A stretch of 64,000 bases of DNA from Pyropia yezoensis (Eukaryota; Rhodophyta; Bangiophyceae; Bangiales; Bangiaceae). Both the position numbers and the translations under genes were made by a program. The stretch is taken from assembly GCA_009829735.1 (NCBI GenBank), contig CM020619.1, positions 28,608,063 to 28,672,062 of the forward strand. The letters run 5' to 3'. The notes beneath the pieces were generated by a model. The model worked only from the letters and a program-made list of their open reading frames with translations, was not told the origin of the DNA and made no database searches. Positions 1 to 64,000 of the stretch are shown here, piece by piece (within the stretch, counting starts at the first letter, position 1; the number at the start of each line of letters is the position of its first letter).

Positions 1-1071
1 GCCCTTTGTCTCAGAGGAACGGTGGTCTTGGACTGTGTCGCACGGATCGTTAGCCAACATGGCTGGATCGGACCCCCGTCGTCCGAGGAGTACACGGGTG
101 ATGCACGTACTCCAGTGCCTTTGAATACTGGTGAGACACAGGTAGGTTGACCTGGGGTCGCAGAGGGACTAGAGGTCCCGCAAGCCAGCAGGACTGGGAG
201 TATGGGTGGGCAACTGGCCACCCCGACTCAGGCGGGAGTTCATTCGGGTGACACCCCCGATGACGGTTGGCCGAAGTCCGGCCACCGGGTGGTACACTCA
301 ACGGGAACGTCCCAAGGTGAGAGGACTGTCCCCGCGAGATCCACTCGGATTGGAGCCAACTTTGGCATGGAGCCATCGCCAACTAGGCTTTCGGAGGACG
401 GCGGACCTTCCTTGGTCGATGATGGGCTCGCGCCCTCGCCCTCGGTTGAGACCCCTGGGGATCGTGGTTACCCCTCAGGTTGACTCCCGGAGGCTCACCG
501 TGACTCAACAGGAGTCGAGAATCCTCTCCTGGCGGAAACTGTCCGTCGGGAGGCGACCGATGTGTTGCGGCAGGCTTTGCCGGAACTGTTGGTGACGATG
601 ACGAAAACCATCTTAAATCGGATTGTGCCGAGTTTGCCAGATGGTCTCAATGTCCAGACCGCAGTGCGGCTCTCGAGCCCGCGGACGGAGGGAACACTTC
701 ACCCTGCGCCTCTATCGGGGCGTCCCGAACAGGGACCAACCCCTGAGACTCACAACTTGGGAACCACGGGGAGGTGAGCAGGTCGAACGTCTTATACCGG
801 GGCGTCTCCTGTAGAGATACCGGGGGCTGCACCCAGCTCGCCGGTACAGTTGGCAGAGACGGGTCAGTTTACCCCTCTGCCCCAGCGGCTGTTCCCTCAA
901 TGTGAGCTGCCGCCCAAGATCCAAGTAGCCAACCCGGTCTACCAGGGTTCCTTTGACAGCGAGGCCTACGCCCTGAACAACAAGTCGGTGGCGTGCGGTC
1001 CTACTCAGGCCCGAGCTATGGGCCGTGCCAAGAAGAACGTAACGCACTCTTTTGGGCACAAAGCGGAGTGG
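1..1071 (+). mobile_element. Family-B Gypsy remnant B0, piece 1 (leader and gag, 5' part)
   Basis: This stretch is collinear with the leader and the first half of gag in the better preserved family-B element B2 (compare 38,251-39,330), including the peptide stretches for AKKN and SFGHKAEW just before the right edge. The element starts outside the window. It stops at 1,071, where the family-A LTR begins, and resumes at 30,325 after a 5-bp repeat AGTGG, so A-outer inserted into B0 gag. The copy is old and broken, with many breaks over its whole length. Confidence 0.85.
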
Positions 1072-1434
1072 TGTAGCACAATAGGGATCCGTCGCACGTC
1101 CACTCTCAGGGAACACTCACCAAGGGGGATCGGCACCAACGTCACCGGGAGGCCAAGGTTGCTGTCCTTGGAGCGCAAGCCACGGGACCAAGATGGGAGC
1201 CCAAATAGGAGGGGTTTGTTGTTCTACCTTGGCCGGCGGTGGATTCGCCGCCGGCTCCCACGTTATAAACCCTCGGAGACACTACTAACTACCCTCCACC
1301 CCAAGATGCAAGTCCCTCTGGTCATACGTAACTTATAGATACCGTGACCAGTACGGACTCTCAAATTGAAAGTTAAGGATTAGAAGTAGCCCCCCTAATA
1401 TTAGGGTTACAATACGGCCAACCATATTGCTACA
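1072..1434 (-). repeat. 3' LTR of A-outer
   Basis: A 363-bp LTR with short inverted ends TGTAGCA and TGCTACA. It matches the LTRs at 3,440, 13,900, 29,962 and 31,765. On its right (element-upstream) side lies the complement of a G-rich polypurine tract. Confidence 0.93.
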
Positions 1435-2025
1435 TATCCCCCCCTTAGATTCGGCCCGTCCTCGGGTCGAGTTGCATTCGGGTTACCGAATGTAAGTGGG
1501 TCGCGTGACCGTTTACCAGTCGGGTGGGGCTTTGCGCCCCGTCGCGACAGACACCCCTTTTCGAGGTTGTCTGAGGGGGGTGCTTCCCTTTGTGTGGTAC
1601 ACACACGATCCGTTTTCCGGACCGTTAGATTCCCGATGCGGGTTTCTGTTCACGACCCCCCTTTCCGAGGGGTGGTGCAAGCGGATCCGCCACCAGGTGC
1701 CTGGTGGTAGGGGGGCCCCTCTCGTGAGGACGATTGAGTGGGGGGCGGGGGCTGCCCGCGTTACGTGGGGGCGGTTGGGGGTGACCCCCCCCTCGATTCC
1801 CCCGTGTGGGGGGGGCGTGGCCCCGCCCCAGGTGCCTGGCGGGAGCGCCCTCGTAGGTCGGCTGGCGCGGGTCGTCCCGCGCTTCCCTATCGCTGGTGCC
1901 CAGCTGTGTGGTTATAAGCGCGGGTGCCCGCGCTTCCCTGGCTCGTCCGTGCGAGCGTTCTCTGTACCGGGTCGAGCCGGCCTCGGCTTTTCTGCACGGG
2001 GCGCCCCTGCTACCCCGGTTGCACC
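1435..2025 (+). promoter_or_regulatory. Leader of the antisense ORF in A-outer (candidate promoter)
   Basis: A GC-rich stretch of about 590 bp between the 3' LTR and the start of the antisense ORF. The corresponding segment in A-inner is 13,314-13,899. A TATA-like GGTTATAAGC lies near 1,910, roughly 110 bp before the ATG at 2,026. If the antisense ORF is expressed, this is where its promoter should be. The box is not clearly kept in A-inner, so the call is weak. Longer open frames here lack any recognisable product. Confidence 0.3.
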
Positions 2026-3439
2026 ATGTCGGACCCCCAGGTACCCGGGGGTGAGGACGACCTCCTGCCTGGGGAGGGGGAAGAGGTGATGGTGGACGAC
2101 GTTCCCGTCTCCGCCACCGCCGCCGAGTGCTTCCTCGCGAGCTCGTCCGAGGACGAGGACGACCGGGTGACCGTTCGTGTGGCTCCGGACGGTGCTCCGG
2201 GCGGTTTGTCGTCCGTGTGCAGCGGCACGACGGCTACGTCGGGTGGCGGGCAACCGCGGGTAGCTGCTGCGTCTACCCCTACTCCTCCGGCGGCCCGGAT
2301 GGCTTCTGTCGCCAGTGCCGGCGCGGCTCAACCTCAAGACGGCGTCGCCGGCGTGTCGGGCGGTTATGGTGGCACCCCGACCGGGATGGCGGGTCAAGAC
2401 GGCGCGGGTGCCCGCCCGGGTGGTTCATCCGCGGCTGCGGGTGGCGGGTCTACCCCTGCTGCCCCCGAGGTGCCCCCGTCGGGCTCGGGTGGCGGCGTTG
2501 CTCTGCCCGCGGTGCCGCGGGCGTCTGGCGGTCAAGGTGGGTCTACACCGATGGCAGTGGACTCCGGTAGTTACTCCGGGCGGGCGCACGCCCTTCTTCT
2601 TCCTCCTCGGCCGCGTGCGACTCCGGCGCCGGCCCCTCTTCCGGTGGGGCATCCCCCGGCGCCCCCTATTCTTCCTGGTCCTGCCCGGGTTGCCCCGTTG
2701 GGTGGCGGCGTCGCCGTGGCGGCGGGTCAACCCGCCATGTCGATGTTCGACTTGGTGGCTCGGGTTCGAGGCCTGACTGTGCAAGAGTCAATGGAGTCCG
2801 ATGGGCGGATGCGGGTGGACTTCCACCTGCCCCATCCCCGTGGAGAGTCCTCCCGGCGCGTCAAGGTGGACCCGAGTTGGGAGCGGGAGTTGGTGCGGCT
2901 GGTCAACCAGCCGAACGCGGTGCGAGTGGAGCACCATTGGATCCTGAGTCAGCCGGACGACCGGCATGCGCAGCTCTGGCGTACTCGGGTGGGACGGGGT
3001 GAGGTCTACCTCGACCCCGCCTTCGGGGTATGCGATCTGATTGCTCCCGCGTTGCCGCGGGAGATTGACTACCCGGCTAGTGCTCGGGGGATTGCGGCGG
3101 CGGCGGAGCCGGTTGCGTTTGGGGAGACGGTGGGCAGTACCGGTCGGTATCCCGACTTTGATTACTACCCGGGGGTATCCCCGTATCTGTCGTTGACGGC
3201 TCCCTACCCGCCTATGGCGGGGTTGAAGTCGGCGTCAAGCTGGCGACGTAACCATGGTGTCATGGCGGATGCGTTTCGCACGGATATAACGTGTGAGTTG
3301 CAGACCGGCAACGGTCGTGCTCCGGTATACACTCCCGTGCGCCCGCCGCTATGGCAGGAGGGGTGGGAACCCGCCCCTGCTTTCCGGTTTGACACCGGCT
3401 CCTGTCTCCGATACTTCGGGAGTGTGTTGGCCTCCCGGC
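2026..3439 (+). pseudogene. Antisense ORF of A-outer, N-terminal part (split by A-inner)
   Basis: This begins with MSDPQVPGG, an acidic, Pro/Ala/Gly-rich first ~240 residues and then a more ordered part starting near VARVRGLTVQES. It matches the first ~490 residues of the 815-aa antisense ORF in A-inner. It lies on the strand opposite to gag and pol of the same element. A-inner is inserted immediately after the RYFGSVLASR motif, and the matching remainder is at 14,263-15,223. No known domain is recognised. A gag, protease, RT or integrase identity is excluded because those are all present elsewhere in the element. Confidence 0.75.
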
Positions 3440-3802
3440 TGTAGCAATATGGTTGTCCGTATTGTGACCCTAATATTAGGGGGGCTACTTCTAATCCTTA
3501 ACTTTCAATTTGAGAGTCCGTACTGGTCACGGTATCTATAAGTTACGTATGACCAGAGGGACTTGCATCTTGGGGTGGAGGGTAGTTAGTAGTGTCTCCG
3601 AGGGTTTATAACGAGGGGGCCGGTGGCGAATCCACCGCCGGCCAAGGTAGAACAACAAACCCCTCCCATTTGGGCTCCCATCTTGGTCCCGTGGCTTGCG
3701 CTCCAAGGACAGCAACCTTGGCCTCCCGGTGACGTTGGTGCCGATCCCCCTTGGTGAGTGTTCCCTGAGAGTGGACGTGCGACGGATTCCTATTGTGCTA
3801 CA
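3440..3802 (+). repeat. 5' LTR of A-inner
   Basis: A 363-bp LTR running from TGTAGCAATATGG to TATTGTGCTACA. A TATA-like GTTTATAACG at about 3,604-3,613 is the best candidate for the element promoter. It is conserved in the other family-A LTRs. Confidence 0.95.
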
Positions 3803-3803
3803 T

Positions 3804-3821
3804 TGGTGGAGCAGCAGGGGA
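3804..3821 (+). other. Primer-binding site of A-inner
   Basis: TGGTGGAGCAGCAGGGGA lies one base after the LTR. Its complement, TCCCCTGCTGCTCCACCA, reads as a tRNA 3' end with CCA. Exactly the same 18 bases occur next to the LTRs of families B and C. The tRNA (acceptor stem starting GGAGCAG) cannot be named from this window. Confidence 0.85.
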
Positions 3822-4027
3822 CGGGTTTCCGTCACCCTTGTGGTGACGCCGTCTTCGGCCCTGGCACACGGATAGGGATCCGGTCCTTTTCTTGTACTCG
3901 TGGTGTTGCGACCTGATCGATTGTGTTGAGCTTTTACCTGTGACTGTGACCTACTGTTACTCTCCCCAATCTACCCCCTCGCTCTCTTGTTCGTGGTGAT
4001 TGATACGTCGGTTGACTGATTGTGACC

Positions 4028-6211
4028 ATGTCTACCCAAGAGACGGGGAACGTTCAAGATGACGGATCGGCGTCGACGCCGACCCCGGAGGTGACTACGG
4101 GAACCGGGATCGGGAACCCGATCGATAACATTGAGACGCCAATGCTTTCCGGTGCCGGATCGACGTTTGGCACGGCTCGGACGGCAGGAGGCGGGGGCCC
4201 GCCTCAACTGTCGTCGACCGACCTCACTCCGCCGCCTCCTTCACCAGGGGATTCCCTGATGGCATCATTGGCCCGCATCGAGGCCCGGTTTTCCGGGCTC
4301 GACGCCCGTCAAGATCGGACGGAGGACGCAATGGCAGTGTTGATGTCAACACGGCACACGACGGGACCCCGTCGTGTTCCTCCCACACCGGTACGGTTCG
4401 AACCGGCCGGACTACTTTCGGAGTCCACCAGGGTCAACCCCGGTGTTGCTACTCCTGGACAACCCCCGGACACAATGGGGTATGGGTCCGACTCGTCGGC
4501 AGAGTTGGAACGGAGTCACACGGAGCGATACGCTCGGAGCACCCGAAGCGGACTCCGCGGACACGACCCGGCGGATACGTACGCCGGGGGAGAGTCGGTT
4601 ATTGGGGGAGGAGGTACCCTCTCGCAGTACCCCCACGACGAAGGAGGCCAGGCAACTCGGGTTCCCGAGGTGCCGACGCCTGAAGTACCATCTTCAGTGG
4701 TGGAAGCTATGACCGCGCAGGTAACTGCGAGCCTACTGAAGCGGATGGAGTCCGATGAGTTCGCTCATCAACTGGCTAAGCGACTGGATATCCAGGACGC
4801 TGACACGGAGATCGTCAACGAGGTCTTCCGGTCGGTTCTTACTCCGGAACGTTATCGTTTGGAGGACCGCTCTACCACCGTATCGGAATCGATGCGTAAT
4901 ACGTCGCATCGGGCGATCCGCTCTATGCAGACCCTTATGAAGGGAGTCCCTATGTTCGGGGGGCCGAACGGACGCCCGTTGGCAGTCATCGGCTTCTTGA
5001 CTAGCTTCAAGGCAGCCGCAGACAAGGCGCTCGTTAACGAGGGGCTGGCTCTGGAGATCCTCCCGTTCTTTGTTGATGAACGGGTGCGAGGCATTCTTCG
5101 CCAGGCATCCCCGATGCCGGGAATGAGGGTCGCGGCCACCCCCATGGATTACCGTGGGATATTGAAGGAGCTGCTGAGCAGCTACCTCAGTGAGGACAAG
5201 TGCGAGGACCACTATCGGGCCCTTCGCACTGCCACCGCCCAGTCCTGGGAGGATGAGGAGATGTTTGGACGCCGGATCCAAGAGCTCGACTACGAGCTGG
5301 GGAAGCTCCTCGGAGAAGGGGAGCTACGGGCCATCCTGTTCGCAGGAGTACCCAACTACGTGCGGATATCCGCACGGGGCGCCAACACGGCACGGACGAA
5401 CTTCAGTCGACTGATGCATATGTGCAAGTCCCTAGGGGACGCCTACCGGGTTCTACACCCGGAGTGTGCCTTGGCCCCGAAGCCCAAGGGTGAGGGAGGC
5501 AAGCCCAGTCTTACCCCGGTACCGAGGCAAGAGAAGGTGGAACGTAAGGCCGCACCAGTACTGGTGGCGACCGAACATACCCCTATTGGTGAGGGTGACC
5601 CTCTAGTCGACCAACAGGGCCACCTGTTGCTACCGGCGACGCCGGTGATTGATGAACATGGTACGGTAGCGTACATCGCCCCGGCTGGAACCCAGTTCCA
5701 GGTCAACGAAGGCACGGGACGGCGCGTCCCGTATGTGCGGACTACGGGGTACTCCCCGGTGACGGGTAACCCTCACCAACCCTTGCCAACATGGGCGGTG
5801 CGCACGGAGGCACCTCCGCAGATTGCGGGCCGACCCAACCGGTTGGGGGAATCCATGTTCCGGTTGACCCAAGGACCCAAGGCCTACCAGGGAGCAGGCA
5901 CTCGGGCGCCCGAGGGAAGCAACCGTAGCTACGGGACTACCCCGATGCGAACTCAAGGGGGGACCGGCACGTCCGGGTGTATGTTGTGTGGGGATCCCCA
6001 GCACTGGGTGTCTTCCTGCCCACTCATCCCCGAGGAGTCTCGGCGGGCAGCGGCGCAACGCAAGGCATCCACCGGGGGGTATCCCGCCCGAGCACCCGGA
6101 CCCGCACCGGGTAGGCAGCCAGCTCCAGGTGGAGTACTGGCCGTCGAGGGGGCACCTCCTCAGCCGGATGTCCCGGCGGACAGCACCCTACCAAGGGCGG
6201 GAAACGAGTAA
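4028..6211 (+). CDS. gag: Gag polyprotein of A-inner
   Basis: This encodes 727 residues starting at the ATG in GACCATGTC, the first ATG with a reasonable context. The first ~250 residues are Ser/Thr/Pro/Gly-rich. A helical capsid-like region of the retrotransposon Gag type runs from about residue 270 to 480 (for example around RGILRQAS and FAGVPNYV). A CCHC zinc knuckle, CMLCGDPQHWVSSC, lies near residue 660. The protein should assemble the particle and bind the element RNA. It ends 8 bases before the pol ATG and is in a different frame. No break is seen. Confidence 0.92.
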   Translation: MSTQETGNVQDDGSASTPTPEVTTGTGIGNPIDNIETPMLSGAGSTFGTARTAGGGGPPQLSSTDLTPPPPSPGDSLMASLARIEARFSGLDARQDRTEDAMAVLMSTRHTTGPRRVPPTPVRFEPAGLLSESTRVNPGVATPGQPPDTMGYGSDSSAELERSHTERYARSTRSGLRGHDPADTYAGGESVIGGGGTLSQYPHDEGGQATRVPEVPTPEVPSSVVEAMTAQVTASLLKRMESDEFAHQLAKRLDIQDADTEIVNEVFRSVLTPERYRLEDRSTTVSESMRNTSHRAIRSMQTLMKGVPMFGGPNGRPLAVIGFLTSFKAAADKALVNEGLALEILPFFVDERVRGILRQASPMPGMRVAATPMDYRGILKELLSSYLSEDKCEDHYRALRTATAQSWEDEEMFGRRIQELDYELGKLLGEGELRAILFAGVPNYVRISARGANTARTNFSRLMHMCKSLGDAYRVLHPECALAPKPKGEGGKPSLTPVPRQEKVERKAAPVLVATEHTPIGEGDPLVDQQGHLLLPATPVIDEHGTVAYIAPAGTQFQVNEGTGRRVPYVRTTGYSPVTGNPHQPLPTWAVRTEAPPQIAGRPNRLGESMFRLTQGPKAYQGAGTRAPEGSNRSYGTTPMRTQGGTGTSGCMLCGDPQHWVSSCPLIPEESRRAAAQRKASTGGYPARAPGPAPGRQPAPGGVLAVEGAPPQPDVPADSTLPRAGNE

Positions 6212-6219
6212 GAGGAAGG

Positions 6220-9200
6220 ATGACCGGGGGGCGCTGGGGTCACCCAAGCAAGCCACCCCGGAGTACCGCGGGGAAAGCCCCACGGAGAGCGCGGTTGAGC
6301 CGACGCCGCATCAACCCCCGGGTACACCTTCCGGCCCCGACGACACGGCGTCAGGGGATTGATGACCAACCTCCGAGGTTGGGAGGAGAGGACGGGAAGC
6401 CCCTTCACGTTGAACCAGACAAGGGCCCTGTTCAGGATGCCCGAGCTACACCGGATATCGGTGTAGGACATGTGTTGTTTACCTTGGAGAACTTCAAGGT
6501 ATCAGCCACACTGGGGGTTGACCCCCAGTCGACACGATCGTACTACCCTGTACTGGACACAGGGGCTGGACCCAACCTTATCCGGAAGGATACCCTCCCG
6601 GACAAGTGGCTTCCACAAGTCAGAGTGACTCGGGGACCCACCATCAAGGACGCGAATGGTCGACTCATTCGTACGACCGCAGCGATGTCGCTGCAGGTTA
6701 CCATCGGGGATCTCACCACGGAAGTTGACTTCCTGGTATGTGAAACGCTATCGGTGCCCTGCATACTGGGGTGCACCTTCATCAACGTTCACGTTGATGC
6801 AATCCGGCCAGGCCGGAGGACCGTCGAGCTTCAAGAAGCCGACGGGACGAAGCGAGGACACACGGCTATCGTCAGGGACCTGACGCTACAAGGAAGCCAC
6901 GTTAACGTGGCTGAGGTGTACGCAAGCGTCGAGCCGAAGACACTTCGGTTGGCCAAGCGGACTCGCTTTGAGCCGTTGTCAGAGACAGTCCTCCCGGTTA
7001 ACTGCGACCTCGCAGGCATCTGCAGAGTCCAGTCCAACCTACGGACGTACAAGCGCCATGGGTTGACCATGGCCAACGGTCTCATAGACCTCCCAGCAGA
7101 AGGGTCGTCCCTCCCAGTGATGGCGAACTACCGCCGTAAGGCAGTCACCCTCCCGAAGGGAACTATCCTCGGGATTGCCGAACTCTACGAAGGAGATATC
7201 CTTACCCCTGATAAGGAAGGTCAAGTGGAACCACTTGAAGTACTGGCGGTCGCCGAGACCACCGAGCGACAGCAACCCGATGACGGGAAGCCTAACCCAT
7301 CGGCGGCTCCGGCGGACCTGCCGCCAAAGGACCAAGAGGCCTTGAAGGCACTGGCCGAGGCTGACCTCGACCACCTTCCCCCTTCGGTAGCCGAAGGGGT
7401 ACGACGGATGCTAAGAAAGCATGACGTTATGTGGACAGGCGGGGCCTTGGGGACCATTGGGGCAACCCAACATCGTATAGACCTGGTACCAGGCGCACGA
7501 CCCGCCCGGTCACAACCGCACCGAGCGGGACCTATGCAACGAGAGATCGTTGATGGAGAAGTGAAGAGGATGAGTGAAGCTAAGGTGATCCGACCTTCGA
7601 TGTCGGAATGGGGTGCCCCAGTCGTTATTGTGCCGAAGAAGGATCAAACCCCTCGGTTTTGCATCGATTATCGACGCCTCAACTTGGTTACCAAGAAGGA
7701 CTCATACCCTTTACCAAGGATGGATGAATGCATCGACTCCCTGGGGGAGGCTACGGTGTTTACCACCATCGACTGCAATGCCGGATACTGGCAGATCCCG
7801 GTGGCGGACGAGGATATCCCCAAGACGGCATTCGTCTGTCACAGTGGAGTGTACGAGTTCCTAAGGATGCCCTTCGGATTGTCCAACGCCCCCGCTACAT
7901 TCCAGCGGGCTATCGACATCATACTGTCGGGGGTGAAGTGGCGTTACTGCCTAGTGTACCTCGATGACGTCATCGTCTTCTCGCGTAACATGGATGACCA
8001 TGTGCAACATGTTGACGAGGTACTCACCCTCTTGAGGAACGCCGGGGTAACCCTGCGTCTGAAGAAGAGCGCCTTCTTCCAACAGACGGTCGAGTATCTG
8101 GGCCACCAGATAACCCCTGGTAAACTAGGGGTACTCGAAGCCAATACCCGGGCACTCCGGGATGCCCGGTTCCCTAACACCCAGACGCAGCTCAAGAGCT
8201 TCCTGGGAATGTGCAATGTATACCGACGGTTCGTCAAGGACTTCGCTCGGATAGCTAAACCGTTAACGGTTCTTACGAGCAGTACCTTACCCAAGGTACT
8301 CCAACCCCCTTCGCCTAGCGAAGAGGAGGCATTCGAGTCGCTGAAGCGAGCCCTACTAGCCCCACCCGTCCTTGCGTTACCGCATAGACGGGGTACCTTC
8401 GTCATCGATGTCGATGCATGTGATACACAAGTGGGATGCACCCTGTTACAGGGAGAGACGTTGATCGGTACCGATAACGTTATCCCGGACCTACGTCCGG
8501 TAGGGTACTTCAGCCGGACACTCAACCCGGCTGAGCGGAACTATAGTGCTACCGAGCGTGAATGCCTCGGAGTTATATGGGCAGTGCAACTGCTCCGTCC
8601 ATACCTGGAGGGCTCCAGGTTCATCGTGAGGTCCGACCACGAACCCCTACGATGGCTCCTCAACCTTGGTGACAAGGATTCCGATAGCCATGGGAGGCTA
8701 GCCCGATGGAGGCTGAAGATGGCCGAGCACGACTACCGCACGGTGTATAAGGCTGGGTCAACCCACCACCTCGGAGACGCGTTGTCTCGACTCGACACCC
8801 CGAGCGGGGATACCCGCCCGGTGGACGAGGACATCCCGGTGGTACCGGTCTGCATGGTGGGTAATGCTACCCAGGGTATGGCTGACCATACCATGGCACA
8901 CCTTGCGTGCCCATTGACCCTCGCGGACTTCCGCGAGGCACAGGCCAACGACGATGACTGTAGACGTCATCGTGCTAACCTCCTGGCCGGTACGGCCGGC
9001 ATCTTCTCCGAGAACGAAGACGGACTCATATTCCGGCGGGCACCCGCCGATGGACGACATCAAGTCGTGGTTCCCGTGTCCTTACGGCAAGCCGTCATGG
9101 AACGAGAACATGAGAACCCTACAGCCGGACACCCGGGGGGTTCACGTATGTTCGCAGCAATGCGAAGGTTCTTCTACTGGCCAGCAATGGCCGTCGACGT

Positions 9201-10386
9201 GGTCGACCACGTACGGGGATGCCACCCCTGTGCGCGTAACCGCATGAGTCTACATAGGCAGGCGTCTGCCATGAAGCTATTCCCACCCGATGGGCCCAAC
9301 GAGCAAGTCGCTATCGACATACTCGGGCCACTTCCGGTAACGGAAGAAGGGAACAGGTACATCCTGGTCATGTCTGACCGCTTCACTAAGCTGTCAAGAG
9401 CGGCAGCCATCCCGAATGATACGGCATACACGATCATGAACGCAGTGGTTGACCACTGGATCAGTGCATACGGAGTCATGAAGCAACTCCTCTCCGATAA
9501 CGGAGCAAACCTTACGTCGGCATTCTGCACTAAGGTCCTGGGCATGTTCGGTATCGAACCACGTCGGGCATCCGACTACCACCCGCAGTCCAACGGGCAG
9601 GTGGAGCGGTTCAACCGCACCATCGTAAAGATGCTACAGTGCTACGTGGCCGAGCACACGAACACTTGGGACAGGCTTCTGTCCGTACTCACCCTGGCAT
9701 ACAATGCCAGGCCACATCGGAGCACAAACATTGCTCCGCTGGAGTGGGTCATGCCACTAGGCGTCGGTAACCTGACGCTGCCACCCGGCAGGTGCACTCG
9801 GTATGATACACCGAAGGGCCGACCCGCCGAACGCATCCACCTAGCTTGGTTGGCCAAGCTATCGTGGATGATTCCTAAGCTCAAGGGTGCCCTTGACAGA
9901 ACACAACTTCGGTACAAGAAGAACTTCGACGCCCGACTACGGGTGCGCAACGCAACCCTGGTAACAGGTGACTGGGTCTATATCAGACACCAGAAGTTCC
10001 GAGGGAACAAGCTTATGCAACCGGTCAAGGGACCGTACCAGATCCTCCACAGAGATGACCACTCTGTTATCTTACACTCCGATACGGAGATCCAACGCAT
10101 CAGTATGAATGATGTCACACCTGCTCCGAAGCCGGAACAGCCTCAGCCGGTACCGGCTGGGTTGCTACATGAAGCTCTTACAACCCACCGGTCGGATGAC
10201 CCGGTGGGACCGGATGGGATTCCATACCAAGTAGAGAGCGTGGTCGGACACACCGACCCGGACATACCAGGACCCTGGTACGTCAAGGTTATGTGGGTCG
10301 GATACGACTCACCCACCTGGGAACAGGCAGCGAATATACCCCGCCAACTCCTCATGCCGTACATGAGGCGACGACGCCTATTGTAA
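6220..10386 (+). CDS. pol: Pol polyprotein of A-inner (PR-RT-RH-IN-chromodomain)
   Basis: This encodes 1,388 residues. Domains in order: aspartic protease with DTGA near residue 110; reverse transcriptase with the YLDD catalytic box near 580; RNase H (FVIDVDACD and later SDHEPLRWLL, about 730-820); integrase with an HHCC-type zinc region ending CHPCARNR near 1,005; and the DDE core (AIDILGPL, SDNGANL, NGQVERFNRT, about 1,028-1,135). The C-terminal end, WYVKVMWVGYDSPTWEQ, has the look of a chromodomain, which in chromoviruses steers integration to modified chromatin. Whole, with no break seen. Its 3' end faces the antisense ORF. Confidence 0.96.
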   Translation: MTGGRWGHPSKPPRSTAGKAPRRARLSRRRINPRVHLPAPTTRRQGIDDQPPRLGGEDGKPLHVEPDKGPVQDARATPDIGVGHVLFTLENFKVSATLGVDPQSTRSYYPVLDTGAGPNLIRKDTLPDKWLPQVRVTRGPTIKDANGRLIRTTAAMSLQVTIGDLTTEVDFLVCETLSVPCILGCTFINVHVDAIRPGRRTVELQEADGTKRGHTAIVRDLTLQGSHVNVAEVYASVEPKTLRLAKRTRFEPLSETVLPVNCDLAGICRVQSNLRTYKRHGLTMANGLIDLPAEGSSLPVMANYRRKAVTLPKGTILGIAELYEGDILTPDKEGQVEPLEVLAVAETTERQQPDDGKPNPSAAPADLPPKDQEALKALAEADLDHLPPSVAEGVRRMLRKHDVMWTGGALGTIGATQHRIDLVPGARPARSQPHRAGPMQREIVDGEVKRMSEAKVIRPSMSEWGAPVVIVPKKDQTPRFCIDYRRLNLVTKKDSYPLPRMDECIDSLGEATVFTTIDCNAGYWQIPVADEDIPKTAFVCHSGVYEFLRMPFGLSNAPATFQRAIDIILSGVKWRYCLVYLDDVIVFSRNMDDHVQHVDEVLTLLRNAGVTLRLKKSAFFQQTVEYLGHQITPGKLGVLEANTRALRDARFPNTQTQLKSFLGMCNVYRRFVKDFARIAKPLTVLTSSTLPKVLQPPSPSEEEAFESLKRALLAPPVLALPHRRGTFVIDVDACDTQVGCTLLQGETLIGTDNVIPDLRPVGYFSRTLNPAERNYSATERECLGVIWAVQLLRPYLEGSRFIVRSDHEPLRWLLNLGDKDSDSHGRLARWRLKMAEHDYRTVYKAGSTHHLGDALSRLDTPSGDTRPVDEDIPVVPVCMVGNATQGMADHTMAHLACPLTLADFREAQANDDDCRRHRANLLAGTAGIFSENEDGLIFRRAPADGRHQVVVPVSLRQAVMEREHENPTAGHPGGSRMFAAMRRFFYWPAMAVDVVDHVRGCHPCARNRMSLHRQASAMKLFPPDGPNEQVAIDILGPLPVTEEGNRYILVMSDRFTKLSRAAAIPNDTAYTIMNAVVDHWISAYGVMKQLLSDNGANLTSAFCTKVLGMFGIEPRRASDYHPQSNGQVERFNRTIVKMLQCYVAEHTNTWDRLLSVLTLAYNARPHRSTNIAPLEWVMPLGVGNLTLPPGRCTRYDTPKGRPAERIHLAWLAKLSWMIPKLKGALDRTQLRYKKNFDARLRVRNATLVTGDWVYIRHQKFRGNKLMQPVKGPYQILHRDDHSVILHSDTEIQRISMNDVTPAPKPEQPQPVPAGLLHEALTTHRSDDPVGPDGIPYQVESVVGHTDPDIPGPWYVKVMWVGYDSPTWEQAANIPRQLLMPYMRRRRLL

Positions 10387-10865
10387 CAACCCAACCGACA
10401 CCGACTTCGGCTGTTGGGGGGTGAGGCTTATACCTACTAAGTAGGGTGTGACATGGTTACGGCAGACTTAGGTTTCAAAGTCAAATCAGACTTAGGTTTC
10501 TAAGTCGAACCAAGCTTAGGTAACTAAGTAAAGCTAAGCTTAGGTAACTAAGTAAAAACCTGAACCTTAATAAGTTAACTTAAAGGTAAAGGCTAACTCC
10601 GATAATATCGAAGTAACTAGGGAGCTTACGCGGGAGGATGACCTCCCCAAGCCAAGACACAAAGTGAGGGAGGATAACCTCCCCAAGCATGAACCAACCG
10701 GAAGAAGTTGGGCGGGAGGCAAGGCACCACTGAGCCAGAAGGGGTACTCCCCAGGGCAGCAAACAGAGGCAAGCAATGCCCCCAAAGGGGATGAGTTTAT
10801 ACTCACTACTACCCGGCTACCATAAGGGTTGCCGGGGCCCTCTCCCGCACAAACAATAGCACTCC
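10387..10865. terminator. Spacer between convergent pol and antisense ORF with four small hairpins
   Basis: About 480 bp lie between two converging reading frames. From 10,465 to 10,552 there are four successive small palindromes. The clearest is GACTTAG-GTTT-CTAAGTC at 10,489-10,506, followed by two CTTAG-GTAA-CTAAG units. Similar hairpins are kept at about 15,535-15,600 and 23,235-23,300 in the other family-A copies. This is AT-richer than the surroundings and could hold the 3' ends of both transcripts. That role is inferred from position only. Confidence 0.45.
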
Positions 10866-13313
10866 TCAGTGGGTAGACCCACTGCCCGAGGGAGGCCACT
10901 CACGCGTAAGCGCGTAGACCTCCGTGCTCCACCGGTCGGCAACGTCACGACGGTCGACCACCCGAGTTACCTCGGTGCATAGCTGGACGAGGGTGCTGCG
11001 GCCAGCCTCCACGTCCTCCAGAGCTTTCTGGAGGCGGTCCAGCACGCCACCGAAGCAACGCGCTGACCCAACCAGCGCAGCACCTGGGGGGATATCCCCC
11101 CAGCTAACAGAGAGACCCCCACGCATTGCGCGGGTAACAAGGGCGTCAACGCCTTCATACCAGAGACGGGGACCCCCGTCATGTAGGACAGGGGCGGGAG
11201 GTGACACTGGCGCAGCCAGAGGAGCCACAGGAGCCGACACGGCTACCACCGGAGCCGGTGGCACCTGATACGAGGCCCGGTAGGACCCTACCGAAGGGGC
11301 TCCACCGTAACCACGGCGGTACTCCGCCCGACGACGGGACACCTCACGCTCCCCACCCACAGAGCCCCACTCTCGGGGACGACGGCCAACCGCCGCCGGC
11401 ATCGGGTTACCGAACCACGGAGCAAGGACCTGAAGAGGGTCATGGATAACCATGGGAATACCCAGGTCAGGAACGGCCTCGGTGGACGCCCACCCATGGC
11501 AACTAGGCTCACCCGGCTGAGTACGCCGGACACGCAACGAGTGACGAGGCAAGGGGGAAGCCCCAGCCTGCGGGTCCCGGTACGGGGGAAGGGCCAACAC
11601 CCCAGCCCAGTTCACGGCATCGTGAACAGCCAGCAGGGCTTCGAACTCCCGGGCCAACCCGGTCTTGGCAGCTATCAGATCCACGCCCAACTGCGCGATG
11701 TGCCGACGGACACCCGTCGGAAGATGAAACAGACGACCCTGCCGGCGGACGGACAGCAAGAAGGATGAAGCCTGCCCGAGGGTAACCTCAAGGGTGAAGG
11801 TACCCTGCAACGGGTGGACCGGTCGCGAGGCCAACACACTCCCGAAGTAGCGAAGACAGGAGCCGGTGTCAAACCGGAAAGCAGGGGCGGGTTCCCACCC
11901 CTCCTGCCATAGCGGCGGGCGCACGGGAGTGTATACCGGAGCACGACCGTTGCCGGTCTGCAACGCACACGTTATATCCGTGCGGAACGCATCCGCCATG
12001 ACACCATGGTTACGTCGCCAACTCGACGCCGACTTCAACCCCGCCATGGGCGGGTAGGGAGCCGTCAACGACAGATACGGGGGTACCCCCGGGTAGTAGT
12101 CAAAGTCGGGATACCGACCGGTACGGCTCACCGTCTCCCCAAACGCATCCGGCTCCGCCGCCGCCGCAATCCCCCGAGCACTAGCCGGGTAGTCAATCTC
12201 CCGCGGCAACGCGGGGGCAATCAAGTCGCAGACCCCGAAGTTGGGGTCGAGGTAGACCTCACCCCGTCCCACCCGGGTGCGCCAGAGCTGCGCATGCCGG
12301 TCGTCCGGCTGACTCAGGATCCAATGGTGTTCCACCCGGACCGCGTTCGGCTGGTTGACCAGCCGCACCAACTCCCGCTCCCAGCACGGGTCCACCTTGA
12401 CGCGCCGGGAGGATTCTCCACGGGGATGCACCAGGTGGAAGTCCACCCGCATACGCCCATCGGACTCCATCGACTCTTGCACCGTGAGGCCTCGAACCCG
12501 AGCCACCAAGTCGGACACCGACATGGCGGGTTGACCCGCCGCCACGGCGACGCCGCCACCCAACGGGGCAACCCGGGCAGGACCAGGAAGAATCGGGGGC
12601 GCCGGGGGACGCACCACCGGCAGAGGGGCCGACGTCGGAGATGGACGAGGCCGAGGAGGAAGAAGAAGGGCGGGCGCCCGCCCGGAGTAACTCCCGGTGT
12701 CAACCGCCATGGGAGAAGGAGCGTCTTGACCGCTCGACACCCGCGGCACCGCAGGTATGGTACCGGCGCCGGCACCACCCGTCGGCGTAGCCCCCGCCTC
12801 GGAAGTGGAAGGCACTTGGACAGCCTCCGGAGCCGGAGCCCCGGCCGTGCGGACACCCGCACCGTCTTGACCCACCGCACCGGGTGTCGCACCGCCACCA
12901 CCACCCGCGTCAACGTCGGGACCGCCTCGAGGAGTCACCGCCCGGACACCCGGACCACCTTGCCCAGCCGGAGTCGGCTGCGGGTCGCGACCTCCGCCGC
13001 AGGGCGGACCATCTTGAGGTACCTGCGGTGAACCGGCACCGGCACCAGGCCCCATCCGGGCAGCCGGCAGAGAGGGGGTAGAAGCCGCCACGCGCGGTTG
13101 ACCGCCGGGTTGACCTCCGGCCGACGGCACCGTCGTGCCGCTGCACACGGACGACAGTCCTCCGGCCGACAGACGGACGGACACCGCAGGCCCGTCGTCG
13201 TCAGACGAGCTCACCCCGTAACGCGCGGCGTCGGGACCGACAGGCGCGTCGTCCTCCATCTCCTCCCCGATCAGGAGGTCTTCCTCCTCTTCAAGCACCT
13301 GGGGATAGGACAT
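10866..13313 (-). CDS. Antisense ORF of A-inner, unknown 815-aa protein
   Basis: It lies on the strand opposite gag and pol of its own element, downstream of pol and convergent with it. The ATG at 13,313-13,311 starts MSYPQVLEEEEDLL, the same position as in A-outer. The first ~270 residues are acidic then Pro/Ala/Gly-rich and probably disordered. A more ordered part follows from VARVRGLTVQES on. Landmarks are FGSV near residue 488, RLFHLP near 525, LLAVHDAVNW near 560 and a helical C-terminal stretch (GGVLDRLQKALEDVEAG). No signal peptide, membrane span or known catalytic motif is visible. The conserved core resembles the antisense ORF of family B. It is open throughout in this copy, which argues for selection. 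Antisense extra ORFs are known from some plant Gypsy elements (e.g. Grande), but I do not recognise this protein. Confidence 0.8.
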   Translation of the reverse strand: MSYPQVLEEEEDLLIGEEMEDDAPVGPDAARYGVSSSDDDGPAVSVRLSAGGLSSVCSGTTVPSAGGQPGGQPRVAASTPSLPAARMGPGAGAGSPQVPQDGPPCGGGRDPQPTPAGQGGPGVRAVTPRGGPDVDAGGGGGATPGAVGQDGAGVRTAGAPAPEAVQVPSTSEAGATPTGGAGAGTIPAVPRVSSGQDAPSPMAVDTGSYSGRAPALLLPPRPRPSPTSAPLPVVRPPAPPILPGPARVAPLGGGVAVAAGQPAMSVSDLVARVRGLTVQESMESDGRMRVDFHLVHPRGESSRRVKVDPCWERELVRLVNQPNAVRVEHHWILSQPDDRHAQLWRTRVGRGEVYLDPNFGVCDLIAPALPREIDYPASARGIAAAAEPDAFGETVSRTGRYPDFDYYPGVPPYLSLTAPYPPMAGLKSASSWRRNHGVMADAFRTDITCALQTGNGRAPVYTPVRPPLWQEGWEPAPAFRFDTGSCLRYFGSVLASRPVHPLQGTFTLEVTLGQASSFLLSVRRQGRLFHLPTGVRRHIAQLGVDLIAAKTGLAREFEALLAVHDAVNWAGVLALPPYRDPQAGASPLPRHSLRVRRTQPGEPSCHGWASTEAVPDLGIPMVIHDPLQVLAPWFGNPMPAAVGRRPREWGSVGGEREVSRRRAEYRRGYGGAPSVGSYRASYQVPPAPVVAVSAPVAPLAAPVSPPAPVLHDGGPRLWYEGVDALVTRAMRGGLSVSWGDIPPGAALVGSARCFGGVLDRLQKALEDVEAGRSTLVQLCTEVTRVVDRRDVADRWSTEVYALTREWPPSGSGSTH

Positions 13314-13887
13314 GATAACGGGTGCGGAGTCCCCCGCGCCCACAAGCCGTCGACGGCTACAACCCGGTACGGTGGGATAACCGGGACGAGCCAGGGAAGC
13401 GCGGACACCCGCGCTTATGACCACAAACGGCCACGAGAAGCGCCGCAGGCACGCGGGTCGACCCGCGCCCCACGGGGCTACGACCGCGCTCCACCCAGGC
13501 ACCTGGGCGGGACGGGGCCACCCCCACACACGGGGTAAGCAAAGGGGGGTCACCCCCAACCGCCCCCACGCAACGCGGGCAGCCCCCGCCCCCCACGCAA
13601 TCGTCCACACGAGAGGGGCCCCTCTACCACCAGGCACCTGGTGGCGGATCCGCTTGCACCACCCCTCGGAAAGGGGGGTCGTGAACAAAAACCCGCATCG
13701 GGAAATTAACGGTCCGGAAAACGGATCGTGTGTGTACCACACAAAGGGGGGCACCCCCCTCGGACAACCTCGAAAAGGGGTGTCTGTCGCGACGGGGCGC
13801 AAAGCCCCACCCGACGGGTAAGCAGTCACGCGACCCACTTACATTCGGTAACCCGAATGCAACTCGACCCGAGGACGGGCCGAATCT

Positions 13888-13899
13888 AAGGGGGGGATA
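13888..13899 (+). other. Polypurine tract of A-inner
   Basis: AAGGGGGGGATA lies immediately before the 3' LTR, the usual place for plus-strand priming. The complement is present at the matching place in A-outer next to 1,434. Confidence 0.8.
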
Positions 13900-14262
13900 T
13901 GTAGCAATATGGTTGTCCGTATTGTGACCCTAATATTAGGGGGGCTACTTCTAATCCTTAACTTTCAATTTGAGAGTCCGTACTGGTCACGGTATCTATA
14001 AGTTACGTATGACCAGAGGGACTTGCATCTTGGGGTGGAGGGTAGTTAGTAGTGTCTCCGAGGGTTTATAACGAGGGGGCCGGTGGCGAATCCACCGCCG
14101 GCCAAGGTAGAACAACAAACGCCTCCCATTTGGGCTCCCATCTTGGTCCCGTGGCTTGCGCTCCAAGGACAGCAACCTTGGCCTCCCGGTGACGTTGGTG
14201 CCGATCCCCCTTGGTGAGTGTTCCCTGAGAGTGGACGTGCGACGGATTCCTATTGTGCTACA
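13900..14262 (+). repeat. 3' LTR of A-inner
   Basis: A 363-bp partner of the LTR at 3,440-3,802, with one difference visible. It is followed directly by the target duplication CCGGC. Confidence 0.95.
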
Positions 14263-15223
14263 CCGGCCGGTCCACCCGTTGCAGGGTACCTTCACCCTTG
14301 AGGTTACCCTCGGGCAGGCGTCCTCCTTCTTGCTGTCCGTCCGCCGGCAGGGGCGCCTGTTTCATCTTCCGACGGGTGTCCGTCGGCACATCGCGCAGTT
14401 GGGCGTGGACCTGATAGCTGCCAAGACCGGGTTGGCCCGGGAGTTCGAGGCCCTGCTGGCTGTTCACGATGCCGTGAACTGGGCTGGGGTGTTGGCCCTT
14501 CCCCCGTACCGGGACCCGCAGGCTGGGGCTACCCCCTTGCCTCGTCACTCGTTGCGTATCCGGCGTACTCAGCCGGGTGAGCCTAGTTGCCATGGGTGGG
14601 CGTCCACCGAGGCCGTTCCTGACCTGGGTATTCCCATGGTTATCCATGACCCTCTTCAGGTCCTTGCCCCGTGGTTCGGTAACCCGATACCGGCGGCGGT
14701 TGGCCGTCGTCCCCGAGAGTGGGGCTCTGCGGGTGGGGAGCGTGAGGTGTCCCGTCGTCGGGCGGAGCCCCGCCGGGGTTACGGTGGAGCCCCTTCGGTA
14801 GGGTCCTACCGAGCCTCGTATCAGGTGCCACCGGCTCCGGTGGTAGCCGTGTCGGCTCCTCTGGCTCCTCTGGCTGCGCCAGTGTCCGCTCCCGCCCCTG
14901 TCATACAAGACGGGGGTCCCCGTCTCTGGTATGAGGGCGTTGACGCCCTTGTTGCTCGCGCAATGCGGGAGGGTCTCTCTGTTAGCTGGGGGGATATCCC
15001 CCCAGGTGCTGCGCTAGTTGGGTCAGCGCGTTGCTTCGGTGGTGTGCTGGACCGCCTCCAGAAAGCTCTGGAGGACGTGGAGGCTGGCCGCAGCGCCCTC
15101 GTCCAGCTATGCACCGAGGTAACTCGGGTGATTGACCGTCGTGAGATTGCCGACCGGTGGAGCACGGAGGTATACGCGATTACACGTGAGTGGCCTCCCT
15201 CGGGCAGTGGGTCTACCCACTGA
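14263..15223 (+). pseudogene. Antisense ORF of A-outer, C-terminal part
   Basis: This matches the last ~320 residues of the A-inner antisense ORF, from PVHPLQGTFTLEV through RLFHLP, LLAVHDAVNW and GGVLDRLQKALEDVEAG to the shared end SGSGSTH. It resumes A-outer right after the A-inner insertion. A partial third copy of this tail is at 22,548-22,938, on the right of the N gap. Confidence 0.8.
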
Positions 15224-15677
15224 GGAGCGCTATTGTTAGTGCGGGAGAGGGTCCCGGTGACCCTTATGGTGGCCGGGTAGTAGTGAGTATAAACTCATCC
15301 CCTTTGGGGGCATTGCTTGCCTCTGTTTGCTGCCCTGGGGAGTACCCCTTCTGGCTCAGTGGTGCCTTGCCTCCCGCCCAACTTCTTCCGGTTGGTTCAT
15401 GCTTGGGGAGGTCATCCTCCCTCACTTTGTGTCTTGGCTAGGGGAGGTCATCCTCCCGTGTAAGCCCCCTAGTTACTTCGATATTATCGAAGTTAGCCTT
15501 TACCTTTAAGTTAACTTATTAAGGTTCAGGTTTTACTTAGTTGCCTAAGCTTGGTTCGACTTAGAAACCTAAGTCTGATTTGACTTAGAAACCTAAGTCT
15601 GCCGTAACCATGTCACACCCTACTTAGTAGGTACAAGCCTCACCCCCCAACAGCCGAGGTCGGTGTCGGTTGGGTTG

Positions 15678-18600
15678 TTACAGTAGGCGTCGTCGCCTCA
15701 TGTAAGGCATGAGGAGTTGGCGGGGTACATTCGCCGCCTGTTCCCAGGTGGGTGAGTCGTATCCGACCCACATAACCTTCACGTACCAGGGTCCTGGTAG
15801 GTCCGGGTCGGTGTGTCCGACCACGCTCTCTACTTGGTATGGAATCCCATCCGGTCCCACCGGGTCATCTGACCGGTGGGTTGTAAGAGCTTCATGTAGC
15901 AACCCAGCCGGTACCGGCTGAGGCTGTTCCGGCTTCGGAGCAGGTGTGACATCATTCACACTGATGCGTTGGATCTCCGTATCGGAGTGTAAGATAACAG
16001 AGTGGTCATCTCTGTGGAGAATCTGGTACGGTCCCTTGACCGGTTGCATGAGCTTGTTCCCCCGGAAATTCTGGTGTCTGATGTAGACCCAGTCACCTGT
16101 TATCAGGGTAGCGTTGCGCACCCGTAACCGGGCGTCGAAGTTCTTCTTATATCGAAGTTGTGTTCTGTCAAGGGCACTTTTGAGCTTACGAATCATCCAC
16201 GATAGCTTGGCCAACCAAGCTAGGTGGATACGTTCGGCCGGTCGGCCCTTCGGTGTATCATACCGAGTGCACCTGCCTGGTGGCAGCGTCAGGTTACCGA
16301 CGCCTAGTGGCTTGACCCACTCCAGCGGAGCGATGTTTGTGCTCCGATGTGGCCTGGCATTGTATGCCAGGGTGAGTACGGACAGAAGCCTGTCCCAAGT
16401 GTTCGTGTGCTCGGCCACGTAGCACTGTAGCATCTTGACGATGGTGCGGTTGAACCGCTCTACCTGCCCGTTGGTTTGCGGGTGGTAGTCGGATGCCCGA
16501 CGTGGTTCGATGCCGAACATGCCCAGGACCTTAGTGCAGAATGCTGACGTAAGGTTTGCTCCGTTGTCGGAGAGGAGTTGCTTCATGACTCCGTATGCAC
16601 TGATCCAGTGGTCAACCACTGCGTTCATGATCGTGTATGCCGTATCATTCGGGATGGCTGCCGCTCGTGACAGCTTAGTGAAGCGGTCAGACATGACCAG
16701 GATGTACCTGTTCCCTTCTTCCGTTACCGGAAGTGGCCCGAGTATGTCGATAGCGACTTGCTCGTTGGGCCCATCGGGTGGGAATAGCTTCATGGCAGAC
16801 GCCTGCCTATGTAGACTCATGCGGTTACGCGCACAGGGGTGGCATCCCCGTACGTGGTCGACCACGTCGACGGCCATCGCTGGCCAGTAGAAGAACCTTC
16901 GCATTGCTGCGAACATACGTGAACCCCCCGGGTGTCCGGCTGTAGGGTTCTCGTGTTCTCGTTCCATGACGGCTTGCCGTAAGGACACGGGAACCACGAA
17001 TTGATGTCGTCCATCGGCGGGTGCCCGCCGGTATATGAGTCCGTCTTCGTTCTCGGAGAAGATGCCGGCCGTACCGGCCAGGAGGTTAGCGCGATGACGT
17101 CTACAGTCGTCGTCATTGGCTTGTGCCTCGCGGAAGTCCGCGAGGGTTAGTGGGCATGCTCGGTGTGCCATAGTATGGTCAACCATACCTTGGGTAGCGT
17201 TACCCACCATGCAGACCGGTACCACCGGGATGTCCTCGTCCACCGGGCGGGTATCCCCGCTCGGGGTGTCGAGTCGAGACAATGCGTCTCCGAGATGGTG
17301 GGTTGACCCAGCCTTATACACGGTACGGTAGTCGTGCTCGGCCATTTTTAGCCTCCATCGGGCTAGCCTCCCATGGCTATCGGAATCCTTGTCACCAAGG
17401 TTGAGGAGCCATCGTAGGGGTTCGTGGTCGGACCTCACGATGAACCTGGAGCCCTCCAGGTATGGACGGAGCAGTTGCACTGCCCATATAACTCCGAGGC
17501 ATTCACGCTCGGTGGCACTATAGTTACGCTCAGCCGGGTTGAGTGTCCGGCTGAAGTATCCTACCGGACGTAGGTCCGGGATAACGTTATCGGTACCGAT
17601 CAACGTCTCCCCCTGTAGCAGGGTGCATCCCACTTGGGTGTCGCACGCATCGACATCGATGACGAAGGTACCCCGTCGGTGCGGTAACGCAAGGACGGGT
17701 GGGGATAGTAGGACTCGCTTCAGCGACTCGAATGCCTCCTCTTCGCTAGGCGAAGGGGGTTGGAGTACCTTGGGCAGGGTACTGCTCGTAAGAACCGTTA
17801 ACGGTTTAGCTATCCGAGCGAAGTCCTTGACGAACCGTCGGTATACATTGCACATTCCCAGGAAGCTCTTGAGCTGCGTCTGGGTGTTAGGGAACCGGGC
17901 ATCCCGGAGTGCCCGGGTATTGGCTTCGAGTACCCCTAGTTTACCAGGGGTTATCTGGTGGCCCAGATACTCGACCGTCTGTTGGAAGAAGGCGCTCTTC
18001 TTCAGACGCAGGGTTACCCCGGCGTTCCTCAAGAGGGTGAGTACCTCGTCAACATGTTGCACATGGTCATCCATGTTACGCGAGAAGACGATGACGTCAT
18101 CGAGGTACACTAGGCAGTAACGCCACTTCACCCCCGACAGTATGATGTCGATAGCCCGCTGGAATGTAGCGGGGGCGTTGGACAATCCGAAGGGCATCCT
18201 TAGGAACTCGTACACTCCACTGTGACAAACGAATGCCGTCTTGGGGATATCCTCGTCCGCCACCGGGATCTGCCAGTATCCGGCATTGCAGTCGATGGTG
18301 GTAAACACCGTAGCTTCTCCCAGGGAGTCGATGCATTCATCCATCCTTGGTAAAGGGTATGAGTCCTTCTTGGTAACCAAGTTGAGGCGTCGATAATCGA
18401 TGCAAAACCGAGGGGTTTGATCCTTCTTCGGTACGATAACGACTGGGGCACCCCACTCCGACATCGAAGGTCGTATCACCTTCGCTTCCCTCATCCTCTT
18501 CACTTCTCCATCAACGATCTCTCGTTGCATAGGTCCCGCTCGGTGCGGTTGTGACCGGGCGGGGCGTGCGTCTGGTACGAGGTCAATACGATGTTGGGTT

Positions 18601-19843
18601 GCCCCAATGGTACCCAGGGCTCCGCCTGTCCACATGACGTCATGCTTTCTTAACATCCGTCGTACCCCTTCGGCTACGGAAGGGGGAAGGTGGTCGAGGT
18701 CAGCCTCGGCCAGTGCCTTCAATGCTTCTTGGTCCTTCGGCGGAATATCCGCCGGTAATGATGGTCGACTAGGCTTCCCGTCATCGGGTTGCTGTCGCTC
18801 GGTGGTCTCGGCGACCGCCAGTACTTCAAGTGGGTCCACTTGACCTTCCTTGTCAGGGGTAAGGATATCTCCTTCGTAGAGCTCGGCAATCCCGAGGATA
18901 GTTCCCTTCGGGAGGGTGACTGCCTTACGGCGATAATTCGCCATCACTAGGAGGGACGACCCTCCTGATGGGAGGTCTATGAGACCGTTGGCCATGGTCA
19001 ACCCATGGCGCTTGTACGTCCGCAAGTTGGACTTGACTCGGCAGATGCCTGCGAGGTCACAGTTAACCGGGAGGACTGTGTCCGACAACGGCTCAAAGCG
19101 AGTTCGCTTGGCCACCGAAGTGTCTTCGGCTCGACACTTGCGTACACCTCAGCCAGGTTAACGTGGCTCCCTTGTAGCGTCAGGTCCCTGACGATAGCCG
19201 TGTGTCCTCGCTTCGTCCCGTCGGCTTCTTGAAGCTCGACGGTCCTCCGGCCTGGCCGGATTGCATCAACGTGAACGTCGATGAAGGTGCACCCCAGTAT
19301 GCAGGGCACCGATAGGGTCTCACACACCAGGAAGTCGACTTCCGTGGTGAGTTCCCCGATGGTAACCCGCAGCGACATCGCTGCGGTCGTACGAATGAGG
19401 CGACCATTCGCGTCCTTGATGGTGGGTCCCCGAGTCACTCTGACTCGCGGTTCCACTTGTCCGGGAGGGTATCCTTTCGGATAAGGTTGGGTCCAGCCCC
19501 TGTATCCAGTACAGGGTAGTACGATCGTGTCGACTGGGGGTCAACCCCCAGTGTGGCTGATACCTTGAAGTTCTCCAAGGTGAACAGTACGTGGCCTACC
19601 CCGATATCCGGTGTAGCTCGGGCATCCTGGACAGGGCCCTTGGCTGGTTCAATTTGACGGGGCATCCCGTCCTCTCCTCCCAACCTTGGTGGTTGGTCAT
19701 CAATCCCCTGACGCCGTGTCGTCGGGGCCGGAAGGTGTACCCGGGGGTTGATGCGGCGTCGGCTCAACCGCGCTCTCCGTGGGGCTTTCCCCCGCGGTAC
19801 TCCGGGGTGGCTTGCCTGGGTTACCCCAGCGCCCCCCGGTCAT
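15678..19843 (-). pseudogene. pol: Pol of A-outer, left repeat copy
   Basis: Nearly identical in sequence to the pol at 23,378-27,544 and close to pol of A-inner. It contains protease (DTGA), RT (YLDD), RNase H, integrase (SDNGANL, NGQVERFNRT) and chromodomain parts. Broken, with about two breaks. Because the segment from about 14,852 to 22,047 repeats the segment at 22,548-29,749, this may not be a separate gene copy but an unmerged contig end. Confidence 0.85.
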
Positions 19844-19851
19844 CCTTCCTC

Positions 19852-22035
19852 TTACTCGTTTCCCGCCCTTGGTAGGGTGCTGTCCGCCGGGCGATCCGGC
19901 TGAGGAGGTGCCTCCTCGACGGCCAGTACTCCACCTGGAGCTGGCTGCCTACCCGGTGCGGGTCCGGGTGCTCTGGCGGGATACCCCCCGGTGGATGCCT
20001 TGCGGTGCGCCGCTGCCCGCCGAGACTCCTCGGGGATGAGTGGGCAGGAAGACACCCAGTGCTGGGGATCCCCACACAACATACATCCGGACGTGCCGGT
20101 CCCTCCTTGAGTTCGCATCGGGGTAGCCCCGTAGCTGCGGTTGCCTCCCTCGGACGCCCGAGTGCCTGCTCCCTGGTAGGCCTTGGGTCCTTGGGTCAAC
20201 CGGAACATGGACTCCCCCAACCCGTTGGGTCGGCCCGCAATCTGCGGAGGTGCCTCCGTACGTACTGCCCATGTAGGCAGGGCTGGTAGGGGTTACCCGT
20301 AACCGGGGAGTACCCCGTAGTCCTCACATACGGGACGCGCCGTCCCGTTCCTTCGTTGACCTGGAACTGGGTTCCAGCCGGGGCGATGTACGCTACCGTA
20401 CCGTGCTCATCAATCACCGGCGTCGCCGGTAGCAACAGGTGGCCCTGTTGATCAACTAGAGGTTCATCCTCGCCCGTAGGAGTATGTTCGGTCGCCACCA
20501 GTACTGGTGCGGCCTTACGTTCCACCTTCTCTTGCCTCGGTACCGGGGTAAGACTGGGCTTGCCTCCCTCACCCTTGGGCTTCGGGGCCAAGGCACACTC
20601 CGGGTGTAGAACCCGGTAGGCGTCCCCTAGGGACTTGCACATATGCATCAGTCGACTGAAGTTCGTCCGGGCCGTATTGGCTCCCCGAGCGGATATCCGC
20701 ACGTAGTTGGGTACTCCTGCGAACAGGATGGCTCGTAGCTCCCCTTCTCCGAGGAGCTTCCCCAGCTCGTAGTCGAGCTCTTGGATCCGGCGTCCAAACA
20801 TCTCCTCATCCTCCCAGCTCTGGGCGGTGGCAGTGCGCAGGGCCCGGTAGTGGTCCTCGCACTTGTCCTCACTGAGGTAACTGCTCAGCAGCTCCCTGAG
20901 GATCCCACGGTAATCCATGGGGGTGGCCGCGACCCTCATTCCTGGGCATCGGGGATGCCTGGCGAAGAATGCCTCGCACCCGTTCATCAACAAAGAACGG
21001 GAGGATCTCCAGGGCCAGCCCCTCGTTTGACGACGCCTTGTCTGCGGCTGCCTTGAAGCTAGTCAAGAAGCCGATGACTGCCAACGGACGTCCGTTGGGG
21101 CCCCCGAACATAGGGACTCCCTTCATAAGGGTCTGCATAGAGCGGATCGCTCGGTGCGACGTATTACGCATCGATTCCGATACGGAGGTAGATCGGTCTT
21201 TCAAACGATAACGTTCGGGAGTCAGTACCGACCTGAAGACTTCGTTGACGATCTCCGTGTCAGGTCCTGGATATCCAGTCGCTTAGCCAGTTGATGAGTA
21301 AACTCATCGGACCTCCATCCGCTTCAGTAGGCTCGCAGTTACCTGCGCGGTCATAGCTTTCCACCACTGAAGATGGTACTTCAGGCATCGGCACTTCGGG
21401 AACCCGAGTTGCCTGGCCTCCTTCGTCGTGGGGATACTGTGAGAGGGTACCCCCTCCGCCAATAACCGACTCTCCACCGGCGTAAGTATCCGCCGGGTCG
21501 TGTCCGTGGAGTCCGCTTCGGGTGCTCCGAGCGTATCGCTCCGTGTGGCTACGTTCCAACTCAGCCGACGAGTCGGATCCATACCCCGTTGTGTCCGGGG
21601 GCTGTCCAGGAGTAACAACACCGGGGTTAGCCCTGGTGGACTCCGAAAGTAGTCCGGCCGGTTCGAACCGTACTGGTGTGGGAGGAACACGACGGGGGTC
21701 CCGTCGTGTGGCGTGTTGACATCAACACTGCCATCGCGTCCTCCGTCCGCTCCTGGCGAGCGTCGAGTCCGGAAAACCGGGCCTCGATGCGGGCCAATGA
21801 TGCCATCAGGAATCCCCTGGTGAAGGAGGCGGCGGAGTGAGGTCGGTCGACGACAGTTGAGGCGGGGCCCCCGCCTCCTGCCGTCCGAGCCGTGCCAAAC
21901 GTCGATCCGGCACCTGAGAGCATTGGCGTCTCAATGTTGTCGATCGGGTTCCCGATCTCGGTTCCCGTAGTCACCTCCGGGTCGGCGTCGACGCGATCCG
22001 TCATCTTGAACGTTCCCCGTCTCTTGGGTAGACAT
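19852..22035 (-). pseudogene. gag: Gag of A-outer, left repeat copy
   Basis: This has the same extent as the intact gag at 27,553-29,736 and includes the zinc knuckle CMLCGDPQHWVSSC. It shows several breaks, which crowd toward the N gap, while the right-hand copy is open throughout. That pattern fits poor consensus at a contig end better than ageing of the element. Confidence 0.8.
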
Positions 22036-22047
22036 AGTCACAATCAG

Positions 22048-22547
22048 NNNNNNNNNNNNNNNNNNNNNNNNNNNNNNNNNNNNNNNNNNNNNNNNNNNNN
22101 NNNNNNNNNNNNNNNNNNNNNNNNNNNNNNNNNNNNNNNNNNNNNNNNNNNNNNNNNNNNNNNNNNNNNNNNNNNNNNNNNNNNNNNNNNNNNNNNNNNN
22201 NNNNNNNNNNNNNNNNNNNNNNNNNNNNNNNNNNNNNNNNNNNNNNNNNNNNNNNNNNNNNNNNNNNNNNNNNNNNNNNNNNNNNNNNNNNNNNNNNNNN
22301 NNNNNNNNNNNNNNNNNNNNNNNNNNNNNNNNNNNNNNNNNNNNNNNNNNNNNNNNNNNNNNNNNNNNNNNNNNNNNNNNNNNNNNNNNNNNNNNNNNNN
22401 NNNNNNNNNNNNNNNNNNNNNNNNNNNNNNNNNNNNNNNNNNNNNNNNNNNNNNNNNNNNNNNNNNNNNNNNNNNNNNNNNNNNNNNNNNNNNNNNNNNN
22501 NNNNNNNNNNNNNNNNNNNNNNNNNNNNNNNNNNNNNNNNNNNNNNN
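22048..22547. other. Assembly gap, exactly 500 N
   Basis: A run of 500 N. Such a round number usually marks a scaffold join of unknown size. The sequence to the left ends as the one at 29,749 does, and the sequence to the right starts as the one at about 14,852 does. Confidence 1.
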
Positions 22548-22938
22548 GTCGGCTCCTCTGGCTCCTCTGGCTGCGCCAGTGTCCGCTCCCGCCCCTGTCA
22601 TACAAGACGGGGGTCCCCGTCTCTGGTATGAGGGCGTTGACGCCCTTGTTGCTCGCGCAATGGCGGGAGGGTCTCTCTGTTAGCTGGGGGGATATCCCCC
22701 CAGGTGCTGCGCTAGTTGGGTCAGCGCGTTGCTTCGGTGGTGTGCTGGACCGCCTCCAGAAAGCTCTGGAGGACGTGGAGGCTGGCCGCAGCGCCCTCGT
22801 CCAGCTATGCACCGAGGTAACTCGGGTGATTGACCGGTCGGTGAGATTGCCGACCGGTGGAGCACGGAGGTATACGCGATTACACGTGAGTGGCCTCCCT
22901 CGGGCAGTGGGTCTACCCACTGAGGAGCGCTATTGTTA
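22548..22938 (+). pseudogene. Antisense ORF of A-outer, tail fragment, right repeat copy
   Basis: This repeats 14,852-15,238 with a few differences close to the gap. It covers the last ~120 residues of the family-A antisense ORF. Its left side is lost in the N gap. Confidence 0.75.
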
Positions 22939-23377
22939 GTGCGGGAGAGGGTCCCGGTGACCCTTATGGTGGCCGGGTAGTAGTGAGTATAAACTCATCC
23001 CCTTTGGGGGCATTGCTTGCCTCTGTTTGCTGCCCTGGGGAGTACCCCTTCTGGCTCAGTGGTGCCTTGCCTCCCGCCCAACTTCTTCCGGTTGGTTCAT
23101 GCTTGGGGAGGTCATCCTCCCTCACTTTGTGTCTTGGCTAGGGGAGGTCATCCTCCCGTGTAAGCCCCCTAGTTACTTCGATATTATCGAAGTTAGCCTT
23201 TACCTTTAAGTTAACTTATTAAGGTTCAGGTTTTACTTAGTTGCCTAAGCTTGGTTCGACTTAGAAACCTAAGTCTGATTTGACTTAGAAACCTAAGTCT
23301 GCCGTAACCATGTCACACCCTACTTAGTAGGTACAAGCCTCACCCCCCAACAGCCGAGGTCGGTGTCGGTTGGGTTG

Positions 23378-26300
23378 TTACAGTAGGCGTCGTCGCCTCA
23401 TGTAAGGCATGAGGAGTTGGCGGGGTACATTCGCCGCCTGTTCCCAGGTGGGTGAGTCGTATCCGACCCACATAACCTTCACGTACCAGGGTCCTGGTAG
23501 GTCCGGGTCGGTGTGTCCGACCACGCTCTCTACTTGGTATGGAATCCCATCCGGTCCCACCGGGTCATCTGACCGGTGGGTTGTAAGAGCTTCATGTAGC
23601 AACCCAGCCGGTACCGGCTGAGGCTGTTCCGGCTTCGGAGCAGGTGTGACATCATTCACACTGATGCGTTGGATCTCCGTATCGGAGTGTAAGATAACAG
23701 AGTGGTCATCTCTGTGGAGAATCTGGTACGGTCCCTTGACCGGTTGCATGAGCTTGTTCCCCCGGAAATTCTGGTGTCTGATGTAGACCCAGTCACCTGT
23801 TATCAGGGTAGCGTTGCGCACCCGTAACCGGGCGTCGAAGTTCTTCTTATATCGAAGTTGTGTTCTGTCAAGGGCACTTTTGAGCTTACGAATCATCCAC
23901 GATAGCTTGGCCAACCAAGCTAGGTGGATACGTTCGGCCGGTCGGCCCTTCGGTGTATCATACCGAGTGCACCTGCCTGGTGGCAGCGTCAGGTTACCGA
24001 CGCCTAGTGGCTTGACCCACTCCAGCGGAGCGATGTTTGTGCTCCGATGTGGCCTGGCATTGTATGCCAGGGTGAGTACGGACAGAAGCCTGTCCCAAGT
24101 GTTCGTGTGCTCGGCCACGTAGCACTGTAGCATCTTGACGATGGTGCGGTTGAACCGCTCTACCTGCCCGTTGGTTTGCGGGTGGTAGTCGGATGCCCGA
24201 CGTGGTTCGATGCCGAACATGCCCAGGACCTTAGTGCAGAATGCTGACGTAAGGTTTGCTCCGTTGTCGGAGAGGAGTTGCTTCATGACTCCGTATGCAC
24301 TGATCCAGTGGTCAACCACTGCGTTCATGATCGTGTATGCCGTATCATTCGGGATGGCTGCCGCTCGTGACAGCTTAGTGAAGCGGTCAGACATGACCAG
24401 GATGTACCTGTTCCCTTCTTCCGTTACCGGAAGTGGCCCGAGTATGTCGATAGCGACTTGCTCGTTGGGCCCATCGGGTGGGAATAGCTTCATGGCAGAC
24501 GCCTGCCTATGTAGACTCATGCGGTTACGCGCACAGGGGTGGCATCCCCGTACGTGGTCGACCACGTCGACGGCCATCGCTGGCCAGTAGAAGAACCTTC
24601 GCATTGCTGCGAACATACGTGAACCCCCCGGGTGTCCGGCTGTAGGGTTCTCGTGTTCTCGTTCCATGACGGCTTGCCGTAAGGACACGGGAACCACGAA
24701 TTGATGTCGTCCATCGGCGGGTGCCCGCCGGTATATGAGTCCGTCTTCGTTCTCGGAGAAGATGCCGGCCGTACCGGCCAGGAGGTTAGCGCGATGACGT
24801 CTACAGTCGTCGTCATTGGCTTGTGCCTCGCGGAAGTCCGCGAGGGTTAGTGGGCATGCTCGGTGTGCCATAGTATGGTCAACCATACCTTGGGTAGCGT
24901 TACCCACCATGCAGACCGGTACCACCGGGATGTCCTCGTCCACCGGGCGGGTATCCCCGCTCGGGGTGTCGAGTCGAGACAATGCGTCTCCGAGATGGTG
25001 GGTTGACCCAGCCTTATACACGGTACGGTAGTCGTGCTCGGCCATTTTTAGCCTCCATCGGGCTAGCCTCCCATGGCTATCGGAATCCTTGTCACCAAGG
25101 TTGAGGAGCCATCGTAGGGGTTCGTGGTCGGACCTCACGATGAACCTGGAGCCCTCCAGGTATGGACGGAGCAGTTGCACTGCCCATATAACTCCGAGGC
25201 ATTCACGCTCGGTGGCACTATAGTTACGCTCAGCCGGGTTGAGTGTCCGGCTGAAGTATCCTACCGGACGTAGGTCCGGGATAACGTTATCGGTACCGAT
25301 CAACGTCTCCCCCTGTAGCAGGGTGCATCCCACTTGGGTGTCGCACGCATCGACATCGATGACGAAGGTACCCCGTCGGTGCGGTAACGCAAGGACGGGT
25401 GGGGATAGTAGGACTCGCTTCAGCGACTCGAATGCCTCCTCTTCGCTAGGCGAAGGGGGTTGGAGTACCTTGGGCAGGGTACTGCTCGTAAGAACCGTTA
25501 ACGGTTTAGCTATCCGAGCGAAGTCCTTGACGAACCGTCGGTATACATTGCACATTCCCAGGAAGCTCTTGAGCTGCGTCTGGGTGTTAGGGAACCGGGC
25601 ATCCCGGAGTGCCCGGGTATTGGCTTCGAGTACCCCTAGTTTACCAGGGGTTATCTGGTGGCCCAGATACTCGACCGTCTGTTGGAAGAAGGCGCTCTTC
25701 TTCAGACGCAGGGTTACCCCGGCGTTCCTCAAGAGGGTGAGTACCTCGTCAACATGTTGCACATGGTCATCCATGTTACGCGAGAAGACGATGACGTCAT
25801 CGAGGTACACTAGGCAGTAACGCCACTTCACCCCCGACAGTATGATGTCGATAGCCCGCTGGAATGTAGCGGGGGCGTTGGACAATCCGAAGGGCATCCT
25901 TAGGAACTCGTACACTCCACTGTGACAAACGAATGCCGTCTTGGGGATATCCTCGTCCGCCACCGGGATCTGCCAGTATCCGGCATTGCAGTCGATGGTG
26001 GTAAACACCGTAGCTTCTCCCAGGGAGTCGATGCATTCATCCATCCTTGGTAAAGGGTATGAGTCCTTCTTGGTAACCAAGTTGAGGCGTCGATAATCGA
26101 TGCAAAACCGAGGGGTTTGATCCTTCTTCGGTACGATAACGACTGGGGCACCCCACTCCGACATCGAAGGTCGTATCACCTTCGCTTCCCTCATCCTCTT
26201 CACTTCTCCATCAACGATCTCTCGTTGCATAGGTCCCGCTCGGTGCGGTTGTGACCGGGCGGGGCGTGCGTCTGGTACGAGGTCAATACGATGTTGGGTT

Positions 26301-27544
26301 GCCCCAATGGTACCCAGGGCTCCGCCTGTCCACATGACGTCATGCTTTCTTAACATCCGTCGTACCCCTTCGGCTACGGAAGGGGGAAGGTGGTCGAGGT
26401 CAGCCTCGGCCAGTGCCTTCAATGCTTCTTGGTCCTTCGGCGGAATATCCGCCGGTAATGATGGTCGACTAGGCTTCCCGTCATCGGGTTGCTGTCGCTC
26501 GGTGGTCTCGGCGACCGCCAGTACTTCAAGTGGGTCCACTTGACCTTCCTTGTCAGGGGTAAGGATATCTCCTTCGTAGAGCTCGGCAATCCCGAGGATA
26601 GTTCCCTTCGGGAGGGTGACTGCCTTACGGCGATAATTCGCCATCACTAGGAGGGACGACCCTCCTGATGGGAGGTCTATGAGACCGTTGGCCATGGTCA
26701 ACCCATGGCGCTTGTACGTCCGCAAGTTGGACTTGACTCGGCAGATGCCTGCGAGGTCACAGTTAACCGGGAGGACTGTGTCCGACAACGGCTCAAAGCG
26801 AGTTCGCTTGGCCACCGGAAGTGTCTTCGGCTCGACACTTGCGTACACCTCAGCCAGGTTAACGTGGCTCCCTTGTAGCGTCAGGTCCCTGACGATAGCC
26901 GTGTGTCCTCGCTTCGTCCCGTCGGCTTCTTGAAGCTCGACGGTCCTCCGGCCTGGCCGGATTGCATCAACGTGAACGTCGATGAAGGTGCACCCCAGTA
27001 TGCAGGGCACCGATAGGGTCTCACACACCAGGAAGTCGACTTCCGTGGTGAGTTCCCCGATGGTAACCCGCAGCGACATCGCTGCGGTCGTACGAATGAG
27101 GCGACCATTCGCGTCCTTGATGGTGGGTCCCCGAGTCACTCTGACTCGCGGTTCCACTTGTCCGGGAGGGTATCCTTTCGGATAAGGTTGGGTCCAGCCC
27201 CTGTATCCAGTACAGGGTAGTACGATCGTGTCGACTGGGGGTCAACCCCCAGTGTGGCTGATACCTTGAAGTTCTCCAAGGTGAACAGTACGTGGCCTAC
27301 CCCGATATCCGGTGTAGCTCGGGCATCCTGGACAGGGCCCTTGGCTGGTTCAATTTGACGGGGCATCCCGTCCTCTCCTCCCAACCTTGGTGGTTGGTCA
27401 TCAATCCCCTGACGCCGTGTCGTCGGGGCCGGAAGGTGTACCCGGGGGTTGATGCGGCGTCGGCTCAACCGCGCTCTCCGTGGGGCTTTCCCCCGCGGTA
27501 CTCCGGGGTGGCTTGCCTGGGTTACCCCAGCGCCCCCCGGTCAT
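23378..27544 (-). pseudogene. pol: Pol of A-outer, right repeat copy
   Basis: Protease, RT (YLDD), RNase H, integrase and chromodomain parts can all be recognised over the same 4.17 kb as pol of A-inner. About one break is seen. It runs collinearly into the gag at 27,553 and the 5' LTR at 29,962, so this copy is firmly attached to the right end of A-outer. Confidence 0.88.
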
Positions 27545-27552
27545 CCTTCCTC

Positions 27553-29736
27553 TTACTCGTTTCCCGCCCTTGGTAGGGTGCTGTCCGCCGGGCGATCCGG
27601 CTGAGGAGGTGCCTCCTCGACGGCCAGTACTCCACCTGGAGCTGGCTGCCTACCCGGTGCGGGTCCGGGTGCTCTGGCGGGATACCCCCCGGTGGATGCC
27701 TTGCGGTGCGCCGCTGCCCGCCGAGACTCCTCGGGGATGAGTGGGCAGGAAGACACCCAGTGCTGGGGATCCCCACACAACATACATCCGGACGTGCCGG
27801 TCCCTCCTTGAGTTCGCATCGGGGTAGCCCCGTAGCTGCGGTTGCCTCCCTCGGACGCCCGAGTGCCTGCTCCCTGGTAGGCCTTGGGTCCTTGGGTCAA
27901 CCGGAACATGGACTCCCCCAACCCGTTGGGTCGGCCCGCAATCTGCGGAGGTGCCTCCGTACGTACTGCCCATGTAGGCAGGGGCTGGTAGGGGTTACCC
28001 GTAACCGGGGAGTACCCCGTAGTCCTCACATACGGGACGCGCCGTCCCGTTCCTTCGTTGACCTGGAACTGGGTTCCAGCCGGGGCGATGTACGCTACCG
28101 TACCGTGCTCATCAATCACCGGCGTCGCCGGTAGCAACAGGTGGCCCTGTTGATCAACTAGAGGTTCATCCTCGCCCGTAGGAGTATGTTCGGTCGCCAC
28201 CAGTACTGGTGCGGCCTTACGTTCCACCTTCTCTTGCCTCGGTACCGGGGTAAGACTGGGCTTGCCTCCCTCACCCTTGGGCTTCGGGGCCAAGGCACAC
28301 TCCGGGTGTAGAACCCGGTAGGCGTCCCCTAGGGACTTGCACATATGCATCAGTCGACTGAAGTTCGTCCGGGCCGTATTGGCTCCCCGAGCGGATATCC
28401 GCACGTAGTTGGGTACTCCTGCGAACAGGATGGCTCGTAGCTCCCCTTCTCCGAGGAGCTTCCCCAGCTCGTAGTCGAGCTCTTGGATCCGGCGTCCAAA
28501 CATCTCCTCATCCTCCCAGCTCTGGGCGGTGGCAGTGCGCAGGGCCCGGTAGTGGTCCTCGCACTTGTCCTCACTGAGGTAACTGCTCAGCAGCTCCCTG
28601 AGGATCCCACGGTAATCCATGGGGGTGGCCGCGACCCTCATTCCTGGCATCGGGGATGCCTGGCGAAGAATGCCTCGCACCCGTTCATCAACAAAGAACG
28701 GGAGGATCTCCAGGGCCAGCCCCTCGTTGACGAGCGCCTTGTCTGCGGCTGCCTTGAAGCTAGTCAAGAAGCCGATGACTGCCAACGGACGTCCGTTGGG
28801 GCCCCCGAACATAGGGACTCCCTTCATAAGGGTCTGCATAGAGCGGATCGCTCGGTGCGACGTATTACGCATCGATTCCGATACGGAGGTAGATCGGTCT
28901 TTCAAACGATAACGTTCGGGAGTCAGTACCGACCTGAAGACTTCGTTGACGATCTCCGTGTCAGCGTCCTGGATATCCAGTCGCTTAGCCAGTTGATGAG
29001 TAAACTCATCGGACTCCATCCGCTTCAGTAGGCTCGCAGTTACCTGCGCGGTCATAGCTTCCACCACTGAAGATGGTACTTCAGGCATCGGCACTTCGGG
29101 AACCCGAGTTGCCTGGCCTCCTTCGTCGTGGGGATACTGTGAGAGGGTACCCCCTCCGCCAATAACCGACTCTCCACCGGCGTAAGTATCCGCCGGGTCG
29201 TGTCCGTGGAGTCCGCTTCGGGTGCTCCGAGCGTATCGCTCCGTGTGGCTACGTTCCAACTCAGCCGACGAGTCGGATCCATACCCCGTTGTGTCCGGGG
29301 GCTGTCCAGGAGTAACAACACCGGGGTTAGCCCTGGTGGACTCCGAAAGTAGTCCGGCCGGTTCGAACCGTACTGGTGTGGGAGGAACACGACGGGGTCC
29401 CGTCGTGTGGCGTGTTGACATCAACACTGCCATCGCGTCCTCCGTCCGCTCCTGGCGAGCGTCGAGTCCGGAAAACCGGGCCTCGATGCGGGCCAATGAT
29501 GCCATCAGGGAATCCCCTGGTGAAGGAGGCGGCGGAGTGAGGTCGGTCGACGACAGTTGAGGCGGGCCCCCGCCTCCTGCCGTCCGAGCCGTGCCAAACG
29601 TCGATCCGGCACCTGAGAGCATTGGCGTCTCAATGTTGTCGATCGGGTTCCCGATCTCGGTTCCCGTAGTCACCTCCGGGGTCGGCGTCGACGCCGATCC
29701 GTCATCTTGAACGTTCCCCGTCTCTTGGGTAGACAT
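27553..29736 (-). CDS. gag: Gag of A-outer, right repeat copy
   Basis: An open frame of 727 codons from the ATG at 29,736-29,734, the same length as gag of A-inner. It has a Ser/Thr/Pro-rich N-terminal third, a capsid-like helical region and a CCHC knuckle CMLCGDPQHWVSSC near the end. It differs from A-inner by scattered substitutions only. It lies 8 bases before pol in element orientation, in another frame. Confidence 0.9.
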   Translation of the reverse strand: MSTQETGNVQDDGSASTPTPEVTTGTEIGNPIDNIETPMLSGAGSTFGTARTAGGGGPPQLSSTDLTPPPPSPGDSLMASLARIEARFSGLDARQERTEDAMAVLMSTRHTTGPRRVPPTPVRFEPAGLLSESTRANPGVVTPGQPPDTTGYGSDSSAELERSHTERYARSTRSGLHGHDPADTYAGGESVIGGGGTLSQYPHDEGGQATRVPEVPMPEVPSSVVEAMTAQVTASLLKRMESDEFTHQLAKRLDIQDADTEIVNEVFRSVLTPERYRLKDRSTSVSESMRNTSHRAIRSMQTLMKGVPMFGGPNGRPLAVIGFLTSFKAAADKALVNEGLALEILPFFVDERVRGILRQASPMPGMRVAATPMDYRGILRELLSSYLSEDKCEDHYRALRTATAQSWEDEEMFGRRIQELDYELGKLLGEGELRAILFAGVPNYVRISARGANTARTNFSRLMHMCKSLGDAYRVLHPECALAPKPKGEGGKPSLTPVPRQEKVERKAAPVLVATEHTPTGEDEPLVDQQGHLLLPATPVIDEHGTVAYIAPAGTQFQVNEGTGRRVPYVRTTGYSPVTGNPYQPLPTWAVRTEAPPQIAGRPNGLGESMFRLTQGPKAYQGAGTRASEGGNRSYGATPMRTQGGTGTSGCMLCGDPQHWVSSCPLIPEESRRAAAHRKASTGGYPARAPGPAPGRQPAPGGVLAVEEAPPQPDRPADSTLPRAGNE

Positions 29737-29942
29737 AGTCACAATCAGTCAACCGACGTAAAAATCACCACGAATAAGAGAGCGAGGGGGTAGATTGGGG
29801 AGAGTAACAGTAGATCACCGTCACAGGTAAAAACTCAACACAATCGATCAGGTCGCAACACCACGAGTACAAGAAAAGGACCGGATCCCGATCCGTGTGC
29901 CAGGGCCGAAGACGGCGTCACCACAAGGGTGACGGAAACCCG

Positions 29943-29960
29943 TCCCCTGCTGCTCCACCA
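29943..29960 (-). other. Primer-binding site of A-outer
   Basis: The complement of the 18-base TGGTGGAGCAGCAGGGGA, one base from the 5' LTR at 29,962. It is identical to the site in A-inner. Confidence 0.85.
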
Positions 29961-29961
29961 A

Positions 29962-30324
29962 TGTAGCACAATAGGGATCCGTCGCACGTCCACTCTCAGG
30001 GAACACTCACCAAGGGTGATCGGCACCAACGTCACCGGGAGGCCAAGGTTGCTGTCCTTGGAGCGCAAGCCACGGGACCAAGATGGGAGCCCAAATAGGA
30101 GGGGTTTGTTGTTCTACCTTGGCCGGCGGTGGATTCGCCGCCGGCTCCCACGTTATAAACCCTCGGAGACACTACTGACTACCCTCCACCCCAAGATGCA
30201 AGTCCCTCTGGTCATACGTAACTTACAGATACCGTGACCAGTACGAACTATCAAATTGAAAGTTAAGGGTTAGAAGTAGCCCCCCTAATATTAGGGTTAC
30301 AATACGGCCAACGATATTGCTACA
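29962..30324 (-). repeat. 5' LTR of A-outer
   Basis: A 363-bp LTR, partner of 1,072-1,434 with about 7 differences, directly followed by the target duplication AGTGG (30,325-30,329). Confidence 0.93.
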
Positions 30325-30506
30325 AGTGGGATGGAACTCCCCCCTTCCTTGTCTTTGAGTTTTTTCGTCGTTTCATAAAATCCTGTGACGTCAATGCCAT
30401 AAGTGAGGGGTAGGCATTCTATATGCTGCAGGAGCTCACCAAGGGCGGCCTTCGAACGGAGATTATCTCCGTCATGCCCAGTTCCTCAAGTGGAGGGGCT
30501 GGTGAG

Positions 30507-31077
30507 TGTAGCGTCCCTTGCCCTCACTTGGCGCCGACCCGGGATGGGAACCAGAGGGCACCAGGTGCCAGGACACGCCCGCCGTGTGGGGATCGTTGGC
30601 GGCCGTGGCCCGTGCCCGGCACTGGGATGTGGTGGCCTACGCTACCCACACGTGAGAGAGGGACTTCTGATGGGTTTTTACATATTTGTGAGGGACTTGG
30701 TTTGAGAGAATTTGAGTGTGATTCGTGAGGGAGAATAGAATGAGTAGTGATAGTGGCCCCCGACCTGACGAGGTTAGACTCGGGTCGGGGCCGCTCGGGG
30801 GTAGGGGGGGGGCTACCTGGCCAAGGTGCCGAGGCTCCCCCAGGTGCGCGTTAAGAGGGACAGCGAGGCGCCCTTGGCCCGCGCTCTCAGGGAAGAAGAC
30901 AACTGCGCGTTTGCTTTTCGCTTCCCCGTGTGCACTACCGTGCGTATCTGTTGGCTCTGCCACCAGGCACGTGAGGCAACAGGCATACCACGCTCGCAGA
31001 TTCTCTTTCTGTGTTACCTGTCCCTTTCCCCCGAGAGATACTGACACGTGTCTGAGAGGATCGAGTTTTATGCCACA
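30507..31077 (+). repeat. Solo LTR of family C
   Basis: A 571-bp sequence from TGTAGCGTCCC to TTTATGCCACA, flanked by a perfect 5-bp target duplication GTGAG (30,502-30,506 and 31,078-31,082). It interrupts otherwise continuous family-B gag. It is homologous over its length, in reverse, to the LTR at 50,994-51,563. No internal sequence lies beside it, so it is a solo LTR left by LTR-LTR recombination. Confidence 0.85.
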
Positions 31078-31764
31078 GTGAGGTGACGTCCGACTGGGAG
31101 CACATCAACTGGTTGTTGAGGGCTACGGTTGACAAAGCCGCGTTGGCTTCTCAAGTCGAGGAGTTTACGGAGGCACACCAGGAGTAGAATGAGCACGAGT
31201 TGTCCTCCGCGGACCGTGTCGGTAAGCTCAACAATCTCTGTGGCATTCTTCGCCCACAAGCTGCTGTGAAGAGTCGCTTTATGGATGGCCTCCATTGGTC
31301 CGTCCGTATGGAGACCCGGGAGCATAATACCTCCCGGGCGACACTGGCCGAGTTGGCCACGTTCGCCTACCCGCAGAGGTGAGGCTTACCGCAATTTGCG
31401 AAATGAGCAGCGCCAGGAACGGCAGGCCGAGTTGGCCAAGGAGAGAGAGGAGGCTCACAAAGCCAAAGAGCTACGAGAGGCTCGCCGAATCCGTAAGAAT
31501 AAGGTGGCGGCCGCTGAGGGAACTTCCCAAGGCAGCCTCTCGGGCTCCGAATTCGGGAAGACTCCCCTGAGAACGGAGAATCGGTTTTGGAACGGCAACT
31601 CTGATGGACACTGAGCATACGACTGCCATATGTTGAGTAAACGCATTCAACAACTTGTCAAGAATGCGAGTAAGAAGTCGGCTGCTGGTGAAGTACGCTC
31701 GCGCCGTGAGAAAGGTACGCGGCCGGTGGTGGCTGTGTCCACACCCCCGGCGAAAGAGGCGGTG

Positions 31765-32127
31765 TGTAGCAATATGGTTGGCCGTATTGTGACCTTAACA
31801 TTAGGGGGGCTACTTCTAACCCTTAACGTTCAATTTGGGAGTCCGTTTTGGTCACGGTATCTATAAGTTACGTATGACCAGAGGGACTTGCATCTTGGGG
31901 TGGAGGGTAGTTAGTAGTGTCTCCGAGGGTTTATAACGAGGGGGCCGGCGGCGAATCCACCGCCGGCCAAGGTAGAACAACAAACCCCTCCCATTTGGGC
32001 TCCCATCTTGGTCCCGTGGCTTGCGCTCCAAGGACAGCAACCTTGGCCTCCCGGTGACGTTGGTGCCGATCCCCCTTGGTGAGTGTTCCCTGAGAGTGGA
32101 CGTGCAGCGGATACCTATTGTGCTACA
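31765..32127 (+). repeat. Solo LTR of family A in B0 gag
   Basis: A 363-bp family-A LTR from TGTAGCAATATGG to CTATTGTGCTACA. The 5-mer GGCGG stands at 31,758-31,762 and 32,128-32,132, the left copy being two bases away from the LTR. The flanks are continuous family-B gag (compare about 40,180 in B2). No internal region is present. Confidence 0.87.
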
Positions 32128-34684
32128 GGCGGACGCGTCGTCCTCGGATTGGTCATCCTCCCGTTGGCCTTCTGACTCTGATAGCGAGTCGGCGGGAAAC
32201 GAGTAACCGCTGGAGCTGGTCGTCCGAAGCTCACTGCGGCAGCCTCGGCCAAGTGGGTCAAGAGGACGAATCAACCCTGTCGCATACTGTGCCGACCCAA
32301 AGGGGTCCGCCCACCTCGGGTAGGACTGCCGCAGAACGTAAGCCCACGTCGGGTCATCGCTGTGCTGACCGGAGAGAAATTCCAGGATGTTGGCCGGGTG
32401 CAACTAGCCACAGGCCGTGCGTGTCTTGCCCGTCTCGCACTGGCCACTGGCTCAGGCGCTTCCTTGATACGCCAGTCCCTGCTGCCTAAAGAGGTGGAAC
32501 TCCAACGTTGGAGGTCGAAGGCCAACTATATGATCGACATCAATGGTGGGATGCTTCCCATAGTTGGTGCCGTGACCATGCCAATTTGGGTAGGGTCTCA
32601 TGAGGTCAAGGTAACCTACGGTGTAGTCGGGAATATGTCGGTACCCCTGCTTCTGGGCACCCCCTATGTTGTGACACAAGTGCCTTTGATTTGTGGACCC
32701 GAGTATTGGGTCAACTTGATGAATGGGGAAACTATCTCCATCCTTGAGAAGGAGAAGTCTGTGGCTCCTGTGACAGTATCACAGTCGGAGCCTGTTTGAT
32801 CTGTGAGAGAAGGGTTTACTGCTACCTTGCGGCTGGCGCCCTTCAAATTTGACATTGACTACCGTCCCGGCAGGCAACATGCCTTGGCCAAAGGTCTGTT
32901 TCGAGTACCTACCGAGAGGCAGGACACGAACCTAATCGATGAGGACATACCTATCGTGGGGGTGGTCACGAGTTCGCGTCAAGCGTCGAACCCCGTGGCG
33001 CCAGGGAACAAGAACTACTTGCTCCTGTCAGTAGACGTGGTCGTACAGGCCCTGGCCGATGATTTCTTCTGGAAGTCGCAGAGGGAGGCGCTTGACGCAG
33101 CGGCGGAGACACGGTTCTTCATCGGAGACGATGGCCTCCTCTTGAGGAGTGGAACAATTCAGGGGACTGAACACCACATTGTCCCCGCATCCCTCAAGGA
33201 CAGTATCCTTGAGCGGGAGCATAATGCTCCTACAGGTGGACACCTTGGGTCTAGTAAGCTTTACCAGACCCTGAGGCCCCGGCACCACTGGCCCTCGATC
33301 GTGGTGGACGTCTACAGTTGGGTAGCTGCCTGCACAAGTTGTGCGCAGTACCGCCTCATGAAACGGCGGCCCACTGCGGCCATGCTGCGTTTTCCGGCTA
33401 AAGAGTCCTTTGCCGCGTTGGCAATGAAAATCCTTGTGCCCCTGCCAGTGACCGAGGATGGCAACCAGTACCTCCTGGTCATCTGCGATCGCTTCACGAA
33501 GCTTACGCAAGCGATCCCACTGGCAGAGATCACGGCCATGTCGGTCGTTTCAGCCTGCTTAGATCACTGGGTTGCCGCGCATGGCATTCCAGGCAGTACG
33601 CCATCGGACAACGGATCTCAACTTGCGTCCGTACTGTTTCAGGGAGTGCTGGATGTGTTGGGGGTTAAGGCAAACTATGCCACCCCCTACCACCCACAAA
33701 GTAATGGGCAGGTGGAGCGCTTCAACAAAACTATTGTTCGGCAACTGCGCCAGTATGTGCGCGAGCACGTGAAAACGTGCGACCAATACATTTCTCATTT
33801 GACTGCAGCCTACAATTTGCAGGTTCACTCTTCTACGGGGGAAGCACCCCTCGCTTTTGTGACTCTGCGCCGTGTGAGGTCTATTGCTGTACAGCGGCCG
33901 CTCCCAAGTAGGGAGGCCGGTGGCGGGACACTTACTCCTACTAAGAGTAAGGTGGAGTTCGCTGATAGGCTCGAGAAGCTCATCCCTAAAGTTAGGGCTG
34001 AGATGGACAAAGCTCAGAAGCGCTACAAGCGTACTGTCGACAAGAGGGTACGTTACCACAAGCAAGTCCCCGAGAAGGGCGACTAGGTGCTGACACATTC
34101 GCATACCCCAACTAGGGGTGATCTTCTGTTTCAAACGAAAGGACGATACCAAGTCCTTCGTACGGATGGGCGACGGTTCACCATCGAAAGTGACGATGGG
34201 ATCCGTACAGTACACGGACAGGACGTGGTAAAAGTTGCACCACCTCCTCCAGGCGACCCGACTTGGGCGCGTGCGCTCAAGGAGTTCTGTCTGCATTCGC
34301 TGCCTGGGGCCAAGCAGGGTCCACAGGCGTACGTGTTCGACAAGTTCGTCGAGCAAGGGTGGGATGATGATACTAACGGCCTCATGTTGAGGTTGCGCTG
34401 GTTTGGCTACCGCGCCAAAGACGATACATGGGAATGTGTGGAGGACCTCGCCGCTGAGAAGGTCCGGGCTTGCTGCGCCCGGAATGACATCGACCCAGAT
34501 TGCCCCTCCTCAACGTGAGGGTAGGCCAAGTGGTCGTGCCAAAGGAGTGCTTCAAGTCGAAGATGTACGCAAATGGGCTTTTAACTAAAGCCCTAACCCT
34601 CCCACTCTCACAACAAGGGCAGCTGTTCACTAGGCAAGTATGCTAGACTCCCAACCACCCCAACCCTCGCCCTCACGTGAAGGC

Positions 34685-35155
34685 TGTGGCAAAAACCACT
34701 TACACACACGGCACCCAAGTTGGGGCGGTGTACAAGGGCTGCCTCCCGTGTCGGGGGAACCGGAAGAAGTGCATGTCGCACAAACTCTGTCCCTGTTGTC
34801 GGGCAAGCCCCCCACTGACAAACAAGAGGATGGTGTGTGGTCCAACAGTTTCTTGGTCGGGACGGGGAAGCAGGGCCAAGCCCCGCTTTCCCTCCCCTTA
34901 TCCCCCCAGGGTCCCCTCAGAATCTCGCCACTCAGAATCTCCCACCCCAGCACCTGCCCACCGGGCCACAAGAAAATTCAAGACGATAAAAATGCAGAAA
35001 ACCCTGAAATCCAAGTTGGATTTACTACTAAGCTAACTATCTCAAACTTAGGGAACATGGACCCAAATGCAGGGGGAGGAACGGATCAGGCTAGTGGCCT
35101 GCCGCCCCTTGCATGGCACGTGTTGCCCCCCTACCTGGGGGTCAATACTGCCACA
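34685..35155 (-). repeat. Family-B LTR, left end of B1
   Basis: A 471-bp LTR in minus orientation with inverted ends TGTGGCA and TGCCACA. The complement of the family-B polypurine tract (CTCCCCTCTCCTC) follows at 35,156, so this is a 3' LTR. It is inserted near the end of the antisense ORF region of B0. Confidence 0.9.
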
Positions 35156-35493
35156 CTCCCCTCTCCTCAGTTCCGACCGACCCGGTCGGCCCTGTGAGGG
35201 GGTGCGCAAACGCACGTCTCGGCGTTGGGGGCGCGACTTGCTGTCCCCCCTTGAGTACGTAACGCGGATGTGAAAGCGGTCACGTTGACCGCCCCTCTCC
35301 TCAAGCTTGCCCACTCGGCAGCTTGCTCTTCCCGGTTCGCACTTCACCATCACCACCACCTCCCCTTCACCTTCCACTGGGCCGCCCCACGCTGGGGAGG
35401 CCACCCGTATACCCACGATCCGAGTCCCCCTCAACTCGAGGCGGGTCTCGTGCCGCTGTAGCCAGGGCGTCTCCCCCCAACTTGGGGAGAGCC

Positions 35494-36660
35494 ATGGCGA
35501 CCCCGGGGGTGGAGACTGACTCTCTTGATGAACGTATGGAGGACACCTCCTACGGTGCAGCGCCCGCCGGGACTTCCGGCGGGGGCTCCGCGGTCGCTCC
35601 GGGGGATGGGACTCCCGCGTCACCCGACTTTGGGTTGGCGGCGGGATCTCCCCCGGAGGCGGGCCGGGTCATCCCACGTGAGGCCTTGGGGCGGTGGTTT
35701 TACCCCGCTTGGCCTCTGTATGAGGAGGGGTTGACTGTTCTTCGCTGTGGCCGACTTGGCACAGCGATTAGTCGGGTATGGGACCGCCTACGGGAGAAGT
35801 ATCCCCGTAGGATCGGGTTCCCTGCCGGCTTCAGGACGGACCAGTTTGCCTTCCTGGACGATGACGAAGTCGAAGACGTACAGCGGGCTAAGGCCATGGT
35901 GAGCCGCGGGGGAACTATCCCGGGTCTCGGCGACTTGCCGACCCTTACTTGGCACGCGGTGGCAACTCGCCCCCCGTACCTTCACGAGGCCGATCCGCAC
36001 ACTCATCACTTTGATGTGCGGATGGAGAAGGACTTCCGGCGAGGTCCCTACTTGGTGACCTCGGCTCAACTTGAGTTTCCGCAGCAGTCCGCTGCTAGAA
36101 AGGAGCAGTACTACCCCAAGAAGCCCGAGTGGTGGCCCCAAGTTGAGGTCTCCTACGGGCTCCCTGCGTTGCTACCACGGTTGCTCGACCACTTCGGCTC
36201 CGTCATGTTGACGGCTGCCCCTGATCACCTGGTGTGGGCCATGTTGGCCACCCAGAGGCTCCTCGAGGTAATGTCGACCTGGGTGTCTTGTGTTCAGCGG
36301 CGGGGGATGCTCTGGCATCTCCCCCCCCGGCTCCTCCAAGGTTTGGAACAGCTCACCCCCCAGCTAGTTGCTGAAGGGTGCTCATCAGGACAACTCACTC
36401 TACTTGAGGAGATGCTCCGCCTCCACAAGTTTATCGAGTGGGAGAGCGTCGAGCACAAGTTGCGCCGCCCCACTCGTGGGCCCAAGGACGATGGCGCACT
36501 TCGCCAGTTCGTATGGGTCGCTCGTGAACTTCGCGACGGCCGTGTGGTCCTACGAGAGGCGTTGGACATCGATGACTACCCGTATGCCCCGGGGGTGGAT
36601 CGCCACACTGCGCCACCCCCGGACAAGGCCATACTTAATGCCGTGCCCTCACATGATGAC
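35494..36660 (+). pseudogene. Family-B antisense ORF, fragment in left part of B1
   Basis: It starts MATPGVETDSLDERMEDTS like the intact copy at 49,898-47,955 and stays collinear for about 385 residues, including EALGRWFYPAWPLYEE, HFGSV, LWHLPPRLLQG and LHKFIEWESVEHKL. It lacks the Arg/Ser-rich C-terminal part and passes into integrase sequence of the other B1 fragment. Confidence 0.8.
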
Positions 36661-37269
36661 CGAACAACTTGTCGTCCCCGCATCTCTCAAGGACAGTATC
36701 CTTGAGAGGGAGCACAACGCTCCCACGGGTGGACACCTGGGGTGTAGTAAACTCTACCAGACCCTGAGGACCATGTACTACTGGCCGTCCATGGTGGTGG
36801 ACATCTATAGTTGGGTGGCTGCCTGCACAAGTTGTGCGCAGAACCGTCTGATGGAACGGCGGCCTACTACGGCTATGCTACTGTACCCGGCCAAGGAGCC
36901 CTTTGTCGCGTTGGAAATGGACATCCTTGGGCCACTGCCTGTGACCGAGGAGGGCAACCAGTACCTCCTGGTCATCTGCGATCGCTTCACGAAACTTACG
37001 CGAGCGATCCCACTGGCAGAGATCACGGCCATGTCGGTCGTGTCAGCCTTCCTAGATCACTGGGTTGCCGCGTATGGCATCCCAGATAGTACACTATCGG
37101 ACAATGGACCGCAATTTGCGTCTGTACTGTTTCAGGGAGTGCTGGATATGTTGGGGGTTGAGGCAAACTATGCCACCGCCTACCACCCACAAACTAATGG
37201 GCAGGTGGAGCGCATCAACAAAACTATTGTTCGGCAGCTGCGCCACTATGTGAGTGAGCACATGAAAAC
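36661..37269 (+). pseudogene. pol: Family-B integrase fragment, B1 (left of B2 insertion)
   Basis: Integrase sequence from VPASLKDSILEREH, through the zinc-finger part CTSCAQNRLM and the catalytic region ALEMDILGPLPV and SDNGPQFASV, to NGQVERINKTIV. It is interrupted by B2, whose target duplication AAAAC lies at 37,265-37,269. The rest of the domain continues at 47,102. Confidence 0.85.
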
Positions 37270-37738
37270 TGTGGCAGTATTGACCCTCAGGTAGGGGGGC
37301 AACACGTGCCATGCAAGGGGCGGCAGGCCACTAGCCTGATCCGTTCCTCCCCCTGCATTTGGGTCCATATTCCCTAAGTTTGGGATAGTTAGCTTAGTAG
37401 TAAATCCAACTTGGATTTCAGGGTTTTCTGCATTTATCGTCTTGAATTTTCGTGTGGCCCGGTGGGCAGGTGCTGGGGTGGGAGATTCTGAGTGGCGAGA
37501 TTCTGAGTGGACCCTGGGGGGATAAGGGGAGGGACAGCGGGGCTTGGCCCTGCGTCCCCGTCCCGACCAAGAAACTGTTGGACCACACACCATCCTCTTG
37601 TTTGTCCGTGGGGGGTTTGCCCCACAACAGGGACAGAGTGTGTGCGACTTGCACTTCTTCCGGTTCCCCCGACACGGGAGGCAGCCCTAGTACACCGCCC
37701 CAACTTGGGTGCCGTGTGTGCTTGTGGTTGTTGCCACA
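37270..37738 (+). repeat. 5' LTR of B2
   Basis: A 469-bp LTR from TGTGGCAGTATTGACC to GTTGTTGCCACA, followed two bases later by the PBS at 37,741-37,758 (TGGTGGAGCAGCAGGGGA). Confidence 0.93.
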
Positions 37739-37758
37739 TTTGGTGGAGCAGCAGGGGA

Positions 37759-38209
37759 GGACGGTGACCTGGCAGGCGGCGGATACTCTCTTCACGGCGG
37801 ACTGATACGCGGACGATGTGGGATCGTCATCACCCGTACTGCGATTTGCGTAAATCCCGCCTGCCAAAGTACCGAAATTTCCAGCTGCACAGTGGAAAGT
37901 CATCAAGGGGGAAGTCGCGGAGTTAGCTGGGAAAAGTTGCTTGACCGGGGCGGTCAAGCCTTGGGGAGGGGGATATGTGGCAGTATCGCGACTGCCATGT
38001 ATATCGGACCCAGCGATCGGTGCTTGAAGGATTTGGGGTGAAAAGCCCATGTCTGGCCCAAGATGTCAAGGATTGAACCCGTGGCGCAGTGGTCCACAAC
38101 GCCTGGTTAACATATGTTTCATGTCGTGGGTTTGATTCCGGGCATCCAACATCGATTTTTCCGGCGACTTCAAGGTGACTTCCGCTACATTTGGTGGAGC
38201 AGCAGGGGA
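37759..38209 (+). other. Extra leader block in B2: short internal, purine tract, 214-bp LTR-like unit, second PBS
   Basis: After the first PBS comes ~217 bp of unrelated sequence ending in the purine tract TTGGGGAGGGGGA. A block of 214 bp follows (37,976-38,189), starting TGTGGCAGTAT and ending CCGCTACA. Then come TT and a second, identical 18-base PBS (38,192-38,209). This has the order of parts found at the 3' end of an LTR element followed by a 5' end, and resembles the remains of a small TRIM-like non-autonomous element or a recombinant leader. Only one copy of the 214-bp unit is in the window, so it cannot be proved to be an LTR. Confidence 0.5.
38070..38150 (+). other. tRNA-like pol III box pair inside the extra leader block
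   Basis: An A-box-like TGGCGCAGTGGT (38,082-38,093) and a B-box-like GGTTTGATTCC (38,129-38,139) stand 47 bases apart, as in tRNA genes. The acceptor and T stems do not pair properly, so it is not a functional tRNA. A decayed tRNA or the head of a tRNA-derived SINE is the likely origin. Confidence 0.4.
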
Positions 38210-38308
38210 CACAGGTAAACTTTACCTCCGGGTGCACCCGGGTGTAGGGGGCCCTCTGTCTCAGAGGAACGGTGGTCTTGGACCGTGTCATACGGATCGT
38301 CAGCCAAC

Positions 38309-40255
38309 ATGGCTTACTCGGACCCCCCGTCGTCCGGGGAGTACACGGGTGACGCACGTACTTCAGTGCCTTTGAATACTGGTGAGACACAGGTGGGTTT
38401 ACCTGGGGTCGCAGAGGGACTAGAGGTCCCTCAAGCCAGCAGGACTGGAAGTACGGGCGGGCAACAGGCCACCCCGACTCAGTCGGGAGTTCACTCGGGT
38501 GACACTTCTGATGTGGGTGGGCCGAAGTCTGGCCACCGTGTGGTATACTCAACGGGAACGTCCCAAGGGGTGAGGACTGTCCCCGCGGGTTCCACTCGGG
38601 TTGGAGCCAACTTTGGCTTGGAGTCGTCGCCAACTAGGCTTTCGGAGGACGGTGGACCTCCGTTGGTCGGCGATGGGCTCGCGCCCATGCCCCCGGTTGA
38701 GACCCCTGAGGAACGTGGTTACCCCTCAGGTGGACTCCCGGAGGCGGACCGAGACTCAACTGGAGTCGTCAATCCCCTCCTCGCGGAAACTGTCCGTCGG
38801 GAGGCAACCAATGTGTTGCGGCAAACTTTGCCGGACCTGGTGGTCACGATGACGAATACTATTCTGAATCAGATTGTGGCGAGTTTGCCAGATGGCCTTA
38901 ATGTCCAAACCGGATTGGGGCTTTCGAGCCCGCAGGCGCAGGGGGAATCCCCCCTTACGCCTATCTCTGGTCGCCCCGAACTGGGGGCGACACCTGTGAC
39001 TCCCAACGAGGGAGCCACACCATACTCGGTGGGGCGTACGCCCTTCACGGGGGAGTTCCCCCCGGAAACGCCGGCGGCTGCGCCAAGCGCGCCGCGCCGG
39101 ACTACAGGCACTGAGAGTGAACTTACCCCAGTGCCACAGCGGCTGTTCCCTCAACGTGAGGTGCCGCCCAAGATCCAGGTAGCCAACCCGGTCTACCAGA
39201 GGATCTTTGACTGTGAGACCTACGCCCTCCACAACAAGTCGGTGGCGTATGGTCCTGACCAGGCCCGAGCCATGGGCCGTGCCAAGAAGAATGCACTTCA
39301 TTCTTTTGGGCACAAAGCGGAGTGGGACGGAACTCCCCCCCTCCGTGTCTTTGAGTTCCTACGTCGTTTCACAAAAGCCTGTGACGACAATGCCATAAGT
39401 GAAGGCATGGCTTTTTACATGCTACAGGAGTTTACGAAGGGCGACCTACGGACAGAACTTATGTCCGTCATGCCCAGCTCCTCAAGTGGAGGCGCTGGAG
39501 AGGTGACGTCCTATTTGGAGCTCGTCAACTGGTTGTTGAGAGCCATGGTTGATGAGGCAGCGTTGGCTTCTCAAGTCGAGGAGTTTACGCAAGCCCATCA
39601 GGAAGAGGCGGAGGACGAGTTGTCCTTTGCGGAGCGAGTCCGTAAGCTCAACAATCTTTGTGGGTTTCTTCATCCACAAGCTGTGGTGAAGAGTCGGTTT
39701 GTGGAGGGACTCCATTGGTCAGTCCGGATGGAGACCCGGGAGCATAACACTGCCCGGGCGACCCTGGCCGAGTTGGCCAGGTTCGCCTATCGCAGAGGCG
39801 AGGCCTACCGCAAGTTGCGGGAGGAACAACGCCAGGAGCGTCAGGCCGAGTCGGCCAAGGAACGGGAGGAGGCGCGCCAGGCCAGAGAGTTGAGAGAGGC
39901 ACGCCGAATCCGCAAGGAGAGGGTGGTAGCTGCCGTGGGAACTTCCCAGGGTATCCCTTCGTCTTCCCCAGTTGGGAAGACCCCTCCCGGAACGGACCAT
40001 CGGTGTTGGAACTGCAACTCCGATGGTCACTGGGCATATGATTGCCCCAAGTTGAGTAAACGCATCCAACAACTTGTTAGGAATGCGAGTAAAAAGTCGG
40101 CTACGAACGAAGTACGTTCACGCCGCGAGGGTGGGTCTCGACCGGTCGTTGCGGTCGCCACACCCTCGGCGGAGGAGGCGGACACGTCGTCCTCGGACTC
40201 GTCGTCTTCCTCCCCGCCCTCAGATTCGGACGCCAAGTCGGCGGGAAACGAATGA
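38309..40255 (+). CDS. gag: Gag polyprotein of B2
   Basis: 648 residues from the ATG at 38,309 (MAYSDPPSSG). The same start region is recognisable in B0 near 59. A Thr/Pro/Gly-rich N-terminal part (about 1-270) is followed by a helical capsid-like region (RVFEFLRRF, YMLQEFTKGD, WSVRMETREHNT, about 340-500), a charged Arg/Glu-rich helix and a CCHC knuckle CWNCNSDGHWAYDC near residue 570. The tail is Ser/Asp-rich. The stop overlaps the pol ATG in the four bases ATGA, which would suit termination-reinitiation. Open throughout. Confidence 0.9.
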   Translation: MAYSDPPSSGEYTGDARTSVPLNTGETQVGLPGVAEGLEVPQASRTGSTGGQQATPTQSGVHSGDTSDVGGPKSGHRVVYSTGTSQGVRTVPAGSTRVGANFGLESSPTRLSEDGGPPLVGDGLAPMPPVETPEERGYPSGGLPEADRDSTGVVNPLLAETVRREATNVLRQTLPDLVVTMTNTILNQIVASLPDGLNVQTGLGLSSPQAQGESPLTPISGRPELGATPVTPNEGATPYSVGRTPFTGEFPPETPAAAPSAPRRTTGTESELTPVPQRLFPQREVPPKIQVANPVYQRIFDCETYALHNKSVAYGPDQARAMGRAKKNALHSFGHKAEWDGTPPLRVFEFLRRFTKACDDNAISEGMAFYMLQEFTKGDLRTELMSVMPSSSSGGAGEVTSYLELVNWLLRAMVDEAALASQVEEFTQAHQEEAEDELSFAERVRKLNNLCGFLHPQAVVKSRFVEGLHWSVRMETREHNTARATLAELARFAYRRGEAYRKLREEQRQERQAESAKEREEARQARELREARRIRKERVVAAVGTSQGIPSSSPVGKTPPGTDHRCWNCNSDGHWAYDCPKLSKRIQQLVRNASKKSATNEVRSRREGGSRPVVAVATPSAEEADTSSSDSSSSSPPSDSDAKSAGNE

Positions 40256-43200
40256 CCGTTGGGGCTGGTCGTCCGAAGCTCACAACGGCAGCCTCGGCCA
40301 AGTGGGCCAGGAGGACGAACCAACCGTGCCGGATACTGCGGCGACCTAAGGGAGTCCGCCCACCTCGGGTAGGACTCCCCAAGAACGTAAACCCACGTCG
40401 GGTCATCGCGGTGCTGACGGGTGAGAACTTCCAGGTGGCTGGACGGGTGCAACTTGCCCCCGGCCGTGCATGCTGTACCCGTATCGTACTTGATACCGGA
40501 TCAGGAGCCTCCTTGATACGCAAGTCGCTATTACCAAAGGAGGTGAAGCTCCAACGCTGGAGGTCCAAAGCTGACCATATGATTGACATCAATGGTGGGG
40601 TACTTCCCATCGTTGGTGCCGTGACCCTACCAACTAGGTTGGGGACCCATGAGGTCGACGTGACCTATGGCGTAGTTGAGAATATATCGGTACCCCTGCT
40701 TCTGGGTACCCCTTATGTTGTTACACAAGTGCCTTTGATTTGTGGCCCTGAGTACTGGGTGAAGTTGATGAATGGGGAGACTATCCCCATCCTTGGTAAG
40801 GGAAAGTCTGTGGCTCCTGTGACAGTCTCACAGTCGAAGCCTGTTTGTTCGGTGAGGGAAGGGTTTACTGCTGCCCTGCGTTTAGCCCGCGAAGTCACGT
40901 TGCCCCCCAACTCGGTGGCGCACGTTGATGTTGTAACTGATTTTACGGGGAACGGGTTGGTGCACCCTCACCCCCGTCTTGCTCGCAAGCACCAAGTGCA
41001 TGTTGCCCTTGGCACGATGGACTCCAAAGCCGGAGTCCCGTGGAGGATCCAGGTGATGAACCTGAGCCCGACGCCCAAGTACTTCAAGTCGGGAGCCAAG
41101 TTCGGCTATATCGACCAACACGAGGGACCGGTAGTAGCGGTCACCCTCAACGCGGGCGCAAGTAGCGACCCGAAGTCCGGAAAGGAGAAGCATCGAGCCA
41201 AGTCGGCCGCCTCTCCTCGACCCCATGTGAACATGGAGGGTGTCCCCCCCAGGTTGAGGGTTCAAGTTGAACGCCTCTTGGACCAATATCACAAGTTGTG
41301 GGATGGTCAATTGGGACTCATGAGAGCCACCCAACACCGGATCGAGTTGAAGCCCGGTGCACCCCCTATACGTCAACAACCGTATAGGGGAGGACCTCGT
41401 TCAAGGGCCCTCGTTAAGGAGCAAGTTGCTCGCATGGAGGCCCTCGATGTGATCGAGGCCAGCAACGCCGAGTGGGCGAGTCCGGTGGTTATCGTCCCCA
41501 AAGTTGATGGGACCCCCCGGTTTTGTATCGACTACCGTAAGCTCAACGAGAGCACGGTGAAGGACAGTTATCCCCTACTTAGGATGGATGACTGTCTGGA
41601 CTCTCTGGGGGAGGCAAACGTGTTCTCTACCCTGGACTGTAACGCGGGGTACTGGCAAATTCCCATTTCCCCGGAGGACAGGCATAAAACTACCTTTACC
41701 TGTCACTGTGGTACCTACCAGTGCAAGCGTCTACCGTTTGGTCTGTGTAACGCGCCGGCAACTTTCCAGCGCGCTATGGACATGATTCTGGCCGGAGTAC
41801 GGTGGCAAATCTGTCTTGTGTACCTAGACGATATCATTGTGTTCTCCCGAAGTCCGGAGGAACACATTGGCCATCTTGGCCAGGTGTTCAAGCTACTTGC
41901 TGACGCCGGTGTGTCACTGAAGGCGAGTAAGTGCCACCTCTTCACTCAAGAGGTGGAATACTTGGGACATGTTGTCCGTCCGGGGCGTCTCAGTGTTAAC
42001 GAGAAGAACTTGTGGGCCATTCGTAAGGCTCAGTACCCCCGGACCCAGACCCAGATGAGGACCTTCCTCGGGATATGTAACGTGTACCGACGTTTCACCA
42101 AAGGCTTCGCCAAGGTGGCGAAGCCGTTGAATGAGCTAGTGAGCTCAACGCTACCGAAGAACCTGCCTCCCCCAAGTCGGGTGGAGCAGGAATCCTTTGA
42201 GACTCTTCGGGACCTTCTGCTGAAGCCCCCCATCTTGGCTATTCCCAGGTTGGGAGGCCACTACATCCTGGATGTGGACGCTAGCTACGACCAACTTGGT
42301 TGTGTGTTGCTTCAGCAGCAGCCGGACAAGGAGTACTTGCCGGTGGGATACTTTAGTAAGGGGCTGAACTCGGCCGAGAAGAACTACGGAGTCACCGAGT
42401 TGGAAGGACTCGCAGTGGTGTGGGCGGTGACGTCACTTCGTCACTACCTGGAGGGTGAGAAGTTCCTCATCCGCTGTGACCACCGCGCGTTGCAGTTCAT
42501 CTTTAAGACGGACTGTACGAACACTCGTCTCAACCGGTGGAGGGTGCGACTGGCACCCTTCAACTTTGACATTGAATACCGACCTGGCAGGCAACATGCC
42601 CTTGCCGACGGCCTCTCTCGGGTACCGACCGAGGGGCTGGACACTAACCCAGTCGATGAGGACATCCCCATCGTGGGGGTAGTCACGCGCTCGGGTCAGG
42701 CGTTGAACCCCGAGGCGCCAGGGAACAAGAAGTACTTGCCCCTGTCCCTGGACGAGGTGGTGAATGCCCAGGCCGAGGATCCCTTCTGCAAGTCGCAGAG
42801 GGATATACTGGATACAGTGGTAGAGACGCGTTTCTTTCTGGGAGACGATGGCCTCCTCATGAGGAGGGGGGTATTCCAGGGGACCGAACAACTTGTCGTC
42901 CCCGCATCCCTCAAGGACAGTATCCTTGAGAGGGAGCACAACGCTCCCACGGGTGGACACCTGGGGTCTAGTAAACTGTACCAGACCCTGAGGACCAGGT
43001 ACTACTGGCCGTCCATGGTGGTGGACATCTACAATTGGGTGGCTGCCTGCACAAGTTGTGCACAGAATCGTCTGATGGAACGGCGGCCTACTACGGCTAT
43101 GCTATTGTTCCCGGCCAAGGAGCCCTTCGCCGCGTTGGCGATGGACATCCTTGGGCCACTGCCTGTGACCGAGGAGGGCAACCAGTACCTCCTGGTCATC

Positions 43201-44235
43201 TGTGACCGCTTCACGAAACTTACGCGAGCGATCCCACTGGCAGAGATCACGGCCATGTCGGTCGTGTCAGCCTTCCTAGATTACTGGGTTGCCGCGTATG
43301 GCATCCCAGATAGTACACAATCGGACAATGGACCGCAATTTGCGTCTGTACTGTTTCAGGGAGTGCTGGATATGTTGGGGGTTAAGGCAAACTATGCCAC
43401 CCCCTACCACCCACAAACTAATGGGCAGGTGGAGCGCTTCAACAAAACTATTGTTAGGCAGCTGCGCCACTATGTGAGTGAGCACGTGAAGAGGTGGGAC
43501 CAATACATTTCTATCCTTACTACTGCCTACAATTCGCAGGTTCACTCATCTACAGGGGAAGTACCCCTCGCTTTTGTGACCCCCCGTCGCGTGCAGTCTA
43601 TTGCCGTGCGGCGGTCGCTCCCAACTAGGGAGGATGGTGGCAGTACGCCTACTCCTACTGAGAGTAAGGCGGAGTTCGCCGCTAGGCTTGAAAACCTCAT
43701 CCCTAAAGTCAGGGCTGAGATGGACAAAGCACAAAAGCGCTACAAGCGTACCTTTGACAAAAAGGTGCGCAATGCTAAGAATGTCCCCGAGCAGGGTGAC
43801 TGGGTGCTGGTACACTCGCACACCCCAACTGGGGGTAAGCTGGTATTCCAGACGAAGGGACCGTACCAGGTCCTTCGTACAGATGGGCGGCGCTTCACCA
43901 TCGAAAGTGACGATGGGGTCCGCACAGTAAACGGACAGGACGTGGTCAAAGTTGCACCACCGCCTGCAGGCGACCCAGCTTGGGCGCGTGCGTTGGAAGC
44001 GTGGCGCCTCCCCTCACTGCCTGCGGCCAAACAGGGCCCGCAGGAGTACGTGTTCCATAAGTTCATCGACCACGGCTGGGATGAGGACACTGACCGCCTC
44101 ATGCTGAGGGTGCGCTGGTTCGGCTAGAAGGCCAAGGATGATACGTGGGAGTATGTGGAGGACCTTCCCGCTGAGAAGGTCCGGGCATACTGTGCCCGGA
44201 ATGAGATAAACCCTAACAGCCCTCCCTCAACGTGA
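40252..44235 (+). pseudogene. pol: Pol polyprotein of B2 (PR-RT-RH-IN-chromodomain)
   Basis: About 1,330 residues long. Parts in order: retropepsin-like protease with DTGSGAS near residue 80; RT with FCIDYRKLN and YLDD near 530; RNase H (LDVDASYDQLG to IRCDHRALQF, about 670-750); integrase with zinc region CTSCAQNRLM near 940 and catalytic parts AMDILGPLPV, SDNGPQFASV and NGQVERFNKT (about 960-1,070); and a chromodomain-like C-terminus (LMLRVRWFG, DDTWEYVEDL). The domain order is identical to family A, but the sequences are clearly different. It shares an ATGA overlap with gag. Nearly whole, with about one break. Confidence 0.92.
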
Positions 44236-44346
44236 GGGAAGGCTGAGTAACAGTGCCAAGAGAGTGCTTCAAGTCGAAGTGGTACGCAGAGTGGCTTTTA
44301 ACTACAGCCCTAACCCTCACACTCTCACAACAAAGGCAGCTGCCAA

Positions 44347-46289
44347 CTAGGCACGCATGCTAGACTCTCCCACTCCACGGCCCTCGCCGTCACGTGGAGG
44401 CGAGCGGCGAGACCCACGCCGATAACGGTCTCCACTCGTTGGAGGGGGCGGCGGCTCCAAGTCGGAACCGTCGCGCCCCTCACGGTCGCGCAAGTGGCGA
44501 CGACCGTGGCCACTCTTCTGCTTGGTCTTGCGCGCAAGTTGGCGACGCAGACGCTGGACAGACTCCGTCTCCGACGGGGTAGAGGACTCCGAAACGGAGT
44601 AAAACAACTCGTCTTCCGATACGGAAGGAGAGCGCCGCGAGTGTCGGCGACGACGGCGAGGAGGTGAGTATGCCCGGCTCGCGCGACGTTTGCCACGCCC
44701 AAGTGGGGCTGGCTGGGGCATAATAGCCCCAATGCGAGCCAACTCGGCTGTCATAAACTCCGCCACCGACTCGCAACTCGCGGTCGCCAGTGCAGTACGA
44801 ACGCGCTCCTCAAATTGAGGAGTCTCGGAACTTTGAAGGGTTGCGGTCGACGCGGCCAACCAGAAAATGGTGCGCACCAACGTGGTGATCATCATCTCTG
44901 AGGTTAGAGGCGTGGGCGGCAACACCAACTTGGGGTATACCGTCAGGAGGGTGGCCCCCAAGTTGGGGGACACCGGGGTGGAAGACTCCACGGCCACGCT
45001 GATCGGGATGCTCCCGTGAGGTTGGAAAGGAACAGGAGGAAGCGAAGGGGCCCGCCGAGGTGGCGGTACCCGGGTGTAACTGCGACCCCGACTTGGGGCC
45101 CCCGCAAAAGGTTGAGTCATATGGTCATCATAGGACGGCACGGCCATAACCATGGGCTTGTCCGGGGGTGGCGCAGTGTGGCGATCCACCCCCGGGGCAT
45201 ACGGGGAGTCCCCGATGCTCAACCCCTCTCGTAGGACCACACGGCCGTCGTGAAGTTCACGAGCGACCCACACGAACTGGCGAAGTGCGCCATCGTCCTT
45301 GGGCCCACGAGTGGGGCGGCGCAACTTGTGCTCGACGCTCTCCCACTCGATAAACTTGTGGAGGCGGAGCATCTCCTCAAGTAGAGTGAGTTGTCCTGAT
45401 GAGCACCCCTCAGCAACTAGCTGAGGGGTAAGCTGTTCCAAACCTTGGAGGAGCCGGAGGGGGAGATGCCAGAGCATCCCCCGCTGCTGAACACAAGACA
45501 CCCAGGTCGACATGACCTCGAGGAGCCACTGGGTGGCCAACATGGCCCACACCAGGTGATCAGGGGCAGCCGTCAACATGACGGAGCCGAAGTGGTCAAG
45601 CAACCGTGGCAACAACGCCGGGAACTCGTAGGGGACCTCAACTTGAGGCCACCACTCGGGCTTCTTCGGATAGTACTGCTCCTTACTAGCAGCGGACCGC
45701 TGCGGAAACTCAAGTTGAGCCGAGGTCACCAAGTAGGGACCTCGCCGGAAGACTTTCTCCATCCGCACATCAAAGTGATGAGTGTGCGGATCCGCCTCGT
45801 GGAGGTACGGTGGGCGAGTTGCCACAGCGTCCCACGTGAAGGTCGGCAAGTCGCCGGGACCCGGGATAGTTCCCCCGCGGTCCACCATGGACTTGGCCCG
45901 CTGAACGTCCTCAACCTCCTCATCGTCCAGGAAGGCAAACTGGTCCGTCCTGAAGCCGGCAGGGAACCCGACCCTACGGGGATACTTCTCCCGTAGGCGG
46001 TCCCATACCCGGCCCATCGCTGCGCAAAGTCGGCCACAGCGAAGAACAGTCAGCCCCTCCTCATAGAGAGGCCAAGCGGGGTAAAACCACCGCCCCAAGG
46101 CCTCACGCGGACAACTTGTCCCGCCTCCGGGGGAGACCCCGCCGTCAACCCAAAGCCGGGTGACGCGGGAGTCCCGTCCCATGGAGCGATCGCGGAGCCC
46201 CCGCCGGAAGTTCCGGCGAGTGCTGCCCCGTAGGAGGTGTCCTCCATGCGCTCGTCAAGAGAGTCCGTCTCCACTCCCGGAGTCGCCAT
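44347..46289 (-). pseudogene. Antisense ORF of B2 (unknown protein, about 650 aa)
   Basis: Lies 110 bp beyond pol and runs toward it on the opposite strand, the same arrangement as in family A. The ATG at 46,289-46,287 starts MATPGVETDSLDERMEDTS. Its core contains EALGRWFYPAWPLYEE, HFGSV, LWHLP and LHKFIEWESVEHKL. The C-terminal ~150 residues are Arg/Ser-rich (SPPRRRRRHSRRSPSVSEDE) and end near ESSMRA. About one break is seen. Compare the open copy at 47,955-49,898. No known domain is recognised. Confidence 0.75.
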
Positions 46290-46608
46290 GGCTCTCCCCA
46301 AGTTGGGGAGAGACGCTCTGGCTATCGCAGCACGAGACCCGCCTCGAGTTGAGGGGGACTCGGATCGTGGGTATACGGGTGGCCTCCCCAGCGTGGGGCG
46401 GCCCAGTGGAAGGTGAAGGGGAGGTGGTGGTGATGGTGAAGTGTGAACCGAGGAGAGCAAGCTGCCGAGTGGGCAAGCTTGAGGAGAGGGGCGGTCAACG
46501 TGACCGCCTCCACATCCGTGTTACGTACTCGATGGGGGACAGCAAGTCGCGCCCCCAACGCCGAGACGTGCGTTTACGCACCCCCTCACAGGGCCGACCG
46601 GGTCGGTC

Positions 46609-46627
46609 GGAACTGAGGAGAGGGGAG
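46609..46627 (+). other. Polypurine tract of B2
   Basis: GGAACTGAGGAGAGGGGAG directly precedes the 3' LTR. The same tract precedes the right LTR of B1 and, in complement, follows the left one. Confidence 0.75.
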
Positions 46628-47096
46628 TGTGGCAGTATTGACCCCCAGGTAGGGGGGCAACACGTGCCATGCAAGGGGCGGCAGGCCACTAGCCTGATCC
46701 GTTCCTCCCCCTGCATTTGGGTCCATGTTCCCTAAGTTTGAGATAGTTAGCTTAGTAGTAAATCCAACTTGGATTTCAGGGTTTTCTGCATTTATCGTCT
46801 TGAATGCTCGTGTGGCCCGGTGGGCAGGTGCTGGGGTGGGAGATTCTGAGTGGCGAGATTCTGAGTGGATCCTGGGGGGATAAGGGGAGGGACAGCGGGG
46901 CTTGGCCCTGCGTCCCCGTTCCGACCAAGAAACTGTTGGACCACACACCATCCTCTTGTTTGTCCGTGGGGGGTTTGCCCCACAACAGGGACAGAGTGTG
47001 TGCGACATGCACTTCTTCCGGTTCCTCCGACACGGGAGGCAGCCCTAGTACACCGCCCCAACATGGGTGCCGTGTGTGCTTGTGGTTTTTGCCACA
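46628..47096 (+). repeat. 3' LTR of B2
   Basis: A 469-bp partner of 37,270-37,738 with about 11 visible differences. The target duplication AAAAC follows. Confidence 0.93.
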
Positions 47097-47101
47097 AAAA
47101 C

Positions 47102-47843
47102 GGGGGACCAATACATTTCTATTCTTACCACTGCCTACAATTCGCATGTTCACTCATCTACCGGGGAAGTACCCCTCGCTTGTGTGACCCCCCGTCGCGT
47201 GTGGTCTTTTGCCGTGCGGCGGCCGCTCCCAACTAGGGAGGATGGTGGCAGGACGCCTACTCCTTTTGAGAGTAAGGCGGAGTTCGCTGCTAGGCTTGAA
47301 AACCTCATCCCTAAAGTCAGGGCTGAGATGGACAAAGCACAAAAGCGCTACAAGCGTACCTTTGACAAAAAGGTGCGCAATGCTAAGCATGTCCCCGAGG
47401 AGGAAGACTTGGTACTGGTTCACTCACATACCCCAACTGGGGGTAAGTTGGTATTCCACACGAAGGGGCCGTACCAGGTCCTTCGTACAGATGGGCGGCG
47501 CTTCACCATCGAAAGTGACGATGGGGTCCGCACAGTAAACGGACAGGACGTGGTCAAAGTTGCACCACCGCCTGCAGGCGACCCAGCTTGGGCGCGTGCG
47601 TTGGAAGCGTGGCGCCTCCCCTCACTGCCTGCGGCCAAACAGGGCCCGCAGGAGTACGTGTTCCATAAGTTCATCGACCACGGCTGGGATGAGGACACTG
47701 ACCGCCTCATGTTGAGGGTGCGCTGGTTCGGCTAGAAGGCCAAGGATGATACGTGGGAGTATGTGGAGGACCTTCCCGCTGAGAAGGTCCGGGCATACTG
47801 TGCCCGGAATGAGATAAACCCTAACAGCCCTCCCTCAACGTGA
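47102..47843 (+). pseudogene. pol: Family-B integrase C-terminal part and chromodomain, B1 (right of B2)
   Basis: Continues B1 integrase after the B2 insertion with DQYISILTTAYNSHVHSS and runs to the chromodomain-like end (LMLRVRWFG, DDTWEYVEDLPAEKVRAY). Very close to 43,500-44,235 of B2. About one break of its own besides the insertion. Confidence 0.85.
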
Positions 47844-47954
47844 GGGAAGGCTGAGTAACAGTGCCAAGAGAGTGCTTCAAGTCGAAGTGGTACGCACAGC
47901 GGCTTTCAACTACAGCCCTAACCCTCACACTCTCTCAACAAAGGCAGCTGCCAA

Positions 47955-49898
47955 CTAGGCATGCATGCTAGACTCTCCAACCCCACGGCCCTCGCCCTCA
48001 CGTGAAGGCGAGCGGCGAAACCCACGTCGATAACGCTCCCCACTAGTCGGCGGGGCTGGCGGCTTCAAGTTGGAGCCGTCGCGCCCCTCACGGTCGCGCA
48101 AGTGGCGACGACCGCGGCTATCCTTCTGCTTGGTCTTGCGCGCAAGTTGGCGACGCAGACGCCGGACCGACTCCGACTCTGACGGAGTAGAGGACTCCGA
48201 GACGGAGTCAGACAACTCGTATTCCGATACGGAGGGAGAGCGCCGCGAGCGTCGGCGACGACAGCGAGGAGGCGAGTATGCCCGGCTCGCCCGACGTTTG
48301 CCACGCCCAAGTGGGGCTGGCTGGGGCACAATAGCCCCGATGCGAGCCAACTCGGCCGTCATAAACTCCGCTACCGACTCGCAACTCGCTGTCGCCACCG
48401 CAGTACGAACGCGCTCCTCAAATTGAGGAGTCTCGGAACTTTGAAGGGTTGCGGTCGACGCGGCCAACCAGGAAATGGTGCGCACCAACGTGGTGATCAT
48501 CATCTCTGAGGTTAGAGGCGTGGCCGGTAACACCAACTTGGGGTAAACCGTCAGAAGAGTGGCCCCCAAGTTGGGGGACACCGGGGTGGACGACTCAACG
48601 GCCACGCTTATCGGGATGTCCCCGTGCTGCTGGTAGGGGACAGGAGGAAACGGGGGGGCACGCCGAGGTGGCGGGACCCGGGTGTAACTGCGACCCCTAC
48701 TCGGGGCCCCCGCAGTGGGTTGAGTCATATTGTCATCGTGAGAGGGCACGGCCATCACCATGGCCTTGTCCGGGGGCGGCGCAGGGGGGCGATCCATCCC
48801 CGGGGCATACGGGTAGTCCCCGATGCCCAGCCCCTCTCGTAGTACCACACGGCCGTCGTGAAGTTCACGAGCGACCCATACGAACTGGCGAAGTGCGCCA
48901 TCGTCCTTGGGCCCGCGGGTGGGGCGGCGCAACTTGTGCTCGATGCTCTCCCACTCGATGAACTTGTGGAGACGGAGCATCTCCTCAAGTAGAGTGAGTT
49001 GTCCTGATGAGCACCCCTCAGCAACTGGATGAGGGGTGAGCTGTTCCAAACCTTGGATAAGCCGGGGGGGGAGATGCCAGAGCATCCCCCGCTGCTGAAC
49101 ACAAGACACCCAGGTCGACATTACCTCGAGGAGCCACTGGGTGGCCAACATGGCCCACACCAGGTGCTCCGGGCTAGCCGTCAACATGACGGAGCCGAAG
49201 TGGTCGAGCAACCGTGGTAGCAACGCAGGGAGCCCGTAGGAGACCTCAACTTGGGGCCACCACTCGGGCTTCTTGGGGTAGTACTGCTCCTTTCTAGCAG
49301 CGGACTGCTGCGGAAACTCAAGTTGAGCCGAGGTCACCAAGTAGGGACCTCGCCGGAAGTCCTTCTCCATCCGCACATCAAAGTGATGAGTGTGCGGATC
49401 GGCCTCGTGAAGGTACGGGGGGCGAGTTGCCACCGCGTGCCAAGTAAGGGTCGGCAAGTCGCCGAGACCCGGGATAGTTCCCCCGCGGCTCACCATGGCC
49501 TTAGCCCGCTGTACGTCTTCGACTTCGTCATCGTCCAGGAAGGCAAACTGGTCCGTCCTGAAGCCAGCAGGGAACCCGACCCTACGGGGATACTTCTCCC
49601 GTAGGCGGTCCCATACCCGACTAATCGCTGTGCCAAGTCGGCCACAGCGAAGAACAGTCAACCCCTCCTCATACAGAGGCCAAGCGGGGTAAAACCACCG
49701 CCCCAAGGCCTCACGTGGGATGACCCGGCCCGCCTCCGGGGGAGATCCCGCCGCCAACCCAAAGTCGGGTGACGCGGGAGTCCCATCCCCCGGAGCGACC
49801 GCGGAGCCCCCGCCGGAAGTCCCGGCGGGCGCTACACCGTAGGAGGTGTCCTCCATACGTTCATCAAGAGAGTCAGTCTCCACCCCCGGGGTCACCAT
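47955..49898 (-). CDS. Antisense ORF of B1, unknown 647-aa protein (open copy)
   Basis: This is the only fully open copy of the family-B antisense ORF, 647 residues from the ATG at 49,898-49,896. It has an acidic start (SLDERMEDTS) and a Gly/Ser/Pro linker to about residue 60. An ordered part follows from EALGRWFYPAW, with HFGSV near 233, RGMLWHLP near 272 and LHKFIEWESIEHKL near 311. A Pro-rich linker is followed by a helical stretch (SCESVAEFMTAELARIGAI) and an Arg/Ser-rich tail (RRRRSRRSPSVSEYE) ending in more basic sequence. The tail suggests nucleic-acid or nuclear association, which is inference. The core matches the family-A antisense ORF at the same spacing. There is no signal peptide or membrane span, so an envelope role is unlikely. 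Confidence 0.8.
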   Translation of the reverse strand: MVTPGVETDSLDERMEDTSYGVAPAGTSGGGSAVAPGDGTPASPDFGLAAGSPPEAGRVIPREALGRWFYPAWPLYEEGLTVLRCGRLGTAISRVWDRLREKYPRRVGFPAGFRTDQFAFLDDDEVEDVQRAKAMVSRGGTIPGLGDLPTLTWHAVATRPPYLHEADPHTHHFDVRMEKDFRRGPYLVTSAQLEFPQQSAARKEQYYPKKPEWWPQVEVSYGLPALLPRLLDHFGSVMLTASPEHLVWAMLATQWLLEVMSTWVSCVQQRGMLWHLPPRLIQGLEQLTPHPVAEGCSSGQLTLLEEMLRLHKFIEWESIEHKLRRPTRGPKDDGALRQFVWVARELHDGRVVLREGLGIGDYPYAPGMDRPPAPPPDKAMVMAVPSHDDNMTQPTAGAPSRGRSYTRVPPPRRAPPFPPVPYQQHGDIPISVAVESSTPVSPNLGATLLTVYPKLVLPATPLTSEMMITTLVRTISWLAASTATLQSSETPQFEERVRTAVATASCESVAEFMTAELARIGAIVPQPAPLGRGKRRASRAYSPPRCRRRRSRRSPSVSEYELSDSVSESSTPSESESVRRLRRQLARKTKQKDSRGRRHLRDREGRDGSNLKPPAPPTSGERYRRGFRRSPSREGEGRGVGESSMHA

Positions 49899-50234
49899 GG
49901 CTCTCCCTTAGTAAGGGAGAGACGCCCTGGCTGCAGCTGCACGAGACCCGCCTTGAGTTGAGGGGGGCTCGGATCGTGGGTAGATGGGTGGCCTCCCCAG
50001 CGTGGGGCAGCCCAGGGGAAGGTGAAGGGGATGTGTTGGTGATGTTGAAGTGAGAACCGGGGAGAGCAAGCTGCTAAGTGGGCAAGCTTGAGGAGAGGGG
50101 CGGTCAACGTGACCGCCTCCACGTCCACGTTACGTACCCTGGGGGACAGCAAGTCGCGCCCCCAACGCCGAGACGTGCGTTTACGCGCCCCCTCACAGGG
50201 CCGACCGGGTCGGTCGGAACTGAGAAGAGGGGAG

Positions 50235-50705
50235 TGTGGCAGTATTGACCCCCAGGTAGGGAGGCAGCACGTGCCATGCAAGGGGCGGCAGGTCACTAGC
50301 CTGACCCGTTCCTCCCCCTGCATTTGGGTCCATATTCCCTAAGTTTGGGATAGTTAGCTTAGTAGTAAATCCAACTTGGATTTCAGGGTTTTCTGCATTT
50401 ATCGTCTTGAATTTTCTTGTGGCCCGGTGGGCAGGTGCTGGGGTGGGAGATTCTGAGTGGCGAGATTCTGAGGGGACCCTGGGGGGATAAGGGGAGGGAC
50501 AGCGGGGCTTGGCCCTGCTTCCCCGTCCCGACCAAGAAACTGTTGGACCACACACCATCTTCTTGTTTGTCAGTGGGGGGATTGCCCCACAACAGGGATA
50601 GAGTGTGTGCGACTTGCACTTCTTCCGGTTCCCCCCCGACACGGGAGGCAGCCCTTGTGCACCGCCCCAACTTGGGTGTCGCGTGTGCAAGAGGTTTTTG
50701 CCACA
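50235..50705 (+). repeat. Family-B LTR, right end of B1
   Basis: A 471-bp LTR in plus orientation preceded by the family-B polypurine tract, so it is a 3' LTR. It abuts family-C gag sequence at 50,706. Confidence 0.9.
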
Positions 50706-51563
50706 CGTCCCCCGCGGTGACCAAGGATTCGTCAAGGGACGCAGGGTCTGCCCCTTCGGGCACCGTCGTGCCGGATGGGGTAGCCATGTTGGTCTCTTGA
50801 CAGCCACATTCCAGTTGCCTGCGTGTCCAAAGATCGTCAGACCACGAGAGAGGGGTTGGAGAGCCAGGAACGGGATTCCCGAGAACGGGTGCGAATAATT
50901 CCCAAGCCCAAGAAGACAAAACAGGAAGAACCCAACCGCTGCTCCCAAATGTCACTTCTCAAACACTCCAATCCCCTGCTGCTCCACCAAATATGTCGTA
51001 GAAACTCGATGCACTCGGACATGTGGCAGTTTCCCTTGGGGGAAGGGGACAGGTAACACAGCAAAGGGAGCTACGAGAGTGGTGTGCCTGTTGCCTCACG
51101 TACCTGTTGGCAGGGCCGACAGATACGCACGGTAGTGCACACGGGGAAGAGGACAGCAAACGCGCAGTTGTCTACTTCCCTGAGAGCGCGGGCCAAGGGC
51201 GCCTCGCTATCCCTCATAATGGGCATCTGGGGGACCCTCGGCACGTTGGCCTGGTAGCCCCCCCTTAGCCCTGAGTGGCCCCGACCCGAGTGTAACCTCG
51301 TCAGGTCGGGGGCCACCATCACTACTAAGTCTACTCTCCCTCGCTAATCTCACACTCAATTCTATCACACCAAGTACCTCCCAAGTATGAAAAAACCCAT
51401 CAAAAGTCCCTCTCTCACGTGTGGGTAGCGTAGTCCACTGCATCCCAGTGCTGGGCACGGGCTACCGCTGCCAGCCGGCCCCAGACGGCGGGCGGGTCCT
51501 GGCACCTGGTGCCCCCTGGTCGTCATACCGGGTCGGTGCCAAGTCAGGGCCACGGATACTACA
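50706..51563 (-). mobile_element. Family-C LTR element, 5' end only
   Basis: In minus orientation there is a 570-bp LTR (50,994-51,563, homologous to the solo LTR at 30,507-31,077), a primer-binding site complementary to TGGTGGAGCAGCAGGGGA (50,971-50,988), a short leader and the first 27 codons of an ORF beginning MATPSGTTVPEGADP (ATG at 50,787-50,785). The rest is missing because composite B1 starts there. Family assignment beyond LTR element is not possible. The shared PBS suggests a relative of families A and B. Broken. Confidence 0.75.
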
Positions 51564-51630
51564 GTCACCAGGTCGCCCCCTGCGAGCAGCGGCCCCGTCG
51601 GAGGTGTGCTCCCGCAGCTTGCTGTCCAGG

Positions 51631-52251
51631 ATGCCTTCGCCATCGATTGGAACGAAGGTGTTTGCGGCAGCGGCAGCAGCTGCAGCGGAGGTGCTGGTGG
51701 CCTCAGCAGCAGCTGTTGTGGTGGCGGTGGCGGCAGAGGTGGAGGTTGTGGGCAGTCGCTGTCGGCGTACCCTCTCCCTCCCCCGCCTCCGCACCGCCCC
51801 ATGTGCGCGGGCGCTGAAAGAGAGACTCGCCCTCCCCCCCTTCCACCGCTCCCTCGCCGCTCCCCTCACCCCCGACGGGTGGGTGCTAGCCATCTCGGTG
51901 GGCCACGCGTTCCTTCTGCGGGGGTTCGGGTGGGCGCCCTTTGGGGCCGCCGCCGACTTGACCGCCAATTCTACCGCCGTCGACGGCGCTCTCTTACTCG
52001 GCGTCGCGGAGCGAGAGTTCTCGGACAAGGTGGCAACGGCCAGATACAGTGAACTGCTGCGTCGCTGCGGCTCAGAGGGGTCGGCTGATGGACCCGCGGT
52101 GCCGTCGACCGGAGGCAGGTTCGGGTCAGGTCCGACAAGTGGCGTTGGCACCACGCGGACGTCCCCAGTTGTGCTGCTGACCAAGGTATTCGACTCGTCG
52201 TCGTACCTGCAGGACGCGATCCGCAAGTATCAAGTGGACCGGGAGATGTGA
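51631..52251 (+). CDS. Hypothetical protein next to family-C LTR, possibly 5'-truncated
   Basis: An open frame of 206 codons from the ATG at 51,631, continuing an open frame that comes through the LTR boundary at 51,563. It starts with Ala/Val-rich sequence (KVFAAAAAAAAEVLVAS), then a basic segment and a more ordinary globular-looking part (PDGWVLAISVGHAFLLRGFG, AEREFSDKVATARYSELLRR), ending SSYLQDAIRKYQVDREM. I do not recognise a family. Because the LTR ends 67 bases before the first ATG, the family-C element may have separated this ORF from its original 5' part. It could also be an unexpressed GC-rich frame. Confidence 0.35.
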   Translation: MPSPSIGTKVFAAAAAAAAEVLVASAAAVVVAVAAEVEVVGSRCRRTLSLPRLRTAPCARALKERLALPPFHRSLAAPLTPDGWVLAISVGHAFLLRGFGWAPFGAAADLTANSTAVDGALLLGVAEREFSDKVATARYSELLRRCGSEGSADGPAVPSTGGRFGSGPTSGVGTTRTSPVVLLTKVFDSSSYLQDAIRKYQVDREM

Positions 52252-52653
52252 TCCAAAGTGTGATACACTAAATTAAAAGTCAATTTCACGTGGGCTACTT
52301 TGTGCGTGACAGGCGCTGCAGAACGCGTGATTACGCCGTGAACGGGCGTGATCGGGCTTGATCTCACGTCACAGACAGGTTTTGGGCACGTAATACCCAA
52401 GCCTATGTGCGGATACAGTCAATATCCACTTGTATGTCACCCTTGCGCACTTTGTAGCCTCCCCTCCTGTGCAAGATGTTTGACGGCTGCTTCCTGCCTT
52501 TCAAGACATCAACCAATGAGATGCTTCCTGTGAGGCGAACCGCCTGTTGCGCGCGCCGTGGGACCTCTCAACGCCAGACAGGAGATCTGCAGCTTCCACT
52601 TACAGTCCGTGTCCGATTATATGCGAACCTGTTCTATGACAGGGGGTCGTATA
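52252..52653. other. Intergenic, no gene seen
   Basis: About 400 bp, AT-richer than the flanks. It contains a few imperfect GCGTGAT repeats near 52,325-52,365 but no supported gene. Confidence 0.6.
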
Positions 52654-53105
52654 TTGCAGTTTTCCGAAACATTGTCCCATGTGGACAAGAGCAAGAGCAA
52701 GTGTACAAGAGCAAGAGCCAATCGCATGCTGGCAGCAGAGGGCCTACCAATGGCATGCTGCAACACGTCTGTCGGAAGAACCTGATGATTGGCTATGGCC
52801 ACAACTGCTCTCGCAACGAACGCTGGTTGGTCGAAACACTCTTGTTCTTTCATCGGATCTCACCGGTTGGCCCTTTATCTCAGGTCATCTCGGTCAAGAA
52901 TTGTGCGAAGCGCTCAGCCGGTGCTGGTTCTGCCCTCGACGTGGTCAGAATCCCCGAGAGATTCCCCGATCACACTGTCCGTACAACAGCGGACCCTCAT
53001 GCAGAGCAGTCATTGACCAGAGAGGCAGCATCTGAGTCATATCATTGGTCAAACACAGTTTGCTCTTGCTCTTGTCCACATGGGACAAAATCAGGAGAAC
53101 TGCAA
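52654..53105. mobile_element. MITE-like DNA transposon with ~47-bp terminal inverted repeats
   Basis: A 452-bp unit. The left end starts TTGCAGTTTTCC and the right end, read in reverse, starts TTGCAGTTCTCC. Both ends share TGTCCCATGTGGACAAGAGC and the following AAGAGCAA, giving inverted repeats of about 47 bp with few mismatches. TA flanks both sides (52,652-52,653 and 53,106-53,107), which fits a TA target duplication as used by Tc1/mariner and related transposases. The interior has no transposase, so it is non-autonomous. Confidence 0.8.
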
Positions 53106-53107
53106 TA

Positions 53108-53822
53108 ACTGGGAGTTTTCCCTAGCACGAGGGAGCAGGACGGTCTCTGAGAGCCCGTCTCGTCCCAAGAAGGCACCTCATTGGTGGAATTGTTAAAAAG
53201 GGGGAAAAGTGGGGGTGGGCTACAATGTCCGCAAGGGGCTCATACAACTGGATACAGAGTGTATATGGCAGGGTGCCAGGAGCGCATATAAGCGGATATT
53301 GACCTGTAGGTGGGTACCATTTTGGGTCGCTGACCGTGGGTCGCCCACCCACACTTCACCCTTTTCTGGTCCCCATGTGGCATTTGCTGATGCTGTGTAA
53401 TCGACAAGCCGCAGCTCTCTATCACATTGGCGAGTCCGGGGTATTTTCGCGAACGCGCTTTCAGTAGGAATTGTATCTCGCAGCTAGATTAAGTACCCTT
53501 GAGGATTCCCAGATCCCACCAACCCATTCGCCGCCGGTCACCTCAAGGCGGCACGCGACGAAGACGCCGCGCGCCTTTTTCTTCTCTCCTTGCCCCAGCC
53601 CCGTCCCTCGCTTTGCCGCGGCGGTGCGTGTGGTCGCCCCATCTCCATTCTTGGTGCCGGCTGGCCAACCCCCCCTCCCCTCCTGTACTCTCGTCGCTAT
53701 TTGTGGCTCTCAACACTGCTGACGGCCCAGCCTATTCCCTCCTTCTCTCCCCCCCCCCCGGACTGCCCTTCTCCGCTTCCCTCTTCAATCCCCCTGTTGT
53801 TTATTGTTTTTTCGTGTCCGCT
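53108..53822 (+). promoter_or_regulatory. Upstream region and 5' leader of the TSEN34-like gene
   Basis: About 700 bp between the MITE and the start codon. A TATA-like CATATAAGC stands near 53,285. The last 300 bp are pyrimidine-rich (long C and CT runs), as in leaders of GC-rich algal genes. The transcription start cannot be placed. Confidence 0.3.
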
Positions 53823-55579
53823 ATGGCAGCTTCTCCGCCCCCCCCCCCTCCCCCATCCATCACCGCGTATCACTCATCCCGCCTCAACGCCAGTGCCTAT
53901 GCCCTAGTCTTTGACGCTCCCGCCGCGACCACCCTCCGCACCACCCACCGACTGGTGGGGGACTTTGGCGGCGCCCTCCCGCGGCATACCGCCCAGAATG
54001 GGCACCTGGCGCTGCCACTGGCGCTCAGCTGGGAGGAGACAGCCCTGGGCGTGCGGCGGGGGTGGCTGCGGCTAGCGCGCGATACGCCGACCGACTATGG
54101 GGCGGCGGCGGCGGCGGCGGCGGCGAAGGCGGAGGTGGGAACGGGGGCGGAGACGGACGCGGACTCTCCCGTCGCTGGTACGGGGATGGAGGCGGCTGCG
54201 GGGGAAACGGAGGCTGCGGAGCCCCCCGGCGTCGTCGTCGCCGCCGCCCCCGTCGGCGCACTCGGCGCCTGGCGGGAGCGCCGTGCCAACGCGGCGCGCG
54301 CACGAGCGGCGGCGGCGGCCGAGGCCGAGGCCCGCCGGCTGGCGGCGGAGGCCAAAGAGCGCCGCGTCGGCAGCGGCCGCAAGCGCTCCCGTGAGGCTGA
54401 GGACGCGCTGGCGGTGGCGGCCGCCGCCGCCGCTGCCGCCGCCGCCGCTGCAGCCGCCACGACCGCCCCCGCTGCCACCGCTGATGCTGCGGCGGCGGAT
54501 GCCACGGCTGCTTATGGCGACACGGACGAACGGCCACGCAAGGTGGCCCGCGCCGCCGCTGACACGGGCGGCCGCGGCGGCGGCTGGGGCGGTGGCGTCG
54601 GCCGGGTGGTGCGGTCCGTGTGGGGCGCGCTCGCGGCGGTTTGGGGCGGCGGCGTCGCGGACCAGGGCGGGGGCAGCAGCCGCCCGCCAGCAGAGGCGCC
54701 CGCGCCGGGAGGGGCGGTGGGAGACGGCAGCGAAGGGCCCGCCGCCGCCGCCGCACTCGTCGCTGACGGGTCTCCCCCTGCAGGCACGTCTTGTGGTGGT
54801 GGGGGCAGTGGCGACGGCGGCGGCGGGGGCGGGGTCAGGGACGGCGGCAGCGACGGCCTGCTGCACGCCGCCTCGGCCGACGCGGCCGTTGCAGCGGCGG
54901 CGGAGGCAGCGGCGGTCTACACGGGCGCCCCACCCCCCGCTGGGGGCGTGCCCCCGCCGGTGCCCAAGGAGGCTGTCGCCGCCGTCCGTGCCCTCTACGC
55001 GCCCCCTCACCTGGCGCCAGCCACGGTCATCCGGGTGGCCACCGGCGCCACCGCCCACGAGCGGGGGGGCCCCGCCGCGGCGGCAGCGGCGGCCGCGGCA
55101 GTGACGGCCGAGGCGGCGGCCGACGTGGCGGCGGCCGCGCCCCCACCAGCGGGTGCGGCGACGCGCAAGGCGGCGGGGGGCAACCCCCCCCCCGCAGCCC
55201 CCCCCCCCCCCCCCCCCCCCCCGTCCCGTCGGCGGCGCCCCACTACTACTCCGCCGCGTCGCTGCCGCTGCCGTCAACGCTGACGCCCGCCCGCGCGGGC
55301 GCGCGGCTGGCCGTCTTTGCTGACCTCCACGACCGGGGCTACTGGCTGAGCGCGGGCGTCAAGTTTGGGGCGGACTTTCTCGCCTACGCGGGCGACCCGG
55401 CGCTCTTCCACGCAGGCCTGGCCGTCCGCGTCGTTGACGGCGCCGCGCCCGTCACGCCGCACCAGCTGATTGCGTATGGGCGGCTGGGGGACACCACCCA
55501 GAAGCGTACCCTGATGGCCTACGTGGAGGCCGGCAAGGTGCGCTACGTCGGCGTCCACTGGCAGGAGACGCTGCCGTGA
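53823..55579 (+). CDS. TSEN34: tRNA-splicing endonuclease subunit TSEN34/Sen34-like
   Basis: One of the two catalytic subunits of the eukaryotic tRNA-splicing endonuclease, which cuts the 3' splice site of intron-containing pre-tRNAs. The N-terminal Sen34 region is clear (LVGDFGGALPRHTAQNGH, LPLALSWEETALG, residues ~44-75). The C-terminal catalytic fold (~500-585) has YWLSAGVKFGADFLAYAGDP followed by FHAGLAVRV and QKRTLMAYVEAGKVRYVGV. The expected Tyr (FLAY), His (FHA) and Lys (QKR) of the nuclease triad are all present. Between them lie ~400 residues of Ala/Gly/Pro runs, far longer than in known relatives (human TSEN34 is about 310 aa). The frame changes inside a run of 25 C at 55,198-55,222, so the two halves lie in different frames. 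A miscounted homopolymer is the simplest cause. The start at 53,823 (CTATGGCAGC) is the first ATG before the Sen34 part. Confidence 0.85.
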
Positions 55580-56769
55580 GGGGGGGGTGGCCAAGGGTGG
55601 GAGGGGAGAGGGGGAAAGTGGGGATATGAGGGGGGGGTGGGTGGGCGGAGGGGACGGCAGCATGTGGGCGATGGAACGGTGGCAACACACCTGTAGTGGT
55701 TCCGGACTGTGTTTCTGTCCTTGCCCTTGGTACCGGGGACGGTGGCGCACTGCCCGGCCCCGGCCAGCAATGCCTACACCCGGTGGGCCCGTGCGGGTGG
55801 TCCCCCTGCAGCGGCACACACCGCGACCACGGCACGGCCTCCACCCACTCCCTCCCCAATGCTGCCACCCAGCCAAGCGCGCACGGTCCCTGTCGACTAA
55901 CCATCCGTCAGGTCGACCGCCGCCTTTCGGCAGGCGCGCGCGCGCGGCGGCAGGGCCACCCTGCCCATCCACCTCCCACCTCCCCCACAGCGGCAACAGC
56001 CACCGGAAGGGCCACCGCCCCGGAGGAGGGACGGTCGGCAGGGGTGCTGCCGCCGCCCCCCCCCCCCCCCGGCCCATCCCTACCTGCCACGACGCCGCGC
56101 ACCCGCCGCCGAGCCGTTGCAGCACGCGCACCTGCAGTCCCTCCCACGCCCGCTCCCCACCCCCGTGACCCCCCCCGGCCGCGCGCGGCGGCAACGGCAT
56201 GGCCGGCAGCGGGTCCCACCGCGGGGGCAGCCCGCCGGCCGCGGTGTTAGGAGGCCCAAAAGAGCCGGCGACGGCGGCGGCCACGGCGGGCGAGTCGCGC
56301 GATGCGCGTGGCGGCCGCCGTGTGGCAGGGGGTGGGGGGTGGGCCAGCCAGCCAGCGGTCTGGGACTGCGGCGACGGCCCAAGTCATCGAGGAGGGGGGA
56401 CCGCGCCGCCGATACCGCACTCCCCGACGGCATGCCACGGGGTGGGCGGGGGGGGGGGGGGCAGAGGGACGCACGCCGTCGTGCATGCTCACCGGGGCGC
56501 CGCTGCGACGAGGCCGTCTGGCAAGGAGGGCACCCCCAGGCCCTCACTGGTGCCGTAAGGGGCATCCCGTGGGACCCTCCCTCCATGGCACGTAGCCACG
56601 CCGCCGCCAGACGGCGCGCTCGCAGCACGGGCCACTCACCCACCTCACGGGGTGCAAGAGCGGTCGACCCAGCGCTTGCCGTCCTCTCCCCCCACTCTTC
56701 CCTACACCACCGCCGCCCCCCCCCCCCCCCCCGTTTCCCCCCCCCCTCCCACAACCCCATCCTGGGTTC
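55580..56769. other. Intergenic between convergent TSEN34-like and J-domain genes
   Basis: About 1.2 kb holding the 3' regions of both genes. It contains G runs near 55,580-55,650, C runs near 56,053-56,070 and 56,715-56,732, and G runs near 56,447-56,461. Several long open frames exist on both strands but none has a recognisable or non-repetitive product, as expected at this GC content. Confidence 0.5.
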
Positions 56770-57426
56770 CTACTCTGCCCGCCCCCGCGCCGAATCCACC
56801 CGCGTCGCCGCCCCCCGGTCGACGCCCACCAGCCGGGAGCTCCCCCCCGCCCGCAGCCCCGGCCGCGGCACCCCCCGGGAAACGCCCCACAGCGCAGCCG
56901 CGCCGCCCAAAAAGCCCACCACCGCCGGCACCAGGATCAGCGCCGTGATGCGCGCGTTGCCGCCGGCGCCGGCCCCGGCGCCCACGCCGCCAACGCGCGC
57001 GCGGAAGGCCGCCACCCGCTCGTACGGGTCGGCCGACGCGGGGGTGCCCGGCGCCCCCCCGCGCCGCCGCCCAGCGGCCGACCCGTCGCGCGTACCCGCG
57101 TCACTGCCATTGGCGGCGGCAGCGGCGGCGGCAGCGGCGGCGGCGGCGGCGGCGGCCCAGCCGGTGCCACCGCCAACACCTGGCCCCCTCCCCCGCACAG
57201 AGGGGGGCGCGAGGTACGCATCGACGACGCGGTACGCGTCCGCGAGGGCCTGGAAAGTGGCCGTGGCGGCAGCGCGGCGGGGCGGCGGCGTTACGTCGGG
57301 GTGGTGTGCCAGTGCCGCCGCCCGCCAAGCGGCAGCCAGCTGCGGGCGCGTCGTGTCGGGGGGAAGGGAGAGGCGTTCCAGCGCCGCTGCGACGGAGGGG
57401 GGGGGAGGGGGGAGCGGGGGGGGCAT
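56770..57426 (-). CDS. Small J-domain protein with C-terminal membrane segment
   Basis: 218 residues from the ATG at 57,426-57,424. The J domain occupies about residues 12-70. Helix II reads RPQLAAAWRAAALA, then the HPD tripeptide at 42-44 (HHPDVTPP), then TATFQALADAYRVVDAYL. The HPD motif is what stimulates Hsp70 ATPase in this family. An Ala run of about 15 and a Gly/Arg-rich linker follow. One hydrophobic span, ITALILVPAVVGFLGGAAALWG, lies near 160-182, with a short basic tail behind it. This is the layout of a membrane-anchored type III J protein. Upstream in-frame ATGs up to 57,966 exist, but that part looks like leader sequence. It could be a plastid or ER protein; the sequence does not decide. 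Confidence 0.75.
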   Translation of the reverse strand: MPPPLPPPPPSVAAALERLSLPPDTTRPQLAAAWRAAALAHHPDVTPPPRRAAATATFQALADAYRVVDAYLAPPSVRGRGPGVGGGTGWAAAAAAAAAAAAAAANGSDAGTRDGSAAGRRRGGAPGTPASADPYERVAAFRARVGGVGAGAGAGGNARITALILVPAVVGFLGGAAALWGVSRGVPRPGLRAGGSSRLVGVDRGAATRVDSARGRAE

Positions 57427-58863
57427 GGCGCCAAGATGGGACGGGCCAGCGCGGGGGGGGGTTGCAGACGAGCAACGAGAGTGACAGGCCGGGAGAGGGG
57501 AGGAGTGGGCAGCGCTAGTGGAGGAACGAGCGAGGGGGCGGGGGGGGGGAGAGGGGGAAACGTGGGGGGAGGCAGTAGGGGGCACCTGAGCGTGTGGCAG
57601 AGGGAAGAAGCACGGAGAGAGAGGGAGGGACAACGTCCAAGCGGAATACACGTTGGGTGCGGGGACAAGATGCAGATGGCAAGTGTGCAGCACGTCACCT
57701 GCACAAGGGACTCGAAGAGGAACAAGCAAACGGACGAGGGCTGGTAGGAATGAATAGGGGTAGGGGAGGTAGGTAGGGGTGGAGTAGGCAGGTATGGGTC
57801 GAGGAAGAGGCGACCAGGGTGGCGGATGGGACGACCAACGCACTCCAAGCGGGGGCATGCGGCGACACGGACGGGTAGCGACGACCACCCAGTTGCACCC
57901 TGCAACTGCGAGAGAGGTGGAGCCAAGACGGTTGGGGCCAGGCGACAATGAGGCATACGCTCTCAAAAAGAGCCGATCACTTTCACCCTGTTTAAATTAA
58001 AAATCACTGACGGTGATTGTCCGCGATCTCTCCAGCCACAACGCACATGACCATGGGACGCTCGGGAAGGGGGGGTCTGGAGCGGTGGTGGCGGTAGCGG
58101 CGGGCGGAGACCGTCAGGAAGGCGCCAGCGTTTCCGACCCACCGCCCCTGCCTGCCCCCCACCGCCACGTGTGGGTGGAAGGAGTGGTCGTGGCTAGCGG
58201 GAGTGGGACCGACACCCTCAGACTTCCTGGATTGCCCTCGCCGACCGCGACGGAAGGTGGGGGTGCGGCTGTGGACGATGAACAGGCTCTAGAGGCGAGA
58301 CGTTGTCGAGGATATGCGCAAGCTCTGTGCCTCGCCTCGAGGCGTGACGGTAGAGGGAAGATGCGCGCGCTCAAGGGGGGAAGGCCCACCCAGCAGGGCG
58401 GAGAGGCACGGCTAGTGCACTCAATTGGGGACGCCATTCAAAATATTGAGCTGTTGGGGGCCACGTGTTCGACTCACATAATAATACAAAGAGTTCCGCC
58501 AATCTTCGCCGTTGGTCTTTGTCGCACGAGGGCGGCCGCCCTAGGTCAGGGGCGCGCGGGCGGCGCCTCTCCCCACCAGCGGCACTGACGTTGCCTCCAA
58601 GGGGACTGGGCGAGCCAAGGTGCGCGGCCTCTTCCCTCCGCGCCGCCAGCCGCCGCAGCCGCACCCCATTCCCCCCCCCCTTCCCCGGCTCGCCTGCGCC
58701 GGTGGGTCCCCTTCCATCGCTGCCAGCGGCGGCTATCACCGTTGCCGTTGCGGTAGCCCCTGTCTCGGCTGCCGTCGCCGCCGCCGCCGCGGCTGTGCCC
58801 TGCGCTTCGGCCGCGGCGCCTCCCCCCGTCCCTCCCTCCCCCCCACCCCCCCTCCTCCCCACC
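57427..58863. promoter_or_regulatory. Divergent intergenic region between the J-protein gene and the Pro/Gly-rich gene
   Basis: About 1.4 kb that should contain promoters for both divergent genes. A short AT-rich stretch (TTTAAATTAAAAATCAC near 57,990-58,006) and a G-box-like CCACGTG (58,461-58,467) stand out from the GC-rich background. Open frames here (e.g. 58,013-58,588) resemble no family. Confidence 0.3.
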
Positions 58864-59866
58864 ATGTCCCACAACCGCTTTGGCGGGTACCCGCCGCCGC
58901 CCCCCCCGGGGTCGCGCCCTCCCCCCCCGCCCCCCCCGCCCCCTCCTCCCCCCCCCCCGGCGGTCACCTGCCGCCGCCCCCCCCCCTGGCGGCGGCGGCG
59001 GCGGCGGCCGCGGGCCGCCGCCGCCACCCCACGCCATGGGCGCGCTTCCCCCCCCGCCGGTGGGGCCACCGCCGGGGCCGCCCAGCCTGGGCTGGACGCC
59101 TCGCGTGCTGCCGCCGCGGCAAGACCTGCTCGGCGGGGGGGGGGGGGGGGGACCGCCGGTGGCGCTGCTGGGGGAGGGGGCGGCGGCGGCGGCGGCGGTG
59201 GTGGTGGTATCGGCCTCGGCGGCGGTGGGGGGGGTGGCGCCGGTGGCGGGGGCGGTGGCCACGGCGCGCCGCCGCCTCCACCGCCACCGCCGCCGCCGCC
59301 ACCGCCGCCGCCGCCTCCGCCGCCGCCCCCCCCGCCACCGCCGCCACCACCGCCACCGCCGCCCGGGCCGGGCGCCCCTGCGGGTGCCCCTGTCCGGACG
59401 CCATCGTGGCTAGCCGGCCGCTACGCCGCCCCCTCCACGCGGAGTATGCTGCATGGGGCCGGCGGTGGCGGCGGCGGCGGCGGTGGCGGTGGCGGTGGCG
59501 GCGGCGGCGGCGGTGGCGGTGGCGGTGGCGGTGGCGGTAGCTGCGTCGGCGGGGGTGGGCTGGGTGTGGTGGGTGTAGGTATTGGTGGGGGGGGGCTTGG
59601 CGCGGTGGGGGGTGCGGCGGGCGTGGCGGCGGGCGTGGCGGCCATCCTGCCCAACACGAGCGGAAACCGCGAGGCCATGGCGCTGCTGATGGGCGGGGGG
59701 GAGGGGGGGCGGGGTTGGCGGTTGTGGGCGGCGGTGGCATGGGGGGAGGGGGGCCGGGCACACCAAACGTCGTGCTGGGGATGGGTGGCGGCGGTGGGGG
59801 GGGTGGGGGGGGCATGGGCGGCGGCGGCGGCGGAGGGGGTGGGGGGGGATGGGCGGCGGTGTAGGA

Positions 59867-59898
<32 letters not shown>

Positions 59899-60457
59899 GG
59901 GTGGTGGCAGTGTTGGCGGGGGCATTGGGGTGGGCGGCCTTGCCAGCGTCGGTGGTGGCGGCGGCGTCGGCGGCGGCGGCGTCGGCGGCGGTATCCTTGT
60001 GGGTGGCGGCGGCGGCGGCGGCGGCGGCAGCGTGCTAGACGAGGCGGCCTGGGCAGCCGCCCGCGTGGACGCGATCGCCGCAACCGCGGCGGGCCCCGCG
60101 GATGGCCTCCCCCCGGGCAGCGGCGTCGGCGGCGGCGTCAGCGACGTGCGCGCGCACATGGCGGTGATGGAGGTGGCGGCGACCGAGGCGGCCGCCGAGG
60201 CCGTCCGCGCCCGCCGCCGGGCGGTGGTCGCCGCCGCGGAGCGCGCGGCGCGGGCAGAGGCCGAGGTCAGCGCCGCGGAACTGGGCGTGGAGCGGCTGCG
60301 GTGGGAACACATGGCGCTGGAGGAGAAGGTTGCGCGGCTGCGCGCCAACGTGCGATTTGTGCTCAATGACTGGAAGGAGGTTGGGGGGGAAGGGGCGGGG
60401 GGGGCTGGAGGGGGGGGGGGGGGCTGGAGGGGGGGGCGCTCGGGGGGGAGGGAGTGA
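58864..60457 (+). CDS. Pro/Gly-rich low-complexity protein with C-terminal coiled coil
   Basis: The start MSHNRFGGYPPPPPPGSRPP at 58,864 follows a CACCATGTC context. Long Pro, Gly and Ala runs follow, with islands of ordinary sequence (PSLGWTPRVLPPRQDLLG; APVRTPSWLAGRYAAPSTRS; GVAAILPNTSGNREAMALLM). The end is a charged, Ala-rich helix likely to form a coiled coil (DVRAHMAVMEVAATEAAAEA, LRWEHMALEEKVARLRANVR), with a stop at 60,455-60,457. The islands sit in different frames, and the changes fall near homopolymers such as the 17-G run at 59,135-59,151, so either sequence errors or small introns interrupt the frame. I do not recognise the family. The layout (proline-rich, glycine-rich, coiled coil) is seen in scaffold and RNA-associated proteins. 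Confidence 0.45.
59277..59540. repeat. CCG and GGC/GGT trinucleotide microsatellites
   Basis: A (CCG)n-like tract at about 59,277-59,366, coding for Pro in frame, and a GGC/GGT tract at about 59,460-59,538, coding for Gly. Both lie inside the Pro/Gly-rich gene and are candidates for length variation between individuals. Confidence 0.85.
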
Positions 60458-61055
60458 CGCCGCTGGGGGGGGGGCGGTGCCGATGGATGTGTCGGGGGGG
60501 GATGGGGGGGGGTGAAGTAACCCTGGTGGCCGCCGCCGCCCGCACCGGTGAGGAAAGGCTGAGTGCTGAAGGGGTTAAGAGGCGAGGAGGGCGCTGCCGA
60601 TTAAGTCGCGTGTGCCTGACCTGCTGTGCTTTGCACTGCCATGCCACGCCTACCGCCCATGGGCTGTTTGAGCGGGCGACGGATGGGCGGGTCAAGCGTC
60701 CCGCCAGACCCACACCCGCTGTCAGCTTTGACCTGCCGGACGTGTTGGGCGGGTTAGCCCGGCCGTGACGCCGCCTCAAGAGTCGTGGCCGCGACGACGA
60801 CGCGCGTGGCGTTGGGAGGGGGGGCACCTGCGTTGTTGAAGGACCTCTCGTGGAAGGTGGCAAGAAAGGAGAAAAGACTGTAGAACACATATTGCTGTCG
60901 CGAAGGCGACCGCTGCGGTGCGGCGACCAAGACCAAGGAGGGGCGAGCACAGACCTAAGCAGCGAGACCCACAGGGAGGCATCGAAAAACCGATAAACGA
61001 CCGGTGGGTGGTGCGCCACCTTGCGGCACGAGCCCGCAACCCGCATGGAAGAAAG
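60458..61055. other. Intergenic between convergent Pro/Gly-rich gene and ZIP gene
   Basis: About 600 bp. The first 60 bp contain dense G runs (60,463-60,513). The remainder is mixed sequence with no supported gene and probably includes 3' untranslated parts of both neighbours. Confidence 0.5.
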
Positions 61056-62925
61056 TCAGAACAGGAACAAGACCAGGCTGGCGGCCATGATGATCATTCC
61101 ACCAATCAGTGAGATGGTCACGACCTTGTCTTCCGGGTCATAACGGTGAGCCGTCGGCAGCAGCTCCTTGAGAGCAATGTACACCTGCGGTAGGGTGGAA
61201 AAGAGGCAAAAGGGGCAGGAACAGGAATGCGGTCAGCAATGAGCAAATGACAGCAGCTCAAGCCAAAGAGGCGGGAACGAAAACCGTCAGTGGTTGAACA
61301 CGCCATAGGCCAGCACACAGGCCACCAGCAACATGAAAGCACGGCACAACAGACCAAACATTCTCCATTCTCCCCAGAGTATCCCATCTAGAGCGTACCA
61401 TCATGCCGGAGATGAGCCCAAACAGGATTCCGTACACCAGCTGGTTGAACACCTTACGCAGCACCACCCAGCCCAGGGCAGCTCCAATCAGCTCAGTCAT
61501 GCCCGACAAGGAAGCCCAGAAAAAGGCCTTGGGCTTTGACCCCGTTGCGTAGTAGATAGGCATGGCAACGGCAACGCCCTCAGGGATGCTGTGGAAAGAC
61601 CATGGGAAGATCGAGCGGCGAGAAGGGGGACAAGGGGAAGGGCAAAGTCACATGGTGGGAGAACAATAAGAAATAAGTAGTAACCAGCACTCCACAGGCC
61701 ATGAAAGAGAGCAACAACAAGAGTCAGCACCGGACACTACGTAGATAGCACCTCCAGCTCTGGCACAAAGACAACCCGAGAAGACGCCGAGAGCCAACCC
61801 CTGCAGTCCAGGGCTCGAATGCAGCACCCCGTTGGTTCAGCACGTTAAAACAGCACTCGGCCAAACACCTGGTGGCGGCTCCACACACACTCCACATCTC
61901 AACCGCCCCAATCTGTTCCACCCCAACTGCCCGGAAAGCGCCTCCCCCTCCCATCGAACATACTTGTGGATGCCGATGGCCACCGCTACGCTGACGCCCA
62001 CGCCCGGGTCCTGCAGCGCAGCAATGAATGTGGCAAGCCCCTCGGGAAAGTTGTGAGCGGCCAACGCGATGCCCGCGAACATGCCCATCCGGATCAGGTC
62101 CTTCTTGGCCTTCGCGCTTTCAAGCAACGACGGCTGCAGCAGACCGCCATGCCCAGTACTGTCGGCCATCGGCTGCATGGCCTCCTGGCGGGCCTTATCG
62201 TCGTCGGCCAATCCCAGCACCAGCCCGACGGATGATGCGCCGGCGTGCTCGCCAGCAGCTGACGAGCGGGTGCCCTCCCCCTCATCTGTCCAGTTGCTGC
62301 TGTCAGACGGATGGGAGCCCTGCGCGACGCGAGACCGCGCCGCCTCTGCGTCTACCTCCACGCCGTCAACGCCCGACATGGGCAGCTGGTGGTGAATGAC
62401 CGGGGTGGCCACGACAACCCCGCCCGAAGCTGGCGCCACGTCCACCACATCTGCCTCGCCGGCGCCAGCAGCTACCACGACACTTTCCGCTGCTGCCGCT
62501 GGCGCGGGCACCCCCTCCGCGTCGCCCTCGACGGCAGTCGCCGCCGCCCTCTTGGCGTGCAACCGCCGTTGGGCCCAGCGCTCAAAGAGGTGGAGAGCCC
62601 TGTCAAACGCGATTGTCAGCAGCACCCCCCCAAAGAAGCAGAGGGTGGCGTAGAGGTACGCCACCTCGGAGCGGTCGATGCAGTTTTCGAACGCGGTCAC
62701 CGACTTCGCCACAAAGATCTCCACGAACGATACGTACACCATCACACCAGCGGCGGCGCCCAGGGAGGCGGCCAGCCATGGGTTGGACGTCGCACCAGGC
62801 TTGGGCAGCGGCATCCAAAACGCCGCCGCCGCACCCAGGGAGGTGGCCAAACCAGACGCGGTGACCAGACCAAACGCAACACCCACGTTGTTGCCAGACG
62901 AGTCGGGGGAGCACAAGTCCGCCAT
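61056..62925 (-). CDS. ZIP family metal transporter (ZupT/ZRT3-like), three exons
   Basis: Exon 1 is 62,925-61,964, exon 2 is 61,588-61,399 and exon 3 is 61,184-61,056, giving 426 residues. Introns are 375 and 214 bp with GTATGT...CAG and GTACGC...CAG borders. ZIP proteins move zinc, iron or manganese into the cytosol from outside or from stores. Spans are expected near residues 13-37, 50-73, 88-110, 280-303, 308-330, 343-366, 370-385 and 405-425. The family signature is doubled as HNFPEG (291-296) and HNIPEG (320-325, with the Asn codon split by intron 1). Exon 3 supplies the last part, YIALKELLPTAHRYDPEDK plus a final span ending LVLFLF. A long, Ala/Val/Asp-rich loop (~120-270) with a single HH pair lies between spans 3 and 4. 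The start MADLCSPDSS precedes span 1 closely. Confidence 0.9.
61185..61398 (-). other. Intron 2 of the ZIP gene
   Basis: It starts GTACGCTC and ends CCTACCGCAG on the minus strand, phase 0. It joins GLISGMM to VYIALKELLP, restoring the usual last two spans of ZIP proteins. Confidence 0.85.
61589..61963 (-). other. Intron 1 of the ZIP gene
   Basis: It starts GTATGTTC and ends TTTCCACAG on the minus strand. Removing it completes the codon for Asn in HNIPEG, the most conserved ZIP motif, which strongly supports the borders. Confidence 0.88.
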
Positions 62926-64000
62926 GGTGGCTGAAGGAAGTGAGCACAAGAGAGTGTTGAGAAGGGGGCAGGGGGTGGGGGGGGAAGAGGGGAGGCCGAG
63001 GGGAGGAGGTAAGAGAGAAGTACAAGGCGCGAGGGGGGAATGGGTCAAAAGGGAAAAGGGGTCGAGCGAGGGAAGATGGGAGAAGGGCACAACCCCAGCG
63101 CTAGAAGAAACAGCCACCTTCGCAGCCAAGGGTTGGCACGACCGGCGCGCAGGCGGGTACGCCCGGCGCCACGCACGAGGGACGGCACAGGCGGGGAGGC
63201 CGGCGCGGCGGGCAGCAACGTACACGCGCTGCAGGGCAACGACCTGGCGGCCACGGCCGTCCCCGGGGTCCCGCACAGGCTGGCCGCGGCGCCACGCCGA
63301 GGGCGGCAAGACACTCGTCGGCAATGCGCTCGTTTGCGACGAGACACTGGCGGGTGGGGCTTGGCCGGCGCGGGGGCGCGCACCAACCCAAGCGGATTTA
63401 CGTCTCGTCTCGTCGGGCGAAATTTCCGACACTCGCAGTCCAGTCGCCCAGCAAGCAAGAGAGAAGAAAAAAGAAGCAAAGAAAAAAGGTCGAGCAGCGA
63501 ACAAGAGCGGGAGCTTTATCGGTTTCACGGTACGTACTGTACGTACTGTACATACATACGTTTATACGCCGCGCAAGGACGCGCGAAAGCGCCGAGTCGG
63601 GGCAGTGTGCGATGCGTCGTTCTTCTCTTTCGTTTCTCTGCTGTCTGCTGCTTTTTTTTTTTTTTCGCCTGTTTGTCTTCTCTGCCTGCCTCCCACGCCC
63701 AAGCGGGATCCACCGCAAGCGGTTCAAGCCCCCGACAAAGAGGAGCGATCCTTCACCCGAGGCGACTGCTACCGGCACGGATGGTTGATGGGACGGCCCG
63801 AGGAACCTCGACCTCACCTGCAGGTCGGCTCCGCTCCCTGTCGAGTGCGATAAGATCGTTGGTCCGGCAGTCAATTGTATTTCACGGGTTGTCGGACGTG
63901 GCCACGTGCGGGGGTGCGTGCCCTACAGTACAGTCTTTCTCCATTGCTGTGACATCCTTTCTTGGGCACGGTGTCTAGTAACCAATGCAGGTCGACCGAC
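62926..64000. promoter_or_regulatory. Upstream region of the ZIP gene to window end
   Basis: About 1.1 kb before the ZIP start codon (minus strand). It contains a tandem GTACGTACT motif (about 63,532-63,549), followed by TACATACATACG, a T run at 63,650-63,665 and purine-rich stretches near 63,460-63,490. Long open frames on both strands lack recognisable products. A neighbouring gene may begin near the right edge, but I cannot support one. Confidence 0.35.

What the first reader, a model, noticed from the sequence alone, without database searches (positions are those of the whole stretch)
47955..49898. Families A and B carry homologous antisense ORFs: a conserved third gene in two chromovirus lineages
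The 647-aa antisense ORF of family B and the 815-aa one of family A sit at the same place (after pol, converging with it) and share landmarks at matching spacing. FGSV to the H of HLP is 40 residues in A and 41 in B. HLP to QL is the same in both (11 residues). HLP to the His-x4-Trp pair (HDAVNW in A, HKFIEW in B) is 34 and 36. Both also begin with an acidic Met-Glu-Asp motif. The pol proteins of A and B are clearly diverged, so this suggests an ancestral, retained accessory protein family. This is the best candidate for an undescribed system here.
Basis: partly seen in the sequence, partly recalled or inferred. Interest (0 to 1): 0.87.

Follow-up and report, generated by a model that had tools for sequence, protein, structure and literature searches.

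The report
Backward third gene in seaweed retrotransposons
Three families of jumping genes in what is probably a red seaweed genome each carry, besides the usual two genes, a third gene that points the opposite way and is kept by natural selection; such backward extra genes are known from plants and fungi, but this protein matches no family in the libraries searched and its job is untested.

Summary
Confirmed and extended. The antisense ORFs of family A (815 aa) and family B (647 aa) exist as stated, and the landmark spacings are exact. Their cores are homologous: BLASTP 45.4 bits, best of 300 shuffles 22.3; profile-profile score 46.4, best of 200 column shuffles 31.5.

A third family, C, elsewhere in the same genome has the same gene between pol and the 3' LTR and matches B strongly (155 bits, E 3e-44). 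A-type relatives at 46-61% identity are annotated as hypothetical proteins in Pyropia vietnamensis, so the host is probably a Bangiales red alga.

The frame is protein-coding: dN/dS median 0.13 among B copies, 70% of differences at third codon positions; constraint is weaker in C. A, B and C form one integrase clade; nine other Gypsy loci sampled show no relative.

The kind is known: antisense accessory ORFs between pol and the 3' LTR (Grande, RIRE2, Retand, Boty; PMC7264820). New, by the searches made, are the protein family and its presence in red algae. The likeliest role, a nuclear accessory regulator, is inferred.

The parts
47955..49898 (-). Antisense ORF of element B2, 647 aa (the finding)
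   Evidence: open; 68 of 68 scored genome matches span all 647 residues, 58 without a stop (only best candidates are scored); dN/dS below 1
44347..46182 (-). Antisense ORF of element B1, 611 aa
   Evidence: against the B2 ORF dN 0.068, dS 0.244
35323..36705 (+). Antisense ORF fragment of a third B copy lying in the opposite orientation
10866..13313 (-). Antisense ORF of family A, 815 aa (open frame runs on upstream to 13838)
   Evidence: 55 of 55 scored genome matches span all 815 residues, 53 without a stop (only best candidates are scored)
1924..3444 (+). Antisense ORF of an older A copy, cut by insertion of the A element at 3440
14156..15223 (+). Open frame over the other part of the interrupted older antisense ORF (homology from 14264)
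3440..3802 (+). 5' LTR of element A (363 bp)
   Evidence: 99.7% identical to the 3' LTR; target duplication CCGGC
13900..14262 (+). 3' LTR of element A
4022..6211 (+). gag of element A (zinc-knuckle-like motif, sub-threshold)
6220..10386 (+). pol of element A: protease-like (sub-threshold), RT, RNase H, integrase, chromodomain-like C-terminus (sub-threshold)
37270..37738 (+). 5' LTR of element B1
   Evidence: 97.7% identical to the 3' LTR; target duplication AAAAC
46628..47096 (+). 3' LTR of element B1
38285..40255 (+). gag of element B1 (CCHC zinc knuckle)
40252..44127 (+). pol of element B1: RT, RNase H, integrase; frame ends inside the region that is chromodomain-like in A and C
36658..37266 (+). 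Left piece of element B2 (pol), split from the rest by B1
47097..50705 (+). Right piece of element B2: end of pol, antisense ORF, 3' LTR at 50235-50705

Best explanation
It is a real third gene of a clade of Ty3/Gypsy LTR retrotransposons, probably in a Bangiales red alga. It is encoded antisense between pol and the 3' LTR, was present before families A, B and C split, and has been passed on with the element since. It codes for a soluble protein of about 640-815 aa: a low-complexity N-terminus (acidic start and Pro/Gly-rich in A), a conserved core of about 250-300 aa (PPYL or RPYL, (F/Y)GS[VS], G-x-L-[FW]-HLP, HxxxxW), a Pro-rich linker and a C-terminal segment that in B is Arg/Ser-rich. Shown: homology, position, coding constraint. 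Best supported by the tree: vertical inheritance. Inferred: it is transcribed from a promoter near the 3' LTR, as reported for maize Grande gene23 (PMC7264820), and its product acts in the nucleus as an accessory factor that helps or regulates the element's own replication (transcript handling, nuclear entry or chromatin engagement), and can act in trans. The gene itself I hold at about 0.9, the nuclear-regulator role at about 0.35.
For: Homology. Third family, same place, inside LTRs with 3 differences in 541 bp. Second alga. Coding constraint in B: 308 of 435 copy pairs (those over 3% divergent) give median dN/dS 0.13, range 0.011-0.317, codon-position differences 4788/3529/19229; B2 against L002 gives 0.25 in frame and 0.38-2.2 in the other five frames. 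Coding constraint in A: 0.33 over 461 codons, 0.16 in the core, against 0.12 for A gag and A pol. Copies: 58 of 68 (B), 53 of 55 (A) and 56 of 66 near-full-length (C) scored matches are open. Tree: A+B+C on one side of a 100/100 branch, nine other Gypsy integrases on the other; a profile of the four cores finds nothing in those nine loci (best E 1.5 in 536 frames) but 2e-135 and 3e-133 in C loci L042 and L041, whose C relative is in the profile. Not membrane-like: maximum 19-residue hydropathy 1.2-1.5. Arg 24% and Ser 18% in B residues 528-647.
Against: No expression data were available. No significant Pfam, NCBIfam or PDB match (best DUF6214 in A, E 0.089, below its cut-off), and no structure could be predicted, so nothing points directly at a biochemical activity. 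Basic clusters: A has none, B two in its tail, C two elsewhere, so the nuclear cue is not shared. Codon usage does not help: in A the antisense frame resembles pol less (0.51) than four of the five other frames; in B it resembles it most (0.68). C pairs show weaker constraint (0.35-0.48, three pairs, one row with a shifted N-terminus), and B2 against the third, fragmentary B copy gives 0.53. A-C similarity alone is modest (30.4 bits against a shuffled maximum of 27.3). L035, a C copy inside a 1346-codon open frame covering its integrase, lacks antisense residues 28-416, and one other copy runs through the same junction, so copies without the core can spread, perhaps helped in trans. Copy lists hold the best-scoring candidates only, hence are biased towards intact copies.
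Confidence: 0.6

Rival explanations
1. The antisense unit works mainly as RNA: an antisense transcript pairs with the element's RNA and tunes its own silencing, and the protein is secondary.
For: Convergent layout with pol; PMC7264820 (parts 1 and 2 of 3 read) raises this possibility for plant elements.
Against: Constraint acts on the amino-acid sequence: third-position excess, dN/dS median 0.13 (B) and 0.33 (A, one pair), and protein homology is kept at 24% identity between A and B.
Confidence: 0.1
2. It is an envelope-like or other particle/structural protein (the usual third gene of retroviruses), placed in antisense.
For: Position between pol and the 3' LTR is that of env (established knowledge; PMC7264820).
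Against: No hydrophobic segment of membrane type in A, B or C; no profile similarity to the elements' own Gag (best probability 2.3), while Gag A and Gag B match each other at 97.0.
Confidence: 0.1
3. It is an inverted fragment of the element's own integrase/chromodomain, as described for REM1 of Chlamydomonas.
For: REM1 is described as a chromovirus with a truncated integrase in reverse frame (PMC2774666, passage seen).
Against: A keeps an integrase in sense, C's aligns with A's over 444 columns, and both have a chromodomain-like end; the antisense proteins match no integrase or chromodomain model.
Confidence: 0.04
4. It is a host gene captured by an ancestral element, still carrying out a host-like function.
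For: P. vietnamensis relatives are annotated as host hypothetical proteins.
Against: The genome matches listed are high-copy repeats, and those whose surroundings were read (window A and B; C in L041) lie in elements. The protein searches returned seven relatives in all; whether they lie in elements could not be read, and these searches reach only relatives sharing short exact words.
Confidence: 0.15
5. Chance: long open frames on the opposite strand of GC-rich DNA, with accidental motif spacing.
For: GC is about 56-67% over the element-rich part apart from one window and many spurious ORFs exist in the window.
Against: Homology, shuffles, dN/dS, a third family and a second species.
Confidence: 0.02

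Closest known systems
Plant antisense accessory ORFs between pol and 3' LTR (aORF-3R): maize Grande gene23, rice RIRE2, Silene Retand, PvRetro13
   Same: Antisense, between pol and the 3' LTR, conserved in most copies; the Grande protein is nuclear with its own promoter (PMC7264820, parts 1 and 2 of 3 read; PMC11963269, passages).
   Different: Retand proteins carry Transposase_28 (PF04195); no such match here. Different host phylum. Retand is non-chromovirus; A and C have chromodomain-like pol ends. Sequences of the plant proteins were not compared directly.
Boty-like retrotransposons of Botrytis cinerea with antisense gene brtn
   Same: Additional antisense gene in a Gypsy element (reference and methods passages in PMC8365987; PMC7264820).
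   Different: Fungal; protein sequence not available here, so relationship untested.
REM1 of Chlamydomonas reinhardtii
   Same: Algal chromovirus with a reverse-frame coding stretch (PMC2774666 passage; its position after pol is recalled; paper not held).
   Different: Described as a truncated integrase (GPY/F plus chromodomain) in reverse frame; the protein here matches neither.
HTLV-1 HBZ antisense gene
   Same: Antisense gene of a retroelement with a nuclear product (passage in PMC11963269).
   Different: No sequence relation tested; analogy only.

Membership tests
Antisense accessory ORF of LTR retrotransposons (aORF-3R) | ORF antisense to gag-pol, between pol and 3' LTR, inside the element | tested here: met
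   A and B1; C, one copy with both LTRs read
Antisense accessory ORF of LTR retrotransposons (aORF-3R) | Present in most copies with conservation like other element genes | tested here: inconclusive
   Conservation: dN/dS 0.13 (B), 0.33 (A), 0.35-0.48 (C), against 0.12 for A gag/pol. Share of all copies not measured: 68, 55 and 66 near-full-length matches come from capped lists, and a C deletion form exists
Antisense accessory ORF of LTR retrotransposons (aORF-3R) | Transcribed from its own antisense promoter | not testable with these tools
   No RNA data
Retand TRP28 (PF04195) proteins | Transposase_28 domain | tested here: not met
   No match for A, B, C or P. vietnamensis P0006 at E up to 5, within HMMER's filters
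REM1-type inverted integrase fragment | GPY/F module or chromodomain in the antisense ORF | tested here: not met
   No Chromo or integrase match
Envelope-like third gene | Transmembrane segment | tested here: not met
   Maximum 19-residue hydropathy 1.37 (A), 1.23 (B), 1.53 (C)
Chromovirus | Chromodomain at the integrase C-terminus | tested here: inconclusive
   A: 15 bits, E 0.024; C: 18.3 bits, E 0.0023; Pfam cut-off 25.1; B none, frame ends early
Chromovirus | RT phylogeny inside the chromovirus clade | not tested

The most novel reading that the evidence does not exclude
A previously unrecognised protein family, fixed in one Gypsy clade since before the A/B/C split and present in at least two Pyropia-type red algae, acts as a trans-acting nuclear factor of the element (a functional counterpart of HBZ/Rev-type accessory proteins that arose independently in red algae), expressed from the strand opposite to gag-pol.
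Probability: 0.3. Interest if true: 0.7.

Novelty: new variant of a known kind. Interest (0 to 1): 0.5.

Why it matters
Antisense accessory genes of LTR retrotransposons are described from flowering plants and a fungus in the review read (PMC7264820), with no agreed function. Here three diverged families in one genome, and relatives in a second species, carry the same gene under purifying selection; in B and in the A core it comes close to that measured on A's gag and pol. That argues that such genes matter to the element, and it gives conserved residues to test. It also shows that relatives of an element protein are entering red algal gene sets as host hypothetical proteins.

Tried and rejected
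Rejected: the Met-Glu-Asp motif as shared evidence (not aligned). Inconclusive: codon usage as evidence for translation. Rejected: relation to the elements' own Gag. Nothing significant found: Pfam, NCBIfam and PDB sequence searches; viral contigs and prokaryote genomes (41 and 21 pattern hits, none a relative by tblastn); Rfam and tRNA scans of the window. The B-core protein search found only one relative, 91% identical. The first control search of the other Gypsy loci used no C query and also missed the C-type remnant in L035; it was repeated with C and a core profile. The first hhalign script carried an unsuitable option and returned no null scores; it was repeated. A wider hunt for a fourth family was not made, because searches of this genome score only the best candidates and the many A, B and C copies fill the list.

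Full report
What is there. The window lies in a 107.5 Mb genome made almost wholly of three large contigs. Family A has an element with both LTRs at 3440-14262: 363-bp LTRs (1 difference), target duplication CCGGC, gag 4022-6211, pol 6220-10386 and an antisense ORF 10866-13313. Family B has an element B1 with both LTRs at 37270-47096 (469 aligned LTR bases, 11 differences, target duplication AAAAC), gag 38285-40255, pol 40252-44127, antisense ORF 44347-46182. B1 sits inside the pol of an older element B2, whose right piece (47097-50705) carries the antisense ORF of the finding, 47955-49898. A third B copy in the opposite orientation (34685-36660) carries a fragment of the same ORF. The A element itself is inserted in the antisense ORF of an older A copy.

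Check of the observation. The ORFs and their spacings are as described. BLASTP of the whole proteins gives 42.0 bits. The cores alone give 45.4 bits, E 5e-10, with 300 shuffles reaching at most 22.3 and the reversed sequence 25.4. The P. vietnamensis proteins P0006 and P0007 align to B over a similar stretch with 38.1 and 40.4 bits; P0008 and P0009, which lack parts of the core, give only 20.8 and 21.6. Profile-profile comparison of A-type against B gives probability 80.8, E 1.3e-5; A-type against B+C gives probability 69.4, score 46.4, with 200 column shuffles reaching at most 31.5 and the reversed profile 20.1. As a yardstick, Gag A and Gag B match at probability 97.0 in the same call.

A third family. 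An integrase zinc-binding search of the genome scored 150 of 3595 candidates and listed 150 matches, all 73.8 bits or more; the window's own A and B pols (61.6 and 65 bits in a protein scan) are not among them. I fetched 10 of the 150. Nine belong to another Gypsy group. A profile of the A, B, C and P. vietnamensis cores finds no relative in them (536 frames of 50 codons or more, best E 1.5). tblastn with seven queries gives best E 0.010 there, over 37 residues; in C loci L041 and L042 the B and C cores reach 2e-33 or better, the A protein 1e-4. Some of the nine contain nested A-family pieces, their 3' LTRs were not delimited, and about 3.7 kb after pol was read, so this control is modest. The tenth, L035, has an A/B-type integrase but keeps only the ends of the antisense gene (C residues 1-27 and 417-623). 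Four more copies of its family show a long antisense ORF in the same place, about 638 aa in L041 and L043. In L041 the order is pol end 1491, antisense ORF 1622-3535, LTR 4711-5251, and the matching 5' LTR was found upstream (541 bp, 99.4%); the target duplication reads CCGCC. C against B gives 155 bits, E 3e-44, 36% identity; C against A gives 30.4 bits, only a little above 27.3 in 200 shuffles. The genome search with the C protein returned 70 rows, 66 of near-full length, 56 of these without a stop.

A deletion form. L035 lies in a 1346-codon open frame covering its integrase and so has a long pol, yet lacks the antisense core. Besides L035 itself, one of the other 44 rows of the DNA search runs unbroken through its junction (C3:27809607, 93%). 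Copies without the core have therefore spread at least once. This weighs against a strict need in cis and fits a product that can act in trans; neither was tested.

Selection. For B, 30 copies were compared. Of 435 pairs the 127 with 3% divergence or less were left out; the other 308 give median dN/dS 0.13 (0.011-0.317) and differences of 4788, 3529 and 19229 at codon positions 1, 2 and 3. Pairs are not independent, and 6 of the 30 copies hold one stop, skipped. Against L002 the B2 ORF has 0.25 in its own frame and 0.38, 0.83, 1.06, 1.97 and 2.18 in the other five. For A, the window ORF against the older copy gives 0.33 over 461 codons and 0.16 in the core (237 codons), against 0.12 for A gag and A pol. 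For C, three pairs give 0.35-0.48; one row, L042, has a shifted N-terminus. B2 against the third, fragmentary B copy gives 0.53. Constraint is clear in A and B and weaker in C.

Descent. An integrase tree (12 rows) places A, B and C on one side of a 100/100 branch with the nine other loci on the other; B and C are sisters with 83/79 support. Long branches are flagged by the program. Pol identity (A-B 42% over 1243 columns; integrase B-C 62%, A-C 38%) ranks as the antisense identity does. One origin before the A/B/C split, with vertical descent, is the simplest reading.

Host. The closest named relatives are four hypothetical proteins of Pyropia vietnamensis at 46-61% identity, a Bangiales red alga. 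The three protein searches otherwise returned only three unnamed proteins at 91-96% identity. Viral contigs and prokaryote genomes gave no relative.

What it may do. The proteins have a low-complexity N-terminus, a conserved core, a Pro-rich linker and a C-terminal segment. There is no membrane-type segment and no significant domain match. B ends in an Arg/Ser-rich tail with basic clusters; A has none. [quoted passage not shown] I therefore infer a nuclear accessory protein; its exact action is unknown. The structure models and fold search could not be made.

What is known. Antisense ORFs between pol and the 3' LTR are reviewed in PMC7264820; in Retand 97% of clusters carry a Transposase_28 antisense ORF (PMC11963269, abstract and passages). 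Botrytis Boty carries brtn (PMC8365987, passages). REM1 of Chlamydomonas has a reverse-frame truncated integrase (PMC2774666, passages; the REM1 paper itself is not held). The passages seen of the Chlamydomonas (PMC8226300) and Ectocarpus (PMC12477816) genome papers mention no antisense accessory ORF. In ten searches of open-licence papers no listed title or abstract start describes one in red algae; subscription papers were not searched.

Verdict. A real, conserved, protein-coding antisense gene in a Gypsy clade of what is probably a red alga: a known kind of arrangement with a protein family that matches nothing in the libraries searched. Function is inferred.

Noticed in passing
14851-22047 and 22548-29748: Two 7.2-kb stretches of A-family sequence, 99.8% identical and in the same orientation, flank a run of N: probably an assembly duplication around a scaffold gap rather than two insertions.
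   Followed up: no
3803-3840, 37739-37776 and L045:1987-2010: A, B and C have very similar sequence just after the 5' LTR (TTGGTGGAGCAGCAGGGGA in A and B, two changes in C), the place of the primer-binding site; the tRNA was not identified.
   Followed up: partly
54001-60000: GC 75-78% in the three 2-kb windows, dense in GGC-type repeats, with many overlapping ORFs on both strands; differs sharply from the element-rich part.
   Followed up: no
P0006-P0009 (Pyropia vietnamensis MMPV_ proteins): Relatives of the retrotransposon antisense protein are annotated as host hypothetical proteins, some with parts of the core missing.
   Followed up: partly
L031-L034, L036-L040: Nine of ten fetched Gypsy loci belong to a second group (integrase motif HDYHD.P..GHMGV where that part was read) with no relative of the antisense gene.
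   Followed up: partly
L035:1559-2255: A C-family copy inside a 1346-codon open frame covering its integrase lacks the core of the antisense gene, and one other copy shares the junction: a deletion form that has spread.
   Followed up: partly
40252-44127: The B1 pol frame ends inside the region that is chromodomain-like in A and C.
   Followed up: no
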